Source: Alcaligenes faecalis (lineage in GTDB: Bacteria > Pseudomonadota > Gammaproteobacteria > Burkholderiales > Burkholderiaceae_B). Taken from it: a stretch of 64,000 nucleotides of DNA. Made by a program: the position numbers and the translations under genes. The stretch is from assembly GCF_002443155.1 (NCBI RefSeq), contig NZ_CP023667.1, positions 3,968,001-4,032,000 on the forward strand, in the 5' to 3' direction. Position 1 is the stretch's first letter; each line of letters opens with the position of its first letter. The notes beneath the pieces are model-generated. The model made no database searches. It was given only the letters and a program-made list of their open reading frames with translations, and had not been told where the DNA came from. This document shows positions 1 to 64,000 of the stretch, in pieces.

Positions 1-476
1 TTGGAGCCATTGAGCACGTAGCGATCGCCCTTCTTTTCGGCGCGCAGCTTCATGCTGACCACGTCCGAACCGGCACCGGGCTCACTCATGGCAAGGGCAC
101 CAATATGCTCGCCGCTGATCAGCTTGGGCAGGTATTTCTGCTTCTGGGCTTCCGTACCGTTGCGGTTGATCTGGTTCACACAGAGGTTGGAATGCGCGCC
201 GTAGGACAGGGCCACCGAGGCGCTGGCACGGGAGATTTCTTCCATTGCGATCATGTGGGCCAGATAGCCCAGGTTTGCACCACCGTATTCTTCACTGACG
301 GTCATGCCCAACAAACCCATCTCACCGAACTTCTTCCACAAGTGCATGGGGAACTGGTCATCGTGATCCAGTTGAGCCGCTAAAGGGGCAATTTCGGCCT
401 GGGAGAAGTCGGCGACAGCGTCGCGCAGCATGTCCAGGTCGGAGCCAAGATCGAAATTCAGGCCGGGCAGGCTCAT
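1..476 (-). CDS. liuA: Isovaleryl-CoA dehydrogenase, N-terminal part (runs off the left edge)
   Basis: This is the first ~158 residues of an acyl-CoA dehydrogenase; the 3' end lies outside the window. The visible part begins [11 protein letters not shown] and contains the FAD/acyl-binding core [19 protein letters not shown], typical of isovaleryl-CoA dehydrogenases, which oxidise isovaleryl-CoA to 3-methylcrotonyl-CoA in leucine breakdown. The ATG at 474-476 follows a CGGAG ribosome-binding site. The neighbour upstream in the same direction is a LiuR-type MerR regulator, and a perfect palindrome lies between them. That context supports liuA over a generic short-chain acyl-CoA dehydrogenase. 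The exact substrate is inferred from family and context. Confidence 0.85.
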
Positions 477-516
477 GAGACACTCCGTGGAAATAAATGG
501 GTTGTGGAATTGTATT

Positions 517-544
517 TATATTACGTTTACGTAAACGTAATATA
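517..544. promoter_or_regulatory. Perfect 28-bp palindrome, probable LiuR operator of liuA
   Basis: The 28 bases form a perfect inverted repeat with 14-nt arms; the core is TTACGTTTAC/GTAAACGTAA. It lies between the liuR stop codon and the liuA start, where a liuA promoter would sit. A related half-site occurs upstream of liuR. TTTACGTAAA-type sites are known for LiuR of proteobacteria; binding here is inferred. Confidence 0.75.
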
Positions 545-557
545 TATGGGTTTTCCC

Positions 558-950
558 TTATCGGGATTCCAGTTTCAATTGTTCGCTCATGGTGTGACAG
601 ATATCGAGCTGATCCTGGATTTCCTGCAAGGTCTGGTCCAGGTCCTGCCGCTGGCGCTCCAGGCGCAGGCGATGCTCGTTCAATACCTCCTGATAGTGCT
701 TAAGCTGGGAGGCCGTGTCCATCGGGGATTCATACATATTGATCAGCCGCAGAATCTCCGATAACTGCAGCCCCAGCCTTTTGCCGCGCAGGGCCAGCTT
801 CAGGCGGGCGCGATCACGGGGCTGATAAATGCGCTGAGTGCCTTGGCGCAGCGGGCTCAAGATTCCTTGATCTTCATAGAAGCGCAGGGTGCGGGGCGTG
901 ATGCCAAACTCATGCGCCAGATCCGATATTGTCCAGGTTGTCGTTGTCAT
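558..950 (-). CDS. liuR: MerR-family regulator, LiuR type
   Basis: A 130-residue MerR-family DNA-binding protein. The N-terminal winged helix-turn-helix runs WTISDLAHEFGITPRTLRFYEDQGIL (written in two parts in the family signature: ITPRTLRFYE), followed by the RIYQPRDRARL wing and a C-terminal coiled-coil dimerisation helix of about 50 residues rich in Leu, Arg and Gln. There are no metal-binding cysteines in the effector part, as expected for LiuR, which controls branched-chain amino acid and fatty acid catabolism genes. It sits directly before liuA with a palindromic operator between them and a second half-site upstream of its own start, suggesting autoregulation. Start ATG at 948-950. Confidence 0.85.
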   Translation of the reverse strand: MTTTTWTISDLAHEFGITPRTLRFYEDQGILSPLRQGTQRIYQPRDRARLKLALRGKRLGLQLSEILRLINMYESPMDTASQLKHYQEVLNEHRLRLERQRQDLDQTLQEIQDQLDICHTMSEQLKLESR

Positions 951-961
951 TTTTAGTGTGA

Positions 962-976
962 TTTACGTAAACGTAA
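962..976. promoter_or_regulatory. LiuR-like half-palindrome upstream of liuR
   Basis: TTTACGTAAACGTAA matches the right 15 bases of the 28-bp palindrome at 517-544, but the left half is degenerate. It sits 12 nt upstream of the liuR start codon, so autoregulation is plausible. Confidence 0.55.
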
Positions 977-1005
977 ACTATCATGCCATAGAGCCGGGGT
1001 GGGAA

Positions 1006-1277
1006 CTAGGGCCTGTTAACCGTAAAAGGAGCCTCACACTGGCTGGTAATCAAGCAGCAGACTAGGCGCGCAAGCCGCAGCGTGGTGGTTCCACGCAAGG
1101 CGTGGGCAACGACGTATGCTGCTTGATTACCAGCCAGCCCAAAGGGTGAGTATGCAAACACAAGCCTGCCTGCGTTGCGAATGCTCGCCGTGGACCCGCC
1201 ACGGCTCTGCTTCGCGCCTTGCCATGCTTGTGTTTGCATACTCATGTGAGGCTCCTTTTACGGTTAACAGGCCCTAG
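1006..1277. repeat. Nested palindromic element with three-way-junction (cloverleaf) folding potential
   Basis: The outer 33 bases (1006-1038) are an exact inverted repeat of 1245-1277. Two inner hairpins abut this stem. Arm A pairs 1039-1059 with 1117-1137 (21 bp, exact) and ends in a GCGTGG/CCACGC hairpin at 1080-1096. Arm B pairs 1147-1165 with 1226-1244 (19 bp, exact) and ends in GCCGTGG/CCACGGC at 1187-1205. The 9-nt joint is CCCAAAGGG. Any open frame here is a by-product of the symmetry. It resembles a palindromic dispersed repeat or MITE, but the family is not recognised. Confidence 0.85.
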
Positions 1278-1331
1278 CCTTTTAGTATGGTCTGCCCTTA
1301 CGCCCTACAAGAGCCATTCATTGGAGCGAGC

Positions 1332-2408
1332 ATGAATCCTAACGAACAAAAATTGAATTATCCCTGGGCAGATACCCTGCCCCCTGCAGGCGGCAGCCTG
1401 GAAGTCGCGCCGGGGTTGCGTTGGCTGCGTATGCCTTTGCCCTTTGCGCTGGATCACATCAATCTGTGGCTATTGCGCGACCAAATCGATGGCCGCGAGG
1501 GCTGGACGATTGTGGACTGTGGCGTGGCTCGCCCCGAAGTGCGCGAGCTGTGGGAACAGGTTTTTCAGAATGAGCTGCAAGGCTTGCCCGTGCTGCGTGT
1601 GATCGTCACGCATATGCACCCGGATCATGTTGGTTTGGCGGACTGGTTGTGCCAGCGCTGGAATGCGCCGCTGTGGATCAGCATGACGGATTACGCGACC
1701 GCCAAGCTGTGGTCCGGTACGGGTGGACGCCAGACTGGTGCGGAAGCCGGTGGCCCGAATGGTGTGGCGGCAGAAGCGCATTTTGTCCGTCATGGCCTGC
1801 AGGATGAGAAAGCCCGTGAGCAGATTCGCAGCCGCGGCGATTACTACCCATCCATGGTGCCGTCGGTGCCCGAGCGCTTTGTGCGTTTGATGGATGGTCA
1901 GCGTGTGGTGATTGCCGGTCGCCCCTGGCGCTTGATTGTGGGTTACGGCCATGCCCCCGAGCATATGTCTCTGTACTGTGAAGAACTGAAGGTGCTGATC
2001 TCCGGGGACATGCTCTTGCCGCGTATCTCCACCAATATCAGCGTGTTCGATACCGAGCCTTTTGCCAATCCGCTGCCCTTGTATCTGAACTCCCTGCTGT
2101 CCTATCAGGATCTGGCCCCGGACACCCTGGTGCTGCCTTCGCATGGCAAGCCTTTCCGGGGCATGCACGAGCGCATTCGTCAGCAGCAGGAGCACCACGC
2201 CGAGCGTCTGGAAGAAGTCCTGGAAGCCTGTGCCCAGCCCTGTACCGCTGCGGACATTTTGCCCGTGCTGTTCCACCGCAAGCTGGACTCGCACCAGATG
2301 ACTTTCGCCATGGGCGAGGCTATTGCCCACCTGCACGCCTTGTATTTCGACGATCGTTTGCGTCGCGAAATGGGCGAGGACGGGGTTTACCGCTTCCAGC
2401 GTATCTGA
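1332..2408 (+). CDS. MBL-fold metallo-hydrolase
   Basis: A 358-residue metallo-beta-lactamase-fold hydrolase. The di-metal motif THMHPDH is at residues 93-99 (H94, H96, D98, H99). Further ligand candidates are the His in YGHAPEHM near 200, the Asp in LISGDMLLP and the His in LPSHGKPF. A C-terminal helical extension follows, as in hydrolases of the LACTB2/glyoxalase-II-like group. The ATG at 1332 is preferred over an in-frame start at 1287 because TTGGAGCG lies just before it and the upstream segment touches the palindromic repeat. Substrate unknown; thioester hydrolysis is a reasonable guess given the liu neighbours. Confidence 0.75.
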   Translation: MNPNEQKLNYPWADTLPPAGGSLEVAPGLRWLRMPLPFALDHINLWLLRDQIDGREGWTIVDCGVARPEVRELWEQVFQNELQGLPVLRVIVTHMHPDHVGLADWLCQRWNAPLWISMTDYATAKLWSGTGGRQTGAEAGGPNGVAAEAHFVRHGLQDEKAREQIRSRGDYYPSMVPSVPERFVRLMDGQRVVIAGRPWRLIVGYGHAPEHMSLYCEELKVLISGDMLLPRISTNISVFDTEPFANPLPLYLNSLLSYQDLAPDTLVLPSHGKPFRGMHERIRQQQEHHAERLEEVLEACAQPCTAADILPVLFHRKLDSHQMTFAMGEAIAHLHALYFDDRLRREMGEDGVYRFQRI

Positions 2409-2520
2409 ATACCGGGGCGCCTCTTAATAAGAGGGGCAATATAGCAACTGTCGGCATAGGCGACCGGGCCTGCTGGCCTGTGGTAGCGTAGAGCTTTTCT
2501 TGCTACTGCCTGCCGACACT

Positions 2521-3717
2521 ATGAGCTCTGATCTCGCCCTGGACACCGCCCTGCAACATACTGGTCTGGCCCCGTTCGATCCGCATACGGATGCGGCGCC
2601 GGTGGCTGTGCCCATCATGCGCACCAGTACGGTGCGCTTTCGCAATCTGGATGCCTTGGACCGTGCTCAGGCTGACAAGGCCGATCCTGAAAAACGTTCG
2701 GTCACCTATGGGCGCTCGGGTATGGATACCCATGCCGCGCTGGAGCAGGTGTTCTGTCAGTTGGAGTCTGCCACTCAGGCTTTGCTGGCACCGTCGGGCA
2801 TGGCAGCGATTACCTTAGGTTTGCTGGCCTTGCTGGATTCGGGCGATCACGTGCTGATTGCCGACAGTGCTTATGGCCCGGTGCGTTATCTGGAAAAGAC
2901 CGTATTGCGTCGCATGGGTATACAGGCCACGTTCTGCGCGCCGACCCCGGAGGAAATGGCCCGTCATTTGCAGGACAATACCCGCATGGTGTACGTGGAA
3001 TCACCCGGTTCCTTGCTGATGCAGATGCTGGATATGCCCGCCTTGGCGGAGTTTGGCCGCAAGCATGACTTGCTGCTGGTCACCGATAACACCTGGGGCT
3101 CGGGCTATATCTACCGTCCCTTGGAATTGGGTTTTGACGTGTCTATCGTGGCTGGGACCAAGTATGTGGCAGGCCACTCCGACTTGATGTTGGGTGCAGT
3201 CATGTCCGCAGATCCAGCAATCAACAAACGCCTGCACGACAACCACTATGCGCTGGGTTTTTCCATCAGCGCCGACGATGCCTGGTTGGCCTTGCGCGGT
3301 GTACGTACCCTGCCTATTCGTATGCGTGAAAGCGCCGCCAATGCCCTGGCTGTGTGTCAGTTTCTGGATAGCCGTCCCGAAGTCACCCGCATCTATCACC
3401 CGGCATGGCCGCAAGATCCAGGCCATGCTTTGTGGCAACGCGACTGCACCGGCTCTAACGGCATGTTGTCGGTGCAGCTACGATTGAACAATGCGCAAGC
3501 CCGTGCGTTTGTCGATGCCCTGACGCTGTTTGGTATCGGCTTTTCCTGGGGGGGCTTTGAAAGCCTGGTGCAGTTGGTGGATACGGCATTTCTAAGTGGC
3601 CATAGTTACTGGCAGGACAGCCAGGACAGTCTGGTGCGCCTGCATATCGGCCTGGAGTCCACCAAGGACTTGTGTGCCGACCTGACACAGGCTTTTGAAA
3701 AGGCGGCGCAGGCTTAG
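2521..3717 (+). CDS. metC: Cystathionine beta-lyase / trans-sulfuration PLP enzyme
   Basis: A 398-residue Cys/Met-metabolism PLP-dependent enzyme. The Schiff-base lysine is about K214 in AGTKYVAGHSDLMLG, with the cofactor-binding Asp in VTDNTWGSG (about D189) and the SVTYGRSGMDT phosphate-binding segment near residue 60. The full length matches MetC (about 395 residues), which cleaves cystathionine to homocysteine, pyruvate and ammonia. I chose the ATG at 2521; a TTG at 2500 is in frame but less likely. Neither has an obvious Shine-Dalgarno sequence. A gamma-synthase or other beta-eliminating lyase cannot be excluded from motifs alone. Confidence 0.8.
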   Translation: MSSDLALDTALQHTGLAPFDPHTDAAPVAVPIMRTSTVRFRNLDALDRAQADKADPEKRSVTYGRSGMDTHAALEQVFCQLESATQALLAPSGMAAITLGLLALLDSGDHVLIADSAYGPVRYLEKTVLRRMGIQATFCAPTPEEMARHLQDNTRMVYVESPGSLLMQMLDMPALAEFGRKHDLLLVTDNTWGSGYIYRPLELGFDVSIVAGTKYVAGHSDLMLGAVMSADPAINKRLHDNHYALGFSISADDAWLALRGVRTLPIRMRESAANALAVCQFLDSRPEVTRIYHPAWPQDPGHALWQRDCTGSNGMLSVQLRLNNAQARAFVDALTLFGIGFSWGGFESLVQLVDTAFLSGHSYWQDSQDSLVRLHIGLESTKDLCADLTQAFEKAAQA

Positions 3718-3870
3718 GCTCTTAACTGACTGCTCTAGTCAGGGACGCACCCTGGCTTTAATAAATGGCGCAGAATTGCAATGACGTTGGAATCCCGTAC
3801 CTTCTTGTAAGCCGCTGTTATCGAATTACTGACGAGTTACCGGCAGCTAATAAATCACAGATATAGAAAC

Positions 3871-3919
3871 GCCAAGGGCCCTCAAAACCGGAACGGATCC
3901 AGTCTTGAGGGCCCTTGGC
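3871..3919 (-). terminator. Strong hairpin between convergent metC and dsbA
   Basis: A 15-bp perfect stem (GCCAAGGGCCCTCAA, 3871-3885, with 3905-3919) lies between the convergent ends of metC and dsbA. On the minus strand it is followed by GTTTCTATAT, so it most likely terminates dsbA and may act both ways. Confidence 0.7.
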
Positions 3920-3943
3920 TGTATGGCTCAGCCAGATCGCTGA

Positions 3944-4585
3944 TTAGCGATTGGTGACCATTTTCACCAGCTCTTGAGCCTTGGTGATGCTTTCGTCGTA
4001 GCCATTGGCCAGTGCAGGTGAAGTCACGAACTTGCCGCCCACGGCCAGGCTGGGTGTGCCCTGGATCTGGTAGGTGTTGGACAGTTCGTTGGCTTTATTG
4101 GCCTTGGTCTGTACGCCAAAGGAGTTGAAGGTCTGCTCGAAGCGGGCCTTGTCCACGCCTTGCTGGGCTGCCCAGGCCGTGATGGTCTTGGCATCAAAAA
4201 TGCGCTCACGCTTCTGGTGAATGGCTTCAAACACCTTGGGATGCAGGTCCAGACGGTCCATGGCTTCCAGGGTGTAGTACAGCTTTTGCAGATCGGTCAT
4301 GCCGGCATTGAAGGCAACAGGCACACGGCGCAGCACGACATTGTCGGGCAGAGTCTTGGACCAGGCTTCAACCTTGGGTTCCAGAATGGCGCAGTGTGGG
4401 CAGCTGTAGGAGAAGAACTCCAGCACTTCGGTTTTACCGACGCTGTCCGAGGGCTGAGCCGCAGGCAGGGTAACGTAGCCTTGGTCGGCTTGTTGAGCCA
4501 GCGCGCTGGTGGCGGGCAACAAGGTCGCCCCAGCCAACAGACTGGCACCGACCAGGGATCGTACAAACAATGCGTTCAGCTTCAT
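3944..4585 (-). CDS. dsbA: Periplasmic thiol:disulfide interchange protein DsbA
   Basis: A 213-residue thioredoxin-fold oxidase that introduces disulfide bonds into exported proteins. A signal peptide covers roughly residues 1-30 and ends in TSALAQQ. The catalytic CPHC motif is at residues 62-65 (FFSYSCPHC), the classical DsbA dipeptide, and the cis-proline loop is in QIQGTPSLAVGG. Start ATG follows an AAGGAAA Shine-Dalgarno. It is the last gene of an argS-SPOR-dsbA run, 89 nt after the SPOR gene. It ends before a strong hairpin terminator. Confidence 0.93.
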   Translation of the reverse strand: MKLNALFVRSLVGASLLAGATLLPATSALAQQADQGYVTLPAAQPSDSVGKTEVLEFFSYSCPHCAILEPKVEAWSKTLPDNVVLRRVPVAFNAGMTDLQKLYYTLEAMDRLDLHPKVFEAIHQKRERIFDAKTITAWAAQQGVDKARFEQTFNSFGVQTKANKANELSNTYQIQGTPSLAVGGKFVTSPALANGYDESITKAQELVKMVTNR

Positions 4586-4674
4586 GAATCAATTTCCTTA
4601 ATGGGGAAGATGAGGTTTATGACCTGTGCAATGGCGGAAAAGTTCACCTTGGGGCTGCCTTGGGCACAAATTGC

Positions 4675-5418
4675 TTAGGGTCGTACCACCGAAGTATCAA
4701 TTTTTTCTTCGGCCAGACGGCTGCGTGCCCGGTTCATTTCGTCTATGCCCTTGAAGGGGCCCATGCGTACCCGGTTCACGGTACCGCCATTGACCTGAGC
4801 ACTTTGCACCGAGGCATCAAAGCCCAACATCAACAAGCGCGCTTTCATGGCTTCAGCGTCTGCATTGTTGCGGAAGGCACCTGCTTGCAGGTAGTAGGGG
4901 GTAGAGGTGGTGGCTGGCTTGGTCGCTGCCGGGGGCGCAGCAGGAGCCGGTGTGGCTGGTTTGCTGGTGGCCGGTGCCGGGGTGTTGGGAGCGGCAGGTG
5001 CTGTGGCCGGAGGCGTTACCGCAGGAGCAGTATTGCGCGTTTCTGGCTGACGCGTCGGTTCCGTACCCATGGCTGGCAAGGTGGCGATCAGGTCACCCAG
5101 GGCGTCCGGTGCAGCAGGCTTGGACGGGATGCTGGGCAAGTTCACGGGGGGCAAGGTCAAACCGGGAATGGTGTCGCCTGGCGGAGGAGTTTGTCCACTG
5201 GAGCGGCCATACAGGTCCCGGTTCGGGTCCAGCAAGTCTCGCCCTTCAGGCAAGGCAACAGTAGGTTTGTCTCGGCTGGCCTTGTCCACAAAGGGCATGG
5301 GCACCTTGGTGACGAACAGGGCAACGGCAACCGCCGCGCCCAGACCCAGAATCAGGCCAATCAGAATGCCGGTATAGGTACCGCCGGAACTACTGGATTT
5401 TTTACGTGCTCTTGCCAT
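4675..5418 (-). CDS. SPOR-domain protein (FtsN-like architecture)
   Basis: A 247-residue bitopic inner-membrane protein. A short basic cytoplasmic tail (MARARKKSSSS) precedes one transmembrane helix (about 16-36). A long low-complexity periplasmic linker rich in Pro, Ala and Thr follows, then a C-terminal SPOR domain (about 172-247, YYLQAGAFRNNADAEAMKARL and VRMGPFKGIDEMNRAR). SPOR domains bind glycan strands stripped of stem peptides at division septa, so a role in septal peptidoglycan binding is likely. It starts 14 nt after the argS stop and is probably co-transcribed with argS and dsbA. Calling it FtsN itself would go beyond the evidence. Confidence 0.85.
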   Translation of the reverse strand: MARARKKSSSSGGTYTGILIGLILGLGAAVAVALFVTKVPMPFVDKASRDKPTVALPEGRDLLDPNRDLYGRSSGQTPPPGDTIPGLTLPPVNLPSIPSKPAAPDALGDLIATLPAMGTEPTRQPETRNTAPAVTPPATAPAAPNTPAPATSKPATPAPAAPPAATKPATTSTPYYLQAGAFRNNADAEAMKARLLMLGFDASVQSAQVNGGTVNRVRMGPFKGIDEMNRARSRLAEEKIDTSVVRP

Positions 5419-5432
5419 ATCTGCCTATGGGT

Positions 5433-7118
5433 TTACATACGTTCGGGTGCGGACACACCCAGCAGGTTCAGACCATTGCGAATGACTTGGGCGCAGGCCT
5501 GTGCCAGACGCAGACGGGCCAGACGCAAGGCCGTGTCATCTACCGACACGCGCTCGGCGTTGTACCAGGAGTGGAAGTCCGCAGCGCAGTCGCGCAGCCA
5601 GAAGGCAATGTGGTGAGGGGCCAGTTCGCGCGCGGATTGGGCCAGCACATTGGGGTATTCAGACAGGCGTTGCAGCAGGGCGATTTCGGTGGGGGCGGTC
5701 AAAGGCGTGATGTCGGCCTGAGGCACTTGATCCAGCAGTTCTGCCGACTGATTCAACACGGAGTTGATACGGGCATGAGCGTACTGGATGTAATAAACCG
5801 GGTTTTCTTCGCTCTTGGACAGGGCCAGATCGATATCGAATACGAATTCGGAGTCGGCACGACGCTGGATCAGGAAGAAGCGCACGGCGTCCTGGCCTAC
5901 CCATTCGATCAGGTCACGCAAGGTGACGTAGCTGCCTGCGCGCTTGGAAATTTTCACTTCCTGGCCATTGCGCATGACTTTGACCATCTTGTGCAGGATG
6001 TAGGCCGGGAATTCCTTGGGGATACCCAGACCCAGACCTTGCAGGCCAGCGCGTACGCGGGCGATGGTGCCGTGGTGGTCGGAGCCCTGAATATTGATGG
6101 CGTGGTGGAAACCGCGTTCCCACTTGGCCACGTGGTAGGCCACGTCCGGCACGAAGTAGGTGTAGCCGCCTTCGGATTTGCGCATCACGCGGTCTTTGTC
6201 ATCGCCTGTGCCCAGTTCGGTGGTGCGCAGCCACAGTGCGCCGTCCAGCTCGTAGGTGTGACCGGCGTCAATCAGGGCCTGCACGGTTTTTTCAACCTTG
6301 CCGGAGGTGTACAGCGAGCTTTCCAGGTAGAAATTGTCGAACTTCAGGCCGAAGGCTTGCAAGTCCAGATCCTGTTCGCGGCGCAGGTAGGCCACGGCAA
6401 AGCGGCGGATGTCTTCCAGATTGTCCAGATCACCACTGGCGGTGACGGAGGCGCCATCGGCAGCCTGAACGGTTGCACCGGCCTGGTAGTCGCGGGCGAT
6501 ATCCAGAATGTAGTCGCCCTTGTAGCCGTCAGCGGGGAATTGCTCGCTGTCGGGCTCGATGCCACGGGCACGGGCATGTACGCTGGTGGTCAGGTTGTCG
6601 ATCTGGTTACCAGCGTCGTTGTAGTAGAACTCGCGGGTAACGTCGTAGCCTTGCGAGCTGAACACGCGGCACAGGGAGTCGCCCAGCGCGGCCTGGCGAG
6701 CGTGGCCTACGTGCAAGGGGCCGGTCGGGTTGGCCGACACGAACTCCACCATCAGCTTTTCCTGGGTAGGAGCAACGTGACCGAAGTGATCGCCCTGTTC
6801 GGCAATCGTCTTCAGGACGGCCTGGTGCGTGGCGGTGGACAGACGGAAGTTGATAAAGCCCGGGCCGGCAATTTCCGCGCCTGCCAGCAAAGCGGCGGCA
6901 TTCGGATCGGCCAACAGGGTATCGACGATTTGCTGAGCCAGCTCGCGCGGGTTGCGACCGGCTGGTTTGGCCAGTTGCATGGCAATATTGCAGGCGGCAT
7001 CACCGTGCGCAGCCACTTTGGGGCGCTCCAGCGTGATGTTGGGTTCAGCCTGGGGCAAGATGGCACGGACGGCAGCCTGTAGGCAGGCGATTAATTGAGA
7101 TTGTTGCTCAGCAAGCAT
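5433..7118 (-). CDS. argS: Arginyl-tRNA synthetase
   Basis: A 561-residue class I aminoacyl-tRNA synthetase that charges tRNA-Arg. The HIGH-type motif is HVGH at residues 136-139 in [17 protein letters not shown], and the KMSKS-like loop is KISKRAG. The C-terminal DALR anticodon-binding domain ends [11 protein letters not shown]. The start is the ATG at 7118 ([14 protein letters not shown]); the in-frame extension to 7232 has no family counterpart. It heads a minus-strand operon with the SPOR and dsbA genes and follows the RHS gene by 121 nt. Confidence 0.97.
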
Positions 7119-7239
7119 AGGAAAGGTCTGGATTGGTAGAAAGACAACTGCGGCGTGTTGACCACGCCCCAGATGGAAGGCGCGACATTGGCCCGCCGGA
7201 TAGCCCCACATGATAGCGTGATTTGACGCCAAATTCTTT

Positions 7240-10200
7240 TCAAGAAGCCTGGCGCTCCCATCCCAGGTGGTTATGTAACCACGTATCGTAAGCGTCCATG
7301 TCTACCCAACCCACCTGATTACCGGGTCGGATACGCCAGCTGTTATGCCGCTTGATCACTGTCTCCATGGATTGTTGAGTGGCTTGGCCCAGACGCGGGT
7401 GCAGGTCTTGATACATCAGGTTTTGACCCTGCCCGTGAGAGTCTACTCCCCGCAAACTGCCTTGAGTCAGTCGCAGCCCAGGCAGGCGCATGTCCAGCAA
7501 AACAGGGTGGAGCACGCTCAGGTCTATGTGCCCCAGTTCCGCCAGCGCCAGACCCGTCGCCCTGGCTTGCCAGTGCATCCAGGCCAGCGCCACCTTATCC
7601 AGATCGCTGATGGTTTCTTCGTTTTCATCAGGCAGCACGCCGCCGCCAATCTGGCTGTGCGCGCCGATAAAAGGCATTTCCACCGTGTTCATGGCCTCTG
7701 TCAGGGCGCTTAAGGGAAAGTAGGCACGGTGTTCATGCATGGCGACGGCATGCGCAACCCAGCTCCAGGCGTCGGACACGCCCAAGCGATATTGGGAGTT
7801 GCTGCCGCCTCCCAGTCCGAATTGGGCCACGGTATCGAACAGCCCTAAAAAGCGGGGCGTGATGCAGGCACGAATGGCGCCGCGCTGTGGATCATTCAAT
7901 ACAAACCAGCCCTGCTGTACGTGGTCCAGTATCCGATTGGAAAAGTCTCGTGCCAGTGCTGCTCCTCGAGAAAAACCCAGCAAATCCACAGGTACCGCGC
8001 TCGGGGCCGGGCCTTGCTCCTGCATGCGATTCAGGAAGTTGTTCCATTGCGATTCCAGAATCCGCCCTGCTCGCCAAGCGGTCAGTGCATCCCAGTTCAG
8101 GGTCACGGGATCGCCCGGCCCTTTGGCGTAATGCACCGCTCCATCCTGATACAACTGCGACAGTTTCCACACATTGCTATTGGTAATGGGAGCCTGTCGT
8201 GTGCCATCAAAGGCAAACAGGAGCAGGCCGGTGGGGTCAATATGACGCAAAGGCTGTTGTTGGGCGTAGCCCACGGCCTGGGTTTGTGGCCATGGCCCCA
8301 GAGGGTCCGGCTCTAGATAGTGGCCGTGCTCGGGCAGATAGGTACGCAGCAGATTGTCGTGCCAGCCGGTCGCGGATTCGGCATACTGCCCTGGTAGACG
8401 TAGATTGAACTCCAAGGTTTCAAGCAAGGGTTCGGCCTGTCCAAAAGGGTTCAGGTCGGCAGCCCAGACCGGCTTGGTTTGCTGGTCGCTAATCAGTCGC
8501 ACAGCGCCCATCAAATCACTATGCAGGTAGTACAACTGCCCTTGCCCGTCTGGCTGATAAACAATCATGCCTATTGGTGTCAGCCCGGCATACAGATAGC
8601 GTCGGGAGATGAGCTGGCCGGGACCAGCGGGTAAATCCAGTTCAGCTATTAATTGCTGGCCGTGAAAGAAAAAGGCTCGCTCCTGATCGCCTTGCTTGCG
8701 CCAGATACGTTGGCCAAAGGCATCGTGCCGGTACTCGACCAAGGTGGTGTGTGCTGTTTGCACACGCTGCAAGCGTCGGTTCGGACCGTAGTCCAGATTC
8801 AAGTTACCGACGGCTTTCGTCGTGCCGGTGGAGGAGCGCTGAATGGAAGCAGCTGGCTTTGGATGGCGTGCAACAAGTGCGCCGCTGTCGTTCCAGGCCA
8901 GCCACTGTGCTGATTCGGTCTTGCCCTGACGGAAAGCGATCAGCCGCTGTTTAGTGTCGTAGTGCAAAAACCAATGGCGTGTTTCTTGTAGCAGCGGGTA
9001 CTCATGGCGATCCTCCAGCACTTTGCCTTGAGCATCCAGACGGCGGGCTTGTGTCCAGACGGGTTTGCCATCGGGCTGCAAAAGCATCAAATCCACGGCC
9101 TGTCCGGCGCTGTTTGCATGGCTGATCAATTGAAGGCCATTGCCCCAGGCATAGCCCACCTCTTGTGCGTGAATCACGGTCTGGCGTTGCCCGGTTTGCG
9201 TGATCCATTCCAGAGACTGCAAGCGTCCGTGCGCGTCCCAGCGATAGCGTAGTTGTCCGCCCTCCGGCAGGGTGTGCTGCGTCAGCCTGCGTTGCTCGTC
9301 GTACTCAAAGCGCTCGGTCCAGCTTTGACCGGGGCTATGGCTACGTTCCAGACGGCGCTCTTGTAATAGGCCTGCCCGCAACTTCAACCATTGCGTTTCC
9401 ATGGGATGACGAATGCGCAGCGCACCAGGTCCAAGCCAGTCCAGTTCACTGCGCTCGGTTTCATGGCCTTGTTGATGTTCAAGACTGCTCAAACGCCCCC
9501 GTTGATCGTATCGAATGTGGAGCGAACCTCCTTCGGCGTATTCGAGGCGCCTCAGTTTGCCATTCGGGTTCCAGCGCCGTGTTTCGCCTCCATGCTGGCT
9601 TGTTGCCCAGTTTTGCAAGCGCCCTTTTTCATCCAGCTCGAAACGTAATGGCCCCCAGCCGCCCTGCCGTTGCTCCAGCCCAGAGAGTGTCCCATTGGCA
9701 CGGCGTTGCGCTGTCCATGGCCCGGCCTGCAACCAGCGCCCTTGCGGGTCGTACTGCCATTCCGTGCTTTGGACGGGGCAAGTGTCACATAGGCGGCTTT
9801 CCAGTTTTTGTAGCCGCTGCTGGCCTTGATAGTCTCGGTAGTGGAAGCGATGCCGCTCTGTGCCTATGGACCATTCGCTTAGGCCCGGCTCATAGCGTGC
9901 CGTCCAGTCCTGATTGAAGGCGTGGGAGATCAAACGGCTGACTCGGCCTTGGGCGTCGTACTCCCATTGCTGCATGGGCTGAGCCGTTTGCCCAGGCGCT
10001 TGCAGGCTGGTGCCACCTAAATGATGTGACCAAGGCGCAGGAGCTGGATGATAGAGGCGTTGCATGCCATCCGGACGGCTGACGCTGGCCAGCCAGATTT
10101 GCTGATCGTGCTGTTTCAGAAGCAAGCGAAACGGCCCGGCCGGGGTTTTAATATTGATGTCTGTGTCTGTGTCTGTGTCTGTGTCTGTGTCTGTGTCTGT

Positions 10201-11007
10201 GTCTGTGTCTGTCGGCGCGGTTGTGGTTGCCGCCGCTGTCGCTGCCTCTTCTGCTTCTGCAGCCCTTATCGCCGTTGTGGCATTGGCTAGGGATCTGGTT
10301 TTGGTTTGGGGTTGAACTTGTCTTGGAGTCTGAACTGGAGTTTGGTTTTGCCCTGGCCCATGTCCTTGTTTCTGCCCCTGTGGCGACACCTGCTCCTGCG
10401 CTTGGCTTTGCCAATCAAACACCAGCGTTTGGCCTAAATGATTGCGCACAGTTTTAACCGCATACGCCTGCGGATGCGTGCCCGGAAAGCGTTCTATATC
10501 CAGCCATTGCTGGGTCGAAACACGCACATGGGTCAACCAGCCCTGCTCGTCAAAACGCAGAATCAAACCATTCGGCCCCTGCCAGAACCAGCCCGTACCT
10601 TGCACCTGTGCCGGCGGGTACAAGCGAGTCTGCCGCCCATCCGGCATGAACAAGGCATGGCCTTGCTGCCGCAACTGCAGGTCGTAATTCAAGGCCCAGC
10701 CAGTGTGCCCAAGTGTTGGTGTAGGATTGCGCCCCTGCCCATTCCAGTGACGCTGCAATTGCAGCAAGGGCCAGGCCTGGCTTAGTGGCAGGTCCGTATC
10801 GCTTTGGTATTTCTGCCCGCTGAGCAAATCCACTGGATTGAGCAAACCCATATCTGGCGCGGGCTCGGCCTGTTCTCCCAAAGCGGCAGCTGGTGCGCAG
10901 CGGGTGGACGAGGGGGGCAAGGGGCACTCAAGCGAGCTTTGTGACCAGGCCAGGGACGGCAAGGTGATCAGGAGCAAGATTAGCCAGGACAGGAGCGCGG
11001 AAGGCAT
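7240..11007 (-). CDS. RHS-repeat protein with Sec signal and Tle1/DUF2235-like phospholipase C-terminus
   Basis: A 1255-residue protein. The N-terminus carries a Sec-type signal ([19 protein letters not shown], about 5-23). The RHS/YD-repeat shell fills about residues 60-900, with an insert of about nine Thr-Asp dipeptides. The RHS-associated core follows ([16 protein letters not shown], then PDPLGPWPQ and HIDPTGLL). From about 928 the C-terminal domain shows the DUF2235/Tle1 lipase pattern: FDGT, the nucleophile elbow GFSRGAA (Ser near 1013), [11 protein letters not shown] (Asp near 1058) and GAHSQIGGG (His near 1117). Tle1 enzymes are phospholipase effectors. No PAAR or VgrG part is seen and no immunity gene is recognised nearby. 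Toxic activity is inferred. Confidence 0.85.
10161..10212. repeat. Hexanucleotide tandem repeat (CTGTGT) inside the RHS gene
   Basis: Eight full copies of CTGTGT plus CTGT. On the coding strand they encode alternating Thr and Asp. The unit is a multiple of three, so slippage would change linker length without breaking the frame. The tract lies in a poorly conserved, Ala/Thr-rich insert of the RHS shell. Confidence 0.95.
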
Positions 11008-11104
11008 GAAGGACTCTCCAAGACAGGGAAAATCCTGCTATCTTGCAGGGGTGTGTATCCTGAAAGCCGAATAGGAAACACAAAGATCCATAAGGAGAAA
11101 CCGT

Positions 11105-11452
11105 ATGCTAGTCGTCTTTAAAAGCAAAGCCGCCGCCGATGTTCTGATGTTCTCTGAACATGCCATGCCTATTCTCCGGGCCGCAGGGCGCTCTTATCCC
11201 GATGGTTTGCCCGAGCGTGGCGTGTTCACGGCAGAGCAGTTGTCCGAAGCCATTGGCAATATTGAACGAGCAATCGGGCAAGACCGGGAAAACAAGCATT
11301 CGCCCCACGAGGACGAAGACGATGAAAAGGAACACCCGATGTCGCAGGCCGTGAGCTTCAGCCAACGCGCCTACCCGTTGCTGGATATGTTGCGCCAGGC
11401 GAATAACACCGGCGTGCCGGTGATGTGGGAACCGGCAGATAGCTCCTGGTAG
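11105..11452 (+). CDS. DUF1840 family protein
   Basis: A 115-residue protein of the DUF1840 family, common in Burkholderiales and of unknown function. It begins MLVVFKSKAAADVLMFSEHA and ends VPMWEP-like (GVPVMWEPADSSW), both recognisable family ends, with an acidic linker HEDEDDEKE in the middle. No signal peptide or membrane segment is evident. The ATG follows a good AAGGAGAAA ribosome-binding site. It is divergent from the RHS gene (98 nt apart) and 86 nt ahead of the next small gene, with which it may be co-transcribed. Confidence 0.7.
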   Translation: MLVVFKSKAAADVLMFSEHAMPILRAAGRSYPDGLPERGVFTAEQLSEAIGNIERAIGQDRENKHSPHEDEDDEKEHPMSQAVSFSQRAYPLLDMLRQANNTGVPVMWEPADSSW

Positions 11453-11538
11453 TCCCTGGAATGTCGGCCTGCCGACAATTTGGCAGGCCTTCTTTGCTTA
11501 AGCTCCAAAGTTGATCTATTTTTTTTCGGAGATCGTCT

Positions 11539-11859
11539 ATGAGCGCTATGGTGCTTGTGATCTTTAGTCCTCGCCAGCACATAGAGCTGGTCACTCCTAT
11601 ACAAACCATTGATCCGGACAGCGGCAAGCAATCGCGTGACTGGTTTGATCGCACCTGGCAAGAGCTGGGCTGTGAACCCCTGCGAGCCAGCGGCAAAGTG
11701 CTGTTGCTGGACAAGATTATGGGCGTGGCCGATGCCCTGGGTTACACGATGCTGTCGCAAGACGATGAGCGCGCCCAGGAGTTTGCACGCCATTGCTTGC
11801 AAGCGGTGGGCTCCATGCAGGTCACCGTGGATTTGCCAGGCCTGGCTGTCACGTATTGA
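11539..11859 (+). CDS. Small hypothetical protein
   Basis: A 106-residue protein I do not recognise. It has no signal peptide or membrane helix. Visible features are an N-terminal beta-like stretch (AMVLVIFSPRQHIELVTPI) and a helical middle with several acidic residues (DDERAQEFARHCLQA). Start ATG at 11539 is preceded by CGGAG. It lies downstream of the DUF1840 gene in the same direction. Its terminator is now split by an insertion sequence 34 nt beyond the stop codon. Confidence 0.6.
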   Translation: MSAMVLVIFSPRQHIELVTPIQTIDPDSGKQSRDWFDRTWQELGCEPLRASGKVLLLDKIMGVADALGYTMLSQDDERAQEFARHCLQAVGSMQVTVDLPGLAVTY

Positions 11860-11925
11860 TCAGGTTCAAGGCAATAGAAAACCGGCTCTGTGTGAACTGC
11901 CCCCCGTAAGTTGGACAGTCAGAAG

Positions 11926-12759
11926 CTAAAGCCCGAAGGCCTGAGTTCGGTATTGCACCGGGCTCAGGCCTTTTAGCTTGAGCTTGATGCGGTCGTGGTT
12001 GTAGTAATAGATATATTGCTCGATGCCCGCCTGTAACTGCTCGATGCTCTCGAAGTGGTTCAGGTGGAAGAACTCAGCCTTGAGCGTGCCGAAGAAGCTC
12101 TCCATAGCAGCGTTATCCAGGCAGTTCCCCTTGCGTGACATGCTCTGGGTCAGTGATCGGTCCGTCAGCATACGTTGGTAATGGGGCTGCTGATACTGCC
12201 AGCCCTGATCGGAGTGCAGCAGGGGGCGATCCGTGGGTGTGAGCCGGGCCAGCGCCTTTTTAAGCATACTGCCCACGAGTTGGAACACAGGCCGGCGGCT
12301 AGTTTCATAAGCTACGATCTCGCCGTTGTACAGGTCCATTACGGGCGAGAGGTACAGCTTTTCACCACGCACCTTGAACTCGGTCACGTCGGTGACCCAC
12401 TTCTGATGAGGCCTGCCGGCCTCGAACTGGCGCGCCAGCAAGTTCGGCGCCGCGCGGCCCTGCTCGCCTCGGTATGAACGGTATTTCTTCGCACGCACCA
12501 AGGACTTCAATCCGAGTGCCTGCATCAGGCGCTGTACGGCCTTGTGATTGACGTGCTCACCGGCCTGGCGCAGGGCGGCGGTGATCCGGCGATAGCCGTA
12601 GCGCCCCTTGTGCTGTGCGTACAGAGCGCGGATGTGCGCCTTCAGGGCGACATGCCGCTCGCCTGCCTGTGCGTTCAACTGGTAGTAGAACGTGCTGCGT
12701 GACAGCCCGGTCACCTTCAGCAGTACAGTCAATGCGTGGCCTTGCCTCAGTTCGAGCAC
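11926..12759 (-). CDS. IS3-family transposase OrfB (DDE integrase domain)
   Basis: A 277-residue frame with an N-terminal HTH_21-type segment (HIRALYAQHKGRYGYRRITAAL; see about residues 42-63) and an rve integrase core. Catalytic acidic residues are visible as WVTDVTEF (D), LHSDQGWQYQ (D) and LDNAAMESFFGTLK (E). It is normally made as an OrfAB fusion by -1 ribosomal frameshifting. The two frames overlap by 13 nt and the relative frame is -1, as expected. Confidence 0.92.
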   Translation of the reverse strand: MLELRQGHALTVLLKVTGLSRSTFYYQLNAQAGERHVALKAHIRALYAQHKGRYGYRRITAALRQAGEHVNHKAVQRLMQALGLKSLVRAKKYRSYRGEQGRAAPNLLARQFEAGRPHQKWVTDVTEFKVRGEKLYLSPVMDLYNGEIVAYETSRRPVFQLVGSMLKKALARLTPTDRPLLHSDQGWQYQQPHYQRMLTDRSLTQSMSRKGNCLDNAAMESFFGTLKAEFFHLNHFESIEQLQAGIEQYIYYYNHDRIKLKLKGLSPVQYRTQAFGL

Positions 12760-13283
12760 GACCCGCGCTTTTTCTGCGCGGCCTGGGCTTTTTCCTGACG
12801 CAAGGCCCTCAATTTTTTTAAGTAAGCCACCTCCGCGCGCAGGTACTCAAGCTCTTTGAGCAAGTCTTCGCGCGTACGCGGGTCGTCGGTGTCAGAAGGC
12901 AACGAGGGAGATTCGGCAACAGGTTTCATTTTCAGGCGTCCTCGACGTTTGGGTTCTAAGGCCACTAGTCCACCCTCATCATACGCGCGCTGCCAGCCAG
13001 CGATGACACCTGCGCCACCACGAATATCATATAAAACAGCGGTTTGCCGGTAACTCAACGCTTCTCGCTGCATCCGAGTCAACACGGACCACTTGAAGGC
13101 CGCGTCGTAATGACTGAACTTCTTGCGTAAGCCAGCATCGCCATGCTCGCGGTAGTAGGCTACCCAATGCTCAAGCATTCCCGCATCGACTCCATACTGG
13201 GCCGACACAGATTTAAACCCCAATGAACCGGCCAGATACGCTTGCACGGCCTCTCGCTTGAGCCCTTCTTCATATTTCGTCAT
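12747..13283 (-). CDS. IS3-family transposase OrfA (HTH and leucine zipper)
   Basis: A 178-residue frame starting MTKYEEGLKREAVQAYLAG. It has two helix-turn-helix segments (about 5-50 and 60-110) for inverted-repeat binding. A C-terminal coiled coil (EDLLKELEYLRAEVAYLKKL) serves OrfA/OrfAB multimerisation. I chose the ATG at 13283 rather than an upstream GTG because it fits the family start. Near the 3' end the coding strand has A5G (CAGAAAAAGC), the likely slippage site, one A shorter than the usual A6G. Confidence 0.88.
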   Translation of the reverse strand: MTKYEEGLKREAVQAYLAGSLGFKSVSAQYGVDAGMLEHWVAYYREHGDAGLRKKFSHYDAAFKWSVLTRMQREALSYRQTAVLYDIRGGAGVIAGWQRAYDEGGLVALEPKRRGRLKMKPVAESPSLPSDTDDPRTREDLLKELEYLRAEVAYLKKLRALRQEKAQAAQKKRGSCSN

Positions 13284-13476
13284 GTAAAACACCCCAAAGG
13301 TTGGACCTGTGTCCAACTTTTGGGGTGCAGTTCATGTGGGGCCGGTTTTTTTTAGGTCTTTTTGAATGCTTAGGGCTTGCAGGGCTGTCGGTCAGACCTG
13401 TACCCGGTTACACAATACGGAGGTTCAGCCCTCAAGGGTTTACCGCTTTTTGATACGAGCCGCTATGTTGCGCCTA

Positions 13477-13502
13477 CGAAAAACCCGCCTTGTGGGCGGG
13501 TT
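13477..13502 (-). terminator. Intrinsic terminator downstream of leuA
   Basis: On the minus strand AACCCGCC-CACAA-GGCGGGTT is followed by a T run (complement of 13479-13483). It lies 112 nt past the leuA stop. Confidence 0.75.
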
Positions 13503-13571
13503 GCAGGCAGAACGACGATAAGCCGGGCTGCGAAAGCGGGTCAGGCGCGGCTAGGGTGAGCCGGGCGGGCG

Positions 13572-13594
13572 CTTGGGTGGGATCACCACCCAAG
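13572..13594. other. Hairpin just after leuA
   Basis: CTTGGGTGG and CCACCCAAG form a perfect 9-bp stem with loop GATCA. No T tract follows on either strand, so it may protect the leuA transcript 3' end rather than terminate it. Confidence 0.5.
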
Positions 13595-13613
13595 TCGCGG
13601 TATGAAGACGGTA

Positions 13614-15314
13614 TTAAGCCGTTGTGGTTTCAGCTTCTTGCTGAGCGATGGTGTGGCGGTTGACCGCGCTCAAGATCGCCAGGAAGGAAGAAGTCACGAT
13701 GTCAGCGTGGATGCCCACACCAAAGCCCGATGGGCTGTCACCGATACGCATTTCCACGTAAGCGGCAGCGCGGGTTTCAGCACCGGAACCAATGGCGTGC
13801 TCGTTGTAGTCCATGATCTTGATGGACAGATCCAGGGCATTCACAAAGGCAGAGATCGCGCCTTCGCCCGAGCCCTTCAAGGTGCGAACCTGGCCGTCGT
13901 GCTCCACATCCACTTCAATCGTGAATTGCTGGCCGCTGTCGGCGTGAGGCTGGCTGATGATGTTGTGCTTGAGCAGCTTGTAGTGCTTTTTGCAGTTCAG
14001 GTACTCGGATTCGAAAATACCGTATACGTCTGCAGGCGTCACTTCCTTGCCGGAAGAATCGGTCACGCGCTGAATGGCGCGGCTGAATTCGATTTGCATG
14101 CGGCGTGGCAAGACCAGGCCGTGCTCTTGTTCCAGCAAGTAGGACACCCCGCCCTTGCCCGACTGGCTGTTGACGCGGATAACCGCATCGTAGCTGCGGC
14201 CCAGGTCGGCCGGGTCGATAGGCAAGTAAGGGACTTCCCACAGTTCGTCGGATTTTTGCTGAGCCAGGCCTTTCTTGATGGCGTCCTGGTGAGAGCCGGA
14301 GAAGGCGGTAAAGACCAGGTCGCCAGCGTAAGGGTGACGGGGATGCACGGGCAACTGGTTGCAGTACTCGGCGGTGCGACGCACTTCGTCGATGTCCGAG
14401 AAGTCCAGTTCAGGGTCCACGCCCTGGGTGTACAAGTTCAGGGCCAAAGTCACCAGGCAGACGTTGCCGGTGCGCTCGCCGCTACCGAACAAGCAGCCTT
14501 CGATACGGTCTGCGCCAGCCATCACAGCCAGTTCAGCAGCCGCTACCGCAGTGCCACGGTCGTTGTGCGGGTGCACGCTCAGGGTTACGTTGCTGCGCTG
14601 TTCCAGATTGTTGTGCATCCACTCGATCTGGTCGGCGTACATATTGGGCGTGGTGGCCTCAATGGTCGCGGGCAAGTTCAGGATGACGCGCTCGTCGGCG
14701 GCAGGTGCCCAGGCTTTCACCACCGCGTTACACACGTCCAGCGCAAATTCCGGCTCGGTGGTGCTGAATACTTCGGGCGAATACTCGTAGCCCCATTGGG
14801 TTTGCGGGTACTTGGCCACTTCGTTCTTGACCAGGCGTGTACCGGTCAGGGCAATTTCCTTGATCTCGTCCTTGCTCAAGTTAAAGACAATCTTGCGAAA
14901 GGCCGGTGCACATGCGTTGTACAGGTGAATGATGGCGCGCTTGGCACCGGCAGCAGCTTCGGCCGTGCGCTTGATCAGGTCTTCACGCGACTGCGTCAGG
15001 ACGATGATGGTGACGTCTTCAGGAATGCGGTTTTCGTCGATCAGCTTGCGAACGAAATCGAAGTCGGTCTGCGATGCGGAAGGGAAACCGACCTCGATTT
15101 CCTTGAAACCGATTTTGACGAGTTGCTCGAAAAAGCGCAGTTTGCGAGCCACGTTCATGGGCTCGATCAGGGACTGGTTGCCGTCACGCAAGTCTGTGCT
15201 CATCCAGATGGGCGCTTTGGTAATGCGCTTGGAAGGCCAGGTGCGTTCAGCGAAGTCGCGATCAAAGGCGACAAAAGGACGATACTTTTGAGAGGGGTTT
15301 TTCAGCATTGCCAT
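13614..15314 (-). CDS. leuA: 2-isopropylmalate synthase
   Basis: A 566-residue enzyme that condenses acetyl-CoA with 2-oxoisovalerate, the first committed step of leucine synthesis. The catalytic TIM barrel carries the DRDGNQSL-type motif ([14 protein letters not shown], about 39-52), the metal-binding HPHNDRG and the [12 protein letters not shown] signature. A C-terminal LeuA allosteric domain (about 430-566, [11 protein letters not shown], ending in an Ala-rich tail) provides leucine feedback inhibition. The length and N-terminus ([12 protein letters not shown]) fit the long LeuA subgroup. It is preceded by a leader peptide with a Leu-codon run (15447-15599), so expression is probably controlled by leucine supply. 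Confidence 0.95.
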
Positions 15315-15446
15315 GGGGATACCTGTCGGACAAAAAGTGTTGATTACTTCTTGCCGTCACCAGCGATTGCAGCATTTACGTAGGCCGGTGGCGGCACAAA
15401 TGACGTAGATGTGGCTGAGTATTGGCTGCCGAACTGCCACAGGACA

Positions 15447-15599
15447 CTAGGCCCGGCAACCGGACGCTAGTAGTAGCAGCTGGGATAGGCTGGAGGCAGG
15501 GGCCGAAGAACGGCCTTCACGCACGGAACGCGACAAGGCTGCTTCAGCGGCGGGGCTGAAACCTTGGCAGGCGTAGGAGGATTGGCGTACGTGAGTCAT
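15447..15599 (-). CDS. leuL: leuA leader peptide with four consecutive Leu codons
   Basis: A 50-codon frame from ATG (15597-15599) to TAG (15447-15449), 132 nt ahead of leuA on the same strand. It begins MTHVRQSSYACQGFSPAA and near its end reads SLSQLLLLASGC, with Leu codons CTG CTA CTA CTA and an additional CTA three codons earlier. CTA is rare in such GC-rich genomes, which would make ribosome transit sensitive to charged tRNA-Leu. That is the pattern of a leucine attenuator. No clear Shine-Dalgarno is present and no U-tract terminator is evident between the leader and leuA, so the mechanism (Rho, or translation coupling) is open. Confidence 0.7.
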   Translation of the reverse strand: MTHVRQSSYACQGFSPAAEAALSRSVREGRSSAPASSLSQLLLLASGCRA

Positions 15600-15638
15600 G
15601 ACCGTTAGTCAAACACAAAAAAAACAGGAAGGCAAGCT

Positions 15639-16193
15639 TTACGCTTGTGGTTCGTGGCGTTCGTAGTCGGCTCGCAGCAGGCGGCTTTGTTGCTCGGCCA
15701 GTTCCATTTTGCCAAAGCGTCCGGCGCGCAGCTCGCTATGGGCTCGTTGTAAATCGCCCACAGTCAACGGGCTGCGCTGGTCGGGCCAGCACCACAGAAT
15801 TACTTCACGGGCCGGACGACTGAGCGATCGGGCCAGTTGAGCCACCGTGGACTCGTCGATAATGCGTTGCTGGTTGCGTCGCATGACCCCTTGTACGAAG
15901 CCATACAAAAGATAGGCAATAATGAGGGTTATGACGCCCACTACCGTCCACCAGAAAAACGGGTTGTATTGTTTGATCAGCGCCAGGTTTTGAATGCTCA
16001 AGGCCTGCAGGCCGGAGTAATCCAGGCCACGCCCAAAGCTGATAAGACGGTTGAGCAGGTCCCACCAGATAATGGCTACTACGATAGTGACTACGGTGCA
16101 GATAATAGTGGCCGTGGCGCACAGCTTGAACAGTGTGCTGCGCAGAGCCTGACTATCGTTGGCGGTGGGTGTCTGGGCGTTGTCAGTTTTCAT
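15639..16193 (-). CDS. Putative inner-membrane protein with two transmembrane helices
   Basis: A 184-residue protein I do not recognise. A short soluble N-terminus (MKTDNAQTPTANDSQ) is followed by a first transmembrane helix (about 22-46, CATATIICTVVTIVVAIIWW), a loop and a second helix (about 80-103). A basic cytoplasmic C-terminal region follows (VAQLARSLSRPAREV and RAHSELRAGRFGKMELAEQQ). It is divergent from rpoN, and the starts are only 16 nt apart, so the two promoters must overlap each other's coding start. The leuA leader begins 40 nt after its stop codon. Confidence 0.65.
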   Translation of the reverse strand: MKTDNAQTPTANDSQALRSTLFKLCATATIICTVVTIVVAIIWWDLLNRLISFGRGLDYSGLQALSIQNLALIKQYNPFFWWTVVGVITLIIAYLLYGFVQGVMRRNQQRIIDESTVAQLARSLSRPAREVILWCWPDQRSPLTVGDLQRAHSELRAGRFGKMELAEQQSRLLRADYERHEPQA

Positions 16194-16209
16194 GGAAACG
16201 ATTGTACCT

Positions 16210-17595
16210 ATGCTTACGCGTCAGTCACTAGATTTACGCCAGCAGCAAACGCTGGTTTTGACGCCGCAATTGCAACAGTCTATTAAAGTGTTGCAGCTAT
16301 CGGGGGCCGAGCTGGAGCAGGAATTGGCTCAGGCTTTGCTGGATAACCCCTTGCTGGAACGTCTGGACGTGCAGACGGATGTCGCCGCCGAGCCATTGCC
16401 CGAAGCCGTTTCGGGCGAGGCGGAATCCTCGTGGGCGAGCCTGGAGTTTCCCAAGCATCAGGGAGATTCGGACGACCCTGACTGGACTCCTGAATCGGCC
16501 ATTGCCCAGGACCTGGCGGCTTATTTAAGCGAGCAGCTAGGACTGTTGCGTTTGAGCGACCGTGACCGTGCTTTGGCCCAATTACTGATCGATGAACTGG
16601 ACGATAACGGCTACCTGCCTGTCTCTCTGGAAGAGGTGCTGGCGTGCCTGCCCGACGAGCTGGATATTGATGAAAGTGATTTGCGCTGCGCCCTGGCACA
16701 GGTGCAGTCTCTGGACCCGGCCGGTGTCGGTGCGCGGGACCTGGCCGAGTGCCTGGGCTTGCAGCTGATGCAACAGGCCCAGCACCTGGAACCTGCCTTG
16801 CTTGATTGCGCCCGTTATCTGGTGCGCGAGCATGTCGGCATACTGGCCTCGCCCAGTCAGCTGCGTCAGCGCTGTGCGGGCCATTATCCGGCTGAACTGG
16901 TGGAGCGGGCCCATCATCTGGTCTTGAAACTGGACCCCAAACCGGGGCGGGCCTGGACACAGAACGTCTCCGCCTATGTAGTGCCGGACGTGTTGTTGAT
17001 CCGTGGCAAGGATAGCTGGCAGGCGGCCTTGAATCCCTTGGCTGTGCCGCGCCTGCAACTGGTCAACCTGCATGATTATGAAATTGAAGCGCACCCTGCC
17101 TTGCTGGCAGAACGTCAAAAAGCCACTGGCTTGCTGCGCAGCGTTAACAGCCGTTTCGTGACGATTTTGCGGGTGGCCCAAGCCATTGTGCAGATGCAGC
17201 AGGACTTCTTTACGCAGGGTGTGTCGGCGCTGAAACCCATGCAATTGGCCGATCTGGCGGCCGAGCTGGACTTGCACGAGTCCACGATTTCCCGCGCCAC
17301 GCGGCAAAAGTACATGCAGACGCCGCATGGGGTGATGGAGCTTAAGCAGTTCTTTACCGTAGCCTTGGCCAGTGCCGATGGGAAGGCCGATATGTCGGCG
17401 GCTTCGGTACGGGCGCAGATCGCGCAAATGATTCGTGACGAGTCGCCGACCAAACCTTTGTCGGATCAGCAGATTACCGATCTCCTGCAGGCCCAGGGCC
17501 TGACCTTGGCGCGCCGTACGGTGGCGAAGTACCGGGAGGCGGAAGGCTTGGCACCGGCTTCACAACGCAAGATGCGGGCGGCGGCCGGGGTTTAG
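16210..17595 (+). CDS. rpoN: RNA polymerase sigma-54 factor
   Basis: A 461-residue sigma-54. Region I is the Gln/Leu-rich activator-contact segment (LRQQQTLVLTPQLQQ, about 8-22, then SIKVLQLS and ELEQELAQALLDNPLLE). A short acidic region II follows, then the core-binding domain. The C-terminal HTH is ADLAAELDLHESTISRATR, and the RpoN box ARRTVAKYRE lies near the end. I chose the ATG at 16210, which matches the family N-terminus; an in-frame ATG at 16192 would overlap the divergent gene. It is not followed by the hpf-ptsN genes that usually accompany rpoN in proteobacteria. Confidence 0.93.
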   Translation: MLTRQSLDLRQQQTLVLTPQLQQSIKVLQLSGAELEQELAQALLDNPLLERLDVQTDVAAEPLPEAVSGEAESSWASLEFPKHQGDSDDPDWTPESAIAQDLAAYLSEQLGLLRLSDRDRALAQLLIDELDDNGYLPVSLEEVLACLPDELDIDESDLRCALAQVQSLDPAGVGARDLAECLGLQLMQQAQHLEPALLDCARYLVREHVGILASPSQLRQRCAGHYPAELVERAHHLVLKLDPKPGRAWTQNVSAYVVPDVLLIRGKDSWQAALNPLAVPRLQLVNLHDYEIEAHPALLAERQKATGLLRSVNSRFVTILRVAQAIVQMQQDFFTQGVSALKPMQLADLAAELDLHESTISRATRQKYMQTPHGVMELKQFFTVALASADGKADMSAASVRAQIAQMIRDESPTKPLSDQQITDLLQAQGLTLARRTVAKYREAEGLAPASQRKMRAAAGV

Positions 17596-17684
17596 GAACT
17601 ACATGTCATAGCAGCTCAACGATGCTTGGTGGGTCCGGCGGCTCACCGTCCTGACTGGCCAGAGCTTTAAAACAATAAAAAAAA

Positions 17685-17716
17685 CAGGGCCTGCATACAC
17701 GCATGAACAGGCCCTG
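17685..17716 (-). terminator. Terminator of the siderophore receptor gene
   Basis: CAGGGCCTG (17685-17693) pairs with CAGGCCCTG (17708-17716). On the minus strand the stem is followed by TTTTTTTTATTG. It lies about 65 nt past the receptor stop codon. Confidence 0.85.
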
Positions 17717-17781
17717 CAAAAGCGGAGTTAGACTCTGCCAGCCAGACGGAGAACTGGATGACAGAGGTGTCGCTGGTCTGC

Positions 17782-19908
17782 TTAGAATTTCATGGTGGCC
17801 GAAGCCAGGAAGGTACGTGGTGAGCCTTGGCCATTGCTCAAAGGCACGACCCAATACGCTTTATTGCCCACGTTTTCCAGGCTGGCGCGCAAGGTCACCT
17901 CCTTGCCGGCAAAGCGCGTCTTGTAGCGCATGCCCAGGTCATAGGTGGTCACGCCTGGCATGTAGTAGCTGTTGCTGGCGTCGGCATATTGCTTGGACTG
18001 GGTGTGCAGGTTGGCATTCAAGGTCAGGCCCTGAACAAAAGGCGTATCCCATTCAATCCCGGCCTTGGCGACCCAACGGGACAGGCCTACGGCCATACGT
18101 CCTTCATTGGTCGGGTTGCTGGCCTTGCGAATCTTGGGGTCCAGGTAGGCGATGCCGCCGGTCAGACGCCAGTTCTCGGCAATCTGACCGAACACCTGCA
18201 CTTCCACACCCCGGTTGCGCTGGCGACCGTCGTAGCTCAGGTTGGGTTTGCCGTTGAAACGCTCATTGCTTTCGTAGCTGTTGGGTTGGGTGATGTCGAA
18301 CAGGGCTGCCGTCAGCGCGTAATCCCCGCTGTCGTACTTCATTCCGATTTCGTATTGACGTGTTTTCTGGGGTGCGAAGATCTGGCCTTCGTTGGCGTAG
18401 TCGTCGCCCACAATCATGCCCTGGGTCAGACCCTCGGCGTAGTTGGCGTACAGCATCCAGTCGTCACGCAATTGCCAGACACCGGCAATGGTGGGGGTTA
18501 GCGCGTTCTTGCTGTAGTTGTCGCTCTTGCCGCTTTTATCCTTGGTGCTGACCCATTGCTGGCGCAGGCCCAGTGTCAACTGATATTTGCCGTCTGCAAA
18601 GGACAGGGTATCGGCCAGCGCGGCACTGTACAGATAGCTGACGTTAGGCGCACTTAGCCCATTCATGGGGACATAAGGGCGAGCCGGGTAGTCCGGGTCG
18701 TAGATATTGATGGTCTCGGACCAGCCTTTGATGGACGTGTTGTCGCTGCGCGAGCTCTTGCGGTTCCAGTCCACTCCGGCGCTGATGGTGTGGTGCACGG
18801 CGCCGGTGTCGAAGTTGTAGAACAAGCCACTATTGGCGGCCAGGTTGTAGCCAGTATTGTTGCGACGAGTCGCAGCCAGTTTCAGGTCTCCTTGCTCGTT
18901 CAGCAAGGTGCTGCCCTTGGTGTTGTAGTTGCTCATCTCGGACTTGCTGTAACCCGCCGAACCGTAGACGGCCAGCTTGTCGCTGGCAGCCCAGTCCGCC
19001 CGTACCAGCGCTGTGGTTTCACGTGTCAGGCCGGCAGCCCAAGGGACTCCCAGCAAGACATTGCCTTTGGGGGGTGTGGGCAAGGGGTTTTTGTCCAGGC
19101 CCTTGGCCAGGCGCACACCTCGGTTCAGGCCCGAAAGGTATTCTTCCAGGTGGTACAGGTCGGCAGACAGTTTGACGGAACCCAGACGATAGTCAGCGCC
19201 CAAAGAGATCAGCTTGTCGCGATTGGTACGGTGGTCCACTACGCCCTCGCCGTCCTTGAACACGCCGTTCAAACGCAGGCCCAGCTCATTGGATTCCCCG
19301 AAACGACGGCCCAGATCCAGATGCGTCCCGAATTGGGAAGGCTGGATATAGGACATGGTGACGTTGGTGATGGGATCGTCCGTGGCACGCTTGGTCACCA
19401 GGTTGATCGAGCCACCCACATCGTTGCTGGCATTCATGCCGTTCAGAACGGCAGAGGGGCCTTTGAGAATTTCTAAACGCTCTGCGATGGCCATCACGCG
19501 GCGGCCACTGGTCAAACCTTGCAAACCATTTAGAGACACGTCACCGGCACGGAAACCCCGTATATACATGGTGTCTTTGCCGCCCGTTCCACCTGCACCG
19601 GGGGTCTGTACGGAAGGGTCGTTCTTGCTGATCAGAATGCGCAGTTCCTGACCTTGCAGGTCTTCGATGTAGTCGCTGGTGTAGTTGATGGTGCTAAAGG
19701 GAGTGTTCATGACATCCCGGTTGCCCAGCAAACCCAGATTGCCGCCGGTAGCGACATGATTACCTTCATAGGCGGGAGGCAGGTCAATGTATTCGCTGGC
19801 TTTGACTTCAATGGTGGACAAAGACGTAACCGGGGGAGCATCAGAAGATTGTGCCCAACTGCTACCTGCACTGAGCAGGCTCAGGCCAACAAGATGAGAA
19901 ATGCGCAT
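17782..19908 (-). CDS. TonB-dependent siderophore receptor
   Basis: A 708-residue outer-membrane receptor of the FhuA/FhuE/FpvA type. A signal peptide (1-19, ending SSWAQ) precedes the N-terminal plug domain (about 45-170: STINYTSDYIEDLQG, MYIRGFRAGDVSLNG, RLEILKGPSAVLNGM, GGSINLVTKRA). The 22-strand barrel follows and ends in the aromatic terminal strand FLASATMKF. There is no secretin/STN signalling domain between the signal peptide and plug, so it is a transporter rather than a transducer. A clear Fur box overlaps its promoter region, and an intrinsic terminator follows. The ferric siderophore taken up is unknown. Confidence 0.92.
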   Translation of the reverse strand: MRISHLVGLSLLSAGSSWAQSSDAPPVTSLSTIEVKASEYIDLPPAYEGNHVATGGNLGLLGNRDVMNTPFSTINYTSDYIEDLQGQELRILISKNDPSVQTPGAGGTGGKDTMYIRGFRAGDVSLNGLQGLTSGRRVMAIAERLEILKGPSAVLNGMNASNDVGGSINLVTKRATDDPITNVTMSYIQPSQFGTHLDLGRRFGESNELGLRLNGVFKDGEGVVDHRTNRDKLISLGADYRLGSVKLSADLYHLEEYLSGLNRGVRLAKGLDKNPLPTPPKGNVLLGVPWAAGLTRETTALVRADWAASDKLAVYGSAGYSKSEMSNYNTKGSTLLNEQGDLKLAATRRNNTGYNLAANSGLFYNFDTGAVHHTISAGVDWNRKSSRSDNTSIKGWSETINIYDPDYPARPYVPMNGLSAPNVSYLYSAALADTLSFADGKYQLTLGLRQQWVSTKDKSGKSDNYSKNALTPTIAGVWQLRDDWMLYANYAEGLTQGMIVGDDYANEGQIFAPQKTRQYEIGMKYDSGDYALTAALFDITQPNSYESNERFNGKPNLSYDGRQRNRGVEVQVFGQIAENWRLTGGIAYLDPKIRKASNPTNEGRMAVGLSRWVAKAGIEWDTPFVQGLTLNANLHTQSKQYADASNSYYMPGVTTYDLGMRYKTRFAGKEVTLRASLENVGNKAYWVVPLSNGQGSPRTFLASATMKF

Positions 19909-19930
19909 GGATCTTAAGTTAAATATAAAT

Positions 19931-19949
19931 AAAAATGATTCTCATTAAT
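19931..19949. promoter_or_regulatory. Fur box upstream of the siderophore receptor
   Basis: On the minus strand ATTAATGAGAATCATTTTT closely matches the 19-bp Fur consensus. It lies about 22-40 nt upstream of the receptor start codon, so iron repression is expected. Confidence 0.8.
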
Positions 19950-20007
19950 GTTTTATTTGTAGCATTTGCTTGTAGGTGGTTCAAGCAGTTAGGTGCCTTT
20001 GTGATAT

Positions 20008-20160
20008 AAAAACGACCCTAAAAAACTTAGGGGTATAAGGAGGTGATGCAGTCGATTTCGCTCCGAAACCGCGCCGGAATCAGGGTTTCAGGGGATTTTT
20101 GAGCAAATTCGAAGCGCGTCTGACTCCACGGTGGGAGTGCGTCCCATGGAGCCGTTTTGG
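20008..20160 (-). ncRNA. Candidate structured RNA ending in a terminator
   Basis: No gene is found here, but the minus strand holds three hairpins in series. The first is a two-part stem at 20124-20151 (CTCCA/TGGAG with TGGGA/TCCCA inside). The second is GAAACC/GGTTTC at 20065-20089. The last is CCCTAA/TTAGGG at 20016-20032, followed by TCG and a T5 run. Just before the last hairpin the minus strand reads ATCACCTCCTT, identical to the 3' end of 16S rRNA. The 5' end is unknown. It could be a small RNA, a leader of the receptor gene or the 3' end of a longer transcript. Confidence 0.3.
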
Positions 20161-20292
20161 CAAAACAGGCGATGTTTGCTTGGTAAGGGGTAGGCAAAGG
20201 AGCGGTGATGGCTGCCGGCTAATAAAGCAGCGGCTCAAGAAATTGTTCTATTTGTGGCCTGAACAGGCTTGAGCTGTGTTTCGATACTTGTC

Positions 20293-20382
20293 GACTGCGA
20301 CTGCGACTGCGACTGCGACTGCGACTGCGACTGCGACTGCGACTGCGACTGCGACTGCGACTGCGACTGCGACTGCGACTGC
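20293..20382. repeat. Perfect 15-copy tandem repeat of GACTGC
   Basis: Ninety bases made of exactly 15 copies of GACTGC, starting 68 nt downstream of the leuD stop and lying in the gap before the siderophore receptor. It is intergenic; a long open frame across it (Asp-Cys repeats) is a by-product of the repeat. Confidence 0.97.
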
Positions 20383-20449
20383 CAGGGCGGGAGGCAGGTA
20401 AGCAGCGGCGGAACTCCCCTTCCGCGACTGCCCCCTTTATCTATCGTCC

Positions 20450-21088
20450 TTAGCTAAATAACCAGGGTTCCTGTTTCCTGCGTTGTTGCTCGTAAGCCTG
20501 GATCTGATCCATTTTCTGCTCTGTCACGCTGATGTCGTCCAGCGCCAGCAGCAGGCGGTGGCGGCGTTCAGGCTCCACCTGGAAATGGATGTGCTGGTCG
20601 GGACCGATCAACATGCAGGCTTCCAGATCGACCGTCCATTCATCCCACGGATTTTGCGCGGCAGTGGTGAATAAGCCATCAATCTGTTCCGCAGCCAGCT
20701 GTATCGGCAACATGCCGTTTTTAAAGCAGTTATTGCGGAAAATGTCAGCAAAAGAAGGGGCGATCAGCACCGCAATGCCTAAGTCCTTCAGCGCCCAGAC
20801 CGCGTGTTCACGGCTGGACCCGCAGCCAAAATTCTCGCGTCCCAGCAGAATGCGGGCGCCTTGTGCATGCGGCTGATGCAGGCAGAAACTGTGGATTGGC
20901 TCACGCTCGGCCAGTGGCTTGCCGGGGTAGCCAATATCCGCGTACCGCCAGTTGTCGAAGGCATATTGCCCAAAGCCGGTGCGTGACAAGGAAGTCATGT
21001 ACTGCTTGGGCAAGATCGCGTCGGTATCCACATTGGCGCGGTCCAGCGCAATCAGGCGCGAGCGCACGGAAGTAAAAGGTGTGTTCAT
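20450..21088 (-). CDS. leuD: LeuD-type hydro-lyase small subunit (isopropylmalate isomerase family)
   Basis: A 212-residue aconitase-family swivel domain protein. It starts [29 protein letters not shown] with the family's substrate-loop DTDAILP. It carries [18 protein letters not shown] near residues 79-96 and the [20 protein letters not shown] segment. Such subunits pair with LeuC to dehydrate and rehydrate 2-isopropylmalate, and the LeuCD pair is also known to act on citraconate. Its ATG overlaps the leuC stop (ATGA), so the two are translationally coupled. The operon lacks leuA and leuB and carries a CoA-transferase and a lyase instead, so a catabolic hydratase role is as likely as leucine synthesis. 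Confidence 0.85.
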
Positions 21089-22497
21089 GCAGCGTCCCAG
21101 TGGCGGATATCGACAAGATGGCCTGCAATTGCGGCGGCAGCCGCCATGGCGGGGCTCATCAGGTGTGTGCGTCCCAAGGCGCCCTGCCTGCCTTCAAAAT
21201 TGCGGTTGGAGGTGGAGGCGCAGCGCTCGCCCGGATTCAGGCGGTCTTCGTTCATGCCCAGGCACATGGAGCAGCCCGGCTCGCGCCATTCAAAACCGGC
21301 TTGCGTGAAAATCTGGTCCAAGCCTTCCTGCTCGGCCTGACGACGTACCAGACCCGAGCCGGGGACGACTAGGGCCTGCAGTACCGTGCTGGCCACACGT
21401 TTGCCTTTGACCATGGCTGCGGCGCTGCGCAGGTCCTCAATGCGGGCGTTGGTACAGGAGCCAATAAATACCCGGTCTATGGTGATGCCTGCCAGCGGCT
21501 GGCCGGCCTGCAAAGCCATATAGTTCAAGGCGCGTTGGGCGTCAGCTTGTTTGGCCGTGGCGGCCGCTAATGGATCAGGCACAAGCTGGTCGATGGCCGC
21601 CGCCATATCGGGGGAGGTTCCCCAGGTAACCGTGGGGGCGACCTGCGTGGCGTCGATCTGCAAGTGTTGATCGTATTGGCAGCCCTCATCGCTGATCAGC
21701 GTGCGCCAGTACTGCTCTGCCTTGTCCCAGGCCTCTCCTTTCGGTGCCAAGGGGCGACCGCGCACATAGTCCAGGGTCTTGTCGTCCACAGAGACCAGAG
21801 CAATACGGGCCCCCGCTTCGATCGCCATATTGCACAAGGTCATGCGCCCTTCCATGGATAAGGCACGGATGGCGGGGCCGGTAAATTCGATGGCACAGTC
21901 CCGTCCGCCATCCGCGCCCAGGCGGGCAATGATGTGCAGGATCAGGTCCTTGGCGGTGCTGGTGGCTGGTAATTCGCCTTGTACATCTACTTGCAGGCTG
22001 CGCATGCGTTTCGCGGCCAGACATTGCGTGGCCAGAACATGTTCCACCTCGGAGGTGCCAATGCCAAAGGCCAGGGCCGCAAACGCGCCATGCGTGCTGG
22101 TATGGGAATCTCCCGCCACGATGCTGGAACCGGGCAAGGTCATGCCCTGTTCCGGTCCGATCACGTGGATGATGCCCTGGCGCTCGTCATCCAGCCCAAA
22201 ATAGCGCAGGCCAAACTCCCGGCTATTGATCTCCATCTGGTCGATCTGCGCCTGGGCCAAAGGATCTTCCAGACGCTGATTGCGGCGGCGAGTGGGCACG
22301 TTGTGGTCCACCGTGGTCAGCGCGGTTTCCGGACGACGCACATGGCGTCCAGCCAGACGCAAACTTTCGAAAGCTTGCGGACTGGTGACTTCGTACAACA
22401 ACTGGCGGTCTATGTAGATCAGATCATGCTCATCGTCTACCGCCGCGACGCGATGTGTATCCCAGAGCTTTTGAAAAAGGGTGCGGGCCGTGCTCAT
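21085..22497 (-). CDS. leuC: LeuC-type hydro-lyase large subunit, [4Fe-4S]
   Basis: A 470-residue aconitase-family large subunit of typical LeuC length. The [4Fe-4S] ligands are visible as C348 ([13 protein letters not shown]) and C409/C412 ([13 protein letters not shown]). Substrate and cluster motifs include VDHNVPTR and [25 protein letters not shown]. The start is the ATG at 22497, overlapping the lyase stop as ATGA; a GTG three codons upstream is less likely. Its reaction is the reversible hydration/dehydration of a 2- or 3-substituted malate. Context (amidase, TRAP importer, CoA-transferase, HMG-CoA-lyase-like enzyme) suggests an assimilated dicarboxylate such as citraconate/citramalate or a maleate derivative as substrate. 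This is an inference. Confidence 0.85.
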
Positions 22498-23399
22498 GGT
22501 TGGCACACCTTCAAGGCGTAGGCTGGCCCGGCTTTGTGCAGGCGACTTTGAATAGGCTCTTGCGTCAGGGCCGCGATTTCTTCAGCCAAAGGCTGGAGCG
22601 CTTCCAGATTCAAGCCTGTTTCCACGCCGCTGATCTGGAACATATGGGCCAGATCTTCCAGGCTGGCATTGCCGCTGGCACCGGGGGCGTAAGGGCAGCC
22701 GCCCAAACCGGCCAGCGCTGCGTCGAACCGACGCCCGCCTTCGCGATACGCAGCCCAGGCATTGGCCAGCGCCAGCCCGCGGGTGTCATGGAAATGGCCA
22801 GTGACGCCCTGCTCGCCATACAAACTCAAGGCAGCCTGGGTCAGGCGTTCTACATCCACGGGCGAACCCATGCCGGTGGTATCGCACAGGCTGACGGAGC
22901 TGGCTCCCATGCGCTGCACTTCTTGCATCAAGGCAATCACGTGTGCGGGGGCGACGGCGCCGGTAAAGGGGCAACCAAACGCGGTGGACAGAGACACGTT
23001 CACTGGCGTTTTGCCCGCCGCTTCCAGCACCTGCTCCAGCTGGGCCAGTGATTGTGCAATATTCATGCGCAGATTGGCCTGGTTATGCGCTTCAGAGGCT
23101 GAAAATACAAAGTTCAGCTCGTTCATATGGGCTGCCAAAGCGCGCTGCGCACCGCGCAGATTGGGGACCAGTGCGGTGTAGCAAACCTGAGGGTCGCGTG
23201 TGGTCAGGCTGGCCAGCTCATCGGCATCCGCCAGGGATGGGATGGCTTTGGGCGACGTAAAGGACGTGAGCTCGATCTTGCGCACGCCGCATTGAGGCAG
23301 CGCCTGCGCGATACGCAGCTTGTCTGGCGTAGGCACCCAGCGTGGCACGATTTGCAGGCCGTCACGCAAGGTGACGTCGGTGATCAATACGGTACTCAT
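22494..23399 (-). CDS. HMG-CoA lyase-like enzyme (HMGL TIM-barrel family)
   Basis: A 301-residue TIM-barrel lyase. The metal/substrate motif [10 protein letters not shown] is at residues 6-15. The metal-binding [13 protein letters not shown] and the C-terminal catalytic-loop signature [14 protein letters not shown], containing the HMG-CoA lyase Cys, are both intact. Family members cleave 3-hydroxy-3-methylglutaryl-CoA to acetoacetate and acetyl-CoA, and relatives act on citramalyl-CoA-like 3-hydroxy-3-methylacyl-CoA esters. ATGA overlaps on both sides (with the CoA-transferase upstream and leuC downstream) show one tightly coupled unit. A citramalyl-CoA-type lyase fits the neighbours; leucine catabolism is the alternative. 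Confidence 0.85.
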
Positions 23400-24607
23400 T
23401 CCACGATTCCTTGTTCGCGCAGGGCTTGGCAGCGCTCCGGGCTCATGCCCAGTTCTTGCAGGATGCTGTCTGTGTGTTCGCCCAACTCCGGCCCCAACCA
23501 TTGGGTGGCACCAGGGCTGCGGCTTAACTTGGGCACGATGCCGGGTATGGTCAGTTCCTGGCCGTCTTCCAGTGTGTGTTTCTCCAGCATGCCGCGCGCC
23601 TGATAGTGCGGGTCATCCAGAATGTCGGCGGCGGTGTAGATGCTGCCGCTGGGGACTTCGGCCTTGTCCAATGCTGTCAGCACGTCTTCCAGGCTCCGCG
23701 CGCCGGTCCAGTCGCCAATGGTCTGGTCCAGCATGGCGCTGTGTTCCACGCGTCCGGCGTTGTCGGACAGGCGCGGATCGTTGGCCAGATCGGGCCGGCT
23801 CATGGCCTGCATCAGACGAATGAAAATGGCATCGCTATTAGCCGCAATCACCACCCATTTGCCGTCGCCGGTGGGATAGGTGTTGGAAGGGGCGATACCG
23901 GGCAAGCTGGCGCCAGTGCGTTCACGTTGATGACCGTTCAGTTGATAGTCCGGAATCAGGCTTTCCATGATGGCGAAGACAGATTCGTACAGGGCCACAT
24001 CAATCATTTGGCCCTGTCCGCCTTCCTGGCGTAGATGATGCATGGCCAGCAGCGCGCCTATGGTGCCGTACAGCGAAGCCAGCGTATCGCCCAGGCTGAC
24101 ACCGGCTCGTACAGGAGGGCGATCCGGATAGCCGGTGCCGTAACGCAGGCCACCCATACATTCCGCGATGGCCGCAAAGCCGGGGCGACGGTGATAGGGG
24201 CCGTCCTGCCCGTAGCCGGAGACGCGCACCATGATCAGGCGCGGGTTCAGGGCGTGCAGCGTTTCCCAGCCCAGGCCCCAGCGTTCCAGCACGCCGGGGC
24301 GGAAATTTTCAATGACGATATCGCTTTGCAGGGCCAGCTCACGAGCAATTTCCTGGCCATCGGGCTGGCGCAGATCCAGCGCAATGGAGCGCTTGTTGCG
24401 GCTTTGCACGCGCCACCACAGGGAAGTGTCCTTGTGCAGCTGCCGCCAGCGGCGCAGCGGGTCGCCCTTGCCGGGCGGTTCGATCTTGATGACATCGGCC
24501 CCAAATTGAGCCAGCAGGCTACCGGCATAGGGGCCGGCAATCAGTGATCCCAGCTCCAGGACTTTGATGCCTTTGAGCGGGGGGGCGGTAAAGCTGTTCT
24601 TATCCAT
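23396..24607 (-). CDS. CaiB/BaiF-family (class III) CoA-transferase
   Basis: A 403-residue family III CoA-transferase, which moves CoA between acyl groups through an aspartyl-CoA thioester. The N-terminal KGIKVLELGSLIAGPYAG, the ADVIKIEPPGKGDPLR loop and the probable catalytic Asp in SLGDTLASLYG (about D174) are present. Length and domain layout match formyl-CoA and succinyl-CoA:dicarboxylate transferases. It is the first gene of the fourfold overlapping unit with the lyase and LeuCD genes. A terminator separates it from dctM upstream. The likely role is CoA activation of the imported or hydrated dicarboxylate; donor and acceptor are unknown. Confidence 0.88.
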   Translation of the reverse strand: MDKNSFTAPPLKGIKVLELGSLIAGPYAGSLLAQFGADVIKIEPPGKGDPLRRWRQLHKDTSLWWRVQSRNKRSIALDLRQPDGQEIARELALQSDIVIENFRPGVLERWGLGWETLHALNPRLIMVRVSGYGQDGPYHRRPGFAAIAECMGGLRYGTGYPDRPPVRAGVSLGDTLASLYGTIGALLAMHHLRQEGGQGQMIDVALYESVFAIMESLIPDYQLNGHQRERTGASLPGIAPSNTYPTGDGKWVVIAANSDAIFIRLMQAMSRPDLANDPRLSDNAGRVEHSAMLDQTIGDWTGARSLEDVLTALDKAEVPSGSIYTAADILDDPHYQARGMLEKHTLEDGQELTIPGIVPKLSRSPGATQWLGPELGEHTDSILQELGMSPERCQALREQGIVE

Positions 24608-24708
24608 TTCTGTTTCCTCCAGCTATGGATTCTGGAATAGAAAAAGGAAGTGGAAAAGCAATCAAATATTATGCTGCCATCGTAAAAAACGTGGGTGGAA
24701 AATAAATA

Positions 24709-24731
24709 AAAACCCGCATGAAGCGGGTTTT
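24709..24731 (-). terminator. Terminator between dctM and the CoA-transferase gene
   Basis: On the minus strand AAAACCCGC-TTCAT-GCGGGTTTT is followed by TATTTATTT. It lies right after the dctM stop, inside the catabolic island. It implies that the CoA-transferase unit has its own promoter or depends on read-through. Confidence 0.8.
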
Positions 24732-24736
24732 GTTTT

Positions 24737-26035
24737 TTAAAGCGTTCGGGGTAGCCAAAGAATAATTTCGGGGAAGATGGTCAAAATGACAATTGCCAAA
24801 ATCTCCAATGCTACAAATGGCAGAGCCCCCCGTGTAATCTGCTGTAGCGATATTTGCGGAGCAATACCCTTGATCACATAGAGATTCAATCCCACCGGCG
24901 GTGTAATTACGGCCATTTCGCAGGCAATAATCATCACAATGCCAAACCATAATGGATCGTAGCCCAGTGCGACAATGACTGGCAGTAAAACGGGAGTCGT
25001 GATCAGGATAAGGGAAACAATATCCAGGAACATGCCCACGACAATCAGAAACAGCAGCACGAACAGAAGAATGACCCAGGCTGGCTGAGACGATGCCGTA
25101 ATCAGGGCCACCAGCTTTTGCGGAATCATCAAGCGGGTCATGATGTAGCCAAACAGCAGCGCTGCGGCCAGAATCAGCAAGATCATGCCACTGGTGACGG
25201 CGGTGGAGCGCAGAATCTGCAAGGCCGTGCGCCAGTTCATTTCCTTGTAGGCAATGGCAATGAGGAACGCACCTGCAGCACCAATACCGGCAGCTTCTGT
25301 TGGAGTAGCAATGCCCAGATAGATCGTGCCCAGCACCAGCAAAATCAGCAAGGAAGCGGCCCAGATGTCTTTCAGGGCGGCCAATTTCTGTGCCCAGGTA
25401 ACGACTTCCGAATTGCGTGGTGCGGACTCTGGCTTGAATATCGCAACCAGGGCCACATAAATCACCATCATGACGGTAACCATCAGGGCGGGCAGCAAGG
25501 CACCTATAAACAGCTTGCCGATGGACTGATCCGCCATTTCGCCATACAGCACAAAGCCAATGCTGGGAGGAATCAGCAGGGCCAAAGCACCGGCCGCGGC
25601 AATCGTGCCGCCAGACAGACTGGGCGAGTAGCCGCGCTTGAGCATTTCAGGAATGGCAAAGCGACCAATCGTGGCGGCACCCGCTACGCTGACGCCGCTC
25701 ATGGCACCGAAAACGGCCGAGCTGCCTACACTGGCCACAGCCAAACCACCGGGCAGGCGGTTCAACCATAAATAGAACAGCTGATAGAGCTTGCCGCCAA
25801 TACTGGTGCGGGCAATGACTTCACCCATCAGAATGAACAGCGGGATGGCGATCAGGGAATAGCTGGCCATGCCGCGGTGCAAGGTGGCGGGAATGACATC
25901 CAGGCCGCCCAGGCCGGATTTCATCAGAATGCCGGAAATACTGGCAACACCCAGTGCGGCAAAAATGGGGGTACCGATAACCATCAGGATGGCAAAGCAG
26001 GCCATCATCAGGCTGAAAATGAGCATGGAATCCAT
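24737..26035 (-). CDS. dctM: TRAP transporter large membrane subunit DctM (system 1)
   Basis: A 432-residue inner-membrane protein with about 12-13 hydrophobic helices, the transport channel of a tripartite ATP-independent periplasmic carrier driven by sodium or proton gradients. Recognisable parts are IGTPIFAALGVASI, FILMGEVIARTSIGGKLYQL, the SGVSVAGAATIGRFAIPEMLKRGYS loop and the ITPPVGLNLYVIKGIA segment near the C-terminus. The start is the ATG at 26035, one base after the dctQ stop, with AAGGAG upstream within dctQ. It works with the DctQ and DctP genes upstream. Confidence 0.93.
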   Translation of the reverse strand: MDSMLIFSLMMACFAILMVIGTPIFAALGVASISGILMKSGLGGLDVIPATLHRGMASYSLIAIPLFILMGEVIARTSIGGKLYQLFYLWLNRLPGGLAVASVGSSAVFGAMSGVSVAGAATIGRFAIPEMLKRGYSPSLSGGTIAAAGALALLIPPSIGFVLYGEMADQSIGKLFIGALLPALMVTVMMVIYVALVAIFKPESAPRNSEVVTWAQKLAALKDIWAASLLILLVLGTIYLGIATPTEAAGIGAAGAFLIAIAYKEMNWRTALQILRSTAVTSGMILLILAAALLFGYIMTRLMIPQKLVALITASSQPAWVILLFVLLFLIVVGMFLDIVSLILITTPVLLPVIVALGYDPLWFGIVMIIACEMAVITPPVGLNLYVIKGIAPQISLQQITRGALPFVALEILAIVILTIFPEIILWLPRTL

Positions 26036-26036
26036 G

Positions 26037-26555
26037 TCAGAACTCCTTGATGCTGTCGTTGGATTCCACACTGTTCGGGATGAACAGTTGGCGCAGGGTA
26101 GCCAGGCCCAGCAAGGTGCCGCCCAGCGGGATCATGCCGTAGGCAATCCACAAGGGGAAACGCAGCATGGAAGCCGAGCGATAGTTGCGGGCAAGCGCGG
26201 TTTCCACCACGGAAATACCGGCCCACAACAGCACCAGGCAAAAGAACAAGATGCACAGTTGCGAATTGCAGGTGGCCAGGCGCTGGCCGCGTGGCGAGAA
26301 GCGCATATGGAATGCTTCCACGCTGACGTGGCGATTTTCCAGGTGGACCCAGCCTATGGACAGCCAGGAGCAGACCAGCAGCAAGTACACACACACTTCG
26401 GTGATGTAGATGCTGGGGCTGTTAAAGACGTAGCGTGCAATGACGCCGTAGGTGCAGGCAATCATCAGGGCGGCCAGGGCAACTTCGGCTACCAGAATGG
26501 CAACACGGTTACTGCCGCGCGCAAATGCGCCCAGAAAATGAATAAGTGGATTCAT
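26037..26555 (-). CDS. dctQ: TRAP transporter small membrane subunit DctQ (system 1)
   Basis: A 172-residue DctQ-type protein with four predicted transmembrane helices (about 19-38, 50-68, 90-110 and 130-150). The family segment WLSIGWVHLENRHVSVEAF precedes the third helix. It joins DctM in the membrane complex that takes substrate from DctP. The ATG at 26555 follows GGAGACACC; the longer in-frame start at 26603 lacks a suitable ribosome-binding site. It is coupled to dctM by a 1-nt gap. Confidence 0.9.
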   Translation of the reverse strand: MNPLIHFLGAFARGSNRVAILVAEVALAALMIACTYGVIARYVFNSPSIYITEVCVYLLLVCSWLSIGWVHLENRHVSVEAFHMRFSPRGQRLATCNSQLCILFFCLVLLWAGISVVETALARNYRSASMLRFPLWIAYGMIPLGGTLLGLATLRQLFIPNSVESNDSIKEF

Positions 26556-26613
26556 GGTGTCTCCACACGAGGGATACACGCCGGCTCGGGGGCCGGCGCG
26601 CATTCACGCGTGA

Positions 26614-27615
26614 TCAGGGCTGGCGGGTTTTTTCGATCAGTTCCAGATAGGCGGGACCGTTCTCAACCTGCTTGCTCCATTCATCAATGGCGGCTTGGGT
26701 TTGCTGACGCATTTCGGCCAGTTGAGCGGGTTCAACACGATTGATGGTCACACCGGCTTGCTCGTAGCGTTGCAGCGCCTGGCCTACAAAGGCGTTCACG
26801 CGTTCAAACTGTTCTTCGTCGCGCTGGTGGGCGGCCTTGCTGATGATCTCTTGCAGATCGGGTGGCAGGGATTCCCATTTCTTGCGGTTGATGGTCAGCA
26901 CGGATACATCGATACCGAAGTTGGCGATGGACAGGTACTTGGCCACTTCATACAGGTTGCGGCCAATGCCGGTCAGCAAGGGACGTGGAGTGGCGTCGAT
27001 CACGCCACGGTCAAAGGCCAGGTACAGCTCGGAAGAGGGCATGCCGGTTGGTGAGCCACCCAGCAGTTGCAGGGCGCGCGCATCCATGGAACTGGTGGAG
27101 GCCCAGACCTTGCCCTTGATGTCAGCGGCCGAGTTGATCGGTGCCTTGCGGCTGTAGAACTCGTACGGGTCCCAAGGCGCCAGGCCCAGCACAACGGCAT
27201 CGTGCGTGTCACGCAGTTCCTGTTCGGCCCCCAACTTGAACAGTCCCTGGTCCAGAGCACGTTTCAGGTGAGCCGTGCTGTCAAACAGAAATGGCAGGGT
27301 AAAGATGTTCAGCGCCGGCACGGTACCGCTAGGGTAGGTGCTCGTCATGTTGACGATGTCCACGTCACCACGGGACAGGGCTGGCAGTTCCTCGTAGCCG
27401 TCAAACAGCTGGCCAGAGTGGAAGACATTGATCTTGATACGGCCCTGGCTTTCTTTTTCTACGGTCTGGACGAAGTTCTCAATGGGTTTCCAGGCGTATT
27501 CGTAAGCCGGTGGCAAGTAGGTTGAAAAGGTCAGCTCGACTTCTTGGGCGTGCGCAGGCGAGATGCCCAGCGCCAGGGTGCAGGCGGTCAGCGCCGCTGT
27601 CAGGGCTTTTTTCAT
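26614..27615 (-). CDS. dctP: TRAP transporter periplasmic solute-binding protein DctP (system 1)
   Basis: A 333-residue DctP/TAXI-type binding protein with a cleavable signal peptide (1-23, ending SPAHAQ). Family segments are LTFSTYLPPAYEYAWKPIENF at the mature N-terminus, the carboxylate-binding neighbourhood KVWASTSSMDARALQLLGGSP and LAFDRGVIDATPRP. The usual carboxylate-binding Arg of the GxKxR motif is replaced here by KGKVWAS, so the ligand contact may differ from that of classical C4-dicarboxylate binders. It follows the amidase gene by 34 nt and is probably co-transcribed with it. Confidence 0.92.
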   Translation of the reverse strand: MKKALTAALTACTLALGISPAHAQEVELTFSTYLPPAYEYAWKPIENFVQTVEKESQGRIKINVFHSGQLFDGYEELPALSRGDVDIVNMTSTYPSGTVPALNIFTLPFLFDSTAHLKRALDQGLFKLGAEQELRDTHDAVVLGLAPWDPYEFYSRKAPINSAADIKGKVWASTSSMDARALQLLGGSPTGMPSSELYLAFDRGVIDATPRPLLTGIGRNLYEVAKYLSIANFGIDVSVLTINRKKWESLPPDLQEIISKAAHQRDEEQFERVNAFVGQALQRYEQAGVTINRVEPAQLAEMRQQTQAAIDEWSKQVENGPAYLELIEKTRQP

Positions 27616-27649
27616 GGATGTCTCCTGTGGTTTCTTTTTTTGTGTGCTG

Positions 27650-28270
27650 TTAAAGCGTGTGTAGATGAGCGATCAAGTCGGCCGAGGGCAGGACTTCGCC
27701 GTACTTGCTGGCCATATCGATCAGATTGCTGCGGTGTTGGGCTGCCGAGCGGTCAGCCACCGCATCTTTAGCCACGAACGGGGCAAATCCCGACTGCAGG
27801 CTGTCCACCACGCTGGCACGGACGCAGCCGCTGGTGGTGGCGCCGGCCACAATCAGCATGTCGCAGCCTTGATGGGCCAGCAAGGCAGGCAGTGGCGTGC
27901 CGTAAAAGGCAGACGCCTGGGTCTTGTACAGGATGATGTCTTGTTCAGAATCGTAGTCCAGCCGTGGGTCCAGCTCGCAGGCAGACGAACCGCGCAGCAG
28001 GCAGCGCAAGGACGAGGCCTTGGTCAGCCACAGATTGGCATCGGCCAGATGAGCCTCGTAGCCGATGATGGTGAAAATAACGCGACCCTTGCCACGCATG
28101 GCGCGGATCAAGGCATTGGTTTGTTCGATCTGGCTGTCGCAGTTCGAGGCCAGCGGTGTCAAACCTGGTTCGGTAAAGCCACGTTGAAAGTCGATAACGA
28201 CCAAAGCCGGCTGTTGCCCCATGGGCAGGGTGCCGTCAAACCCCCCTTTCAGATTATCGCTATCGCGCAT
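27650..28270 (-). CDS. Isochorismatase-fold cysteine hydrolase (amidase-like)
   Basis: A 206-residue isochorismatase-superfamily enzyme with the full Asp-Lys-Cys triad: D27 (VVIDFQRGF), K116 (ILYKTQASAF) and C149 (ATTSGCVRAS). The cis-peptide GATTSGC segment before the Cys is typical of N-carbamoylsarcosine amidases and maleamate amidases; isochorismatases lack the Cys. The likely reaction is hydrolysis of an amide to a carboxylate and ammonia. It is the first gene of the minus-strand catabolic island, divergent from a LysR regulator, and leads into the TRAP genes. A maleamate- or citraconamate-like substrate would suit the LeuCD-type hydratase downstream. This is inference. Confidence 0.82.
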   Translation of the reverse strand: MRDSDNLKGGFDGTLPMGQQPALVVIDFQRGFTEPGLTPLASNCDSQIEQTNALIRAMRGKGRVIFTIIGYEAHLADANLWLTKASSLRCLLRGSSACELDPRLDYDSEQDIILYKTQASAFYGTPLPALLAHQGCDMLIVAGATTSGCVRASVVDSLQSGFAPFVAKDAVADRSAAQHRSNLIDMASKYGEVLPSADLIAHLHTL

Positions 28271-28363
28271 TTGTTCTCCCCTTGCTATTTTTCCTGACTT
28301 AAATAATCAGGTTCCGTATTATTTGCGTAGTCTGTCATCGCTAATGACGTGAGTACAGCGTCA

Positions 28364-28387
28364 AATTGCGATGGTGCTATCGCAATT
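28364..28387. promoter_or_regulatory. Inverted repeat with T-N11-A, probable LysR operator
   Basis: AATTGCGAT-GGTGCT-ATCGCAATT is a perfect 9-bp inverted repeat containing T-N11-A (28367-28379). It lies in the 170-nt gap between the divergent amidase and LysR genes, the usual place for a LysR-type recognition site. Confidence 0.6.
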
Positions 28388-28440
28388 GATGATGGCAGAG
28401 TGCTTGTCGACCCGCCTCTCCTAGGATGGAATACTGGCTT

Positions 28441-29325
28441 ATGAACATCGATCCCAAATCTTTGCGGCTATTTTTGTTGGTGCTGGAACGCGGCACCATC
28501 TCGGGGGCGGCCGAGCAGTTTCACATTGCGCCTGCGGCAGTCAGCAAGCGCCTTAGCGATCTGGAACAGCAATTGGGCGCAGCCCTGATCGAGCGCAGCA
28601 ATAAAGGTGTGTATCCAACGGCAGCAGGCAAATCGCTGGCTGCCATGGCTCAGCGTTTGCTCGATGATATGGACGCCATGGGTGCCTTGATGCGCGACTT
28701 CGCCGGAGGGGCGACCGGCAATGTGCGGATAGCGGCGAACCTGTCGTCCATCACGCAGTTTTTACCGCAGGCCTTAAGTTCTTTTATGGCGCGTCATCCC
28801 AAAGTGCGCGTGTCGCTGGAAGAGCGGATCAGCGCCGGAGTGGCTCAGGCGGTGGCTGACAATAATGCTGATCTGGGTGTGCTGATCCGAGGCGTAGGCA
28901 GTGCCGAGGTGGAGTATTACGACTATCGTCAGGACGAGCTGGTTCTGCTGGTGCCTGCGTATCACCCTTTGGCGGGACGGAAGGAACTGCCCTTTGCCGA
29001 TACCCTGGATTTTGACTATGTGGGCATGCACACCGGCAGTCACCCCAATCTTTTGTTGTTACGTGCCGCCAGCGAGCTGGAACGTACCTGGCGTTGCCGT
29101 GTGCAGGTTACCAGCTACGACGCTCAATGCCGCATGATTGAAGCGGGCCTGGGAATTGGTGTGCTGCCGCGCTCTGTGGCCCAGTCCTATGTGCAAAGCC
29201 TGGGCCTGGCGATGTGTGTGATCAAGGAGCCCTGGACATCGCGTCGCGTGGCGCTGTGTGTGCGCAGCCGCTATAGCTTGTCGCCCGCCGCCCGCCTGTT
29301 GATGGACCACCTGTTGCAAAATTGA
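28441..29325 (+). CDS. LysR-family transcriptional regulator of the catabolic island
   Basis: A 294-residue LysR-type regulator. The N-terminal winged HTH is SLRLFLLVLERGTISGAAEQ, then APAAVSKRLSDLEQQLGAAL (about 6-48), followed by the linker helix. A periplasmic-binding-protein-like effector domain occupies about 90-290. It starts divergently from the amidase-TRAP-CoA-transferase genes with a palindromic T-N11-A site between them, so it most likely controls that island in response to its substrate. An in-frame ATG at 28426 is possible; 28441 fits the family start better. Confidence 0.88.
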   Translation: MNIDPKSLRLFLLVLERGTISGAAEQFHIAPAAVSKRLSDLEQQLGAALIERSNKGVYPTAAGKSLAAMAQRLLDDMDAMGALMRDFAGGATGNVRIAANLSSITQFLPQALSSFMARHPKVRVSLEERISAGVAQAVADNNADLGVLIRGVGSAEVEYYDYRQDELVLLVPAYHPLAGRKELPFADTLDFDYVGMHTGSHPNLLLLRAASELERTWRCRVQVTSYDAQCRMIEAGLGIGVLPRSVAQSYVQSLGLAMCVIKEPWTSRRVALCVRSRYSLSPAARLLMDHLLQN

Positions 29326-29404
29326 TGCGCCTGTCGTTTCCCGGCAAAGCCTGCAAAGGCAGGCTGCAAGCCGTTTTCGACCTTATATCGGTGTAACGTA
29401 ATTC

Positions 29405-29422
29405 TTAATGAGAATGACTCTT
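29405..29422. promoter_or_regulatory. Fur box upstream of bfd
   Basis: TTAATGAGAATGACTCTT resembles a Fur site, and a second AT-rich GATAATAATAGTTCTCAT lies just before the bfd start at 29439-29456. bfd genes are commonly Fur-repressed and switched on during iron starvation. Confidence 0.65.
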
Positions 29423-29456
29423 GATATTTTCAGGTTTCTTGATAATAATAGTTCTC

Positions 29457-29726
29457 ATGTTTATCTGCATATGTAACGCGATCACCGAGCGTCAAGTACA
29501 AGAAGCAGTACGTGGCGGCGCTTCCAGCCTGGCAGACCTTCAAGGTCAGCTTGGGGTGGCGTCCTGCTGTGGCTGCTGCGCGGAGACGGCTCAGGATTAT
29601 CTGCCGGGTGGACGCTATGCCAATCAAACCATGATTGCTAGCCTGGAAACTGCCCGAGTGGATTACGCTGCCAATGACAGCCTGATCCCTGCTCCTGAGT
29701 TTGGCCGTCTTGTTTGTCGCGCCTAA
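29457..29726 (+). CDS. bfd: Bacterioferritin-associated ferredoxin
   Basis: An 89-residue [2Fe-2S] protein. The ligand cysteines C4, C6, C38 and C41 match E. coli Bfd spacing (CIC near the start, then CCGCC at 37-41, with two extra cysteines at 37 and 40). Bfd docks on bacterioferritin and reduces its ferric core to release iron. I chose the ATG at 29457 (MFICICNAITERQVQ) over an earlier in-frame ATG at 29421 that would add a hydrophobic stretch and overlap the Fur site. The C-terminus is about 20 residues longer than usual. A terminator separates it from bfr. Confidence 0.9.
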   Translation: MFICICNAITERQVQEAVRGGASSLADLQGQLGVASCCGCCAETAQDYLPGGRYANQTMIASLETARVDYAANDSLIPAPEFGRLVCRA

Positions 29727-29799
29727 GCGCGTGTTTTTGATCAGGATTTCCCATTCCCGCTATTGCTAGTGGGAATGATTGTTATTGGTCCTGCTACTA

Positions 29800-29840
29800 A
29801 CCCAAAAGCGCAACGCTTTATGGGTGCTTTTTCGTTTTTT
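29800..29840 (+). terminator. Terminator after bfd
   Basis: A stem ACCCAAAAGCG/CGCTTTATGGGT (29800-29825) is followed by GCTTTTTCGTTTTTT. It ends the bfd transcript and makes bfr an independent unit. Confidence 0.75.
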
Positions 29841-29996
29841 AAGCCATTGCCCATGCGTGCATGGTAGCCTGTCACATTCATCCCCCACTGTGTTTTTGCC
29901 TGCATCGCGCCTGTGTGTGATCTCTGGTGCGAGCAGCATTTGTGGGGGCTCGGCGGCTCCTTGGGGGGAGCGCCGTCAGATTTACAGGAGAACAGC

Positions 29997-30476
29997 ATGT
30001 TTGGCGATAAAGTGGTAATTCAGCATCTGAACAAGCAGCTAAAGAACGAACTAACAGCAATCAATCAATACTTCTTGCACGCTCGCATGTTGAACCATTG
30101 GGGCTTTAACAAGCTGGGCAAACATGAGTATGACGAGTCCATCGGCGAGATGAAGCACGCCGATATGCTGATCGAACGTATCTTCATGCTGGACGGCCTG
30201 CCTAACCTGCAGGACATGCACAAGATCATGATCGGTGAGAACGTGCCTGAACTGTTGGGCTGTGACTTGAAGCTGGAACAGGCTGCCCGTCAGACCGTGG
30301 TAGAGGCCATTGAATACTGTGAGTCCACACGTGACTACGTGTCGCGTGATTTGTTCTTGAAGATTCTGGACGACACCGAAGAGCACATCGACTGGCTGGG
30401 TACTCAACTGGAACTGATCGAGAAAGTGGGTCTGCAAAACTACCTGCAATCGCAGATGGGCGACCACGACGAGTAA
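29997..30476 (+). CDS. bfr: Bacterioferritin
   Basis: A 159-residue ferritin-like subunit forming 24-mer iron-storage shells. The di-iron ferroxidase residues are present (E18 in LKNELT, E51 and H54 in GEMKHADM, E94 and E127/H130 in DDTEEHIDW). The haem-ligating M52 is also present, so haem-binding type bacterioferritin is expected. The ATG at 29997 follows CAGGAG. It is preceded by the bfd terminator and closed by its own terminator at 30502-30533. Confidence 0.96.
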
Positions 30477-30501
30477 GCATTCTGTTTGCTCAGGCGACAA
30501 A

Positions 30502-30533
30502 AAAAGCACCCGTTTTAGCGGGTGCTTTTTTAT
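30502..30533 (+). terminator. Terminator after bfr
   Basis: AAAAGCACCCG-TTTTAG-CGGGTGCTTTT followed by TTATT; a classical intrinsic terminator 25 nt past bfr. Confidence 0.9.
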
Positions 30534-30610
30534 TGTGCCTGTCCGTTGTCTTGCAGGGAAGGCGGGCCAGCGCTCACTAGAGTGTGAGGGCCGAAGGCCA
30601 GGTCGTCCTC

Positions 30611-31234
30611 TTAGAAGGACTTGCTTGGGCAGCCAGCCACTTTGCCCCAGGCATTATTGGGGCCGCAGTACTTGTTGCGTGCTTCCCAGGAGCAGCTGGG
30701 TCGATCGAAAAAGCCTTTGTTGCTACAGGCATTGAGTTCTTGCTGCAGTTGAGCCTGCCAAGCGCCGCCATTGGATCCGGCGACCTGAATATCCTGAGGA
30801 GGCGGTGGCGGCGGAGTACCAACTTCGACGGGCTGAATAGGTTCAGAGCCACCCAGGTTCACGCGTGCAATTCCTTGCAATTCTCGGTTCTGCTCGGTCA
30901 TGGCAATTTGAATAGCCTGCTCCAGCGAAATGGACGTGGTAGCCAGGGCAATTGGCGGCTTTTCTTCCGTCAACGTAGAAGTGTCGATTTCCCAGGCGAT
31001 AGGCGTTGGGGCCTGGGGCACACCCAGGCGGCCATTCGGCAAAGGCTGTGGCGGTTGTGCGGTAAAAGGCTTGCCATCGGCATCGAGCGTAGGCAAATCT
31101 GAGGGGTCAGGGGTGGTGACCGCCATGGACTTTTCAGGGCCGTGCGCGATAAGCCAGTTCCCCAGTTCCAGGCCGCCCCACACTGAAGCACCTGCGGCCA
31201 GCAGCAAGACAGCAATGATAAAACGCCAGGGCAT
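30611..31234 (-). CDS. Hypothetical protein with N-terminal anchor and Cys-rich C-terminus
   Basis: A 207-residue protein I do not recognise. An N-terminal hydrophobic helix (about 5-26, FIIAVLLLAAGASVWGGLEL) probably anchors it in the inner membrane. A Pro-rich stretch follows (AQPPQPLPNGRLGVPQAPTP and a run of six prolines near 140-145). The C-terminal region has four cysteines (NACSNKGFF, DRPSCSW, NKYCGPNNAW and AGCPSKSF), suggesting disulfides in the periplasm. It lies between bfr and prfC, 108 nt after prfC in the same direction. Confidence 0.6.
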   Translation of the reverse strand: MPWRFIIAVLLLAAGASVWGGLELGNWLIAHGPEKSMAVTTPDPSDLPTLDADGKPFTAQPPQPLPNGRLGVPQAPTPIAWEIDTSTLTEEKPPIALATTSISLEQAIQIAMTEQNRELQGIARVNLGGSEPIQPVEVGTPPPPPPQDIQVAGSNGGAWQAQLQQELNACSNKGFFDRPSCSWEARNKYCGPNNAWGKVAGCPSKSF

Positions 31235-31342
31235 AAGCGATGTCTCGGTTGAATCAGGGGCAATCCGGTGGGCCGGATGCGCGTTATTAAAAGAAAAGAG
31301 CCGTCATTGTAGCGAAATGTCGGCCCTGCTCTTGTGACAGAA

Positions 31343-32956
31343 TTAGACGGCATCCCCGAAAACGTGTCCACCGTGTTCACGTAATGCGTGGAATTCAATG
31401 CCCGGATTCAGCTCCTGAGCCACGCGCAGTTGCGCAGGCGACGTTGCTAAAAAGGCAATGGCCTCGACCACGTCATAGGCAATATTGCCCGCGTTGGTCT
31501 CGATAAACTTCTTCATGTCCTTGGGGTCTTTGGCCGTTACCCAGCGAGCCATATTGAAGCGGCTGGACGACAGGCGTGCTTCCACACCGTATTCGGTTTT
31601 CAGACGATGGGCCACTACCTCAAACTGCAGCTGGCCAACCGCACCCAGGAGCATCATGCCGCCTGCCATATGGGGTCGGAACACCTGAATGGCGCCCTCT
31701 TCACCCAGCTGGGTCAGGCCGGTACGCAATTGTTTGGTGCGCAAAGGATCTTTGACCTCAATGGACTGGAACAGTTCAGGGGCAAAGAAAGGCAAGCCGG
31801 TAAACTGCAGGTTTTCGCCCTCAGTCAGCACGTCGCCCAATTGCAGGATGCCGTGGTTGGGCACACCGATAATGTCGCCAGCAAAGGCATCGTCCAGCAG
31901 TTCACGACGTTGCGACAGGAAGGACACCACGTTATTGGGGCGAATTTCCTTGCCGGTACGCGACACTTTCAGTTTCATCCCGCGCTTGAAATGGCCGGAG
32001 CTGACGCGCACAAAGGCCACACGGTCGCGGTGAGCAGGGTCCATATTGGCTTGCACCTTGAACACCACACCACTGAACTTGGGCTCGTCGGGCTGCACTT
32101 CGCGCTGCAAGGCGGCGCGTGGGCCAGGAGCAGGCGCCAGGTCAACCAGTGCGTCCAGCACTTCCTGCACACCGAAGTTATTGATGGCCGAGCCAAAGAA
32201 AACGGGGGTTTGTTTGCCTTGCAGGAACAGGTCCAGGTCGAATTCGGGCGCTGCAGCATTGAGCAGTTCGATTTCTTCCTGCGCCTTTTCAAAGGGCTCG
32301 CCAAAGCGTTCGGCAATCACGGGATTGTCCAGGCCGGGGATGATTTCATCCTCGCCATGACGTTCCTGACCAGGTTTGAACACACGCATATGGTTGGCGC
32401 GCAGATTGAACACACCGCCAAAGCGACGCGCCATCCCGATGGGCCAGGAAAACGGCACCACTTCCATACCCAGGTGCGATTCAATTTCCGACAGTACATC
32501 CAGCGGCTCTTGAACCTCGCGGTCCAGTTTGTTCACGAAAGTGATGATGGGCGTATTGCGGGCCCGGCACACTTGCAAAAGGCGGATGGTTTGCGGTTCC
32601 ACACCGTTGGCCGCGTCAATCACCATCAGGGCGGCGTCCACGGCGGTCAGCACACGGTAGGTATCTTCCGAGAAGTCCTGGTGGCCGGGGGTGTCGAGCA
32701 GGTTGATGACGCAGTCGCGGTATTCCATCTGCATGACCGAGGAGGCCACCGAAATTCCACGTTGCTTTTCAATTTCCATCCAGTCCGAAGACGCATGGCG
32801 GCTGGCTTTACGGGCCTTGACGCTACCTGCAATCTGAATCGCACCCGCGAACAGCAGCAGTTTTTCAGTCAGTGTGGTCTTACCCGCGTCAGGGTGAGAA
32901 ATGATGGCAAAGGTGCGGCGTTTCTTGACTTCAGAGCGTATGTCACCGGACGACAT
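31343..32956 (-). CDS. prfC: Peptide chain release factor 3
   Basis: A 537-residue translational GTPase that recycles RF1/RF2 from the ribosome after termination. G1 is SHPDAGKTTLTEK (about 20-32), G3 is DTPGHQDFSEDT and G4 is NKLDR. The switch I region has KARKASRHASSDWMEIEKQRG. Domain II and the RF3-type C-terminal domain follow (PFFAPELFQSIEVKDP and QFEVVAHRLKTEYGV). Full-length and intact. It is monocistronic in appearance. Confidence 0.96.
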   Translation of the reverse strand: MSSGDIRSEVKKRRTFAIISHPDAGKTTLTEKLLLFAGAIQIAGSVKARKASRHASSDWMEIEKQRGISVASSVMQMEYRDCVINLLDTPGHQDFSEDTYRVLTAVDAALMVIDAANGVEPQTIRLLQVCRARNTPIITFVNKLDREVQEPLDVLSEIESHLGMEVVPFSWPIGMARRFGGVFNLRANHMRVFKPGQERHGEDEIIPGLDNPVIAERFGEPFEKAQEEIELLNAAAPEFDLDLFLQGKQTPVFFGSAINNFGVQEVLDALVDLAPAPGPRAALQREVQPDEPKFSGVVFKVQANMDPAHRDRVAFVRVSSGHFKRGMKLKVSRTGKEIRPNNVVSFLSQRRELLDDAFAGDIIGVPNHGILQLGDVLTEGENLQFTGLPFFAPELFQSIEVKDPLRTKQLRTGLTQLGEEGAIQVFRPHMAGGMMLLGAVGQLQFEVVAHRLKTEYGVEARLSSSRFNMARWVTAKDPKDMKKFIETNAGNIAYDVVEAIAFLATSPAQLRVAQELNPGIEFHALREHGGHVFGDAV

Positions 32957-33053
32957 TGAAAATCCTTGTGGCAGCGCCAGTCTGGCGCGTGGAAAACAGT
33001 GAGCGAATTATCCGTAAAGCAGGGCTTGGGGGCAAGCTGATGCGTGCACAAGG

Positions 33054-33677
33054 CTAACGCGACACGCTGGCCAATACCGTCCCTGCCAGAATAAATAGCG
33101 AACCGAACACGCGGTTCAGCAGCCGTACATGGCTGGCCTGACGGAGCAAATGCAACATGCGGGCGGCCAGCGATGTGTAGCAACCCATGGCCACCAGATC
33201 CGTAAAGCACAGGGTCATGGCGATCAGCAGGTATTGCAGCGGCATGGGCCGGCTCAAGTCCAGAAACTGGGGCATGATGGCCAGCAGAAACACCAGACCC
33301 TTGGGGTTGGTGATATTGATCAGGCAACCACGAATCAATAAATCGCGAATGCGAAAGTCGCTGGGTTCCTGACCTGTGACCTGCACCGGCATGGCGTCGG
33401 TGCGCAATTGCTTCCAGCCCAGATAAATCAGGTAGGCTGCACCCAGCCATTTGAGCGTGGTGAACGCCAGTTCCGAGCGCGCCAGGACTTGTCCCAGCCC
33501 CAGGCTGATGATGAATATCTGGATCATGATCCCGATATTCAGGCCAATTGCCATCCAGTAGCCACGCTTGAAGCCGTATTTCAGGCCGGAGGACATGGAG
33601 GAAATTGCACCTGGGCCAGGTGAAAACGAAATAACCCAGGAAGCCGCAAAAAAGGCGAGCCAGGTGCTCAGTGCCAT
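33054..33677 (-). CDS. LysE/RhtB-family amino-acid exporter
   Basis: A 207-residue inner-membrane protein of the LysE/RhtB superfamily with about six transmembrane helices. The family signature FSPGPGAISSMSSGLKYGFKRGYW lies after the first helix (about 18-41), and LIRGCLINITNPKGLVFLLAIMPQFL is in the middle. Members export amino acids such as homoserine, threonine or lysine; the substrate here is unknown. It is a single gene between prfC and the rhlE-type helicase gene, in the same direction. Confidence 0.88.
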   Translation of the reverse strand: MALSTWLAFFAASWVISFSPGPGAISSMSSGLKYGFKRGYWMAIGLNIGIMIQIFIISLGLGQVLARSELAFTTLKWLGAAYLIYLGWKQLRTDAMPVQVTGQEPSDFRIRDLLIRGCLINITNPKGLVFLLAIMPQFLDLSRPMPLQYLLIAMTLCFTDLVAMGCYTSLAARMLHLLRQASHVRLLNRVFGSLFILAGTVLASVSR

Positions 33678-33741
33678 GGTGTGCTCGGTTCAAAGGCGGG
33701 CGCTGTGCCCGCCTTTGGCAGGCACAGCCCCTTTTCAGGGT

Positions 33742-35205
33742 TTAGGCTTTGGCTTGGGCAGAACTGCGGTTGCTGCGGTTCGGGCCGCGGCTGTCCTGAC
33801 GGCCACCGGGGCGACCTTGGCCAGCACGGGCTGCGCCACCACCTGCACCGCCAGGAGCGGCGCTGCGACGTGGGCGGTTGTCGTTGCCAGGACGGCGTGG
33901 ACGGCTCTCGCCATTGCCACCACGGCCTTCAGCGGAGCGACCTTGGCCACCACCGTTGGGGCGACGGGCGCCAGGAGCACGAGCGCCAGGGGCGCTGTTG
34001 AAGCGGCGCTCTGCGTAGGTGTCTTCCTTGGCTTCTTCAGCCAGAGCAGCGCGCGAAGGAGGCGTCCAGCCTTCCACCACGATGCGCTCGATAGGATTGC
34101 GGGTCATGCGCTCGATCTGCTTGAGCAAACGCATTTCGCTGCGATCCACCAGCGACAGGGCCACGCCTTCGCTACCGGCACGGCCAGTACGGCCAATACG
34201 GTGAACGTAGTCTTCAGGCACGTTAGGCAGTTCGAAGTTGACCACGTAAGGCAGTTGATCGATGTCCAGACCGCGAGCGGCAATGTCGGTAGCAACCAGC
34301 ACCACAACCTTGCCGTTCTTGAAACCGGCCAGCGCACGGGTACGAGCCGCCTGGCTCTTGTTGCCATGCAGGGCTTCGGCGGCCATACCGTCCTTGGACA
34401 GTTTTTCGGCCAAGCGGTTGGCGCCGTGCTTGGTGCGGCAGAACACCAGAACCTGGTTCCAGCCGCTTTCGCGGATGATGTGGCTCAGCAGGTCACGCTT
34501 GTGTGCCTGGTCAGCCAGAATCACTTGCTGGGTAATCAGTTCGTTGGTGGTGTTGCGGGCAGCAACGGCCACTTCGTCAGGGTTGTTCAGCGAACCACGG
34601 GCCAGTTCACGGATTTCGTCCGAGAAAGTTGCCGAGAACAGCAGAGTCTGACGATCAACCGGCATCAGGCTGATGATCTTGCGGATGTCGCGGATAAAGC
34701 CCATGTCCAGCATGCGGTCGGCTTCGTCCAGGACCAGGATTTCCACGCCGGTCAGGTCCACCGTGCGTTGACGCACGTGGTCCAGCAAACGGCCAGGAGT
34801 GGCGACCAGAATGTCCAGGGGCTTGCGCAGTGCATGGAACTGGGGGTTGATGTTCACGCCACCAAACATGACCATCGAGCGCAGACGGGTGTGCTGGCTG
34901 TACAAACGTACCGATTCTTCAACCTGGGCGGCCAGTTCACGGGTAGGGGCCAGGATCAGCGCGCGTGGGCGGCCTGGTTTGCGGTTTTGCTGAGGGTTGT
35001 TCAGCAGACGGTGCAAGATAGGCAGGGTAAAGCCTGCGGTCTTGCCAGTGCCGGTTTGAGCGGCAGCCAACAGGTCGCCACCTTCAATGACCTTGGGGAT
35101 GGCCTGGGCTTGAATAGGGGTGGGGTGGGTATAGCCTGCGTCGGTTACAGCACGCAACAGAGGTTCTGCCAGCTCAAGAGAGGCAAAAGTGATTTGAGAG
35201 TCCAA
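33742..35205 (-). CDS. rhlE: DEAD-box RNA helicase, RhlE type
   Basis: A 487-residue ATP-dependent RNA helicase. Q motif region: [19 protein letters not shown]. Walker [10 protein letters not shown] (about 48-56). Ia: [42 protein letters not shown]. The C-terminal tail (about 400-487) is basic and Gly/Arg-rich ([13 protein letters not shown]), typical of RhlE proteins that act in ribosome assembly and RNA decay. The start codon appears to be TTG at 35205, following TGGAAAATTC. No in-frame ATG fits the family N-terminus. Confidence 0.92.
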
Positions 35206-35630
35206 GAATTTTCCAGTGACTAGCCCAAAAGCCCTCTTTGGGGCCCTACCAATCCAGGCTAAGGTGTTTTGTTATGGCGACAATGCCACGGCAGGGGCAA
35301 GAACGCCGCCTGCTGCAAGAGGCGCAGTGATTGGTGCGCTGCGCAATCTGCCATTATAGCGTGAAATTAGTAAAAATCCTCATTGACCATCTTGTATCAT
35401 TTTGAGCGGTAGCGTTAAAACAACCTGCTTCAGACGTAAACGGTCAGGCGGATTGTCCCGCCGGATTTGACAGAAATTGTTAAGCGCCGCCATAGACGTA
35501 CTTGTTATGCTGCTGTACGCGGTTTACGCTTGGCGTGCACGCACCGCCGGGCTCGGTTTGGCACGTGCCCGAGCGAATGGGTCCAAACCCGTTTTTGTTG
35601 TTTATCTGCTTATTTTTGCAGGAAAAAATC
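35206..35630. other. 425-nt intergenic region between rhlE and lemA
   Basis: It separates divergent genes and must hold both promoters. A small GC hairpin GGCGG-ATTGTC-CCGCC occurs around 35449-35464. The long gap before rhlE would allow a regulated 5' leader, as seen for cold-responsive helicases. I see no gene and no clear operator. Confidence 0.4.
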
Positions 35631-36251
35631 ATGACATCATGGATACGATGGGTCTTTATCAGCAGCGTGGCGGTTTTGCTGTCTGGTTGTGGGTATAACG
35701 AGATCCAGCGCCTGGACGAGCAGGTCAAGGCCGCTTGGTCGCAAACCTTGAATCAATACGAGCGCCGCGCCGAACTGGTGCCCAAGCTGGTCAGCTCGGT
35801 CAATGCCTATATGGTTAACGAACGCGCCGTGCTCACGCAGGTAACCGAGGCGCGCGCCAAGGTCGGCACCATTCAGATGAAAGTGGATGATCTGGACAAC
35901 CCCGAAGTGATGGCACGCTTTCAGGAAGCCCAGAACCAGTTGTCCTCGGCGCTGTCTCGTCTGATCGCCGTGTCGGAAAACTACCCGCAACTGAAAAGCG
36001 ACGGCCTGTTCCGCGACTTGATGACGCAGCTGGAAGGCACGGAAAACCGGATCGCCACCGAGCGCGGCCGTTATGTGCAGACTGTGCAGGAATACAACCT
36101 GTTCATCCGTCAGTTCCCTACCCTGATTACCGCCAAACTGTTTGGCTACAAGGTCAAGGAAAACTACGGCGTGGATCGTCAAAGCGAAATCACGCGTGAC
36201 CCCGAGGTCAAGTTTGATATCCCTGCGACTCCCGCTCCTGCCGGGTCTTGA
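35631..36251 (+). CDS. lemA: LemA-family lipoprotein
   Basis: A 206-residue LemA-family protein. The N-terminus is a lipoprotein signal ending in the lipobox LLSGC (Cys at about residue 20), so it is likely membrane-anchored. The LemA core YNEIQRLDEQVKAAWSQTLNQYERRAELVPKLV is helical and continues as an all-helix bundle with a coiled-coil look. The ATG at 35631 follows CAGGAAAAAATC. It is the first gene of a five-gene cluster with two TPM-domain proteins, DUF2868 and a DUF3482 GTPase. The function of LemA proteins is not settled. Confidence 0.9.
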   Translation: MTSWIRWVFISSVAVLLSGCGYNEIQRLDEQVKAAWSQTLNQYERRAELVPKLVSSVNAYMVNERAVLTQVTEARAKVGTIQMKVDDLDNPEVMARFQEAQNQLSSALSRLIAVSENYPQLKSDGLFRDLMTQLEGTENRIATERGRYVQTVQEYNLFIRQFPTLITAKLFGYKVKENYGVDRQSEITRDPEVKFDIPATPAPAGS

Positions 36252-36271
36252 TTAATTCTGGAGGTGGCACC

Positions 36272-37231
36272 ATGAACGTGCACGATCTTGCACTGACTGC
36301 TGGGCCTGGGTCTGCACGTTCTGGCAGGCTGGCGTGGGCCTGTGGCTTGTTGATGGCACTGCTGTTTTTGTGCTGGCCCTGGGCACAAGCGCAGGCCAAA
36401 CCTGAACCTGTTCCCGCTATTGCGGGGTGGGTGACGGATACCACGGGTACGCTTAGCCCGGATCAGAAAGACGCCCTGAACCAGCAGCTCAAAGCCGTGG
36501 AGCAGGAAAAGGGCGCACAAGTCGTGATCCTGATGGTGCCCACCACGGGCGAAGAAACCATCGAACAGTACGCCCTGCGTGTTTTTGATCAGTGGGAAAT
36601 TGGCCGCAAGAAAGTGGACGATGGCATCTTGCTGCTGGTGGCCAAGGATGATCGCCGTATGCGTATTCAGACCGGCTATGGCCTGGAAGGCGCGGTGACG
36701 GACTTGCAGGCGGGCCGCATCATCCGCGAACAGATGACGCCTCGCTTTATCGAAGGCAATTTCTACGCCGGTATCCAGGCCGCGGCCGATAGTCTGGTGG
36801 GTCTGGTCAACGGCGAAGAGCTTCCCCCTCCTCCTAAAAATGCACCTGTCACCTCATCGGGTGAAGAAGGCGTGTTCTGGGAGCCTTTGCTGGCTGTAGG
36901 CGCAATTGTATTTTTTGCTTCGCCGTTGTTTGCTGCCTTTGCCGCCGGGGTGTTCACGCTGGTGGTATCGGGCAGCATTGGCTTGGCCCTGCTGGCCGCT
37001 GTTGTCGGTGCAGGATTGAGCATGATTGGTCGACTCTTCGGGGCAGGCGGCAAGTCCAGCTCCGGGCGCGCCTCACGCCGTGGTGGCGTCATTGGTGGCC
37101 TGGGCGGTTATTCCTCCGGCGGGTTTGGCGGGAATGGCGGCAGCAGCGGCGGAGGCTTCGGCGGTTTTGGCGGAGGCAGCGGCGGTGGTGGTGGCGGTAG
37201 CGGAGGCGGTGGCGCTTCCGGTAGTTGGTAA
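36272..37231 (+). CDS. TPM-domain (YgcG-family) membrane protein with Gly-rich tail
   Basis: A 319-residue protein. A signal sequence (about 17-45, ALLFLCWPWAQAQA) precedes a periplasmic TPM domain (about 50-180, GWVTDTTGTLSPDQKDALNQ, LLVAKDDRRMRIQTGYGLEG, IIREQMTPRFIEGNFYAG). A hydrophobic segment (about 208-250) and a long Gly/Ser tail follow. TPM/YgcG proteins often accompany LemA and are proposed to help repair or assemble membrane complexes. The ATG at 36272 follows a strong GGAGGTGGC. It is 20 nt downstream of lemA. Confidence 0.88.
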   Translation: MNVHDLALTAGPGSARSGRLAWACGLLMALLFLCWPWAQAQAKPEPVPAIAGWVTDTTGTLSPDQKDALNQQLKAVEQEKGAQVVILMVPTTGEETIEQYALRVFDQWEIGRKKVDDGILLLVAKDDRRMRIQTGYGLEGAVTDLQAGRIIREQMTPRFIEGNFYAGIQAAADSLVGLVNGEELPPPPKNAPVTSSGEEGVFWEPLLAVGAIVFFASPLFAAFAAGVFTLVVSGSIGLALLAAVVGAGLSMIGRLFGAGGKSSSGRASRRGGVIGGLGGYSSGGFGGNGGSSGGGFGGFGGGSGGGGGGSGGGGASGSW

Positions 37232-37248
37232 GGCCACAGGAGAGCGAT

Positions 37249-37746
37249 ATGAATGTGAATTGGAAAGAACTCTCGGGCTGGGCATCGGTACACGGCCAAT
37301 GGCTGCGCCGTCGATATTTCAATGCCGAAATGCTGGGCCATCTGGCCGAGCAGATTCGCAAGGGTGAAGAAAATCATAGTGGCGAGCTGGTCGTGGCGAT
37401 TGAAGCGGTTTTACCCGCTCATGAGGCCGACAGCGCCCAGCGTGCGCTGGAGGTTTTCGGCCGTTTGCGCGTGTGGGATACGCCCTTGAACTCTGGCGTT
37501 CTGCTGTACCTGGCCCTGGGCCAGCGCCGTATCCATATCATTGCGGATCGGGGCATCAAGGCCGATCCGGCGCAATGGGCACAGATCTGTCAGCAACTGG
37601 AAAAAGACCTGGCCGCGCGCGAGTACCTGTCTGGCCTGCTGGCGGCTGTCAGTGCGATTGAAGCGGTCTTGCAGCAAGGAGCGCCATCCCAGGCGCCAGG
37701 CGCAACGCCGGCAAATGCCTTGCCTGACGAACCGGTATTGCTCTAA
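37249..37746 (+). CDS. Second TPM-domain protein, cytoplasmic form
   Basis: A 165-residue TPM-domain protein without signal peptide or membrane helix. The domain spans about 25-145 (LAEQIRKGEENHSGELVVAIEAVLP, VFGRLRVWDTPLNSGVLLYLALGQRRIHIIADRGI). The C-terminus is low complexity. The ATG at 37249 follows CAGGAGAGCG. It lies 17 nt after the first TPM gene and 3 nt before the DUF2868 gene, so all are co-transcribed. The pairing of a secreted and a soluble TPM protein after LemA recurs in Burkholderiales as far as I know. Confidence 0.8.
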   Translation: MNVNWKELSGWASVHGQWLRRRYFNAEMLGHLAEQIRKGEENHSGELVVAIEAVLPAHEADSAQRALEVFGRLRVWDTPLNSGVLLYLALGQRRIHIIADRGIKADPAQWAQICQQLEKDLAAREYLSGLLAAVSAIEAVLQQGAPSQAPGATPANALPDEPVLL

Positions 37747-37749
37747 GAG

Positions 37750-39171
37750 ATGGCCAGTGCCATGAAACCGTCTGAATCCGTCGGCTCCTGGCAGCAGCAA
37801 ACTCTGGTGGAAGCCATACGTTTGCGCGAAACCCTGTGGGGGCCTGTTGAGGATCTGTCTGAATCGCGCCGCGCGCGGGCTGCGGGCGGTTCATTTGCAC
37901 AACGCGTATCGGCACGGGCCTTGGCGTTGGCACGGCGCGACGGGCTGGAACAAGCCTGGACGCGTTGGTGGCGTATTGCCCGCCTGCTGTTGATCGCCAT
38001 GGCCGTGCTGGCCTTGCTGGCCGGTGCCGGGACCGCCGCTGGTGCGCTGGGCGATGGCAGTCGAGCCGTGAATGTAGTGACGGCTTTGGGTGCTTTACTG
38101 GGTCTGCACGCCCTGACCTTTATTTTCTGGCTGTTCAGCCTGGTCTGGTCGGGCAAAGGTGCAGGCACAGGCAGTTGGGCGGGGGATGCCTGGTGGTGGC
38201 TAAGTCGCCGCTTCGTCAAAGGCGATGCCAGTCTGGTTCCCCAGGCGTTTGCCGCCGTGCTGGCGCGCCGGGGCAGTCAATCCTGGCTGGCCGGTCTGAT
38301 CAGCCATAGCTTGTGGATGCTGGCCTTCTTGTCGGCCCTGAGCACCCTGCTGTTACTGCTGGCTTCGCGCCGCTATCACTTCAATTGGGAAACCACGCTT
38401 TTGACGCCAGATACCTTTGTCTGGCTGGTTGAAGGCCTGGGCGCCCTGCCGTCCTTATTGGGCTTTGCCCTGCCCGATACCCTGACCATACGCAGCAGCG
38501 ATGGTCTGCAAGTGCTGGACGCCCAGGCTCAGGCCTTGTGGTCCAGCTGGTTATTGGGCGCGGTGGTGACCTACGGTTTGCTGCCGCGTGTGCTGGCTTT
38601 GGCCTGGAGCCTGTGGCAATGGCGTAAACATACCGCTCGTTTAAGTCTGGATGACAGCCTGCCTGGCTTGGCAGAGCTGCGTCCGCGTTTGATGCCCGTT
38701 AGCGAACCGACAGGTGTGGATGAATTGGCGTCGCCCGACAGAGTGGCTCGTATTCAAAGCCAGCCCAGCACGCCTTTGGCAGCCAATGCGCTGTGCGTGG
38801 TGGGGCTGGAGTTGCCGCCAGAACAGAGCTGGCCCCCTGCTTTCATGCAGGCGCAGATGCAGGATCTGGGCCGGGTGGACTCCCGGGCCGAGCGGCTGGA
38901 TATTCTGGGACGCTTGCAGTCCGCAAGCCCCCGTCATTTGTTGATGGTGTGTGATGCTGCCCAGACGCCGGATCGCGGTGTGGTGGCAACGCTGGTTGAA
39001 TGGGCACAATTGGCCCAGCAGTCTGATGTGGTGTTGCTGGATGAAGCCTTGGCCGACCCGGACCAGACACGCCGGCGCAGCTGGCATGAACGCTTGGTGG
39101 CGGCAGGTTTTGCGCCAGGGCAGATTCACGATCAATGGCCTGATGACTTGTCTTTGAAGGAGCCATCATGA
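37750..39171 (+). CDS. DUF2868 membrane protein
   Basis: A 473-residue DUF2868-family protein. Four hydrophobic helices are visible: RLLLIAMAVLALLAG (about 78-98), ALLGLHALTFIFWLF (about 115-135), ISHSLWMLAFLSALSTLLLLLA (about 185-206) and SWLLGAVVTYGLLPRVLALAW (about 265-285). A cytoplasmic C-terminal domain of about 180 residues contains DAAQTPDRG and VVLLDEALADPDQTRR. It is partnered with the DUF3482 GTPase gene, which overlaps its stop codon (ATGA). An ATG at 37762 is an alternative start. Function unknown. Confidence 0.82.
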   Translation: MASAMKPSESVGSWQQQTLVEAIRLRETLWGPVEDLSESRRARAAGGSFAQRVSARALALARRDGLEQAWTRWWRIARLLLIAMAVLALLAGAGTAAGALGDGSRAVNVVTALGALLGLHALTFIFWLFSLVWSGKGAGTGSWAGDAWWWLSRRFVKGDASLVPQAFAAVLARRGSQSWLAGLISHSLWMLAFLSALSTLLLLLASRRYHFNWETTLLTPDTFVWLVEGLGALPSLLGFALPDTLTIRSSDGLQVLDAQAQALWSSWLLGAVVTYGLLPRVLALAWSLWQWRKHTARLSLDDSLPGLAELRPRLMPVSEPTGVDELASPDRVARIQSQPSTPLAANALCVVGLELPPEQSWPPAFMQAQMQDLGRVDSRAERLDILGRLQSASPRHLLMVCDAAQTPDRGVVATLVEWAQLAQQSDVVLLDEALADPDQTRRRSWHERLVAAGFAPGQIHDQWPDDLSLKEPS

Positions 39172-40616
39172 GTGCGGCGGCTTTGACCTTGGCGGTGGTG
39201 GGTCACACCAATACGGGCAAGACTTCTTTGCTGCGTACCCTGACGCGGGATACGGAGTTTGGGCAGGTCAGCAATAGTCCCGGCACCACACGGCATGTGG
39301 AAGGAGCCCGGCTGACGGTGGACGGCGAGGCCCTGGTGGAGCTGTTCGACACCCCTGGTCTGGAAGACAGCATGGCCTTGCGGGACTTCATGGATCAGCT
39401 AAGCCAGCCCGGCGAACGTATTGATGGACCGGAGCGGATACGTCGTTTTCTGGAATCCCCGGCGGCACAGGGTCGTTTCGAGCAAGAGGCGCGTGTGCTG
39501 CGCAAGCTGCAATCCTGCGATGCAGGCCTGTATGTGGTGGATGCGCGTGATCCTGTCTTGAGCAAACATAAGGACGAGCTGACCCTGCTGGCCTATAGCG
39601 GACGACCTTTGCTGCCTGTGCTCAATTTCGTGCGTAGCCCACAGGCACGGGTGCAGGAGTGGCGCAGTGCTCTGGCACGCTTGGGGCTGCATGCCTTGGC
39701 GGAGTTCGATACCGTGGCACCGGCTTTGGATGGCGAGGCTTTGTTGTACGACAAGCTTGCCGTGCTGCTGGAGACGCAGGCCGGAGTGTTGCAGCAGTTG
39801 AAAGTGGATTTGACGCAGCAGGCGGTATGGCGGCGTCGGGACGCCTTGCGTCTATTGGCCGAGCTGCTCGTGGATGTGGCGGCCTGGCGGGTCAGCACAC
39901 CCTCGGACAAGGAGTCCATGGAACTGGCCGCGCAGCAATTAAAGGAGCCGGTCTTGGCGCGCGAGGCCAAGAGTGTACAGGCTTTGCTCAAGCGCTACAG
40001 CTTTGGCCGTCAGGATGTGGTGGCGGATTTGCTGCATTTTGACGGTGGTCGTTGGGGCATGGACTTGTTTGACCCCCAGGCCTTGAAGGAGTTTGGCGTG
40101 CAGTTGGGCAAGGGCGTGGCTGCCGGTGCCATGGCCGGCGCGACGCTGGATGTGATGACGGGCGGTCTGAGCCTGGGAACCGGGACGGTTCTGGGCGCCT
40201 TGGCAGGTGGTTTGTGGCAAGGCGCGGACAAGTGGGGCCAGCGTCTGATGGGCAAGTTGCGGGGCGAGACTGAGCTTAGCGTGGATGATGCCGTCTTGCG
40301 CTTGCTGGCCGTGCGGCAGCTAAGCTTGATTGCGGCTTTGGAGCGGCGCGGTCATGCCGCACAGACGCCGATTCGCCTGGGCGAGATTGATGCCGAGAAT
40401 TTCGATCAGGCCTTGCAGCGGGAATTGAATGTTTGGCGGGCGCAAGGCCTGCCGGAGGAACTGGCGCAGGCACGGATTCATCCGACCTGGTCTACTTTGC
40501 GCTCAGACTATGCGCCGGATTCGCGGCGTGAGGCGTGTGTGCAGAGTTTGGCGCAACGTTTGCTGGGGGCGCGTAATGCGCCTGGCGCGAATACTGTCGG
40601 GCAGCCGCAAGGATAG
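39168..40616 (+). CDS. DUF3482-family GTPase
   Basis: A 482-residue protein with an N-terminal TRAFAC-class GTPase domain: G1 GHTNTGKTS (about 12-20), G2-like PGTTRHVEG, G3 DTPGLED (about 64-70). The G4 position is atypical (LNFVRSPQ rather than NKxD). The C-terminal DUF3482 part is mostly helical, with a glycine-rich hydrophobic patch (GVAAGAMAGATLDVMTGG, about 311-330) that may insert into or touch the membrane. It is coupled by ATGA overlap to the DUF2868 membrane protein, and the two proteins probably act together. Role unknown. Confidence 0.85.
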   Translation: MSAAALTLAVVGHTNTGKTSLLRTLTRDTEFGQVSNSPGTTRHVEGARLTVDGEALVELFDTPGLEDSMALRDFMDQLSQPGERIDGPERIRRFLESPAAQGRFEQEARVLRKLQSCDAGLYVVDARDPVLSKHKDELTLLAYSGRPLLPVLNFVRSPQARVQEWRSALARLGLHALAEFDTVAPALDGEALLYDKLAVLLETQAGVLQQLKVDLTQQAVWRRRDALRLLAELLVDVAAWRVSTPSDKESMELAAQQLKEPVLAREAKSVQALLKRYSFGRQDVVADLLHFDGGRWGMDLFDPQALKEFGVQLGKGVAAGAMAGATLDVMTGGLSLGTGTVLGALAGGLWQGADKWGQRLMGKLRGETELSVDDAVLRLLAVRQLSLIAALERRGHAAQTPIRLGEIDAENFDQALQRELNVWRAQGLPEELAQARIHPTWSTLRSDYAPDSRREACVQSLAQRLLGARNAPGANTVGQPQG

Positions 40617-40627
40617 CCAGTCCCGGC

Positions 40628-41071
40628 TTATTTCTTTTCTTCTTTCATTAAGTGCGCGTAACAAACCGGCGAGCTGGGTTCATTGCCGTCGTGCAGGCGG
40701 TCCTCTTCGACCAAAGCCTGGATCACAGCCTGTTTGAGCACCGTCAGGTACGAGGTTTGCGGGTCGTGGGTGGCGGTCAGCAATTGCAGTGCACCTTTGC
40801 GAGCCAGCTTCATCAGGGGAAACAAGGCGTCGGGGTCGTGCTTCAGTTGTTCTTGATAACGGTGCTGGAATTGCTCGGGGGAGATGTCACCATTATGAAA
40901 AGCTTTGCGCAACTCGGTTGCGGGGCTGGCGTCGTGCAGCCACTGGATGTCGCCCAGTTCATCTTTGCTCAGGCCGCGTGGCCAAAGGCGGTCTGTGAGT
41001 ACACGGGCCGTTTTGCCGGCAGGCTCATGGATGGCGTCGTATATACGACTTAAGGTGATCGTGTAGGGCAT
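40628..41071 (-). CDS. DUF488 family protein
   Basis: A 147-residue DUF488/YeaO-like protein, recognised from RIYDAIHEPAGKTARVLTDRLWPRGLSKDEL near the N-terminus and HDASPATELRKAFHN in the middle. Such proteins are small, cytoplasmic and uncharacterised. The stop codon lies 12 nt from the stop of the convergent DUF3482 gene. No operon partner is evident. Confidence 0.8.
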   Translation of the reverse strand: MPYTITLSRIYDAIHEPAGKTARVLTDRLWPRGLSKDELGDIQWLHDASPATELRKAFHNGDISPEQFQHRYQEQLKHDPDALFPLMKLARKGALQLLTATHDPQTSYLTVLKQAVIQALVEEDRLHDGNEPSSPVCYAHLMKEEKK

Positions 41072-41181
41072 GACGGGCAGGCTGCGGTATGGCAGCCTTC
41101 CAGTAGTGTGTGGCCGAGGGGATGCTGCGGATTGCCAATCACATTAGCTGCAAGGCTGCTGTTTTGTATTTATACGGCGTT

Positions 41182-41430
41182 TTACGCTTTTTTGCTGACC
41201 AGGCCGTAGACAAAGAGAACGATGATGGCCCCCACGATGGAGCCAATCCAGCCTGCGCCTTCACCGGGCACGTACCAGCCCATGGCTTGCCCCAGATAGC
41301 CTGCGACAAAGGCACCCACAATACCCAGGATGGTGGTCATTATCCATCCCATTTTTTGATCGCCAGGCATGATGGCTCGTGCCAGCAAACCTACGATAAA
41401 GCCCACAATAATCATGGAGATAATACCCAT
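41182..41430 (-). CDS. GlsB/YeaQ/YmgE-family small membrane protein
   Basis: An 82-residue protein of the transglycosylase-associated/YeaQ family with three hydrophobic helices (about 4-20, 28-48 and 57-76). Glycine-rich signatures are visible: IIVGFIVGLLARAIMPG and GIVGAFVAGYLGQAMG. The family is often induced by stress; the function is not known. It has an independent position between DUF488 and the amidase. Confidence 0.85.
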   Translation of the reverse strand: MGIISMIIVGFIVGLLARAIMPGDQKMGWIMTTILGIVGAFVAGYLGQAMGWYVPGEGAGWIGSIVGAIIVLFVYGLVSKKA

Positions 41431-41617
41431 CGTGCTACTCCTGTTCTGTGTTTGCCGGTCTGGGATTCGGACCGCTCTGCCTATCTTAGGTATGGAGTTT
41501 TTAGGCGTCTATCGTTTTGCGTTTTTGAAACAGTTAAAAACGTCAGGTTTTGTAAATGGATGGCCTTGTCATTCGCTTTTCTATGTCGTGTGATAGATCC
41601 CGGTCCCCGGGATCGGT

Positions 41618-43186
41618 CTAGCCCAGCAAGGCGGGTTTGCGTTTTTGCACCCACTGCGTGGCCTGCTCATACGCGTAGGACAGTTGCAGCACCGCCATAT
41701 CGGCCTGGGCAGGACCCATGATCTGCAAGCCCATGGGCAGCCCGGCCGCATTAAAGCCTGCCGGCACGTTCATAACGGGCAGGCCTGCCAGGGAGCCGCC
41801 AATGACGATTTCCATCCAGCGGTGGTAGGTGTCCATTTTGCGCCCGGCGATTTCGCCAGGCCAGTGAGTGGTGCCCGCAAAGGGGAAAACCTGGGCGGTG
41901 GGCAGCACCAGATAGTCGTAGGTCTGGAACAGCTTGCGCAGGGCTTCGTACCATTTGCTGCGATTGATGGAGGCCTGGTAGACCTGGGCACCGCTCAGGT
42001 TCAGCCCGCCAGCCACTTCCCAGATGGCTTCGGGCTTCATCTTTTCGCGTAGCTCGGGTTTGGCGTACAGGCCCTGTGCGCTTCCGGCGACGGTGAAGTG
42101 GCGCAGTGTCAGCCAGGTTTGCCACAGCTGTTCCATGGAATAGTCGGGCTGGGCCGCTTCGACGGTGCAGCCTATGGTCTCAAAGCTCTTCAAGGCGCTT
42201 TGGCACAGGTCCATGATGCCGGCTTCCATAGGCAGGTAACCGTTGTAGTCGCCCAGCCAGCCGATGCGGGTCCCCTTGAAGTCGCGTTGCAGTTTGCCGG
42301 CGAATTGTTGTGGGTCCTGGCTGATGCTAAGCGGGCTGCGGGCATCGAATCCGGCCTGGGTGGACAGCAGCATGGCCAGGTCGGACACGGTACGGCCCAT
42401 GGGGCCTTCGTAGCCCATTTGCTGAAAGAACACTTCAGAGGTCGGGCCATAGGGCACGCGGCCTTGGGAGGGGCGAAAGCCGTAGACGTTGTTGAAAGCA
42501 CCGGGGTTGCGCAGGGAGCCCATCATGTCGCTACCGTCAGCCACGGGCAGCATGCGGGTAGCCAGGGCGACGGCGGCCCCGCCGCTGCTGCCGCCAGCAC
42601 ACAGATCGGGCTGGTAAGCGTTGCCGGTAGTGCCAAAAACGGCGTTGTAGGTGTGCGATCCCAGGCCAAATTCCGGGGTATTGGTTTTACCGATCAGAAT
42701 GGCGCCAGATTGCCGCACCCGTTCCACAACGATGGCGTCTTGTTTGGGCAGATAGTCCTTGAAAATCGGCGAGCCGCTGGTGGTGACGATATCGACCGTT
42801 GCCGCCAGATCTTTTGGGGCTTGAGGCATACCGTGCATCCAGCCCATGTACTGGCCCGCCTTCAGTTGCTGATCGCGCTTGTCTGCCTGGGCCAGCAATC
42901 CGCTGCGCTCTTGCAGGGAGACGATGGCGTTGACCTTGGGGTTCACACGGTCGATATGGTCCAGATAGGCCACCATCACTTCGTGGCAGGAGACCTGGCG
43001 TTGGGCAATCCAGCCCGACAGAGTCAGCGCATCAGCCATGATGATGTCCTGGGCCGTGCCCGGACCGGGGGCCGTTTTCGCAAAGGCCTGGCGTCCCAAG
43101 GAAGGGGCCATGCCCGCCAGCGATAGCAGTCCGGTGGTTTTCAAAAAGCGGCGGCGCGCGTCCAGGGGTGCCGAGGTATCGGTCAT
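41618..43186 (-). CDS. Tat-exported amidase-signature enzyme
   Basis: A 522-residue amidase-signature hydrolase. The N-terminus has a twin-arginine signal (ARRRFLKTTGLLSLAG, about 10-25), so folded export to the periplasm is likely. The Ser-cisSer-Lys triad region is visible: the Lys precedes in DLAATVDIVTTSG (K-equivalent in PKDLAA), and the signature GGSSGGAAVALATRMLPVADGSD holds both serines. GKTNTPEFGLGSHTYNAVFG is also typical. Substrate unknown. The ATG at 43186 follows GGGAGACAAAC. It is divergent from a LysR gene with a palindromic site between, which likely controls it. Confidence 0.88.
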   Translation of the reverse strand: MTDTSAPLDARRRFLKTTGLLSLAGMAPSLGRQAFAKTAPGPGTAQDIIMADALTLSGWIAQRQVSCHEVMVAYLDHIDRVNPKVNAIVSLQERSGLLAQADKRDQQLKAGQYMGWMHGMPQAPKDLAATVDIVTTSGSPIFKDYLPKQDAIVVERVRQSGAILIGKTNTPEFGLGSHTYNAVFGTTGNAYQPDLCAGGSSGGAAVALATRMLPVADGSDMMGSLRNPGAFNNVYGFRPSQGRVPYGPTSEVFFQQMGYEGPMGRTVSDLAMLLSTQAGFDARSPLSISQDPQQFAGKLQRDFKGTRIGWLGDYNGYLPMEAGIMDLCQSALKSFETIGCTVEAAQPDYSMEQLWQTWLTLRHFTVAGSAQGLYAKPELREKMKPEAIWEVAGGLNLSGAQVYQASINRSKWYEALRKLFQTYDYLVLPTAQVFPFAGTTHWPGEIAGRKMDTYHRWMEIVIGGSLAGLPVMNVPAGFNAAGLPMGLQIMGPAQADMAVLQLSYAYEQATQWVQKRKPALLG

Positions 43187-43281
43187 GTTTGTCTCCCGTT
43201 TTTTTGTAAGGCCATCCAAGTGGCTAGGCCATTCTATGCAGGTACAATGCGCGGCTCAAACGCCAAAAAATCATCAAGTTG

Positions 43282-43296
43282 ATGCGGTCTGTGCAT
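43282..43296. promoter_or_regulatory. Possible LysR site between amidase and LysR genes
   Basis: ATGCGGTCTGTGCAT is a short inverted repeat (ATGC/GCAT) with T-N11-A spacing (43283-43295), 33 nt upstream of the LysR start. Confidence 0.4.
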
Positions 43297-43328
43297 AAGC
43301 CGGTTCAAGCGTCAGCAAGGGGACAAGC

Positions 43329-44225
43329 ATGGACTTTCGCAAGCTGCGGCACTTTGTGGCCGTTTGCGAACACGGTACCTTTCATCGGGCCGCGCAAGCC
43401 GTCCATTTAAGCCAGTCCGCCTTGAGCCGTAGCATCCAGGCTCTGGAGCAGGAACTGGGCGTGCCGCTGTTCGATCGCAGCAGTCAGCGCATTTTTTTGA
43501 CGCCTTATGGTCGGGTTCTGCTGGAGCGTGCCCACCGGGTGTTGCAGGAAGGCCGTGCCTTGCAGCGCGAGCTGGCCCTGCTTCAGGGCGAAGACGCAGG
43601 CAGCCTGCGCTTAGGGTTAAGCTCTACCCCCGCAGCGGTCTTGCTGCATCCGTGCATGGTGGCGCTGCTGGACGAATATCCGCGCTTGCGCGTGGACGCC
43701 GTGATTGGCCGCACGCTGGAGCTGATCCAGGGCCTGCGCCGCGAACGCTACGATATGGTGGTGCTGGACGTCAGCGCGGTGACTGACGTGCGTGGTCTGG
43801 ATATTGAGTATCTGCCCGCCATGCAAGGCGATATGCTGGTTCGTCAGGGCCACCCGCTCTTGCAGCAGGAGTCGCTGGATTTTGCGGCGATCAGCCAGTA
43901 TCCCGTGGCCTGCTCCGTGATCAGTGATGATTTGACCGACCGCCTGATTGCCGAGTTTGGTGCGCAAGGTCATCCCGACAGCTTTGTACGCTTTTGTTGT
44001 GATAGCTTCAGCATTCAGCGCGACGTGGTGCTGGACAGCGATATGGTCTTGATGAGTGTGCTGGCGGCAGTACGGCGCGATATTGAGGCCGGTGATCTGG
44101 TGCCGCTGGGCCTTTTTTCTTCGTCCTTGTCCGGGCACTATGCCCTGGTGCGCTTGTCGGGCCGCACGCAATTGCCGGCTCTGGATATTGTTTACGATCT
44201 GGCGCGTCGCCTGTGCAGGGCCTAG
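43329..44225 (+). CDS. LysR-family regulator, divergent from the amidase gene
   Basis: A 298-residue LysR-type regulator. HTH: MDFRKLRHFVAVCEHGTFHRAAQ, then LSQSALSRSIQALEQELG (about 1-48). A linker helix and an effector-binding domain follow (about 90-295). The N-terminus (FRKLRHFVAV) fits the large BenM/CatM-like subgroup. Position and the T-N11-A site suggest control of the amidase gene. The effector is unknown. Confidence 0.88.
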   Translation: MDFRKLRHFVAVCEHGTFHRAAQAVHLSQSALSRSIQALEQELGVPLFDRSSQRIFLTPYGRVLLERAHRVLQEGRALQRELALLQGEDAGSLRLGLSSTPAAVLLHPCMVALLDEYPRLRVDAVIGRTLELIQGLRRERYDMVVLDVSAVTDVRGLDIEYLPAMQGDMLVRQGHPLLQQESLDFAAISQYPVACSVISDDLTDRLIAEFGAQGHPDSFVRFCCDSFSIQRDVVLDSDMVLMSVLAAVRRDIEAGDLVPLGLFSSSLSGHYALVRLSGRTQLPALDIVYDLARRLCRA

Positions 44226-44270
44226 GCTGCACGCTACGCTTTCTGATCTGCCTTGTTTGAGGGTGTGCCG

Positions 44271-44870
44271 ATGACGATTCCCTTGCCCATTCTGGACCTG
44301 CAACAGTCAGGTGCCGAACACTCTTTTCGTGCGTTCATCGGCTGGTGGCCAGACGCACAAACCCGCGCCTGGCTGGCGGAGCAGGCGCAGCACGCACAGG
44401 CGATGTATGGCGGTCGGATGATGCAGCCTGATCACTTTCACTTAACCCTGGCGTTTCTGGATGGCAGCCGCGTGTCTGACTTGCGGACCTTGGCGACGCA
44501 GATGGCGCACTGGGCAGTGCCGCCGATCACGCTGGACCTGACGATACGGGATGTGTTCGAGAAGCCTCAAGTGGTGTGGGCCGGGCCGGACGAGTCGCAA
44601 ACCCAAGCACTGGCGGCCTTGCAGCAGTGGCATGACGAGATTTGGGCCAAGCTGACGGCCCTGGGCTGGACGCAGCCACCGCGTCGTTTTCGCCCGCATG
44701 TGTCCTTGCTGCGCCATGCACGGATCACTGCCGATCAACCCCATTGCCATCCTTTGCCTGGGCAGCCGTTTGTAGGTGATGGCGTGGGCCTGATCGTTTC
44801 CGTCCCCGGTGAGCAGCGTAGCCAATATCATCTGGCCGCCATGATGAAGCCTGAAAGGACAGGTGCATGA
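44271..44870 (+). CDS. thpR: 2'-5' RNA ligase / cyclic phosphodiesterase family protein
   Basis: A 199-residue 2H-phosphoesterase protein. The two HxTx-type motifs are HLTL (in PDHFHLTLAFL, about 55-58) and HVSL (in FRPHVSLLR, about 145-148). The family hydrolyses cyclic 2',3'-phosphates and can join tRNA halves through 2'-5' bonds; the physiological substrate is unknown. The ATG at 44271 follows GAGGGTGTGCC. The stop overlaps the next LysR start (ATGA), an unusual pairing that suggests one transcript. Confidence 0.82.
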   Translation: MTIPLPILDLQQSGAEHSFRAFIGWWPDAQTRAWLAEQAQHAQAMYGGRMMQPDHFHLTLAFLDGSRVSDLRTLATQMAHWAVPPITLDLTIRDVFEKPQVVWAGPDESQTQALAALQQWHDEIWAKLTALGWTQPPRRFRPHVSLLRHARITADQPHCHPLPGQPFVGDGVGLIVSVPGEQRSQYHLAAMMKPERTGA

Positions 44871-45805
44871 ATATCCGTTTTTTAGAAACCTTTATCTGGA
44901 TTGCCCGTCTGGGCAGTTTCCGTGCGGCAGCGAACAAGCAGCATCTGACGCAGGCTGCTGTTTCAGGACGGATTGCTGCCCTGGAAAGCGAGTTTCAGAA
45001 AACCCTGTTTGAGCGCGGCCACCGCGATCTGCGCCTGACGCCGGCAGGCCGCAAACTGATGCAGTACGCCGAGCAGATGCTGGGCATGGAGCACGATTTG
45101 CGTGAAGCCCTGGCAGGCTCCAGCCGCTTGAGTGGCCGGGTGCGCCTGGGCGTGGTGGAGTCCATTGTGCATACCTGGTTCAAGGATTTGATTCGTCAGC
45201 TGCATGCGCTCTACCCCGAGCTGGAAATTGAGCTGACTGCCGAGTCCACCTTGCGCCTGCACGATCTGCTCAAGCGCGGCACCATTGATGTGGCCTTGCA
45301 GACCGACCCCATCATGGGAGACGGCATACGCAACCTGCCTATGGGCTCCATGCGCATGGGCTGGGTGTGCATGGCTGATGAATCCATGCCGGTACGTAGC
45401 GGCTTGCAGGAACTGGTGCAGCGCTGGCCTTTGGTGACCTTCCCGCGGGGCTCCCAGCCGCATCTGGCCCTGGTGCAACTGCTTGAACCCTTGCCTGTCG
45501 ATCAGGCCCGGATTCACTACGTTTCTTCAATTGCCGCCAGCACGCAATTGATCGAAGCTCAACCTTGCATTGCAACTTTGCCTCTGGCGGCAGTCAGCCG
45601 TCAGCTGGATAGCGGCCTGTACCAGGAAATTGTGTGTGAGCATGCCTTGCCCGACTTGCGCCTGGTCGCCAGTTGGCGGCCCGATCCTTTAACGCAGACC
45701 GCCCAGGCGGTGATTGGAGTGGCTTTGGAGCGCATGCACCATTTTGCGGCCGAGCATCCTGGGCTGGCTTTACCTCCGCCAGACACGCGTGTCTTCGCGA
45801 TTTAG
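44867..45805 (+). CDS. LysR-family regulator upstream of TRAP system 2
   Basis: A 312-residue LysR regulator with N-terminal HTH NIRFLETFIWIARLGSFRAAA, then LTQAAVSGRIAALESEFQKTLF (about 2-46), and an effector domain (about 90-300). It overlaps thpR by 4 nt and is followed in the same direction, after about 200 nt, by an EthD-like gene and TRAP genes. It is the obvious candidate controller for that uptake cluster, although LysR genes are more often divergent from their targets. Confidence 0.87.
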   Translation: MNIRFLETFIWIARLGSFRAAANKQHLTQAAVSGRIAALESEFQKTLFERGHRDLRLTPAGRKLMQYAEQMLGMEHDLREALAGSSRLSGRVRLGVVESIVHTWFKDLIRQLHALYPELEIELTAESTLRLHDLLKRGTIDVALQTDPIMGDGIRNLPMGSMRMGWVCMADESMPVRSGLQELVQRWPLVTFPRGSQPHLALVQLLEPLPVDQARIHYVSSIAASTQLIEAQPCIATLPLAAVSRQLDSGLYQEIVCEHALPDLRLVASWRPDPLTQTAQAVIGVALERMHHFAAEHPGLALPPPDTRVFAI

Positions 45806-46001
45806 CGTTTGAGGGTTTTCCCCTTGCCTGCGCATGTGTACTGAGCGTGGGCTTGCTTGATAATCTATATACCGCGCCACTCGCTTGAACTGATCGCTTT
45901 TTCCTATTGCCCCAGGCTGAAATAAACCGTTTGGAATCCGCCCAGAAGCCGTTGGACACTCCCATAAAGAGTGTGCAATGACTTTGATTCAGGAGGCTTT
46001 C

Positions 46002-46676
46002 GTGTCTGCTACTTTTCGTACTGATCGTGATGCGCCGGGGGAACTGTTCATCTGGACGGATATCGCCCCTGAGCATGAGCAGGATTTCAATCAATGGTAT
46101 GAGCGCGAGCACATGGCTGAACGTGCGGCCATACCCGGCTTTCAATGGTCGCGCCGTTATGTGCGCCAAGGTGCCGGGCGCAAGTACCTGGCCTTGTACC
46201 GTACCGAGTCCCTGCGCGTCTTTGGCACCGCGGAATACAAAAAGGCTTTTGAGCAGCAAACGGACTGGTCCAATACCAACTTTGCCCGCATGAGCAATAC
46301 CCAGCGCCGCGTGATGGCGGTGTCTTTGCTGGGCGGTGCCGGTACGGGTGCCGTGGTCTTGCTGGTGCGTCTGCCTGAGCTGGCCCAACGGGAAGCCCTG
46401 GCGCGTCAATGCGCCGCCTACCTGGAACAGACCGATGGCCTGCTGGCCTTGCGCGTGCTGACTCCCGATCCCGAGTTGTCGACCCCTTTACCGTCCGAGG
46501 ATGTGCAACAACGCAGCCTGGACCCCTACCTGGTGGCTGATCTGACCACCTTGAATGCTGCTCGTACCCTGGCTGCCCGCTTGCAGCAGGATCTGGGAGT
46601 GGCGACCAACGATGTATCCGAGTTTTCTTTGCTGTGGGATCTGCAGTCACGGGATCTGAATGCGGGCCGCTCATAA
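46002..46676 (+). CDS. EthD-like dimeric alpha/beta-barrel protein
   Basis: A 224-residue protein made of two ferredoxin-like repeats. The first (about 15-105) is recognisable as a dimeric alpha/beta-barrel of the EthD/DUF4286 type, with IWTDIAPEHEQDFNQWYEREHMAERAAIPGF, where the WYxxEH segment is typical. The second (about 110-215) is more diverged. I prefer the GTG at 46002 because AGGAGG lies five bases before it; an ATG at 45978 is in frame. Such proteins act as small oxygenases, isomerases or decarboxylases. Activity is unknown. It heads the TRAP system 2 cluster. Confidence 0.7.
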   Translation: MSATFRTDRDAPGELFIWTDIAPEHEQDFNQWYEREHMAERAAIPGFQWSRRYVRQGAGRKYLALYRTESLRVFGTAEYKKAFEQQTDWSNTNFARMSNTQRRVMAVSLLGGAGTGAVVLLVRLPELAQREALARQCAAYLEQTDGLLALRVLTPDPELSTPLPSEDVQQRSLDPYLVADLTTLNAARTLAARLQQDLGVATNDVSEFSLLWDLQSRDLNAGRS

Positions 46677-46713
46677 GGCGGCCATCACCTCAATTCTTGG
46701 GAGAAGCAACATC

Positions 46714-47682
46714 ATGATCAAAAAACTACTTTCCATGGCTTGCGTTCTGGCTCTGGCTGGCACCGCGCAGGCGGCGACCAACTGGAACATGAGCACGGAG
46801 CAGCCTGATAACAACTTCCTGACGCAAAACGCGCGTGAGTTTGCGGCGGACATCAAGGCGGCCACCAACGGGGAACTGAATATCAACGTGCAATCGAACT
46901 CGGTGCTGCTCAAGCGCCCCGAGGTCAAGCGTGGTGTACAGCAAGGTGTGGTGCAGGCTGGTGAAATGCTGGTGGCGGCCATTGGCAACGAAGATCCTTT
47001 GTTCGAGGTCGATAGTGTGCCGTTCCTGGCCTCCTCCTTCGATCAGTCGGAAAAACTGTGGAAAGCTACTCGCCCCTTCCTGGCCGAGCGTTTGGATAAG
47101 CAGGGTATTGTGCTGGTCTATGGCTCGCCCTGGCCACCGCAAGGCATCTACACCAAAAAGCCGGTGGAACAGTTGTCTGATCTGGCCGGAGTCCGTTTCC
47201 GTGCCTACAGCCCAGCTACCAGCCGTTTGGTGTCCTTGATGGGGGCCGTGCCCACCACCGTGCAAACACCCGAAGTGCCGCAAGCGTTTTCCACCGGCAT
47301 TATTGATGCCATGCTGACCTCGCCCGCCACGGGTGTGGATTCGCAGGCCTGGGATTATGTGAAGTACTACTACGACGCCCAGGTGTTCATTCCACAAAGC
47401 TTTGTGATCATCAACAAACGTGCTTTCCAGCGACTGCCGGAGAACGTCCAGAAAGCGGTTCTGGAGGCGGGTGAACGTGCGGAACAACGTGGCTGGGCCA
47501 TGTCGCGCGAGCAGACTTCCAAGCTGACCCAGACCATGGCTGACAAGGGCATGGTCGTCGGCCAGTTAAGCGAGAAGCTGGCTGGCGAGCTTCATGCCAT
47601 TGGCCAGACCATGACCGAAGAGTGGCTGAAAAAGGCCGGTGCCGACGGCCAGAAGCTGCTTGATACCTACCGTCAGCCCTAA
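46714..47682 (+). CDS. dctP: TRAP transporter solute-binding protein DctP (system 2)
   Basis: A 322-residue periplasmic binding protein with a signal peptide (1-20, ending GTAQAATNW). Family features are NVQSNSVLLKRPEVKRGVQQG and DLAGVRFRAYSPATSRLVSLMGAVPTTV. In the latter, the Arg of the GVRFRAYSP motif is the expected carboxylate-binding residue. The ATG at 46714 follows GGGAGAAGC. It starts 37 nt after the EthD-like gene and 15 nt before dctQ. Confidence 0.93.
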   Translation: MIKKLLSMACVLALAGTAQAATNWNMSTEQPDNNFLTQNAREFAADIKAATNGELNINVQSNSVLLKRPEVKRGVQQGVVQAGEMLVAAIGNEDPLFEVDSVPFLASSFDQSEKLWKATRPFLAERLDKQGIVLVYGSPWPPQGIYTKKPVEQLSDLAGVRFRAYSPATSRLVSLMGAVPTTVQTPEVPQAFSTGIIDAMLTSPATGVDSQAWDYVKYYYDAQVFIPQSFVIINKRAFQRLPENVQKAVLEAGERAEQRGWAMSREQTSKLTQTMADKGMVVGQLSEKLAGELHAIGQTMTEEWLKKAGADGQKLLDTYRQP

Positions 47683-47697
47683 ACAAGGAGTGCGTCC

Positions 47698-48189
47698 ATG
47701 ATTGTGCTGGAGCGTATGGCCAGAGTATGCGGCGCACTGGCCGCACTCTTTCTATGTTTGATCGGGGTGGTGGTGACAGCGCAGATTGTGGCGCGCCTGT
47801 TTTCCATGCAAATCCCCGCTTCGGATGACTTTGCAGGCTGGTTTATGGCAGCGTCGATTTTTCTGGCGCTGCCCTACGCCATGCTGCATGGCGACCATAT
47901 CCGTGTGTCCTTGTTACTGCAGGTGATCCCGGAGCGTCTGCGACGCCCTTACGAGTTGTTGGCCACGCTGATCGGGGTCGCGCTGGCCGCCTGGTGTACC
48001 TGGGAAACCGCCCATTTTGTGTATGAGTCCTTCATTTACAAGGAAGTAGCGCAGGGCATGGTGGCGGTGCCGCTGTGGATCCCCCAGATCGGGATGCCCA
48101 TTGGCTTGGGCTTGCTGACCTTGATGTTGTTGCGGCGTTTGCTGCGTGTGGTTCAGGGTCAAGAATTGGAGGCGACTGAACATGGCTGA
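47698..48189 (+). CDS. dctQ: TRAP transporter small membrane subunit DctQ (system 2)
   Basis: A 163-residue protein with four transmembrane helices (about 9-32, 44-62, 84-105 and 126-146). DctQ family segments are DDFAGWFMAASIFLALPYAMLHGDHIRV (about 42-69). It overlaps dctM by 8 nt and forms the membrane part with it. Confidence 0.92.
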   Translation: MIVLERMARVCGALAALFLCLIGVVVTAQIVARLFSMQIPASDDFAGWFMAASIFLALPYAMLHGDHIRVSLLLQVIPERLRRPYELLATLIGVALAAWCTWETAHFVYESFIYKEVAQGMVAVPLWIPQIGMPIGLGLLTLMLLRRLLRVVQGQELEATEHG

Positions 48190-49477
48190 TTTATCTCAGG
48201 CAATTGTGCTGTTTGTTGTTCTGCTTGCCTTGCTGGCCAGTGGCGTGTGGGTGGCGCTGGTTCTGATCGCTTGCGGTATCCTGTCTATTTTTCTGTATGC
48301 CGACGCGCCTGCAGGCATTATTTTTGCGACCAAAGCCTGGGACTCCTCGGCCAGTTGGGCCTTGACGGCTTTGCCCCTGTTTATCTGGATGGGGGAGATT
48401 CTGTATCGAACGCGGCTGGCCGAAGACATGTTCAGCGGCCTGGGGCCGTGGGTGCAGCGTTTGCCGGGTCGTCTGGTACACGTCAATACCTTGGGTTGCG
48501 GCATTTTTGCCGCGGTCAGCGGTTCGTCGGCGGCCACGGCAGCCACGATTGGCCGTATTTCCCTGCCTGAACTGAAGGCGCGGGGTTATGACGACAGCAT
48601 CAGTATTGGTTCTTTGGCTGGTGCCGGCACCTTGGGCCTGCTGATCCCGCCTTCCATTGTGATGATTGTGTATGCGGTCGCCGCACAGGTATCCATCATC
48701 CGCTTGTTCGTGGCAGGTGTGCTGCCCGGCATTTTGTTGATGTGCCTGTTCTCGGCCTATATCGCTTTCTGGTCCATTCGCCATCCGGATCGTGTGCCTC
48801 CGGCAACCGAGCAATTAAGCCTGGGCGAGAAGGTTCGACGTCTGCGTTTGCTGCTGCCCGTGGTCTTGTTGATTGTGGCGGTGATCGGGTCGATTTACGG
48901 AGGCATCGCCACAGCCACTGAAGCTGCTGTGCTGGGAGTGATAGGTTCCCTGGTGATTGCGGGTGTGGGTCGTTCACTGAACTGGAAAACCTTTACCGCC
49001 AGCTTGTTGGGCGCGGCACGCACCTCGTGCATGATCTCCTTCATTCTGATCGGTGCCGCTTACCTGACCAGTGCCATGAGCTTTACCGGCCTGCCGGCAA
49101 ATCTGGCAGCCTGGATCGGCTCCCTGGGCCTGAGTCAGTACGCGCTGATTGCAGTGCTGACGGTGTTCTTCATCATTCTGGGTGCGTTCCTGGACGGTAT
49201 CTCGATTGTGGTCCTGACTACTTCGGTCTTGCTGCCTGCCGTGATTGCCGCTGGCATTGATCCGATCTGGTTCGGTGTCTACCTGATTCTGACAGTGGAA
49301 ATGGCCCAGATCACTCCGCCTATTGGTTTTAACTTGTTCGTGATTCAGGGCATTACCGGGCGCAACCTGTTTGAGCTGGTACGTATGGCGTTCCCGTTTT
49401 TTCTGTTGCTGGTTCTGGCGACAGTCCTGGTGACGATATTCCCGCAAATCGTCATGGTCTTGCCTAACGCCATGTAA
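48182..49477 (+). CDS. dctM: TRAP transporter large membrane subunit DctM (system 2)
   Basis: A 431-residue multi-helix channel subunit. Recognisable stretches are PLFIWMGEILYRTRLAEDMFSGLGPW, VSGSSAATAATIGRISLPELKARGY, GTLGLLIPPSIVMIVYAVAAQVS and the C-terminal ITPPIGFNLFVIQGITG. The ATG at 48182 lies inside the end of dctQ. An NHL-type beta-propeller gene follows after 12 nt. Confidence 0.93.
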   Translation: MADLSQAIVLFVVLLALLASGVWVALVLIACGILSIFLYADAPAGIIFATKAWDSSASWALTALPLFIWMGEILYRTRLAEDMFSGLGPWVQRLPGRLVHVNTLGCGIFAAVSGSSAATAATIGRISLPELKARGYDDSISIGSLAGAGTLGLLIPPSIVMIVYAVAAQVSIIRLFVAGVLPGILLMCLFSAYIAFWSIRHPDRVPPATEQLSLGEKVRRLRLLLPVVLLIVAVIGSIYGGIATATEAAVLGVIGSLVIAGVGRSLNWKTFTASLLGAARTSCMISFILIGAAYLTSAMSFTGLPANLAAWIGSLGLSQYALIAVLTVFFIILGAFLDGISIVVLTTSVLLPAVIAAGIDPIWFGVYLILTVEMAQITPPIGFNLFVIQGITGRNLFELVRMAFPFFLLLVLATVLVTIFPQIVMVLPNAM

Positions 49478-49489
49478 GGGAGGCTGGAG

Positions 49490-50314
49490 ATGGCAATTGC
49501 CTATGTAACTTTGGGCTCGCAGCGCTACAAGGTAGAGCGCGCCTGGACTCAGGCAGATATCAGCAGCATCACCAGTGTGGCGGTGCTGGCTGATGGGCGC
49601 ATCGCCGCCTTGTTGCGTCGCCCGGCCTGCGTGCTGGTGCTGGCCCCGGATGGGCAGGTGTCAGCCCGCTGGTCCCTGGAGGATGTCCTGTGCCCGCACC
49701 ATATCAGCGCCAGCCCGCAAGGCGGGGTGCTGGTCACGGATCTGGACGGACATCAGGTTCTGGCGCTGGATGCCCAGGGCCATGAGCAATGGCGTTTGGG
49801 CAAACCCGAGCAGCCACGTTGGCAAGAACCGTTCAACCATCCTACCCATGCGGTCGAGTGCGCCGCTGGTGGTTTGTGGGTCACTGATGGCTATGGCAAT
49901 ACCGTGGTCCATCGCTTTGATCCGCAACGCCAATGGTTGGCGGCATTGGGGGTGCCGGGCTCCGGCCCCTTGCAGTTCAGCACGCCCCATATGTTGGCCT
50001 GTGCCGCCGACGGCTCGGTCTGGGTGGCGGACCGGGAAAACAACCGAGTCCAGCATCTGGATGCGCAAGGCCGTTATCTGGGCGAGCTGCGCCCCATGCA
50101 CAAACCCATGGCCGTGGCCGTGCAAACAGATGGTTCGGTGCTGGTTAGCGACCAAACAGCCAGCCTGTCTTTATTCGATCCGGATTCAGGCACCCTGGTG
50201 GGACGTTGCCGGGTACAAGGCGTGTACGGACACGGCCTGTCCGCCGGTTTGGACGGGCGTATTTATATAGCGGAAATGTTGCCGGATTGTTTGACCTGCT
50301 TACAGCCTGCTTAA
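49490..50314 (+). CDS. NHL-repeat beta-propeller protein
   Basis: A 274-residue protein with no signal peptide. Repeats of about 45 residues fit an NHL/SMP-30-like six-bladed propeller: SVAVLADGRIAAL, HISASPQGGVLVTDLDGHQVLALDAQG, VECAAGGLWVTDGYGNTVVHRFDPQ, MLACAADGSVWVADRENNRVQHLDAQG and AVAVQTDGSVLVSDQTASL. Many such proteins are lactonases or amidating-type lyases. Catalytic metal ligands are not obvious here, so enzymatic function is uncertain. It is the last gene of the LysR/EthD-like/TRAP 2 cluster, 12 nt after dctM. Confidence 0.8.
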   Translation: MAIAYVTLGSQRYKVERAWTQADISSITSVAVLADGRIAALLRRPACVLVLAPDGQVSARWSLEDVLCPHHISASPQGGVLVTDLDGHQVLALDAQGHEQWRLGKPEQPRWQEPFNHPTHAVECAAGGLWVTDGYGNTVVHRFDPQRQWLAALGVPGSGPLQFSTPHMLACAADGSVWVADRENNRVQHLDAQGRYLGELRPMHKPMAVAVQTDGSVLVSDQTASLSLFDPDSGTLVGRCRVQGVYGHGLSAGLDGRIYIAEMLPDCLTCLQPA

Positions 50315-50378
50315 TTGTCCACAAAGCATGAAAAAGTAGTCGGCGCTATGGAAGCTCTCAGAGCAAATCCATTAGACT

Positions 50379-51515
50379 ATGCGCATGAATACGTCCGTGC
50401 CTCTGTATGTTCGTACAGATTCCTCCGGCCAGCTGCAATTGCTAGGCGATTGGTCCTTGCGTCACTACGAAGCGCTGCAAAGCAGTTTGCGCTCGCTCAG
50501 TGACAAGCAGGGCCGTTGGTCTTTGGATTTCAGCGAACTGAAGTCCCTGGACACCACAGGTGCCCAAGTCCTGTGCGAATGGCTGGGTGCCGAGCGTGTG
50601 CAGGCGGCCTTGGACAGTGCGCAAGGCTTGTCCAAAGAGCGTCATCAATTATTGCAAACCGTTGCCAAGGCGATGAGCCGCATGGACCATGAGCAGTTGG
50701 TCGCGGCGCGCTGGGGCATTACGGATTTGTTCGAGCGCGTGGGCCTGTCCATGGTCCACATCTCGCGCAATGTGCGTGAGCTGCTCGGCTTTATCGGCCT
50801 GACGCTGGAAACCCTGATTCTGAATATGCTGCGGCCCAGCCAGTGGCGCGTCACCTCGATTGTGGCGCAACTGGAAGAAACGGCCTTTAACGCCGTGCCT
50901 ATCGTGGCCTTGCTGACTTTCCTGGTGGGCGCGGTGATCGCGTTTCTGGGGGCGACGGTGTTGGCGGACTTTGGTGCCACCATCTACACCGTGAACCTGG
51001 TCGGCTTTTCCTTTTTGCGTGAATTTGCGGTGCTCTTGACCGCTATCCTGATGGCAGGCCGCACCGCCAGTGCCTTTACCGCGCAGATCGGCTCCATGAA
51101 AGCGAACGAGGAAATCGACGCTTTACGCGCCCAGGGCTTGAATCCCATGCTGATTCTGGTCATTCCGCGTGTATTGGCGATGCTGCTGGCCATGCCTATC
51201 TTGACCTTTGTGGGCATGGTGGCGGGGATTTTCGGTGGCGGGCTGGTCTGCGCCCTGATTCTGGATATTTCACCCACCATGTTCATCAATATTTTCAATC
51301 AGGATATTGATTTGCGGCACTTTGTGCTGGGCATGGCCAAGGCTCCGATCTTTGCCTTTTTGATCGCCGTGATTGGTTGCCAGGAAGGTTTTAAAGTCAC
51401 CGGCAGCGCGCAGTCCGTGGGGGAGCACACGACCTCGGCGGTGGTGCAGTCCATCTTTATCGTGATCCTGATTGATGCGCTGGCCGCGCTGTTCTTCATG
51501 GAGATGGGATGGTAG
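50379..51515 (+). CDS. MlaE-type ABC transporter permease with N-terminal STAS-like domain
   Basis: A 378-residue permease. The first ~100 residues are a STAS-like domain (WSLDFSELKSLDTTGAQVLCEWLG), as in some MlaE/YrbE relatives that carry MlaB in the same chain. The MlaE domain follows (about 150-375), with TAILMAGRTASAFTAQIGSMKANEEIDAL, the coupling helix to the ATPase, and about five transmembrane helices. The system moves phospholipids or other lipids between membranes. The ATPase gene overlaps its stop by 7 nt. The ATG at 50385 is an equally possible start. Confidence 0.9.
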   Translation: MRMNTSVPLYVRTDSSGQLQLLGDWSLRHYEALQSSLRSLSDKQGRWSLDFSELKSLDTTGAQVLCEWLGAERVQAALDSAQGLSKERHQLLQTVAKAMSRMDHEQLVAARWGITDLFERVGLSMVHISRNVRELLGFIGLTLETLILNMLRPSQWRVTSIVAQLEETAFNAVPIVALLTFLVGAVIAFLGATVLADFGATIYTVNLVGFSFLREFAVLLTAILMAGRTASAFTAQIGSMKANEEIDALRAQGLNPMLILVIPRVLAMLLAMPILTFVGMVAGIFGGGLVCALILDISPTMFINIFNQDIDLRHFVLGMAKAPIFAFLIAVIGCQEGFKVTGSAQSVGEHTTSAVVQSIFIVILIDALAALFFMEMGW

Positions 51516-52306
51516 ACACCGCCGCTCGTCCCATTATTCAAGTACGTGACCTGGACAATCGCTTTGGCGATCACGTTGTGCACGAGCATCTGGATATGGA
51601 TGTGTACCCTGGCGAGATCGTCGGTGTGGTGGGCGGCTCCGGTACGGGCAAGTCCGTGCTGCTGCGCTCCATTCTGGGATTGCGCCCGCCTACTGGCGGC
51701 ACGGTACGCATTTTTGATCAGGAAATTGGCACCCTGTCGCCCGAAGATCGTTCGCGGCTGGAGCGCCGCTTGGGCGTGCTGTTCCAGCAAGGCGCCTTGT
51801 TCTCCTCGCTGACGGTGGTGGAGAACATTGCCATGCCCTTGATCGAACATATTGGTCTGTCCCGCTCCGACGCTGAGCATATTGCCGCTATGAAAATGTC
51901 CCTGGCGGGCTTGCCGGCCAATGCGGCCACCAAATATCCGGCCGAGCTGTCTGGTGGCATGATCAAGCGTGCCGCCCTGGCACGTGCTCTGGCGCTGGAC
52001 CCGGAAATCCTGTTTCTGGACGAACCTACTGCCGGTTTGGACCCGGTGGGCGCGGGTGATTTCGACCAGCTTATTTTGACCTTGCGCGATGCGCTGGGAT
52101 TGACCGTGTTTCTGGTTACACACGATCTGGATACGCTCTACACCATTTGTGACCGAGTGGCCGTGCTGGCGGAAAAGCGCGTGCTGGTCAACGACACATT
52201 GGCGCGGGTAGAGCAAGTTGATAACGACTGGATCCGGGAGTACTTCCACGGTCCACGGGGACGGGCCGCCGAACAGGCCCAAAACCGTCGTCAGGAGCAT
52301 AGTTAA
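51509..52306 (+). CDS. MlaF-type ABC transporter ATPase
   Basis: A 265-residue ABC ATPase powering the MCE lipid transporter. Walker A is GGSGTGKSV (about 43-51), the Q-loop lies in LFQQGALFSSLTVVENI, the signature is LSGGMIKRAALARAL and Walker B is EILFLDEPTAGLDP. The H-loop is VTHDLDTLYTICDR. The stop codon overlaps the MCE start (TAATG). The gene order permease-ATPase-MCE-lipoprotein is typical. Confidence 0.93.
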   Translation: MVDTAARPIIQVRDLDNRFGDHVVHEHLDMDVYPGEIVGVVGGSGTGKSVLLRSILGLRPPTGGTVRIFDQEIGTLSPEDRSRLERRLGVLFQQGALFSSLTVVENIAMPLIEHIGLSRSDAEHIAAMKMSLAGLPANAATKYPAELSGGMIKRAALARALALDPEILFLDEPTAGLDPVGAGDFDQLILTLRDALGLTVFLVTHDLDTLYTICDRVAVLAEKRVLVNDTLARVEQVDNDWIREYFHGPRGRAAEQAQNRRQEHS

Positions 52307-53223
52307 TGGAACCGCGTGCCCATCATGTATTGATCGGGGTCTTTACCTTGGTAGTGGCTGTGGCTGCTGTCCTGTTCTCGCTTTGGCTGGCCAAGGCCGG
52401 GCAAGATGCCGAGACCCGCGATTACGATATTGTCTTTCTGGAAGGTGTGCGGGGTCTGTCTCGGGGCAGTGCCGTGCAATACAACGGCTTGCGCGTCGGT
52501 GAAGTGCGCCAGCTGCGCCTGGACCCGAACGACTTGCAGCGTGTGCGTGCGCAAGTGTCAATTCAGGCTTCCATCCCTATTCACGAAGACACCCAGGCTC
52601 GCTTGGCACTGGCTGGCATTACCGGACAGTCCGTGATCGAACTTAGTGGTGGGACACCCAACAGCCCCTTGCTGGAAGCCACCGGCGATGGCCTGCCCAT
52701 GATTGTGGCCTCGCCCTCCCCACTGGCTCAGTTGATGGCTGGGGGTGAGGAGTTGATGACGCAAATTTCCAAGCTGCTGGATAACGCCAATACCTTCTTG
52801 TCGTCCGAGAACTCCCAATCCCTGTCGGCCAGCCTGCAAAAACTGGAAGTCTTGATGGGTCAGCTCTCGACCGCCAGCGAAGGCGTGCCCTCGTTGGTGA
52901 AAGAGCTGTCCCAGGCCAGCCAGCAAGCCACCACTTTGCTGTCTTCCACACAAGGTCTGGTAGACCGCCAGGGTACGCAGGCCATGAATGCCATCCAGAA
53001 ATCCATGGAGGATTTCAGCCGTGCGACACAAAGCCTGAACAAGCTGCTGGAGCAAAATTCGGCAGCCATTGGCCGGGGTGCTCAGGGTCTGACCGAGATC
53101 GAACCCGCCTTGCGTGAATTGCGTCAGGTACTGGCTGGTTTCCGTGCCGTCACCTCTCGTCTGGAAGATAATCCAGCCGGCTACCTCTTGGGTCGCGACA
53201 AATTACAGGAGTTCACACCATGA
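52306..53223 (+). CDS. MCE-domain (MlaD-like) substrate-binding protein
   Basis: A 305-residue protein anchored by one N-terminal transmembrane helix (about 5-26, HVLIGVFTLVVAVAAVLFSLW). The MCE domain (about 40-115) is visible as YDIVFLEGVRGLSRGSAVQYNGLRVGEVRQL and ARLALAGITGQSVIELSGG. A long coiled-coil C-terminus (about 150-290, rich in Gln, Ser and Leu) probably forms the periplasmic tunnel needle of an MCE hexamer. It is coupled to the ATPase and to the lipoprotein gene by overlaps (TAATG and ATGA). Confidence 0.92.
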   Translation: MEPRAHHVLIGVFTLVVAVAAVLFSLWLAKAGQDAETRDYDIVFLEGVRGLSRGSAVQYNGLRVGEVRQLRLDPNDLQRVRAQVSIQASIPIHEDTQARLALAGITGQSVIELSGGTPNSPLLEATGDGLPMIVASPSPLAQLMAGGEELMTQISKLLDNANTFLSSENSQSLSASLQKLEVLMGQLSTASEGVPSLVKELSQASQQATTLLSSTQGLVDRQGTQAMNAIQKSMEDFSRATQSLNKLLEQNSAAIGRGAQGLTEIEPALRELRQVLAGFRAVTSRLEDNPAGYLLGRDKLQEFTP

Positions 53224-53855
53224 TGCCCACGGTTGTGCGTCGTTTCTTGCAGGTATCCCTAGTTGGTCTGGCCGTTTTGTCCACCGCCTGCTCGGTTCTG
53301 CCTCAGGCGGAATCCCTGACTTATTATCAGCTTCCGGCCACTAGCCTGAAGGCCCAGCAAGCACCCGCTTCGCACAAGAATCTGATTATGCAGGTGAACC
53401 GGCCTCACGCCGAACGGTTGCTGGCCAGTTCACGCATCACGGTCCTGCCCCAGGGCAACGAACTGAGTGCTTATAAGGGCGTACGCTGGGGTGACGATGT
53501 ACCCGCCTTGTTGCGTAATCGTCTGGCCGATGCCTTGCGTGACTCGGCGCAGTTCCGGGCGGTGGTGCTGGATACCGAGTCCGTCATTGCTGATGTAGAG
53601 GTAGGCGGTACGCTGGGGGCCTTCCAGGTCGAGTATATTCAGGGTGCCCCACGGGTACGGATTCAGTTTGATGCGTTAGTACGCGATCAGCGCTCGGGCC
53701 AGTTGATTCAGACCCGTCGTTTTGTCGCTCAACAGGATGTTGTTGGCACAGCCGTGCCACAGGTGGTGGAGGCATTTGGGCTGGCTACGGATGCCTTGTC
53801 CTTGCAAGTTAGCCAATGGTTGGCTTCTTTAACTGTTCAGGCCCCTGCACCTTAA
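53220..53855 (+). CDS. ABC transport auxiliary lipoprotein (PqiC-like)
   Basis: A 211-residue outer-membrane-directed lipoprotein with signal and lipobox LSTAC (Cys at about residue 24). The PqiC/DUF330-like domain shows YYQLPATS at the start of the mature part and MQVNRPHAERLLASSRITVLPQG. It also has VRWGDDVPALLRNRLADALRDS. Partners of this type sit with MCE transporters such as PqiAB and bridge to the outer membrane. It overlaps the MCE gene by ATGA. Confidence 0.88.
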   Translation: MMPTVVRRFLQVSLVGLAVLSTACSVLPQAESLTYYQLPATSLKAQQAPASHKNLIMQVNRPHAERLLASSRITVLPQGNELSAYKGVRWGDDVPALLRNRLADALRDSAQFRAVVLDTESVIADVEVGGTLGAFQVEYIQGAPRVRIQFDALVRDQRSGQLIQTRRFVAQQDVVGTAVPQVVEAFGLATDALSLQVSQWLASLTVQAPAP

Positions 53856-53859
53856 TGAC

Positions 53860-54201
53860 ATGTATGAGTCACGCGATCAGCCCTTGATTTCGGGGTGGCA
53901 ATTTACCAAGCGCTTATTGGCGCATGCCCTTATTGGTATTGTTTTCGTGGCCTTTTCCCTGATGCTGGGTGCATTGGGCCATATGTGGTTTGAAGAGAAT
54001 GTGCACTGGCACGATGCGGCCTTGAATGCGGCCATGATGGTCGGTGGGCTGGGGCCGATGGCCTTGCCTGAAACATGGGCTGGCAAGGTGTTCTTTGCCA
54101 TTTATGGCGCGTATATCAGTCTGGTACTGGCCGCGACTTTCGGTCTGATTATTGCCCCTGTGCTGCATAGAATTTTGCACACCTTCCATCTGGAAGACTA
54201 A
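53860..54201 (+). CDS. Small inner-membrane protein after the MCE operon
   Basis: A 113-residue protein with three likely transmembrane helices (about 20-40, 54-74 and 80-105). I do not recognise the family. Recognisable text is GHMWFEENVHWHDAALNAAMMVGGLGPM. It starts 4 nt after the lipoprotein stop, so it is probably co-transcribed with the MCE genes. A role in that transport system is unproven. Confidence 0.65.
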   Translation: MYESRDQPLISGWQFTKRLLAHALIGIVFVAFSLMLGALGHMWFEENVHWHDAALNAAMMVGGLGPMALPETWAGKVFFAIYGAYISLVLAATFGLIIAPVLHRILHTFHLED

Positions 54202-54300
54202 GCCAAAGACAAAAAGGCCATACGCGAAGCCTTAGGCTTGCTGCCCCCCGAGGGAGAGCTTTTTGTCGGGAGGCCGAGCTTTGGGACGGTCTGGCGGCAA

Positions 54301-54380
54301 AAAAGGCGCTGTGTTTTAGGCAGTTTCTTCAAAAGAGGGAGATCCCACCTTTTGGAACTGCTCAAAACACAGCGCCTTTT
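54301..54380. terminator. Long bidirectional hairpin between convergent genes
   Basis: AAAAGGCGCTGTGTTTT (54301-54317) pairs with 54364-54380 (17 bp exact), and an inner CAAAAG/CTTTTG stem continues it. T-rich tails occur on both sides (CTTTTCT on plus, T7 on minus), so it serves the MCE operon and the HAD gene. Confidence 0.85.
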
Positions 54381-54398
54381 CTATTGCCTGGCTATGAA

Positions 54399-55079
54399 TC
54401 AGCCTTGTACCCGTTCCTGCTCCAACTTGGCGATCAAAGCGGGTAGCTCGTCCATGCGGCGGAAGGTGTCACGTACGCCCAGGCTGCGCAACTCATCTTC
54501 CTTGTCAGGAACCGGGCAGTAGCCCAGCACGGTTGCACCGGCGGCCAGACCTGCCGTGGCACCAGTCACGCTGTCCTCCACCACCAGACAGTGTTTGGGG
54601 TCAACGCCCAGCCCTTGAGCAGCGGCCAGATAGACATCCGGGTATGGCTTGTTGCGGGGCGTCTCGGCGCCGCTATAGATATGGGTGCCAAAGTAGTCCA
54701 GCAGGCCGGTTTGGCCCAGTTGCAGCACCAGCTTGGCGCGGTCTGCGCCGGACGCGCAGGCAATCATGCCGGGCTTGTCGCGCAAGATGGCATCCAGCGT
54801 GTCCTGGATACCGGGAATGGCCATCACTTCATTGGTCAGCGCATGGTTGCGACGCATGCGAAAGGCCATCACCCATTCCATATCCAGATCTTTGCCCGTC
54901 ATCTTGCGCACGGTGGGCAGTTCGTCGGGCAGGGCCTTGCCAATGAACCAGTCATAGCACTGCTCGTAAGTCATCACCCAGCCTTCCTCTTGCAACATGT
55001 CCCGCAGTACACGAACCGTGATTGGTTCGCTGTCTACCAGCACACCGTCACAATCAAACAGCACAGCGGAAAATGTCAT
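54399..55079 (-). CDS. HAD-superfamily phosphatase (beta-phosphoglucomutase-like)
   Basis: A 226-residue HAD hydrolase with motif I FDCDGVLVDSE (D9 and D11), motif II around ACASGADRAK, motif III in the PRNKPYPDVYLAA segment and motif IV VVEDSVTGATAGLAAG. A cap domain of the C1 type lies between motifs I and II (about 18-85). It resembles YieH-like sugar-phosphate or 6-phosphogluconate phosphatases, but the substrate is not defined. It is transcribed opposite to the MCE operon and divergent from TRAP system 3. Confidence 0.88.
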   Translation of the reverse strand: MTFSAVLFDCDGVLVDSEPITVRVLRDMLQEEGWVMTYEQCYDWFIGKALPDELPTVRKMTGKDLDMEWVMAFRMRRNHALTNEVMAIPGIQDTLDAILRDKPGMIACASGADRAKLVLQLGQTGLLDYFGTHIYSGAETPRNKPYPDVYLAAAQGLGVDPKHCLVVEDSVTGATAGLAAGATVLGYCPVPDKEDELRSLGVRDTFRRMDELPALIAKLEQERVQG

Positions 55080-55285
55080 GGGTAATACCTTTTAAGCCAA
55101 CAAAACTTGAAGTCTGTGATGATACAGCAGGCTGCCCGCCTGCAGGATTGAGGTGACATGAAGGCGCCGCACCGTATGGCACCGCAGGGCTCCTAGTGAA
55201 AACCCCGACTTATAAATAATTGATTATTGATATATTTATATCTAAACTAAAATCTCATAATAAACCTTTCTGCGGAAGTTCCGTC

Positions 55286-56260
55286 ATGGTGCATAAAACA
55301 ACTCGGGTGGTGGCTGCGGCCTTGCTGGCATTGGGAATGGCTGGCGCACAGGCAGCGGAAGTAACGCTGAAAGCGGTATCTGTCTTTACGATGGACACTT
55401 TCTTTACCAAGCGCTTCAAGCAATTCGTTGACAAGGTCAACACAGAAGGCAAGGGTCTGGTACAGATCAACGTCATTGGCGGGCCAGAGGCCATTCCTCC
55501 TTTCGAAGTAGGTAACGCACTGCGTTCCGGCGTGATTGATTTCGCCAATACCACCGCCGTATTCCACGCCAATCTGGTGCCTGAAGCACTGGCGTTGACC
55601 TTGACAGAAAAGCCCATGAGCGAGCTGCGTCAGAACGGCGGCTACGAACTGATGGACAAGATTCACCGCGAGAAAGCCAACATCACCTGGCTGGCTCGCA
55701 CGACAGATGGTTTGCAGTACCACATCTACACCAACAAGCCTGTGACCTCGGCAGACCTGTCGGGTTTCAAGTTGCGCGGCGTGCCCGTGTACCTGTCCTT
55801 CTTCCGCGAAATTGGCGCAACGCCGCTGCAGATTCCACCGGGCGAGGTCTACACCGCGCTGGAGCGTGGTGTAGTGGACGGCTATGGCTGGCCTTCCGTG
55901 GGCGTAATGGAAATGGGTTGGCATGAAAAGACCAAATACCGTGTCGAACCAGGCTTCTACAACGTGGAAGTGGGCTTTTTCATGAACCAGAAGAGCTGGG
56001 AAAAACTGGACGAAGACCAGAAAGCCTTCATGCGCAAGCAGATCGAGTGGATGGAGTCGCAGAACGTGACTGAACACCAGATGGCAATTGATGAAAAAGC
56101 CGCTACCGAACAAGCCGGTGTGCAAGCTCTGGTTCTGGAGCCGGAAGTGGCTCGTGCCTTGCGTACCAAAGCTTACGAAGCAGGCTGGGCCGGTATCGAC
56201 AAATCCAGCCCCAAATACGCCGCGCAACTGCGTGAACTGTTTGGTGGTTATCAGCCTTAA
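55286..56260 (+). CDS. dctP: TRAP transporter solute-binding protein DctP (system 3)
   Basis: A 324-residue binding protein with a signal peptide (1-24, ending MAGAQAAEV). The TRAP segment is VTSADLSGFKLRGVPVYLSFFREIGATPLQIPPGEVYTALERGVVDGYGWPSVGV (about 150-205), with the Arg of FKLRGVPVY as the expected carboxylate contact. The ATG at 55286 follows CGGAAG. The upstream 200 nt are AT-rich with a near-palindrome GATATAT/TTATATC at 55229-55242. A long gap with hairpins separates it from dctQ, which can raise binding-protein levels. Confidence 0.92.
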   Translation: MVHKTTRVVAAALLALGMAGAQAAEVTLKAVSVFTMDTFFTKRFKQFVDKVNTEGKGLVQINVIGGPEAIPPFEVGNALRSGVIDFANTTAVFHANLVPEALALTLTEKPMSELRQNGGYELMDKIHREKANITWLARTTDGLQYHIYTNKPVTSADLSGFKLRGVPVYLSFFREIGATPLQIPPGEVYTALERGVVDGYGWPSVGVMEMGWHEKTKYRVEPGFYNVEVGFFMNQKSWEKLDEDQKAFMRKQIEWMESQNVTEHQMAIDEKAATEQAGVQALVLEPEVARALRTKAYEAGWAGIDKSSPKYAAQLRELFGGYQP

Positions 56261-56287
56261 ACAAGATTGCTGATTACGTAGTTTGAC

Positions 56288-56325
56288 AGTGGACATTGTG
56301 CCCTTGGGACAGTGTCCACTTTTTG
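56288..56325 (+). terminator. Hairpin with T tail between dctP and dctQ of system 3
   Basis: AGTGGACA (56288-56295) pairs with TGTCCACT (56313-56320), followed by TTTTG. A second stem GGGCGG/CCGCCC lies at 56338-56356. Together they could stop part of the transcripts after dctP. Confidence 0.6.
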
Positions 56326-56389
56326 ATGGTGCCATACGGGCGGCAATCTGCCCGCCCTTTCAGTGACCTTGATCTGCGGAGAAGACGCG

Positions 56390-56914
56390 ATGTCTGCTGC
56401 AACAGCCCCGGAAGGCTTGCCTTCCAACACGACCTGGGGGCGTCCTTACGCCCTGTTAATGCATGCTTGCGGAGCCGTTGCGGCGCTGACTTTCGGGCTG
56501 ATGAGCCTGCTGGTTTGTGCCGACGTGGTGCTGCGCAACCTGGGTTACGACGCGCTGTCCACCAGCGTGGAAGTAACCGAATACATGTTGATCATTGCCA
56601 CCTTCGTGGCAGCACCCTGGGTGCTGTACCTGGGCGGTCATATCCGTATCGACGTGTTGTTCAACAACCTGCCCCTTCCTGTTCAGCGCCTGCTGGATCT
56701 GGTTTCCAACCTTCTGGGCCTGCTTGTCAGTGCCGTGCTGGCCTGGCAGTGTGCCGTCGTCGCCCTGGATGCTCATGAGCAAGGGGCCATGGTATTCAAA
56801 GCCCTGGTGTTCCCGGAGTGGTGGCTGAATCTGCCTTTGCTGTTTGGTGCATCCATGCTGGCACTGGAATTCCTGCGCCGCCTGATTTCCCGTCCCGTTA
56901 AGCAAGGAGCCTGA
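56390..56914 (+). CDS. dctQ: TRAP transporter small membrane subunit DctQ (system 3)
   Basis: A 174-residue protein with four transmembrane helices after a short soluble N-terminus: about 25-46, 62-80, 103-122 and 140-158. Typical segments are ALTFGLMSLLVCADVVLRN and EVTEYMLIIATFVAAPWVLYLGGHIRID. The ATG at 56390 follows GGAGAAGACGC. The dctM gene starts 2 nt after its stop. Confidence 0.9.
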   Translation: MSAATAPEGLPSNTTWGRPYALLMHACGAVAALTFGLMSLLVCADVVLRNLGYDALSTSVEVTEYMLIIATFVAAPWVLYLGGHIRIDVLFNNLPLPVQRLLDLVSNLLGLLVSAVLAWQCAVVALDAHEQGAMVFKALVFPEWWLNLPLLFGASMLALEFLRRLISRPVKQGA

Positions 56915-56916
56915 GC

Positions 56917-58239
56917 ATGGAATGGTACATGGCATTGATCCTGCTGCTGGGATCACTTTTTCTCTTGATGGCTATCGGTACGCCGGTGGTTTTTGCCTTC
57001 TTGTCCGTGAACTTGCTGGGTGCCTGGCTGTTTCTGGGCGAGGCGGCAGGTTTGGCTCAATGGGCGCGTAACACCACCGCTTCCATTGGCAGTTTTTCCT
57101 TAACCCCCATCCCCTTATTCGTCCTGATGGGTGAGGTGCTGTTCCACACCGGGCTGGCCTTCAAAGCCATCGACTCCATCGAACGCATGATCTCGCGCGT
57201 GCCGGGCAAGCTGTCCATCGTCAGTATCCTGGGTGGAACGACCTTTGCGACTTTGTCGGGTTCGTCCATTGCCAACACCGCCATGATGGGCGGCGTGATG
57301 CTGCCGGAAATGTTGCGTCGCGGCTATCACCCCACCATGGCCATGGGTCCCATCATGGCGGTGGGCGGTATCGCCATGCTGATCCCGCCTTCGGCCCTGG
57401 CCGTCATGCTGGGTAGCCTGGCCGGTATCTCCATCGAACGACTGCTGATCGGCGGCATCCTGCCCGGCATGTTGATGGCAGCAGGCTTTCTGGCCTACGT
57501 GGTCGTGCGCAGCCGCCTGCGTCCGCAAGATGCCCCCATGAGTGACGACGATCCCGCCACCCGCCTGAAAGGCTGGGCCTTGTGGAAACCTTTCGTGTTC
57601 AACGTCGTCCCCCTGCTGGGCATCTTCATTGCCGTCGTCGGCTCAATGTTGGCCGGCTGGGCATCGCCTACCGAATCGGCAGCGATCGGCGTCGTGGCCT
57701 CGGTACTGGCAACCATCGCCTACCGTGCTCTGACCCTGAAAGCACTGTGGAAGAGCCTGATCGAAACCGCCAAAGTGTCGGTCGTGATCCTGTTCATCCT
57801 GGCCGCCTCCACCACCTTCGCCCAATTGCTGAGCTTCTCCGGAGCCAGCGCAGGCTTCCTGGGCATGATCAAAGACTACGACCTGTCACCCTTCGTGCTG
57901 GTGATCTGCATGCTGCTGGTGCTACTGGTCATGGGCATGGTGCTGGATCAAATCTCCATGATGATGATTGCCTTGCCTTTCTTCATGCCCCTGGCTCTGG
58001 CCGCAGGTGTGGATACCGTCTGGCTGGGTGTCATGATCCTGATCGCACTGGAAATCGGCTTGCTGACCCCACCGTTCGGCCTGCTGCTGATCGTGATGCA
58101 AAGCGTGGCCCCGCCATCTATCCGCTTGCCCCACATCTACAGCGCCGCCGTGCCCTTCCTGGTCATAGAAATCGGCATCCTGGCCCTGGTCTTGTTCGTT
58201 CCCTGGATTGCCGTGGGCCTGCCAGGACTGATCGGCTAA
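56917..58239 (+). CDS. dctM: TRAP transporter large membrane subunit DctM (system 3)
   Basis: A 440-residue transport channel subunit with about 12-13 helices. Family segments are IPLFVLMGEVLFHTGLAFKAIDSIER, SGSSIANTAMMGGVMLPEMLRRGYHPTMA, GIAMLIPPSALAVMLGSLAGISIER and the C-terminal LLTPPFGLLLIVMQSVAP. It closes the dctPQM system 3 operon and is followed by an intrinsic terminator at 58327-58362. The third TRAP transporter in this window; its substrate is unknown. Confidence 0.93.
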   Translation: MEWYMALILLLGSLFLLMAIGTPVVFAFLSVNLLGAWLFLGEAAGLAQWARNTTASIGSFSLTPIPLFVLMGEVLFHTGLAFKAIDSIERMISRVPGKLSIVSILGGTTFATLSGSSIANTAMMGGVMLPEMLRRGYHPTMAMGPIMAVGGIAMLIPPSALAVMLGSLAGISIERLLIGGILPGMLMAAGFLAYVVVRSRLRPQDAPMSDDDPATRLKGWALWKPFVFNVVPLLGIFIAVVGSMLAGWASPTESAAIGVVASVLATIAYRALTLKALWKSLIETAKVSVVILFILAASTTFAQLLSFSGASAGFLGMIKDYDLSPFVLVICMLLVLLVMGMVLDQISMMMIALPFFMPLALAAGVDTVWLGVMILIALEIGLLTPPFGLLLIVMQSVAPPSIRLPHIYSAAVPFLVIEIGILALVLFVPWIAVGLPGLIG

Positions 58240-58326
58240 GACAGAGCAGGCAGCCTGAAAGTGGGACAACAAGCATGTTGTCCCGCGAAGAAAGCCGGAG
58301 TCTGGACAAGACTTTCAAACAAAAAA

Positions 58327-58362
58327 AACCTCAGTTTGGCAGATGCCAAACTGAGGTTTCTT
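58327..58362 (+). terminator. Terminator after TRAP system 3
   Basis: AACCTCAGTTTGGC (58327-58340) pairs with GCCAAACTGAGGTT (58345-58358), preceded by A8 and followed by TCTTTAT; it may act on both strands. Confidence 0.85.
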
Positions 58363-59136
58363 TATGCTCGATAGCGTTGACTGTTTTTTGCCGCATATTT
58401 ATGCGGCCACAAAGTGATTGCTGTGGGAGCGGCGTACAAGAACTTTAACGATCTTTCTGCTCGTCGCTGAGATCGATTTTAGAGGCGAGTAGAACGCAGG
58501 TTGTGTGTGTATCGACCGTGCTCAAGTCAGCTATTGAGGCTTAAGCGCATAAGCCCCACGTCTTTAAATTGTGTGTAGTAAAGCGCACTCCGGCATTGGC
58601 CAATACGGGCTTAGTACAGTGACTGCCCCCTCTCCTCTTGCTACACAATCCCTTTCATCCAGCAGCTCCACGACCAACCTTTACTACGATCAGCGATCCC
58701 GTTAAGAACACTAAGTCGGAGCATTCAAACCCCGGTCAACAATCGTCCGATAAAAGATGCTGTGAGCTGATTGAGGGGCTGTCCGGGTGTTGGGGCGGAT
58801 CAGGTGACTTGCCGCAGGCAGATAATTGCGCAGGGGTGCAAGCACCTTGCTGTTTGAGTCCGACGCTTGTGGTTTGTCCGGGGGACAAACCACCGGACGA
58901 GTTCAAGGTGCGCCCGTAGCGATTATCTGACTAGGGCACCGGCGCGCAGCGCCGGCAAGTTGCCAGCCCCGACACCCGGACAGCCCCTCAATCAGCGTCT
59001 TATAGTCACCTTCTTCATCGCGTCGAGCAGTGGCTGACTCCAAACCTTGAGTCAGCCCAGTCTCCATGCGCTGGATGTCGAAACCCAACCCTTAAAAAAA
59101 TGAAAGCTATTAAAAAAAGTCGCAGAAAAAGTGCCT
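58363..59136. other. Gene-free region of about 770 nt with several hairpins
   Basis: No supported gene. Hairpins seen: GCCGCATA/TATGCGGC at 58390-58407, GCTTA/TAAGC near 58540, a weaker ATTGTGTGTAG / CTACACAAT pair across about 58568-58650, the large nested palindrome at 58767-58995, and GGCTGACT/AGTCAGCC at 59032-59057. Small open frames in both directions have no start signals or family resemblance. Confidence 0.6.
58767..58995. repeat. Second nested palindromic element (229 bp)
   Basis: Outer arms 58767-58796 and 58966-58995 are a 30-nt inverted repeat with one mismatch (G-T wobble in RNA). Inner matched blocks follow in order: 58807-58814 with 58953-58960, 58819-58826 with 58922-58929, and 58842-58849 with 58904-58911. 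A tip hairpin GTGGTTTGTCC/GGACAAACCAC spans 58869-58893. An extra GC hairpin CCGGCGC/GCGCCGG sits on the right arm at 58939-58955. The sequence is unrelated to the element at 1006-1277. Confidence 0.8.
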
Positions 59137-59439
59137 TTACCCTCGCACAAGATCCGCATAAATCCCCCCATCCCGCAGAACCAACGCAACCTTATCCCCC
59201 CGCTGGACAGCCTCATCCAGCACACGAGCAATCAACACCGGCCCCGCATCGCTGGCAACCGTAGCCAGCATATACACCCCAGTCTCCTCGCCAGAAGAGA
59301 CACTACGCGTCAGTTCCGTCACCACACCAGACGCGCACCCCTCAGCCAGAAACTCATCCCCATGACACTTCGGACACAAGAACCGCGCCGGAAACACTCG
59401 ATGATCACACTGCACACAACGAAAGACAGCAGGACTCAT
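59137..59439 (-). CDS. DUF35 OB-fold/zinc-ribbon protein
   Basis: A 100-residue DUF35 protein. A rubredoxin-like zinc ribbon is formed by CVQC (about 8-11) and CPKC (about 22-25), followed by an OB-fold acyl-CoA-binding part (about 35-95, GVVTELTRSV, VYMLATVASDAGPVLIARVLD). Such proteins pair with thiolase-like enzymes and form a joint active complex. The ATG overlaps the thiolase stop as TGATG, so translation is coupled. I chose this start over a longer in-frame extension inside the thiolase gene. Confidence 0.85.
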   Translation of the reverse strand: MSPAVFRCVQCDHRVFPARFLCPKCHGDEFLAEGCASGVVTELTRSVSSGEETGVYMLATVASDAGPVLIARVLDEAVQRGDKVALVLRDGGIYADLVRG

Positions 59440-60599
59440 CACAAGGCCTCCAAAACAAGAGCCGTCGAACACATGCCATAGCGATACTCCACCATGCCGT
59501 AACCCGTGACCAAGCCATAACGGGCCTGCGCCACCTGACGCTCCCCGGCCTGAGCGCTTAACTGACGCATCACCTCGACCAAACCATGCAAGCTGCACGC
59601 CGCCCCGGCCTGCCCGGCCGACAACTGCCCGCCAGACGTATTCAAGGCCAGACGACCCGTCGCAATAGACTCATGGATAAATTGCTTCGCCCCATCCGCC
59701 TCAAAAAAGCCCAAATCCTGCAACTGCGCCAGCACCATGACCGGGTAATCGTCATAAATACTGACTACATCCATCTGTGCCGGACTCAAGCCCGAATCCG
59801 CCCACAAGCTTGGAGCCAAAGCCGCCAGACCCGTGCTCAAGCCGTCGCCTTGCTGATCATCAATATTATGAAAACTGCGTAACGCCTTCACCGTAATTTC
59901 AGGCTGATTCTGCGCCGCCGGATGATCCGCGCGCATCACAATCAAGGCATTGGCCCCATCCACCACCGGCACACAATCCAGCCGCGTTAAAGGATCCGCC
60001 ACTTCAGGCGCATTCAGATAATCATCCAGACTCATGGGACTGCGATACACGGCACCTGGATTCATGCCGGCCCACATGCGCTGGCGCATCACCAAGGCCG
60101 CATAATCCGCTCGCTCCAAACCCAGCTTGCGCATTTGATTCGCGGTCAGCATGGCAAAGCGATGATTCGGACTGCCCGCGCCCAAAGGCCGCAAATGATC
60201 GTAAGTCGTCTGGTTATAGTTCTCGACCAGTTGCTGGAAATCCTTGGCCTGAAAATGATCCCCGGCCACAATTGCAATACAGCGGGCATCACCCGCCTGT
60301 ACCGCACGAATAGCGTGCTGCAGAATATTTAGACCGCTGGCACCGCCATTGCTGTCATCCATAATCCAGCCCACCTTCAAGCCCAGCTTCCAGGCCAGAT
60401 CAATAGCCCGATCCGGTGCATGGGTAAAGGAGGCTACCCCCAGACCATCAATATCGCTGGCCTTCAGACTTGCTGCAGCAAGAGACTGCTTGAAAGCCTG
60501 GGCCAGCAGCTCGGACGTGCCCAACTGACCACGCCGGGTGTAGGTGACCTCGGTCGCGCCCAGCAGGCGCACTGTGTCCAGATCGAAACTAGGCGTCAT
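59439..60599 (-). CDS. Thiolase-like protein lacking the nucleophilic cysteine (SCP-x/Ltp2-like)
   Basis: A 386-residue thiolase-fold protein. The usual nucleophile motif CxSG reads GASG (NGGASGLN, Gly near residue 86 in place of Cys), so normal thiolysis is unlikely. The C-terminal region retains GGQLSAGQAGAACSLHG and ends Tyr-rich (YGMVEYRYGMC). Cys-less SCP-x-like proteins with a DUF35 partner include Ltp2, an aldolase that cleaves beta-hydroxyacyl-CoA side chains of steroids. Direct coupling to a DUF35 gene and an acyl-CoA ligase supports a retro-aldolase role here. This is inference. Confidence 0.8.
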   Translation of the reverse strand: MTPSFDLDTVRLLGATEVTYTRRGQLGTSELLAQAFKQSLAAASLKASDIDGLGVASFTHAPDRAIDLAWKLGLKVGWIMDDSNGGASGLNILQHAIRAVQAGDARCIAIVAGDHFQAKDFQQLVENYNQTTYDHLRPLGAGSPNHRFAMLTANQMRKLGLERADYAALVMRQRMWAGMNPGAVYRSPMSLDDYLNAPEVADPLTRLDCVPVVDGANALIVMRADHPAAQNQPEITVKALRSFHNIDDQQGDGLSTGLAALAPSLWADSGLSPAQMDVVSIYDDYPVMVLAQLQDLGFFEADGAKQFIHESIATGRLALNTSGGQLSAGQAGAACSLHGLVEVMRQLSAQAGERQVAQARYGLVTGYGMVEYRYGMCSTALVLEAL

Positions 60600-60620
60600 A
60601 TCGAATTCCTGTGGCAGCGA

Positions 60621-62237
60621 TCAGCGGCGAACCTGATAGCCTGCTTTTTCTCTATCCCAGGTGTCGGGGCCAACGCCGCGATCACGCAGGGCAAACTTTT
60701 GAATCTTGCCATTTTCCGTGGTGGGCAAGACTTGGGCAAACTCAATAAAGCGAGGCACCGCAAAGTAGGGCAGACGGCGCTCGCAATGCTGCAGCAGCTC
60801 CTCGCAGCTGACCGTGCAATCCGGGCGCAGCACAATCATGGCCATGACTTCATCCTCGGCCAGCTCGGACTTGGCAGCATAGACAGCAACCGTATGGACA
60901 GCAGGATGGCTGGCCAAAGCCTGTTCGACTTCGTAGGAGGAAATGTTCTCACCACGACGACGAATCATGTCTTTCAGACGGTCCACAAAGCGGTAATAGC
61001 CATCGGCATCACGCACCACGCGGTCACCCGTGTGGAACCACAGGTTTTTCCAGGTCTCCACCGTCTTGTCAGGCTGACCGTAGTAACCCAGCGCGAAGGC
61101 ATAGGGTTCATCGGCGCGCAGCAACAGCTCACCCACTTCACCGTCTGGCAGCGGGTTGTCGTTTTCATCCACGACCAGCGCCTCAAAGCCTTCAGAGACG
61201 CGGCCCATATAGCCATTGCGCTGTTCCTGAATGCCACGGCCCATCACATAGTTGGTTTCGGTAGAGCCAAAGCCATCCAGCAGATACATGTGGCAGCGCT
61301 CCAGAAACTGGCTATGAAACTGCTCGGGAACACCAGGGCCCAGGGCAATGCGGGTCTTGTGCAGCTTCTCTGCTGCCGTCTCTGGTTTGGACAGCAAGAT
61401 AGGCACCATCGCGCCCAACAGATAGGTAATCGTCGCGCCGGTTTCGTACAGATTGTCGAAGAAACGGCTGGCCGAGAAACGCTTGTCCACCACCATGCAG
61501 GCGTCGCTGACCAGGGCCTGGAAAAATGTGTTCAAAGCATTGGTGTGGAACATGGGCAGGCAGGTGTACAGCACGTCATCAGGCTTCATGCCCAGCTTGC
61601 TGGCGGTGTAAATACCCCACCAGTAGAACTGGGCGTGAGGGCACTGCACCCCTTTGGAAGGGCCCGAGGTGCCGGAGGTGTACAGAATGGCCAGCGTATC
61701 GCCGGGGCCTATATCAGCAGGCTCGCAGTAATCGCCCAAAGGAGGCAGATCACAGGTGGCTACAGACAGCGTTTGTGCGGCTTCCTGGCCTTGAATCAGC
61801 CAGGCTTGCTGAACAGCAGTGGCACCAAGGTCCACATCGGCCAGCAGTGGTGTCAGATTCGTTTCCACCACCAGCAGACTGGCCTGGCTATTGCACAAGA
61901 TGTGCTGCAACTGCGCCCCCCGCGAAGCGGTATTGATAGGCACCACAATTGCGCCCAGCCAACCACAACCCAGAACCATATCCAGAAATTCGTGACGGTT
62001 GGTACACAGCAGGGCAACACGATCGCCCCGCTTGATACCGGCACGGCTCAGGCGGCTGGCACTGGCGGCGGCGGCCTGCACCGTTTGCTGGCCGGTGTAG
62101 TGAGTGTTGCGGTCTGAAAACAGCGGAGCATCACCCATGCGCTCTGCGCGCAGGCGCAACAGAGCGGGTACCGTGCGCTGCGTGGCAGGTATTGAAAACA
62201 GCGGCAATTCAGAAGCTGGAATGGAATGGGCGTGCAT
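60621..62237 (-). CDS. AMP-dependent acyl-CoA ligase
   Basis: A 538-residue ANL-superfamily ligase that activates a carboxylic acid to its CoA ester through an acyl-adenylate. The P-loop-like motif LYTSGTSGPSKGV (about 184-196), the A5-type DGFGSTETNYVMG, A7-type LWFHTGDRV and A8-type DRLKDMIRRRGENISSYEVE are intact, with the catalytic Lys in NGKIQKFALR. The ATG follows GGGAGACAG. It lies 21 nt upstream of the thiolase-like gene in the same operon. The best relatives appear to be cyclohexanecarboxylate/carnitine-CoA ligase-like enzymes; the substrate is not known. Confidence 0.88.
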   Translation of the reverse strand: MHAHSIPASELPLFSIPATQRTVPALLRLRAERMGDAPLFSDRNTHYTGQQTVQAAAASASRLSRAGIKRGDRVALLCTNRHEFLDMVLGCGWLGAIVVPINTASRGAQLQHILCNSQASLLVVETNLTPLLADVDLGATAVQQAWLIQGQEAAQTLSVATCDLPPLGDYCEPADIGPGDTLAILYTSGTSGPSKGVQCPHAQFYWWGIYTASKLGMKPDDVLYTCLPMFHTNALNTFFQALVSDACMVVDKRFSASRFFDNLYETGATITYLLGAMVPILLSKPETAAEKLHKTRIALGPGVPEQFHSQFLERCHMYLLDGFGSTETNYVMGRGIQEQRNGYMGRVSEGFEALVVDENDNPLPDGEVGELLLRADEPYAFALGYYGQPDKTVETWKNLWFHTGDRVVRDADGYYRFVDRLKDMIRRRGENISSYEVEQALASHPAVHTVAVYAAKSELAEDEVMAMIVLRPDCTVSCEELLQHCERRLPYFAVPRFIEFAQVLPTTENGKIQKFALRDRGVGPDTWDREKAGYQVRR

Positions 62238-62316
62238 GATCTATCTGTCTCCCGGCCAACGCGCGATCAAGGCGGCAAGCCGATATGCATGGGTGAAATT
62301 ACTAATATCCTGCAAA

Positions 62317-62326
62317 CAGTATACTG
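62317..62326. promoter_or_regulatory. Palindrome CAGTATACTG in a 357-nt divergent promoter region
   Basis: This perfect 10-bp palindrome lies 79 nt upstream of the ligase start in the AT-rich gap (62238-62594) between the ligase operon and the Bug/TctC gene. It may be an operator for a regulator encoded elsewhere. No gene is seen in the gap. Confidence 0.35.
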
Positions 62327-62594
62327 CAATATATTATTTTAAAATTCCTGTCTTTCACCGGAAAAACCCGAAGTAGCAGGGCTCACCAGGCAGTGGTATT
62401 TCGCGCAAATCAGGGGCGGAGCAAGGACAGAAAAAGGAGGCGTTTTGCAGGCCAGGGCAGTACGGCCAGCAAGACGGTTGATCAGGTTTATGGACGACAG
62501 TCGATCAGCAAAAAGCAGGCCAGGCTCACGTGTTTGAGCAAATGTGCTTCACAATGACTTTGAATAAGCCCACATGGGCAACGGGGATAGAACA

Positions 62595-63551
62595 ATGAAG
62601 GTATGGCTTAAGTTGGCAACGTGTTGTGCGCTGATGTTGGGTGCACAGGCCCATGCTCAAAACAAGAATGTGACGCTGGTTGTGCCTTACCCACCGGGCG
62701 GTGCGGCTGACCAGTTGGCGCGTGTGATTTCCCAGGAAATGGGCACACGTTTTGATCAGAAAGTCATCGTGGAAAACCGCCCTGGTGCGGGTGCCCAGGT
62801 TGCCATGAACGTAGTGAAAAACGCCAACCCCAGTTCTTTGGGTACGGTGCTGTTCCTGGCCGATAGCGGTGCTTACTCTCTGAACCGCCACCTGTACCAG
62901 CGTCTGAATTATGACGTGGCTACCGACCTGATCCCCATGACGCTGGCTGCCAAGGCACCTGTGTTCCTGCTGGTCAATAAAGACAGCCCCTTCAAGACCG
63001 TTCAGGATCTGGTGGCTGCAGGACAGAAGCAGGAACTGACATACGGTTCGCCCGGTATGGGTACCGGCACTCACCTTTTGGGCGAGATGCTGCGTAAAGA
63101 AACCGGCGCTCGTCTGGTGCACGTGCCTTACAAGGGCGCAGGCCCAGCGTTGATTGATGCCGTCAGCGGCCAGATCGACTTTATTTTTGACGTGCTGACG
63201 GGCAGCCGTGGTTTCCTGGAAGATGGCCGCCTGCGTGCGATTGCCGCAGCGACAACGGAGCGCAGCCCTCTGCGTCCAGATGTGCCTACCATTGCCGAAG
63301 CCGGTATCCCCAATGTGGCATTCACCATCTGGTGGGGTATTTCGGCCAAAGCTGGTACGCCTGATGAAGACGTGGCCCGCCTGACCGAGCAACTGACGGC
63401 TGTCCTGAAAGAGGATGCAGTGGTCAAGAAATTCGTGGACTTCGGTATCCAGATAGAGCCTTCCACTCCCAAAGAGTTTGCTGACCTGATCGAGCACGAT
63501 GCTCAAGCCATGGGACCAACCATCAAGGCCCTGGAAATCACGCTGGACTAA
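62595..63551 (+). CDS. Bug/TctC-family tripartite tricarboxylate-type solute-binding protein
   Basis: A 318-residue periplasmic binding protein of the Bug family, expanded in Alcaligenaceae. The signal peptide ends QAHAQ (about 22). The mature start VTLVVPYPPGGAADQLARV holds the ligand-loop signature. The second lobe has YGSPGMGTGTHLLGEML and VPYKGAGPALIDAVSGQIDF. No TctA or TctB membrane gene is next to it, as is usual for Bug proteins. It is divergent from the ligase/thiolase-like operon, so it may supply that pathway's substrate. The ATG at 62595 follows GGGGATAG. Confidence 0.92.
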   Translation: MKVWLKLATCCALMLGAQAHAQNKNVTLVVPYPPGGAADQLARVISQEMGTRFDQKVIVENRPGAGAQVAMNVVKNANPSSLGTVLFLADSGAYSLNRHLYQRLNYDVATDLIPMTLAAKAPVFLLVNKDSPFKTVQDLVAAGQKQELTYGSPGMGTGTHLLGEMLRKETGARLVHVPYKGAGPALIDAVSGQIDFIFDVLTGSRGFLEDGRLRAIAAATTERSPLRPDVPTIAEAGIPNVAFTIWWGISAKAGTPDEDVARLTEQLTAVLKEDAVVKKFVDFGIQIEPSTPKEFADLIEHDAQAMGPTIKALEITLD

Positions 63552-63569
63552 GACGTGATGGCTTGAAGA

Positions 63570-63596
63570 AAAAAGGCGCTATGGCGCCTTTTTTTG
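63570..63596 (+). terminator. Terminator after the Bug/TctC gene
   Basis: AAAAGGCGC-TAT-GGCGCCTTTT-type hairpin followed by a run of T; about 20 nt past the stop codon. Confidence 0.85.
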
Positions 63597-63782
63597 TTGT
63601 GCGTGGGCTGTCCGGAATCATGAGGGGACACTGTCTTCAACACACAAGACAGTTGCTTGGGCTGAAGGGCTAAACCTTGTCTATGGGTTACAGCCGGGGC
63701 TTTATATTGCCGGTGATTGAGCAGGAAGCATCGGCGGCGGCAATCACCTCCTGCCTTGCAGCTTCCTGCTGACGCCAAGCCG

Positions 63783-64000
63783 TTAAGCCAGCAGCTCCGC
63801 CTGTTTGAGGCAATACGCCGAGCAGCAAATGATCAGATTTTCCATAATCAGATGAGCCGCCTGTTCTTCCTGACGCTCGCTGAAGGCCTGACAAATCGCC
63901 TTGGCTCGCTGCATGGTTCCCAGACGGAATTGAGGGTCTTGCAGGCAGGCAATCCGGGCCTGATCAGCCTGATCATGCAGACGCGCCATCGTATCGACCA
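63783..64000 (-). CDS. Small protein reaching the right edge, possibly partial
   Basis: An open frame of at least 68 residues continues without a stop codon to the window edge. An internal ATG at 63989 could be its start. Its C-terminus reads SERQEEQAAHLIMENLIICCSAYCLKQAELLA, helical and with three cysteines. I recognise no family. It is convergent with the Bug/TctC gene, with 230 nt between stops. Confidence 0.45.
   Translation of the reverse strand, partial: VDTMARLHDQADQARIACLQDPQFRLGTMQRAKAICQAFSERQEEQAAHLIMENLIICCSAYCLKQAELLA

Follow-up and report, generated by a model that had tools for sequence, protein, structure and literature searches.

A candidate gene cluster for the catabolism of 2-alkylmaleates, most likely citraconate, in Alcaligenes faecalis

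The window analyzed here, a stretch of 64,000 nucleotides of Alcaligenes faecalis DNA (contig NZ_CP023667.1, positions 3,968,001 to 4,032,000), contains a nine-gene cluster in which eight minus-strand genes, in the order Iso, dctP, dctQ, dctM, CoAT, HMGL, leuC, and leuD, are faced by a divergent LysR gene. The first encodes an isochorismatase-fold amidohydrolase (Iso; 27650..28270; PF00857), nearest to N-carbamoylsarcosine amidohydrolase and related entries. It is followed by the three components of a TRAP transporter, namely, the solute-binding protein DctP (26614..27615; PF03480 and alignments), the small permease DctQ (26037..26603; PF04290), and the large permease DctM (24737..26035; PF06808, with TIGR00786 above cut-off), whose ATG at 26035 lies directly past the dctQ stop. 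Further along are a family III CoA-transferase (CoAT; 23396..24607; PF02515, 421 bits), an HMG-CoA-lyase-like enzyme proposed to be an (R)-citramalyl-CoA lyase (HMGL; 22494..23399; PF00682, PRK05692 subfamily), and paralogues of LeuC (21085..22497; TIGR00170) and LeuD (20450..21088; TIGR00171), the large and small subunits of a proposed citraconate hydratase. The HMGL start was placed at the ATG at 23399, as the listed open reading frame start at 23501 falls inside the CoAT gene, and the LeuC start was refined to the ATG at 22497. ATGA overlaps couple CoAT to HMGL, HMGL to LeuC, and LeuC to LeuD, so that leuCD are joined to catabolic genes as the first-pass annotation of this DNA had described. 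The LysR-type regulator occupies 28441..29325 on the plus strand (PF00126 and PF03466), with an upstream ATG at 28426 as a possible alternative start. The gene order, strands, and protein families previously given for all nine genes hold in the window and in Pfam and NCBIfam profile searches.

The cluster is real and beyond chance, as judged from its conservation across the genus. Close copies of its HMGL, LeuC, and DctP occur in 7 of 10 genus genomes, its own included, and a second LeuC (E 1e-150 or better) is found in exactly those seven; the cluster LeuC is absent from the other three genomes, the same ones that are without close HMGL and DctP copies.

The cluster LeuCD is a paralogue of the leucine-pathway enzyme, since a canonical leuC-leuD-leuB-asd locus, all four genes of which exceed their NCBIfam cut-offs, exists 2 Mb away (G000:C1:1,958,000-1,970,000). 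The absence of leuB beside the cluster leuCD had been remarked upon earlier, along with the suggestion that a second leuCDB elsewhere would favor a catabolic role; its discovery lends that role support. Identity between the two copies is 62% for LeuC and 48% for LeuD. Like the canonical 3-isopropylmalate dehydratase, both cluster subunits surpass the NCBIfam cut-offs for that enzyme, which counts against our preferred reading (citraconate catabolism, below); unlike it, they have no adjacent leuB, score lower (LeuC 712 versus 799 bits on TIGR00170, cut-off 560; LeuD 207 versus 257 bits on TIGR00171, cut-off 116), and carry a LeuD signature of the type TDA[IL] instead of TD[LQ]I.

A terminator-like hairpin of nine pairs with a T-rich tail (24709..24731, running from 24731 to 24709 on the minus strand) lies within the 129 bases that separate dctM from the CoA-transferase gene; it is kept in all seven genus genomes compared, the cluster's own included. 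For this comparison and that of the inverted repeat below, eight loci represent seven genomes, L080 and L013 being the identical locus. Because the conserved hairpin separates the two halves of the cluster, a single transcript appears doubtful, and the proposal of one transcription unit from amidase to leuD is not supported. Between Iso and LysR lies a perfect inverted repeat (28364..28387; AATTGCGAT-N6-ATCGCAATT), a pattern that recurs in four of the seven genomes, again counting its own. Its candidacy as a LysR site is suggestive only, given that four other repeats of the 9-bp-N6 form occur within the 64 kb.

The amidase and transporter genes are conserved as a module of their own in seven other genomes, where Iso adjoins the TRAP genes at all eight DctP loci outside the genus, at 57–68% identity. 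LeuCD lies nearby at one of these eight loci and CoAT-HMGL likewise at one, and at four a 650-residue aconitase-type hydratase follows instead (in L041, 825 bits on PRK07229, cut-off 612), which counts against our preferred reading. Since Iso-TRAP is independently conserved and more often accompanied by a different hydratase, the two halves may have been joined secondarily in Alcaligenes. The best solved relatives of Iso are 26st, 4l07, 4l08, and 3ot4/3uao (E 1e-39 to 4e-34), among which we take 4l07 and 3uao to be maleamate amidases. Iso keeps the cysteine of its GATTSGCVRAS motif, a position occupied by alanine in the 4l08 sequence, and falls below the NCBIfam cut-offs (56 versus 195); its predicted activity is that of a maleamate/N-carbamoylsarcosine-type amidohydrolase. 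In DctP, the canonical TRAP ligand arginine, presumably equivalent to SiaP R147, is replaced by W171 in four of five pairwise alignments, and in the fifth (4ngu, ungapped) the arginine falls opposite A172. Across 11 aligned DctPs, including that of the window, this position is tryptophan in nine and arginine in none; DctP carries R211 in the motif TPRPL. R147 mutants of SiaP appear in published titles.

The adjoining CoAT and HMGL genes (PF02515 and PF00682, with their ATGA overlap) constitute the pair expected of an (R)-citramalate degradation module (EC 2.8.3.20 and EC 4.1.3.46), activities whose names and numbers are given in the portion of PMC8307300 that concerns them. CoAT stays below every NCBIfam cut-off (288 versus 750), its nearest model being succinate-glutarate CoA-transferase, and D174 is invariant in all eight aligned rows. 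The only NCBIfam model that HMGL reaches is the HMG-CoA lyase subfamily PRK05692, at 296 bits (cut-off 246). These NCBIfam results for Iso, CoAT, and HMGL count against our preferred reading. The genome's other HMGL, a paralogue at C1:4066393, attains 481 bits on this model, which rules out the cluster enzyme as the genome's best HMG-CoA lyase for leucine catabolism. The nearest solved relative of the cluster HMGL is 6nds (282 bits, versus 211 for the next), a structure that contains CoA and 3-methylmalate. Residues R12, D13, E43, H202, H204, C235, and N244, which we take from human HMG-CoA lyase to be catalytic, are invariant in nine of nine aligned rows. Among 80 CoAT loci, 51 include a lyase, 5 include LeuCD, and only 2 (L080 and L081) include both; CoAT-HMGL without LeuCD is thus the commoner form (49 of 51), a distribution that counts against our preferred reading.

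The full CoAT-HMGL-LeuCD module recurs at five loci spread over three further genera of the family (G122 twice, G143, G204, and G205) and in Xenophilus azovorans. At five of these six loci a gentisate 1,2-dioxygenase gene scoring above cut-off lies within 6 kb, and L193, L194, and L081 also possess a fumarylacetoacetase-type hydrolase. Methylmaleylpyruvate, when hydrolyzed directly, yields citraconate; no isomerase-type gene was matched across 21 kb of the Xenophilus locus, consistent with a cis-diacid being formed by direct hydrolysis. In L193 and L194, an isomerase or second gentisate set is contiguous and on the same strand, and their division into two sets is our reading. Counting against our preferred reading, CoAT-HMGL also occurs near a gentisate dioxygenase (L040, L044) or an isomerase-type protein (L044, L053), each above cut-off, in stretches that hold no LeuCD. 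The Alcaligenes window contains no gentisate genes, neither gentisate dioxygenase nor acylpyruvate hydrolase is among the nine cluster proteins, and the genome's only TIGR02272 match scores 316 bits, below the cut-off of 442. The substrate suggested here is transferred by analogy from relatives whose lyases are 47–52% and whose LeuCs are about 65% identical to those of the cluster; the context-linked LeuCs form a clade of weak support (70/77; 68% of bootstrap trees), and its LeuD counterpart stands at 51/72, 50%. The recurrence of the module near gentisate dioxygenases narrows the substrate class to citraconate or maleate.

From these elements we consider it about an even chance that the cluster serves the catabolism of a 2-alkylmaleate, most likely citraconate, together with its half-amide. 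DctPQM would take up the acid or its amide, and Iso would release the free cis-diacid from the half-amide. The LeuCD paralogue would hydrate citraconate to (R)-citramalate, CoAT would convert this to (R)-citramalyl-CoA, with succinyl-CoA as the probable CoA donor, and HMGL would cleave the thioester into acetyl-CoA and pyruvate; LysR probably senses a pathway intermediate. The sequence of hydration, CoA transfer, and cleavage had been proposed before and appears to be the natural reading of the gene set. CoA-dependent cleavage would be explained by the nature of citramalate, a tertiary alcohol that does not permit direct oxidation. In the isoleucine pathway, LeuCD makes (R)-citramalate. As for the lyase, the stereochemical portion of PMC6689899 gives the R configuration of HMG-CoA as the counterpart of (S)-citramalyl and states that TIM-barrel lyases accept (S)-HMG-CoA. 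By this configuration rule we infer that TIM-barrel HMG-CoA lyases match (R)-citramalyl-CoA. This stereochemistry fits the (R) branch.

Maleate is an unlikely substitute for citraconate, with Iso acting on maleamate, LeuCD producing D-malate, and CoAT and the lyase yielding acetyl-CoA and glyoxylate. The resemblance of Iso to the presumed maleamate amidases speaks for it, and the malyl-CoA lyases known to us, which belong to the CitE family and not to HMGL, speak against it. Also in its favor, maleate hydratase activity has been reported for the leuC product of M. jannaschii, and the name of EC 2.8.3.20 covers both (R)-malate and (R)-citramalate (relevant passages of PMC8307300). Unlike citramalate, D-malate formed from maleate could be oxidized directly and needs no CoA-dependent cleavage, and a tartrate/D-malate-dehydrogenase-type gene (TIGR02089, above cut-off) lies elsewhere in the genome.

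Marginally less probable is a larger alkylmaleate, such as ethylmethyl-, dimethyl-, or isopropylmaleate, derived for example from maleimides of oxidized tetrapyrroles, which the same three steps would convert to an acyl-CoA and a 2-oxoacid. The LeuCD family includes dimethylmaleate hydratase, LeuC and LeuD reach 3-isopropylmalate dehydratase models, a DctP without the usual arginine may bind something other than a simple diacid, and the amidase would suit the half-amide of an opened imide; yet no imidase-type protein is among the nine cluster proteins, and the relatives near gentisate genes fit maleate or citraconate. With 3-isopropylmalate as substrate, this chemistry would amount to isopropylmalate synthesis in reverse. 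We give still less credence to an imported hydroxydiacid, such as 3-hydroxy-3-methylglutarate, as the substrate of CoAT and the lyase, with LeuCD an accessory or unrelated passenger. The nearest NCBIfam models of both enzymes and the prevalence of CoAT-HMGL without LeuCD, accompanied once, in Pseudomonas helleri (L136), by a gene of the dicarboxylate-symporter family lying 1.4 kb beyond, are weighed against the LeuC-lyase ATGA overlap and the association of LeuCD with the pair in other genera. It is improbable that the hydratase acts on a tricarboxylate resembling cis-aconitate, or on the amide of one, and that the lyase splits citryl-CoA-like esters into oxaloacetate and acetyl-CoA: the aconitase-type protein beside Iso-TRAP elsewhere invites the idea, but the Alcaligenes hydratase is LeuCD, and to our knowledge an aerobe needs no such route for citrate. 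Most improbable of all is a spare leucine-synthesis LeuCD in an accidental neighborhood, for although its subunits pass the dehydratase cut-offs and leuA (805 bits, cut-off 697), encoded on the same strand, begins at a distance of 5 kb, it is separated from the cluster by a TonB-receptor gene and, judged by eye, an rpoN-like gene, the canonical leuCDB scores higher, and the neighborhood is kept in the seven genus genomes and has analogues in four other genera.

Returning to the citraconate route, the pathway that could earlier be given no name is now identifiable as the (R)-citramalate branch, the single activities of which are already in the literature, and its substrate class, previously left as an unspecified dicarboxylate, has been narrowed. 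Tentatively, and with somewhat less than even confidence, we propose that the cluster supplies the genetic basis for (R)-branch C5-diacid breakdown, by which citraconate and (R)-citramalate would yield acetyl-CoA and pyruvate, mirroring the (S)-branch of itaconate and methylsuccinate. The new entry in Alcaligenes would be a TRAP transporter with an arginine-shifted DctP and an isochorismatase-fold alkylmaleamate amidase, and other Burkholderiales would complete methylgentisate degradation with this same LeuCD-CoAT-HMGL module. If so, the half of C5-diacid metabolism that runs through (R)-citramalate, which the published itaconate cluster leaves out, would have genes assigned to it, and a likely end would be found for methylgentisate degradation by direct hydrolysis. 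It would also serve as a warning that annotations of "3-isopropylmalate dehydratase" and "HMG-CoA lyase" may hide catabolic enzymes for other substrates. Citraconate itself is described, in part of PMC9875883, as an antibacterial and immunomodulatory compound.

Among known systems, the cluster plausibly represents the mirror-image partner of itaconate breakdown. Like the cluster as proposed here, the ict-ich-ccl itaconate/methylsuccinate cluster of pseudomonads transfers CoA to a C5 diacid, cleaves citramalyl-CoA into acetyl-CoA and pyruvate, and has a TRAP transporter nearby (PA0884-0886), but works via (S)-citramalyl-CoA, unlike the proposed (R) route, as far as the relevant sections of PMC12290011 and PMC9875883 describe it. 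In the same sections, the value given for the C. necator CoA-transferase with (R)-citramalate is <1, and PA0878-PA0883 did not enable P. putida to use either (R)-citramalate or citraconate (PMC12290011; PMC9875883). Membership of the Alcaligenes cluster in this system was rejected, as neither the itaconyl-CoA hydratase of ict-ich-ccl nor a CitE-family lyase is among its nine proteins. The direct-hydrolysis branch of the gentisate pathway uses the LeuCD-type maleate hydratase HbzIJ. It resembles the proposed Alcaligenes system in employing such a hydratase on a maleate-type acid and in the gentisate dioxygenases beside the module's relatives, whereas the Alcaligenes cluster has no gentisate genes, adds CoAT and a lyase, and would be entered via an amide and a TRAP transporter. 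Iso, in turn, shares sequence relation and the cysteine motif with the maleamate/N-carbamoylsarcosine amidohydrolases (26st, 4l07/4l08, 3ot4/3uao); it differs in adjoining a TRAP transporter within an operon. Finally, the (R)-citramalate enzymes of Chloroflexus, likened here by family only, are presumably also a family III CoA-transferase and an HMGL-family lyase; in Alcaligenes, the corresponding pair is joined to LeuCD, a TRAP transporter, and an amidase.

The amidase-to-leuD gene row of Alcaligenes faecalis is a real, conserved catabolic cluster. In this 4.08 Mb genome, ORF and family-model searches of the window (C1:3,968,001–4,032,000) place its genes between 28270 and 20450, all read from the minus strand, in the order isochorismatase-fold amidase, dctP, dctQ, dctM, family III CoA-transferase, HMG-CoA-lyase-like gene, leuC, and leuD, with a LysR gene (start at 28426 or 28441) diverging from the row. 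ATGA overlaps at 23399, 22497, and 21088 join the CoA-transferase gene, the lyase gene, leuC, and leuD to one another, which bears out the first-pass annotation in its claim that LeuCD are coupled to enzyme genes in this manner. The single transcription order proposed there stands as gene order but is doubtful as one unit: the 129-base gap between dctM and the CoA-transferase gene contains a 9-pair hairpin with a T-rich tail, kept in all seven Alcaligenes genomes compared (own included), so that the enzyme half (CoA-transferase, lyase, and LeuCD) and the amidase-transport half (amidase and DctPQM) may form two separate transcription units. A candidate LysR site is the perfect inverted repeat at 28364–28387, which lies between the LysR gene and that of the amidase; this reading is only suggestive, because the pattern is seen in four of the seven Alcaligenes genomes, own included, and four further repeats of the same shape occur in the 64 kb. 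Elsewhere in the window, 7240–11007 encodes an RHS-repeat protein of 1255 residues, of which 1044–1145 form a Tle1-like phospholipase domain.

Close copies are found in 7 of 10 genomes of the genus (lyase at least 94%, LeuC at least 93%, DctP at least 94%), and in Alcaligenes pakistanensis (G059, locus L080) nine cluster proteins are 92–97% identical to those of the window. The same three genomes are without a close lyase, LeuC, and DctP, and each has one LeuC. A second leuCDB locus, put forward initially as support for a catabolic role, is indeed present in the A. faecalis genome: its LeuC is 62% identical to that of the cluster, its order is leuC-leuD-leuB-asd, and its proteins score higher against the 3-isopropylmalate dehydratase models (799 vs. 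712 bits for LeuC, 257 vs. 207 bits for LeuD). The cluster LeuCD is thus a paralogue. A LeuA gene also lies on the same strand at 13614–15314, 5 kb from the cluster (TIGR00970, 805 bits, cut-off 697), with a TonB receptor gene and an rpoN-like gene (the latter identified by eye) in between; a second LeuA, at C1:1486070, is 55% identical to this copy.

The CoA-transferase and the lyase are a common pair. They adjoin in 19 of 20 lyase neighborhoods, chosen by us among the lyase matches rather than at random, the exception being L046; the lyase of L054 is masked by a longer ORF in one neighborhood reading and visible in another. Among the best 80 CoA-transferase loci of 594 stretches, counts that are not to be read as frequencies, the lyase is present in 51, and lyase and LeuCD together in only 2. 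LeuCD nevertheless stand beside the pair in at least 12 loci from 11 genomes and four genera of the family, and also in Xenophilus azovorans. For several neighborhood genes the name rests on resemblance to a reference protein or on inspection by eye. The genome encodes another family III CoA-transferase (L161, G000:C1:1358709–1359884), 56% identical to that of the cluster and situated between transposase-like and trigger-factor-like ORFs (by eye), with no lyase seen in that stretch.

The LeuC and LeuD sequences linked to this context tend to group together. In trees from which 9 near-copies of 30 rows had been removed, a weakly supported branch (70/77; recovered in 68% of bootstrap trees) sets the context-linked members of the 21 LeuCs apart, and the corresponding LeuD rows are likewise grouped, also weakly (51/72; 50%). 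The context group includes L067, whose LeuCD lie near a monooxygenase-like gene and whose CoA-transferase and lyase are on another contig of that genome, while L115, L155, and L157, with a CoA-transferase and no lyase, were placed in the other group. All 17 context-linked LeuD rows, representing 13 distinct loci, carry the signature TDA[IL], and the remaining 13, these three among them, carry TD[LQ]I. In L115, L155, and L157, LeuC (48–50%) and LeuD (36–38%) lie immediately upstream of a family III CoA-transferase, with no lyase match in the stretches and, in L115 and L155, a fumarylacetoacetase-family gene next to the transferase; they constitute another kind of LeuCD–CoA-transferase association.

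The amidase-transport half has a distribution of its own. Outside Alcaligenes, 7 genomes have DctP orthologues (57–68% identity), at 8 loci in all, and the amidase adjoins DctP in each of the eight. A 650-residue aconitase-type protein shares the gene row in four (L041, L185, L186, and L187; L041:16330–18294, PRK07229 over cut-off), and one further locus has LeuC (47%) and LeuD (39%) of a different type on the opposite strand, at a distance of 3.3 kb; of the remaining three, the G132 contig ends early, and the stretches fetched from G207 and G230 show no hydratase. Only the Pusillimonas locus L041 among the eight has the CoA-transferase–lyase pair nearby. Amidase, TRAP transporter, and aconitase-superfamily hydratase thus form a recurring theme to which LeuCD is one solution. 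A 65% relative of the aconitase-type protein occurs in a CoA-transferase–lyase locus of Methylobacterium dankookense (L095), and in an amidase–DctPQM locus of G224 a ketopantoate-reductase-family gene (L188:7666–8634) overlaps the start of the amidase gene. Another amide–TRAP pairing is possible at 41618–49477 of the window, where an amidase (PF01425) has a second DctP and DctM 3–6 kb away.

The best solved relatives of the cluster amidase are named N-carbamoylsarcosine amidohydrolase or isochorismatase-family hydrolase; 4l07/4l08 and 3ot4/3uao we take to be maleamate amidases. DctP carries Trp where its solved relatives have the ligand Arg (four of five printed alignments, the fifth shifted by one ungapped position), and an Arg in TPRPL that all 11 aligned rows share. 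The acid handled by the cluster may also be maleate or one of the larger alkylmaleates.

For the citraconate reading, the most informative neighbors are gentisate genes. A gentisate 1,2-dioxygenase over cut-off lies within 6 kb in five of the six CoA-transferase–lyase–LeuCD loci outside Alcaligenes, the sixth (G143, L045) having an MFS transporter instead. One strand of L193 encodes an FAH-type hydrolase, the lyase, LeuC, LeuD, the CoA-transferase, then another hydrolase, a protein of the maleylacetoacetate isomerase type (264 bits, cut-off 171), and a 3-hydroxybenzoate 6-monooxygenase (705 bits, cut-off 459); a gentisate dioxygenase (517 bits against a cut-off of 442) lies on the far side, as does a related monooxygenase that at 402 bits misses its cut-off. 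We read this locus as two parallel gentisate routes, one via the isomerase and one via direct hydrolysis ending in LeuCD, CoA-transferase, and lyase. Xenophilus combines hydrolase, dioxygenase, and ABC transporter with the four enzyme genes, and its 21 kb locus has no isomerase match. Hopper and Chapman reportedly found in 1971 that the product of methylgentisate ring cleavage can yield citraconate and pyruvate by direct hydrolysis, and a second, isomerase-free route is to be expected for methylgentisates. Against this reading, the CoA-transferase–lyase pair also occurs near gentisate genes with no LeuCD in the stretch (L040, L044, and L053), in L044 and L053 beside isomerase-type genes; the L044 genome has a TDA-type LeuCD elsewhere, at L195 on a different contig, where a monooxygenase-like gene adjoins it. 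The window holds no gentisate genes, and the one gentisate-dioxygenase-type match in the whole genome falls short of the cut-off.

The general scheme, in which a cis-diacid would be freed, hydrated, transferred to CoA, and cleaved, quite probably holds for the cluster. That the acids are citraconate and (R)-citramalate in particular has about an even chance, the assignment being carried over from relatives; two observations lower the weight of this reading and of the (R)-branch slightly, and raise that of two rivals very slightly: only 2 of the best 80 CoA-transferase loci combine LeuCD with the lyase, and in L044 and L053 the pair is associated with isomerase-type genes. Also against it, the CoA-transferase and amidase reach no specific NCBIfam model, LeuC and LeuD do reach 3-isopropylmalate dehydratase models, and the two halves are apart more often than together. 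Titles and abstract openings in a literature search of mostly open-access papers yielded no cluster of LeuCD, CoA-transferase, and HMG-CoA-lyase-like enzyme, and passages of PMC6862759 and PMC13307414 contain nothing decisive. Compared with known systems, the cluster consists of known parts in a new arrangement.
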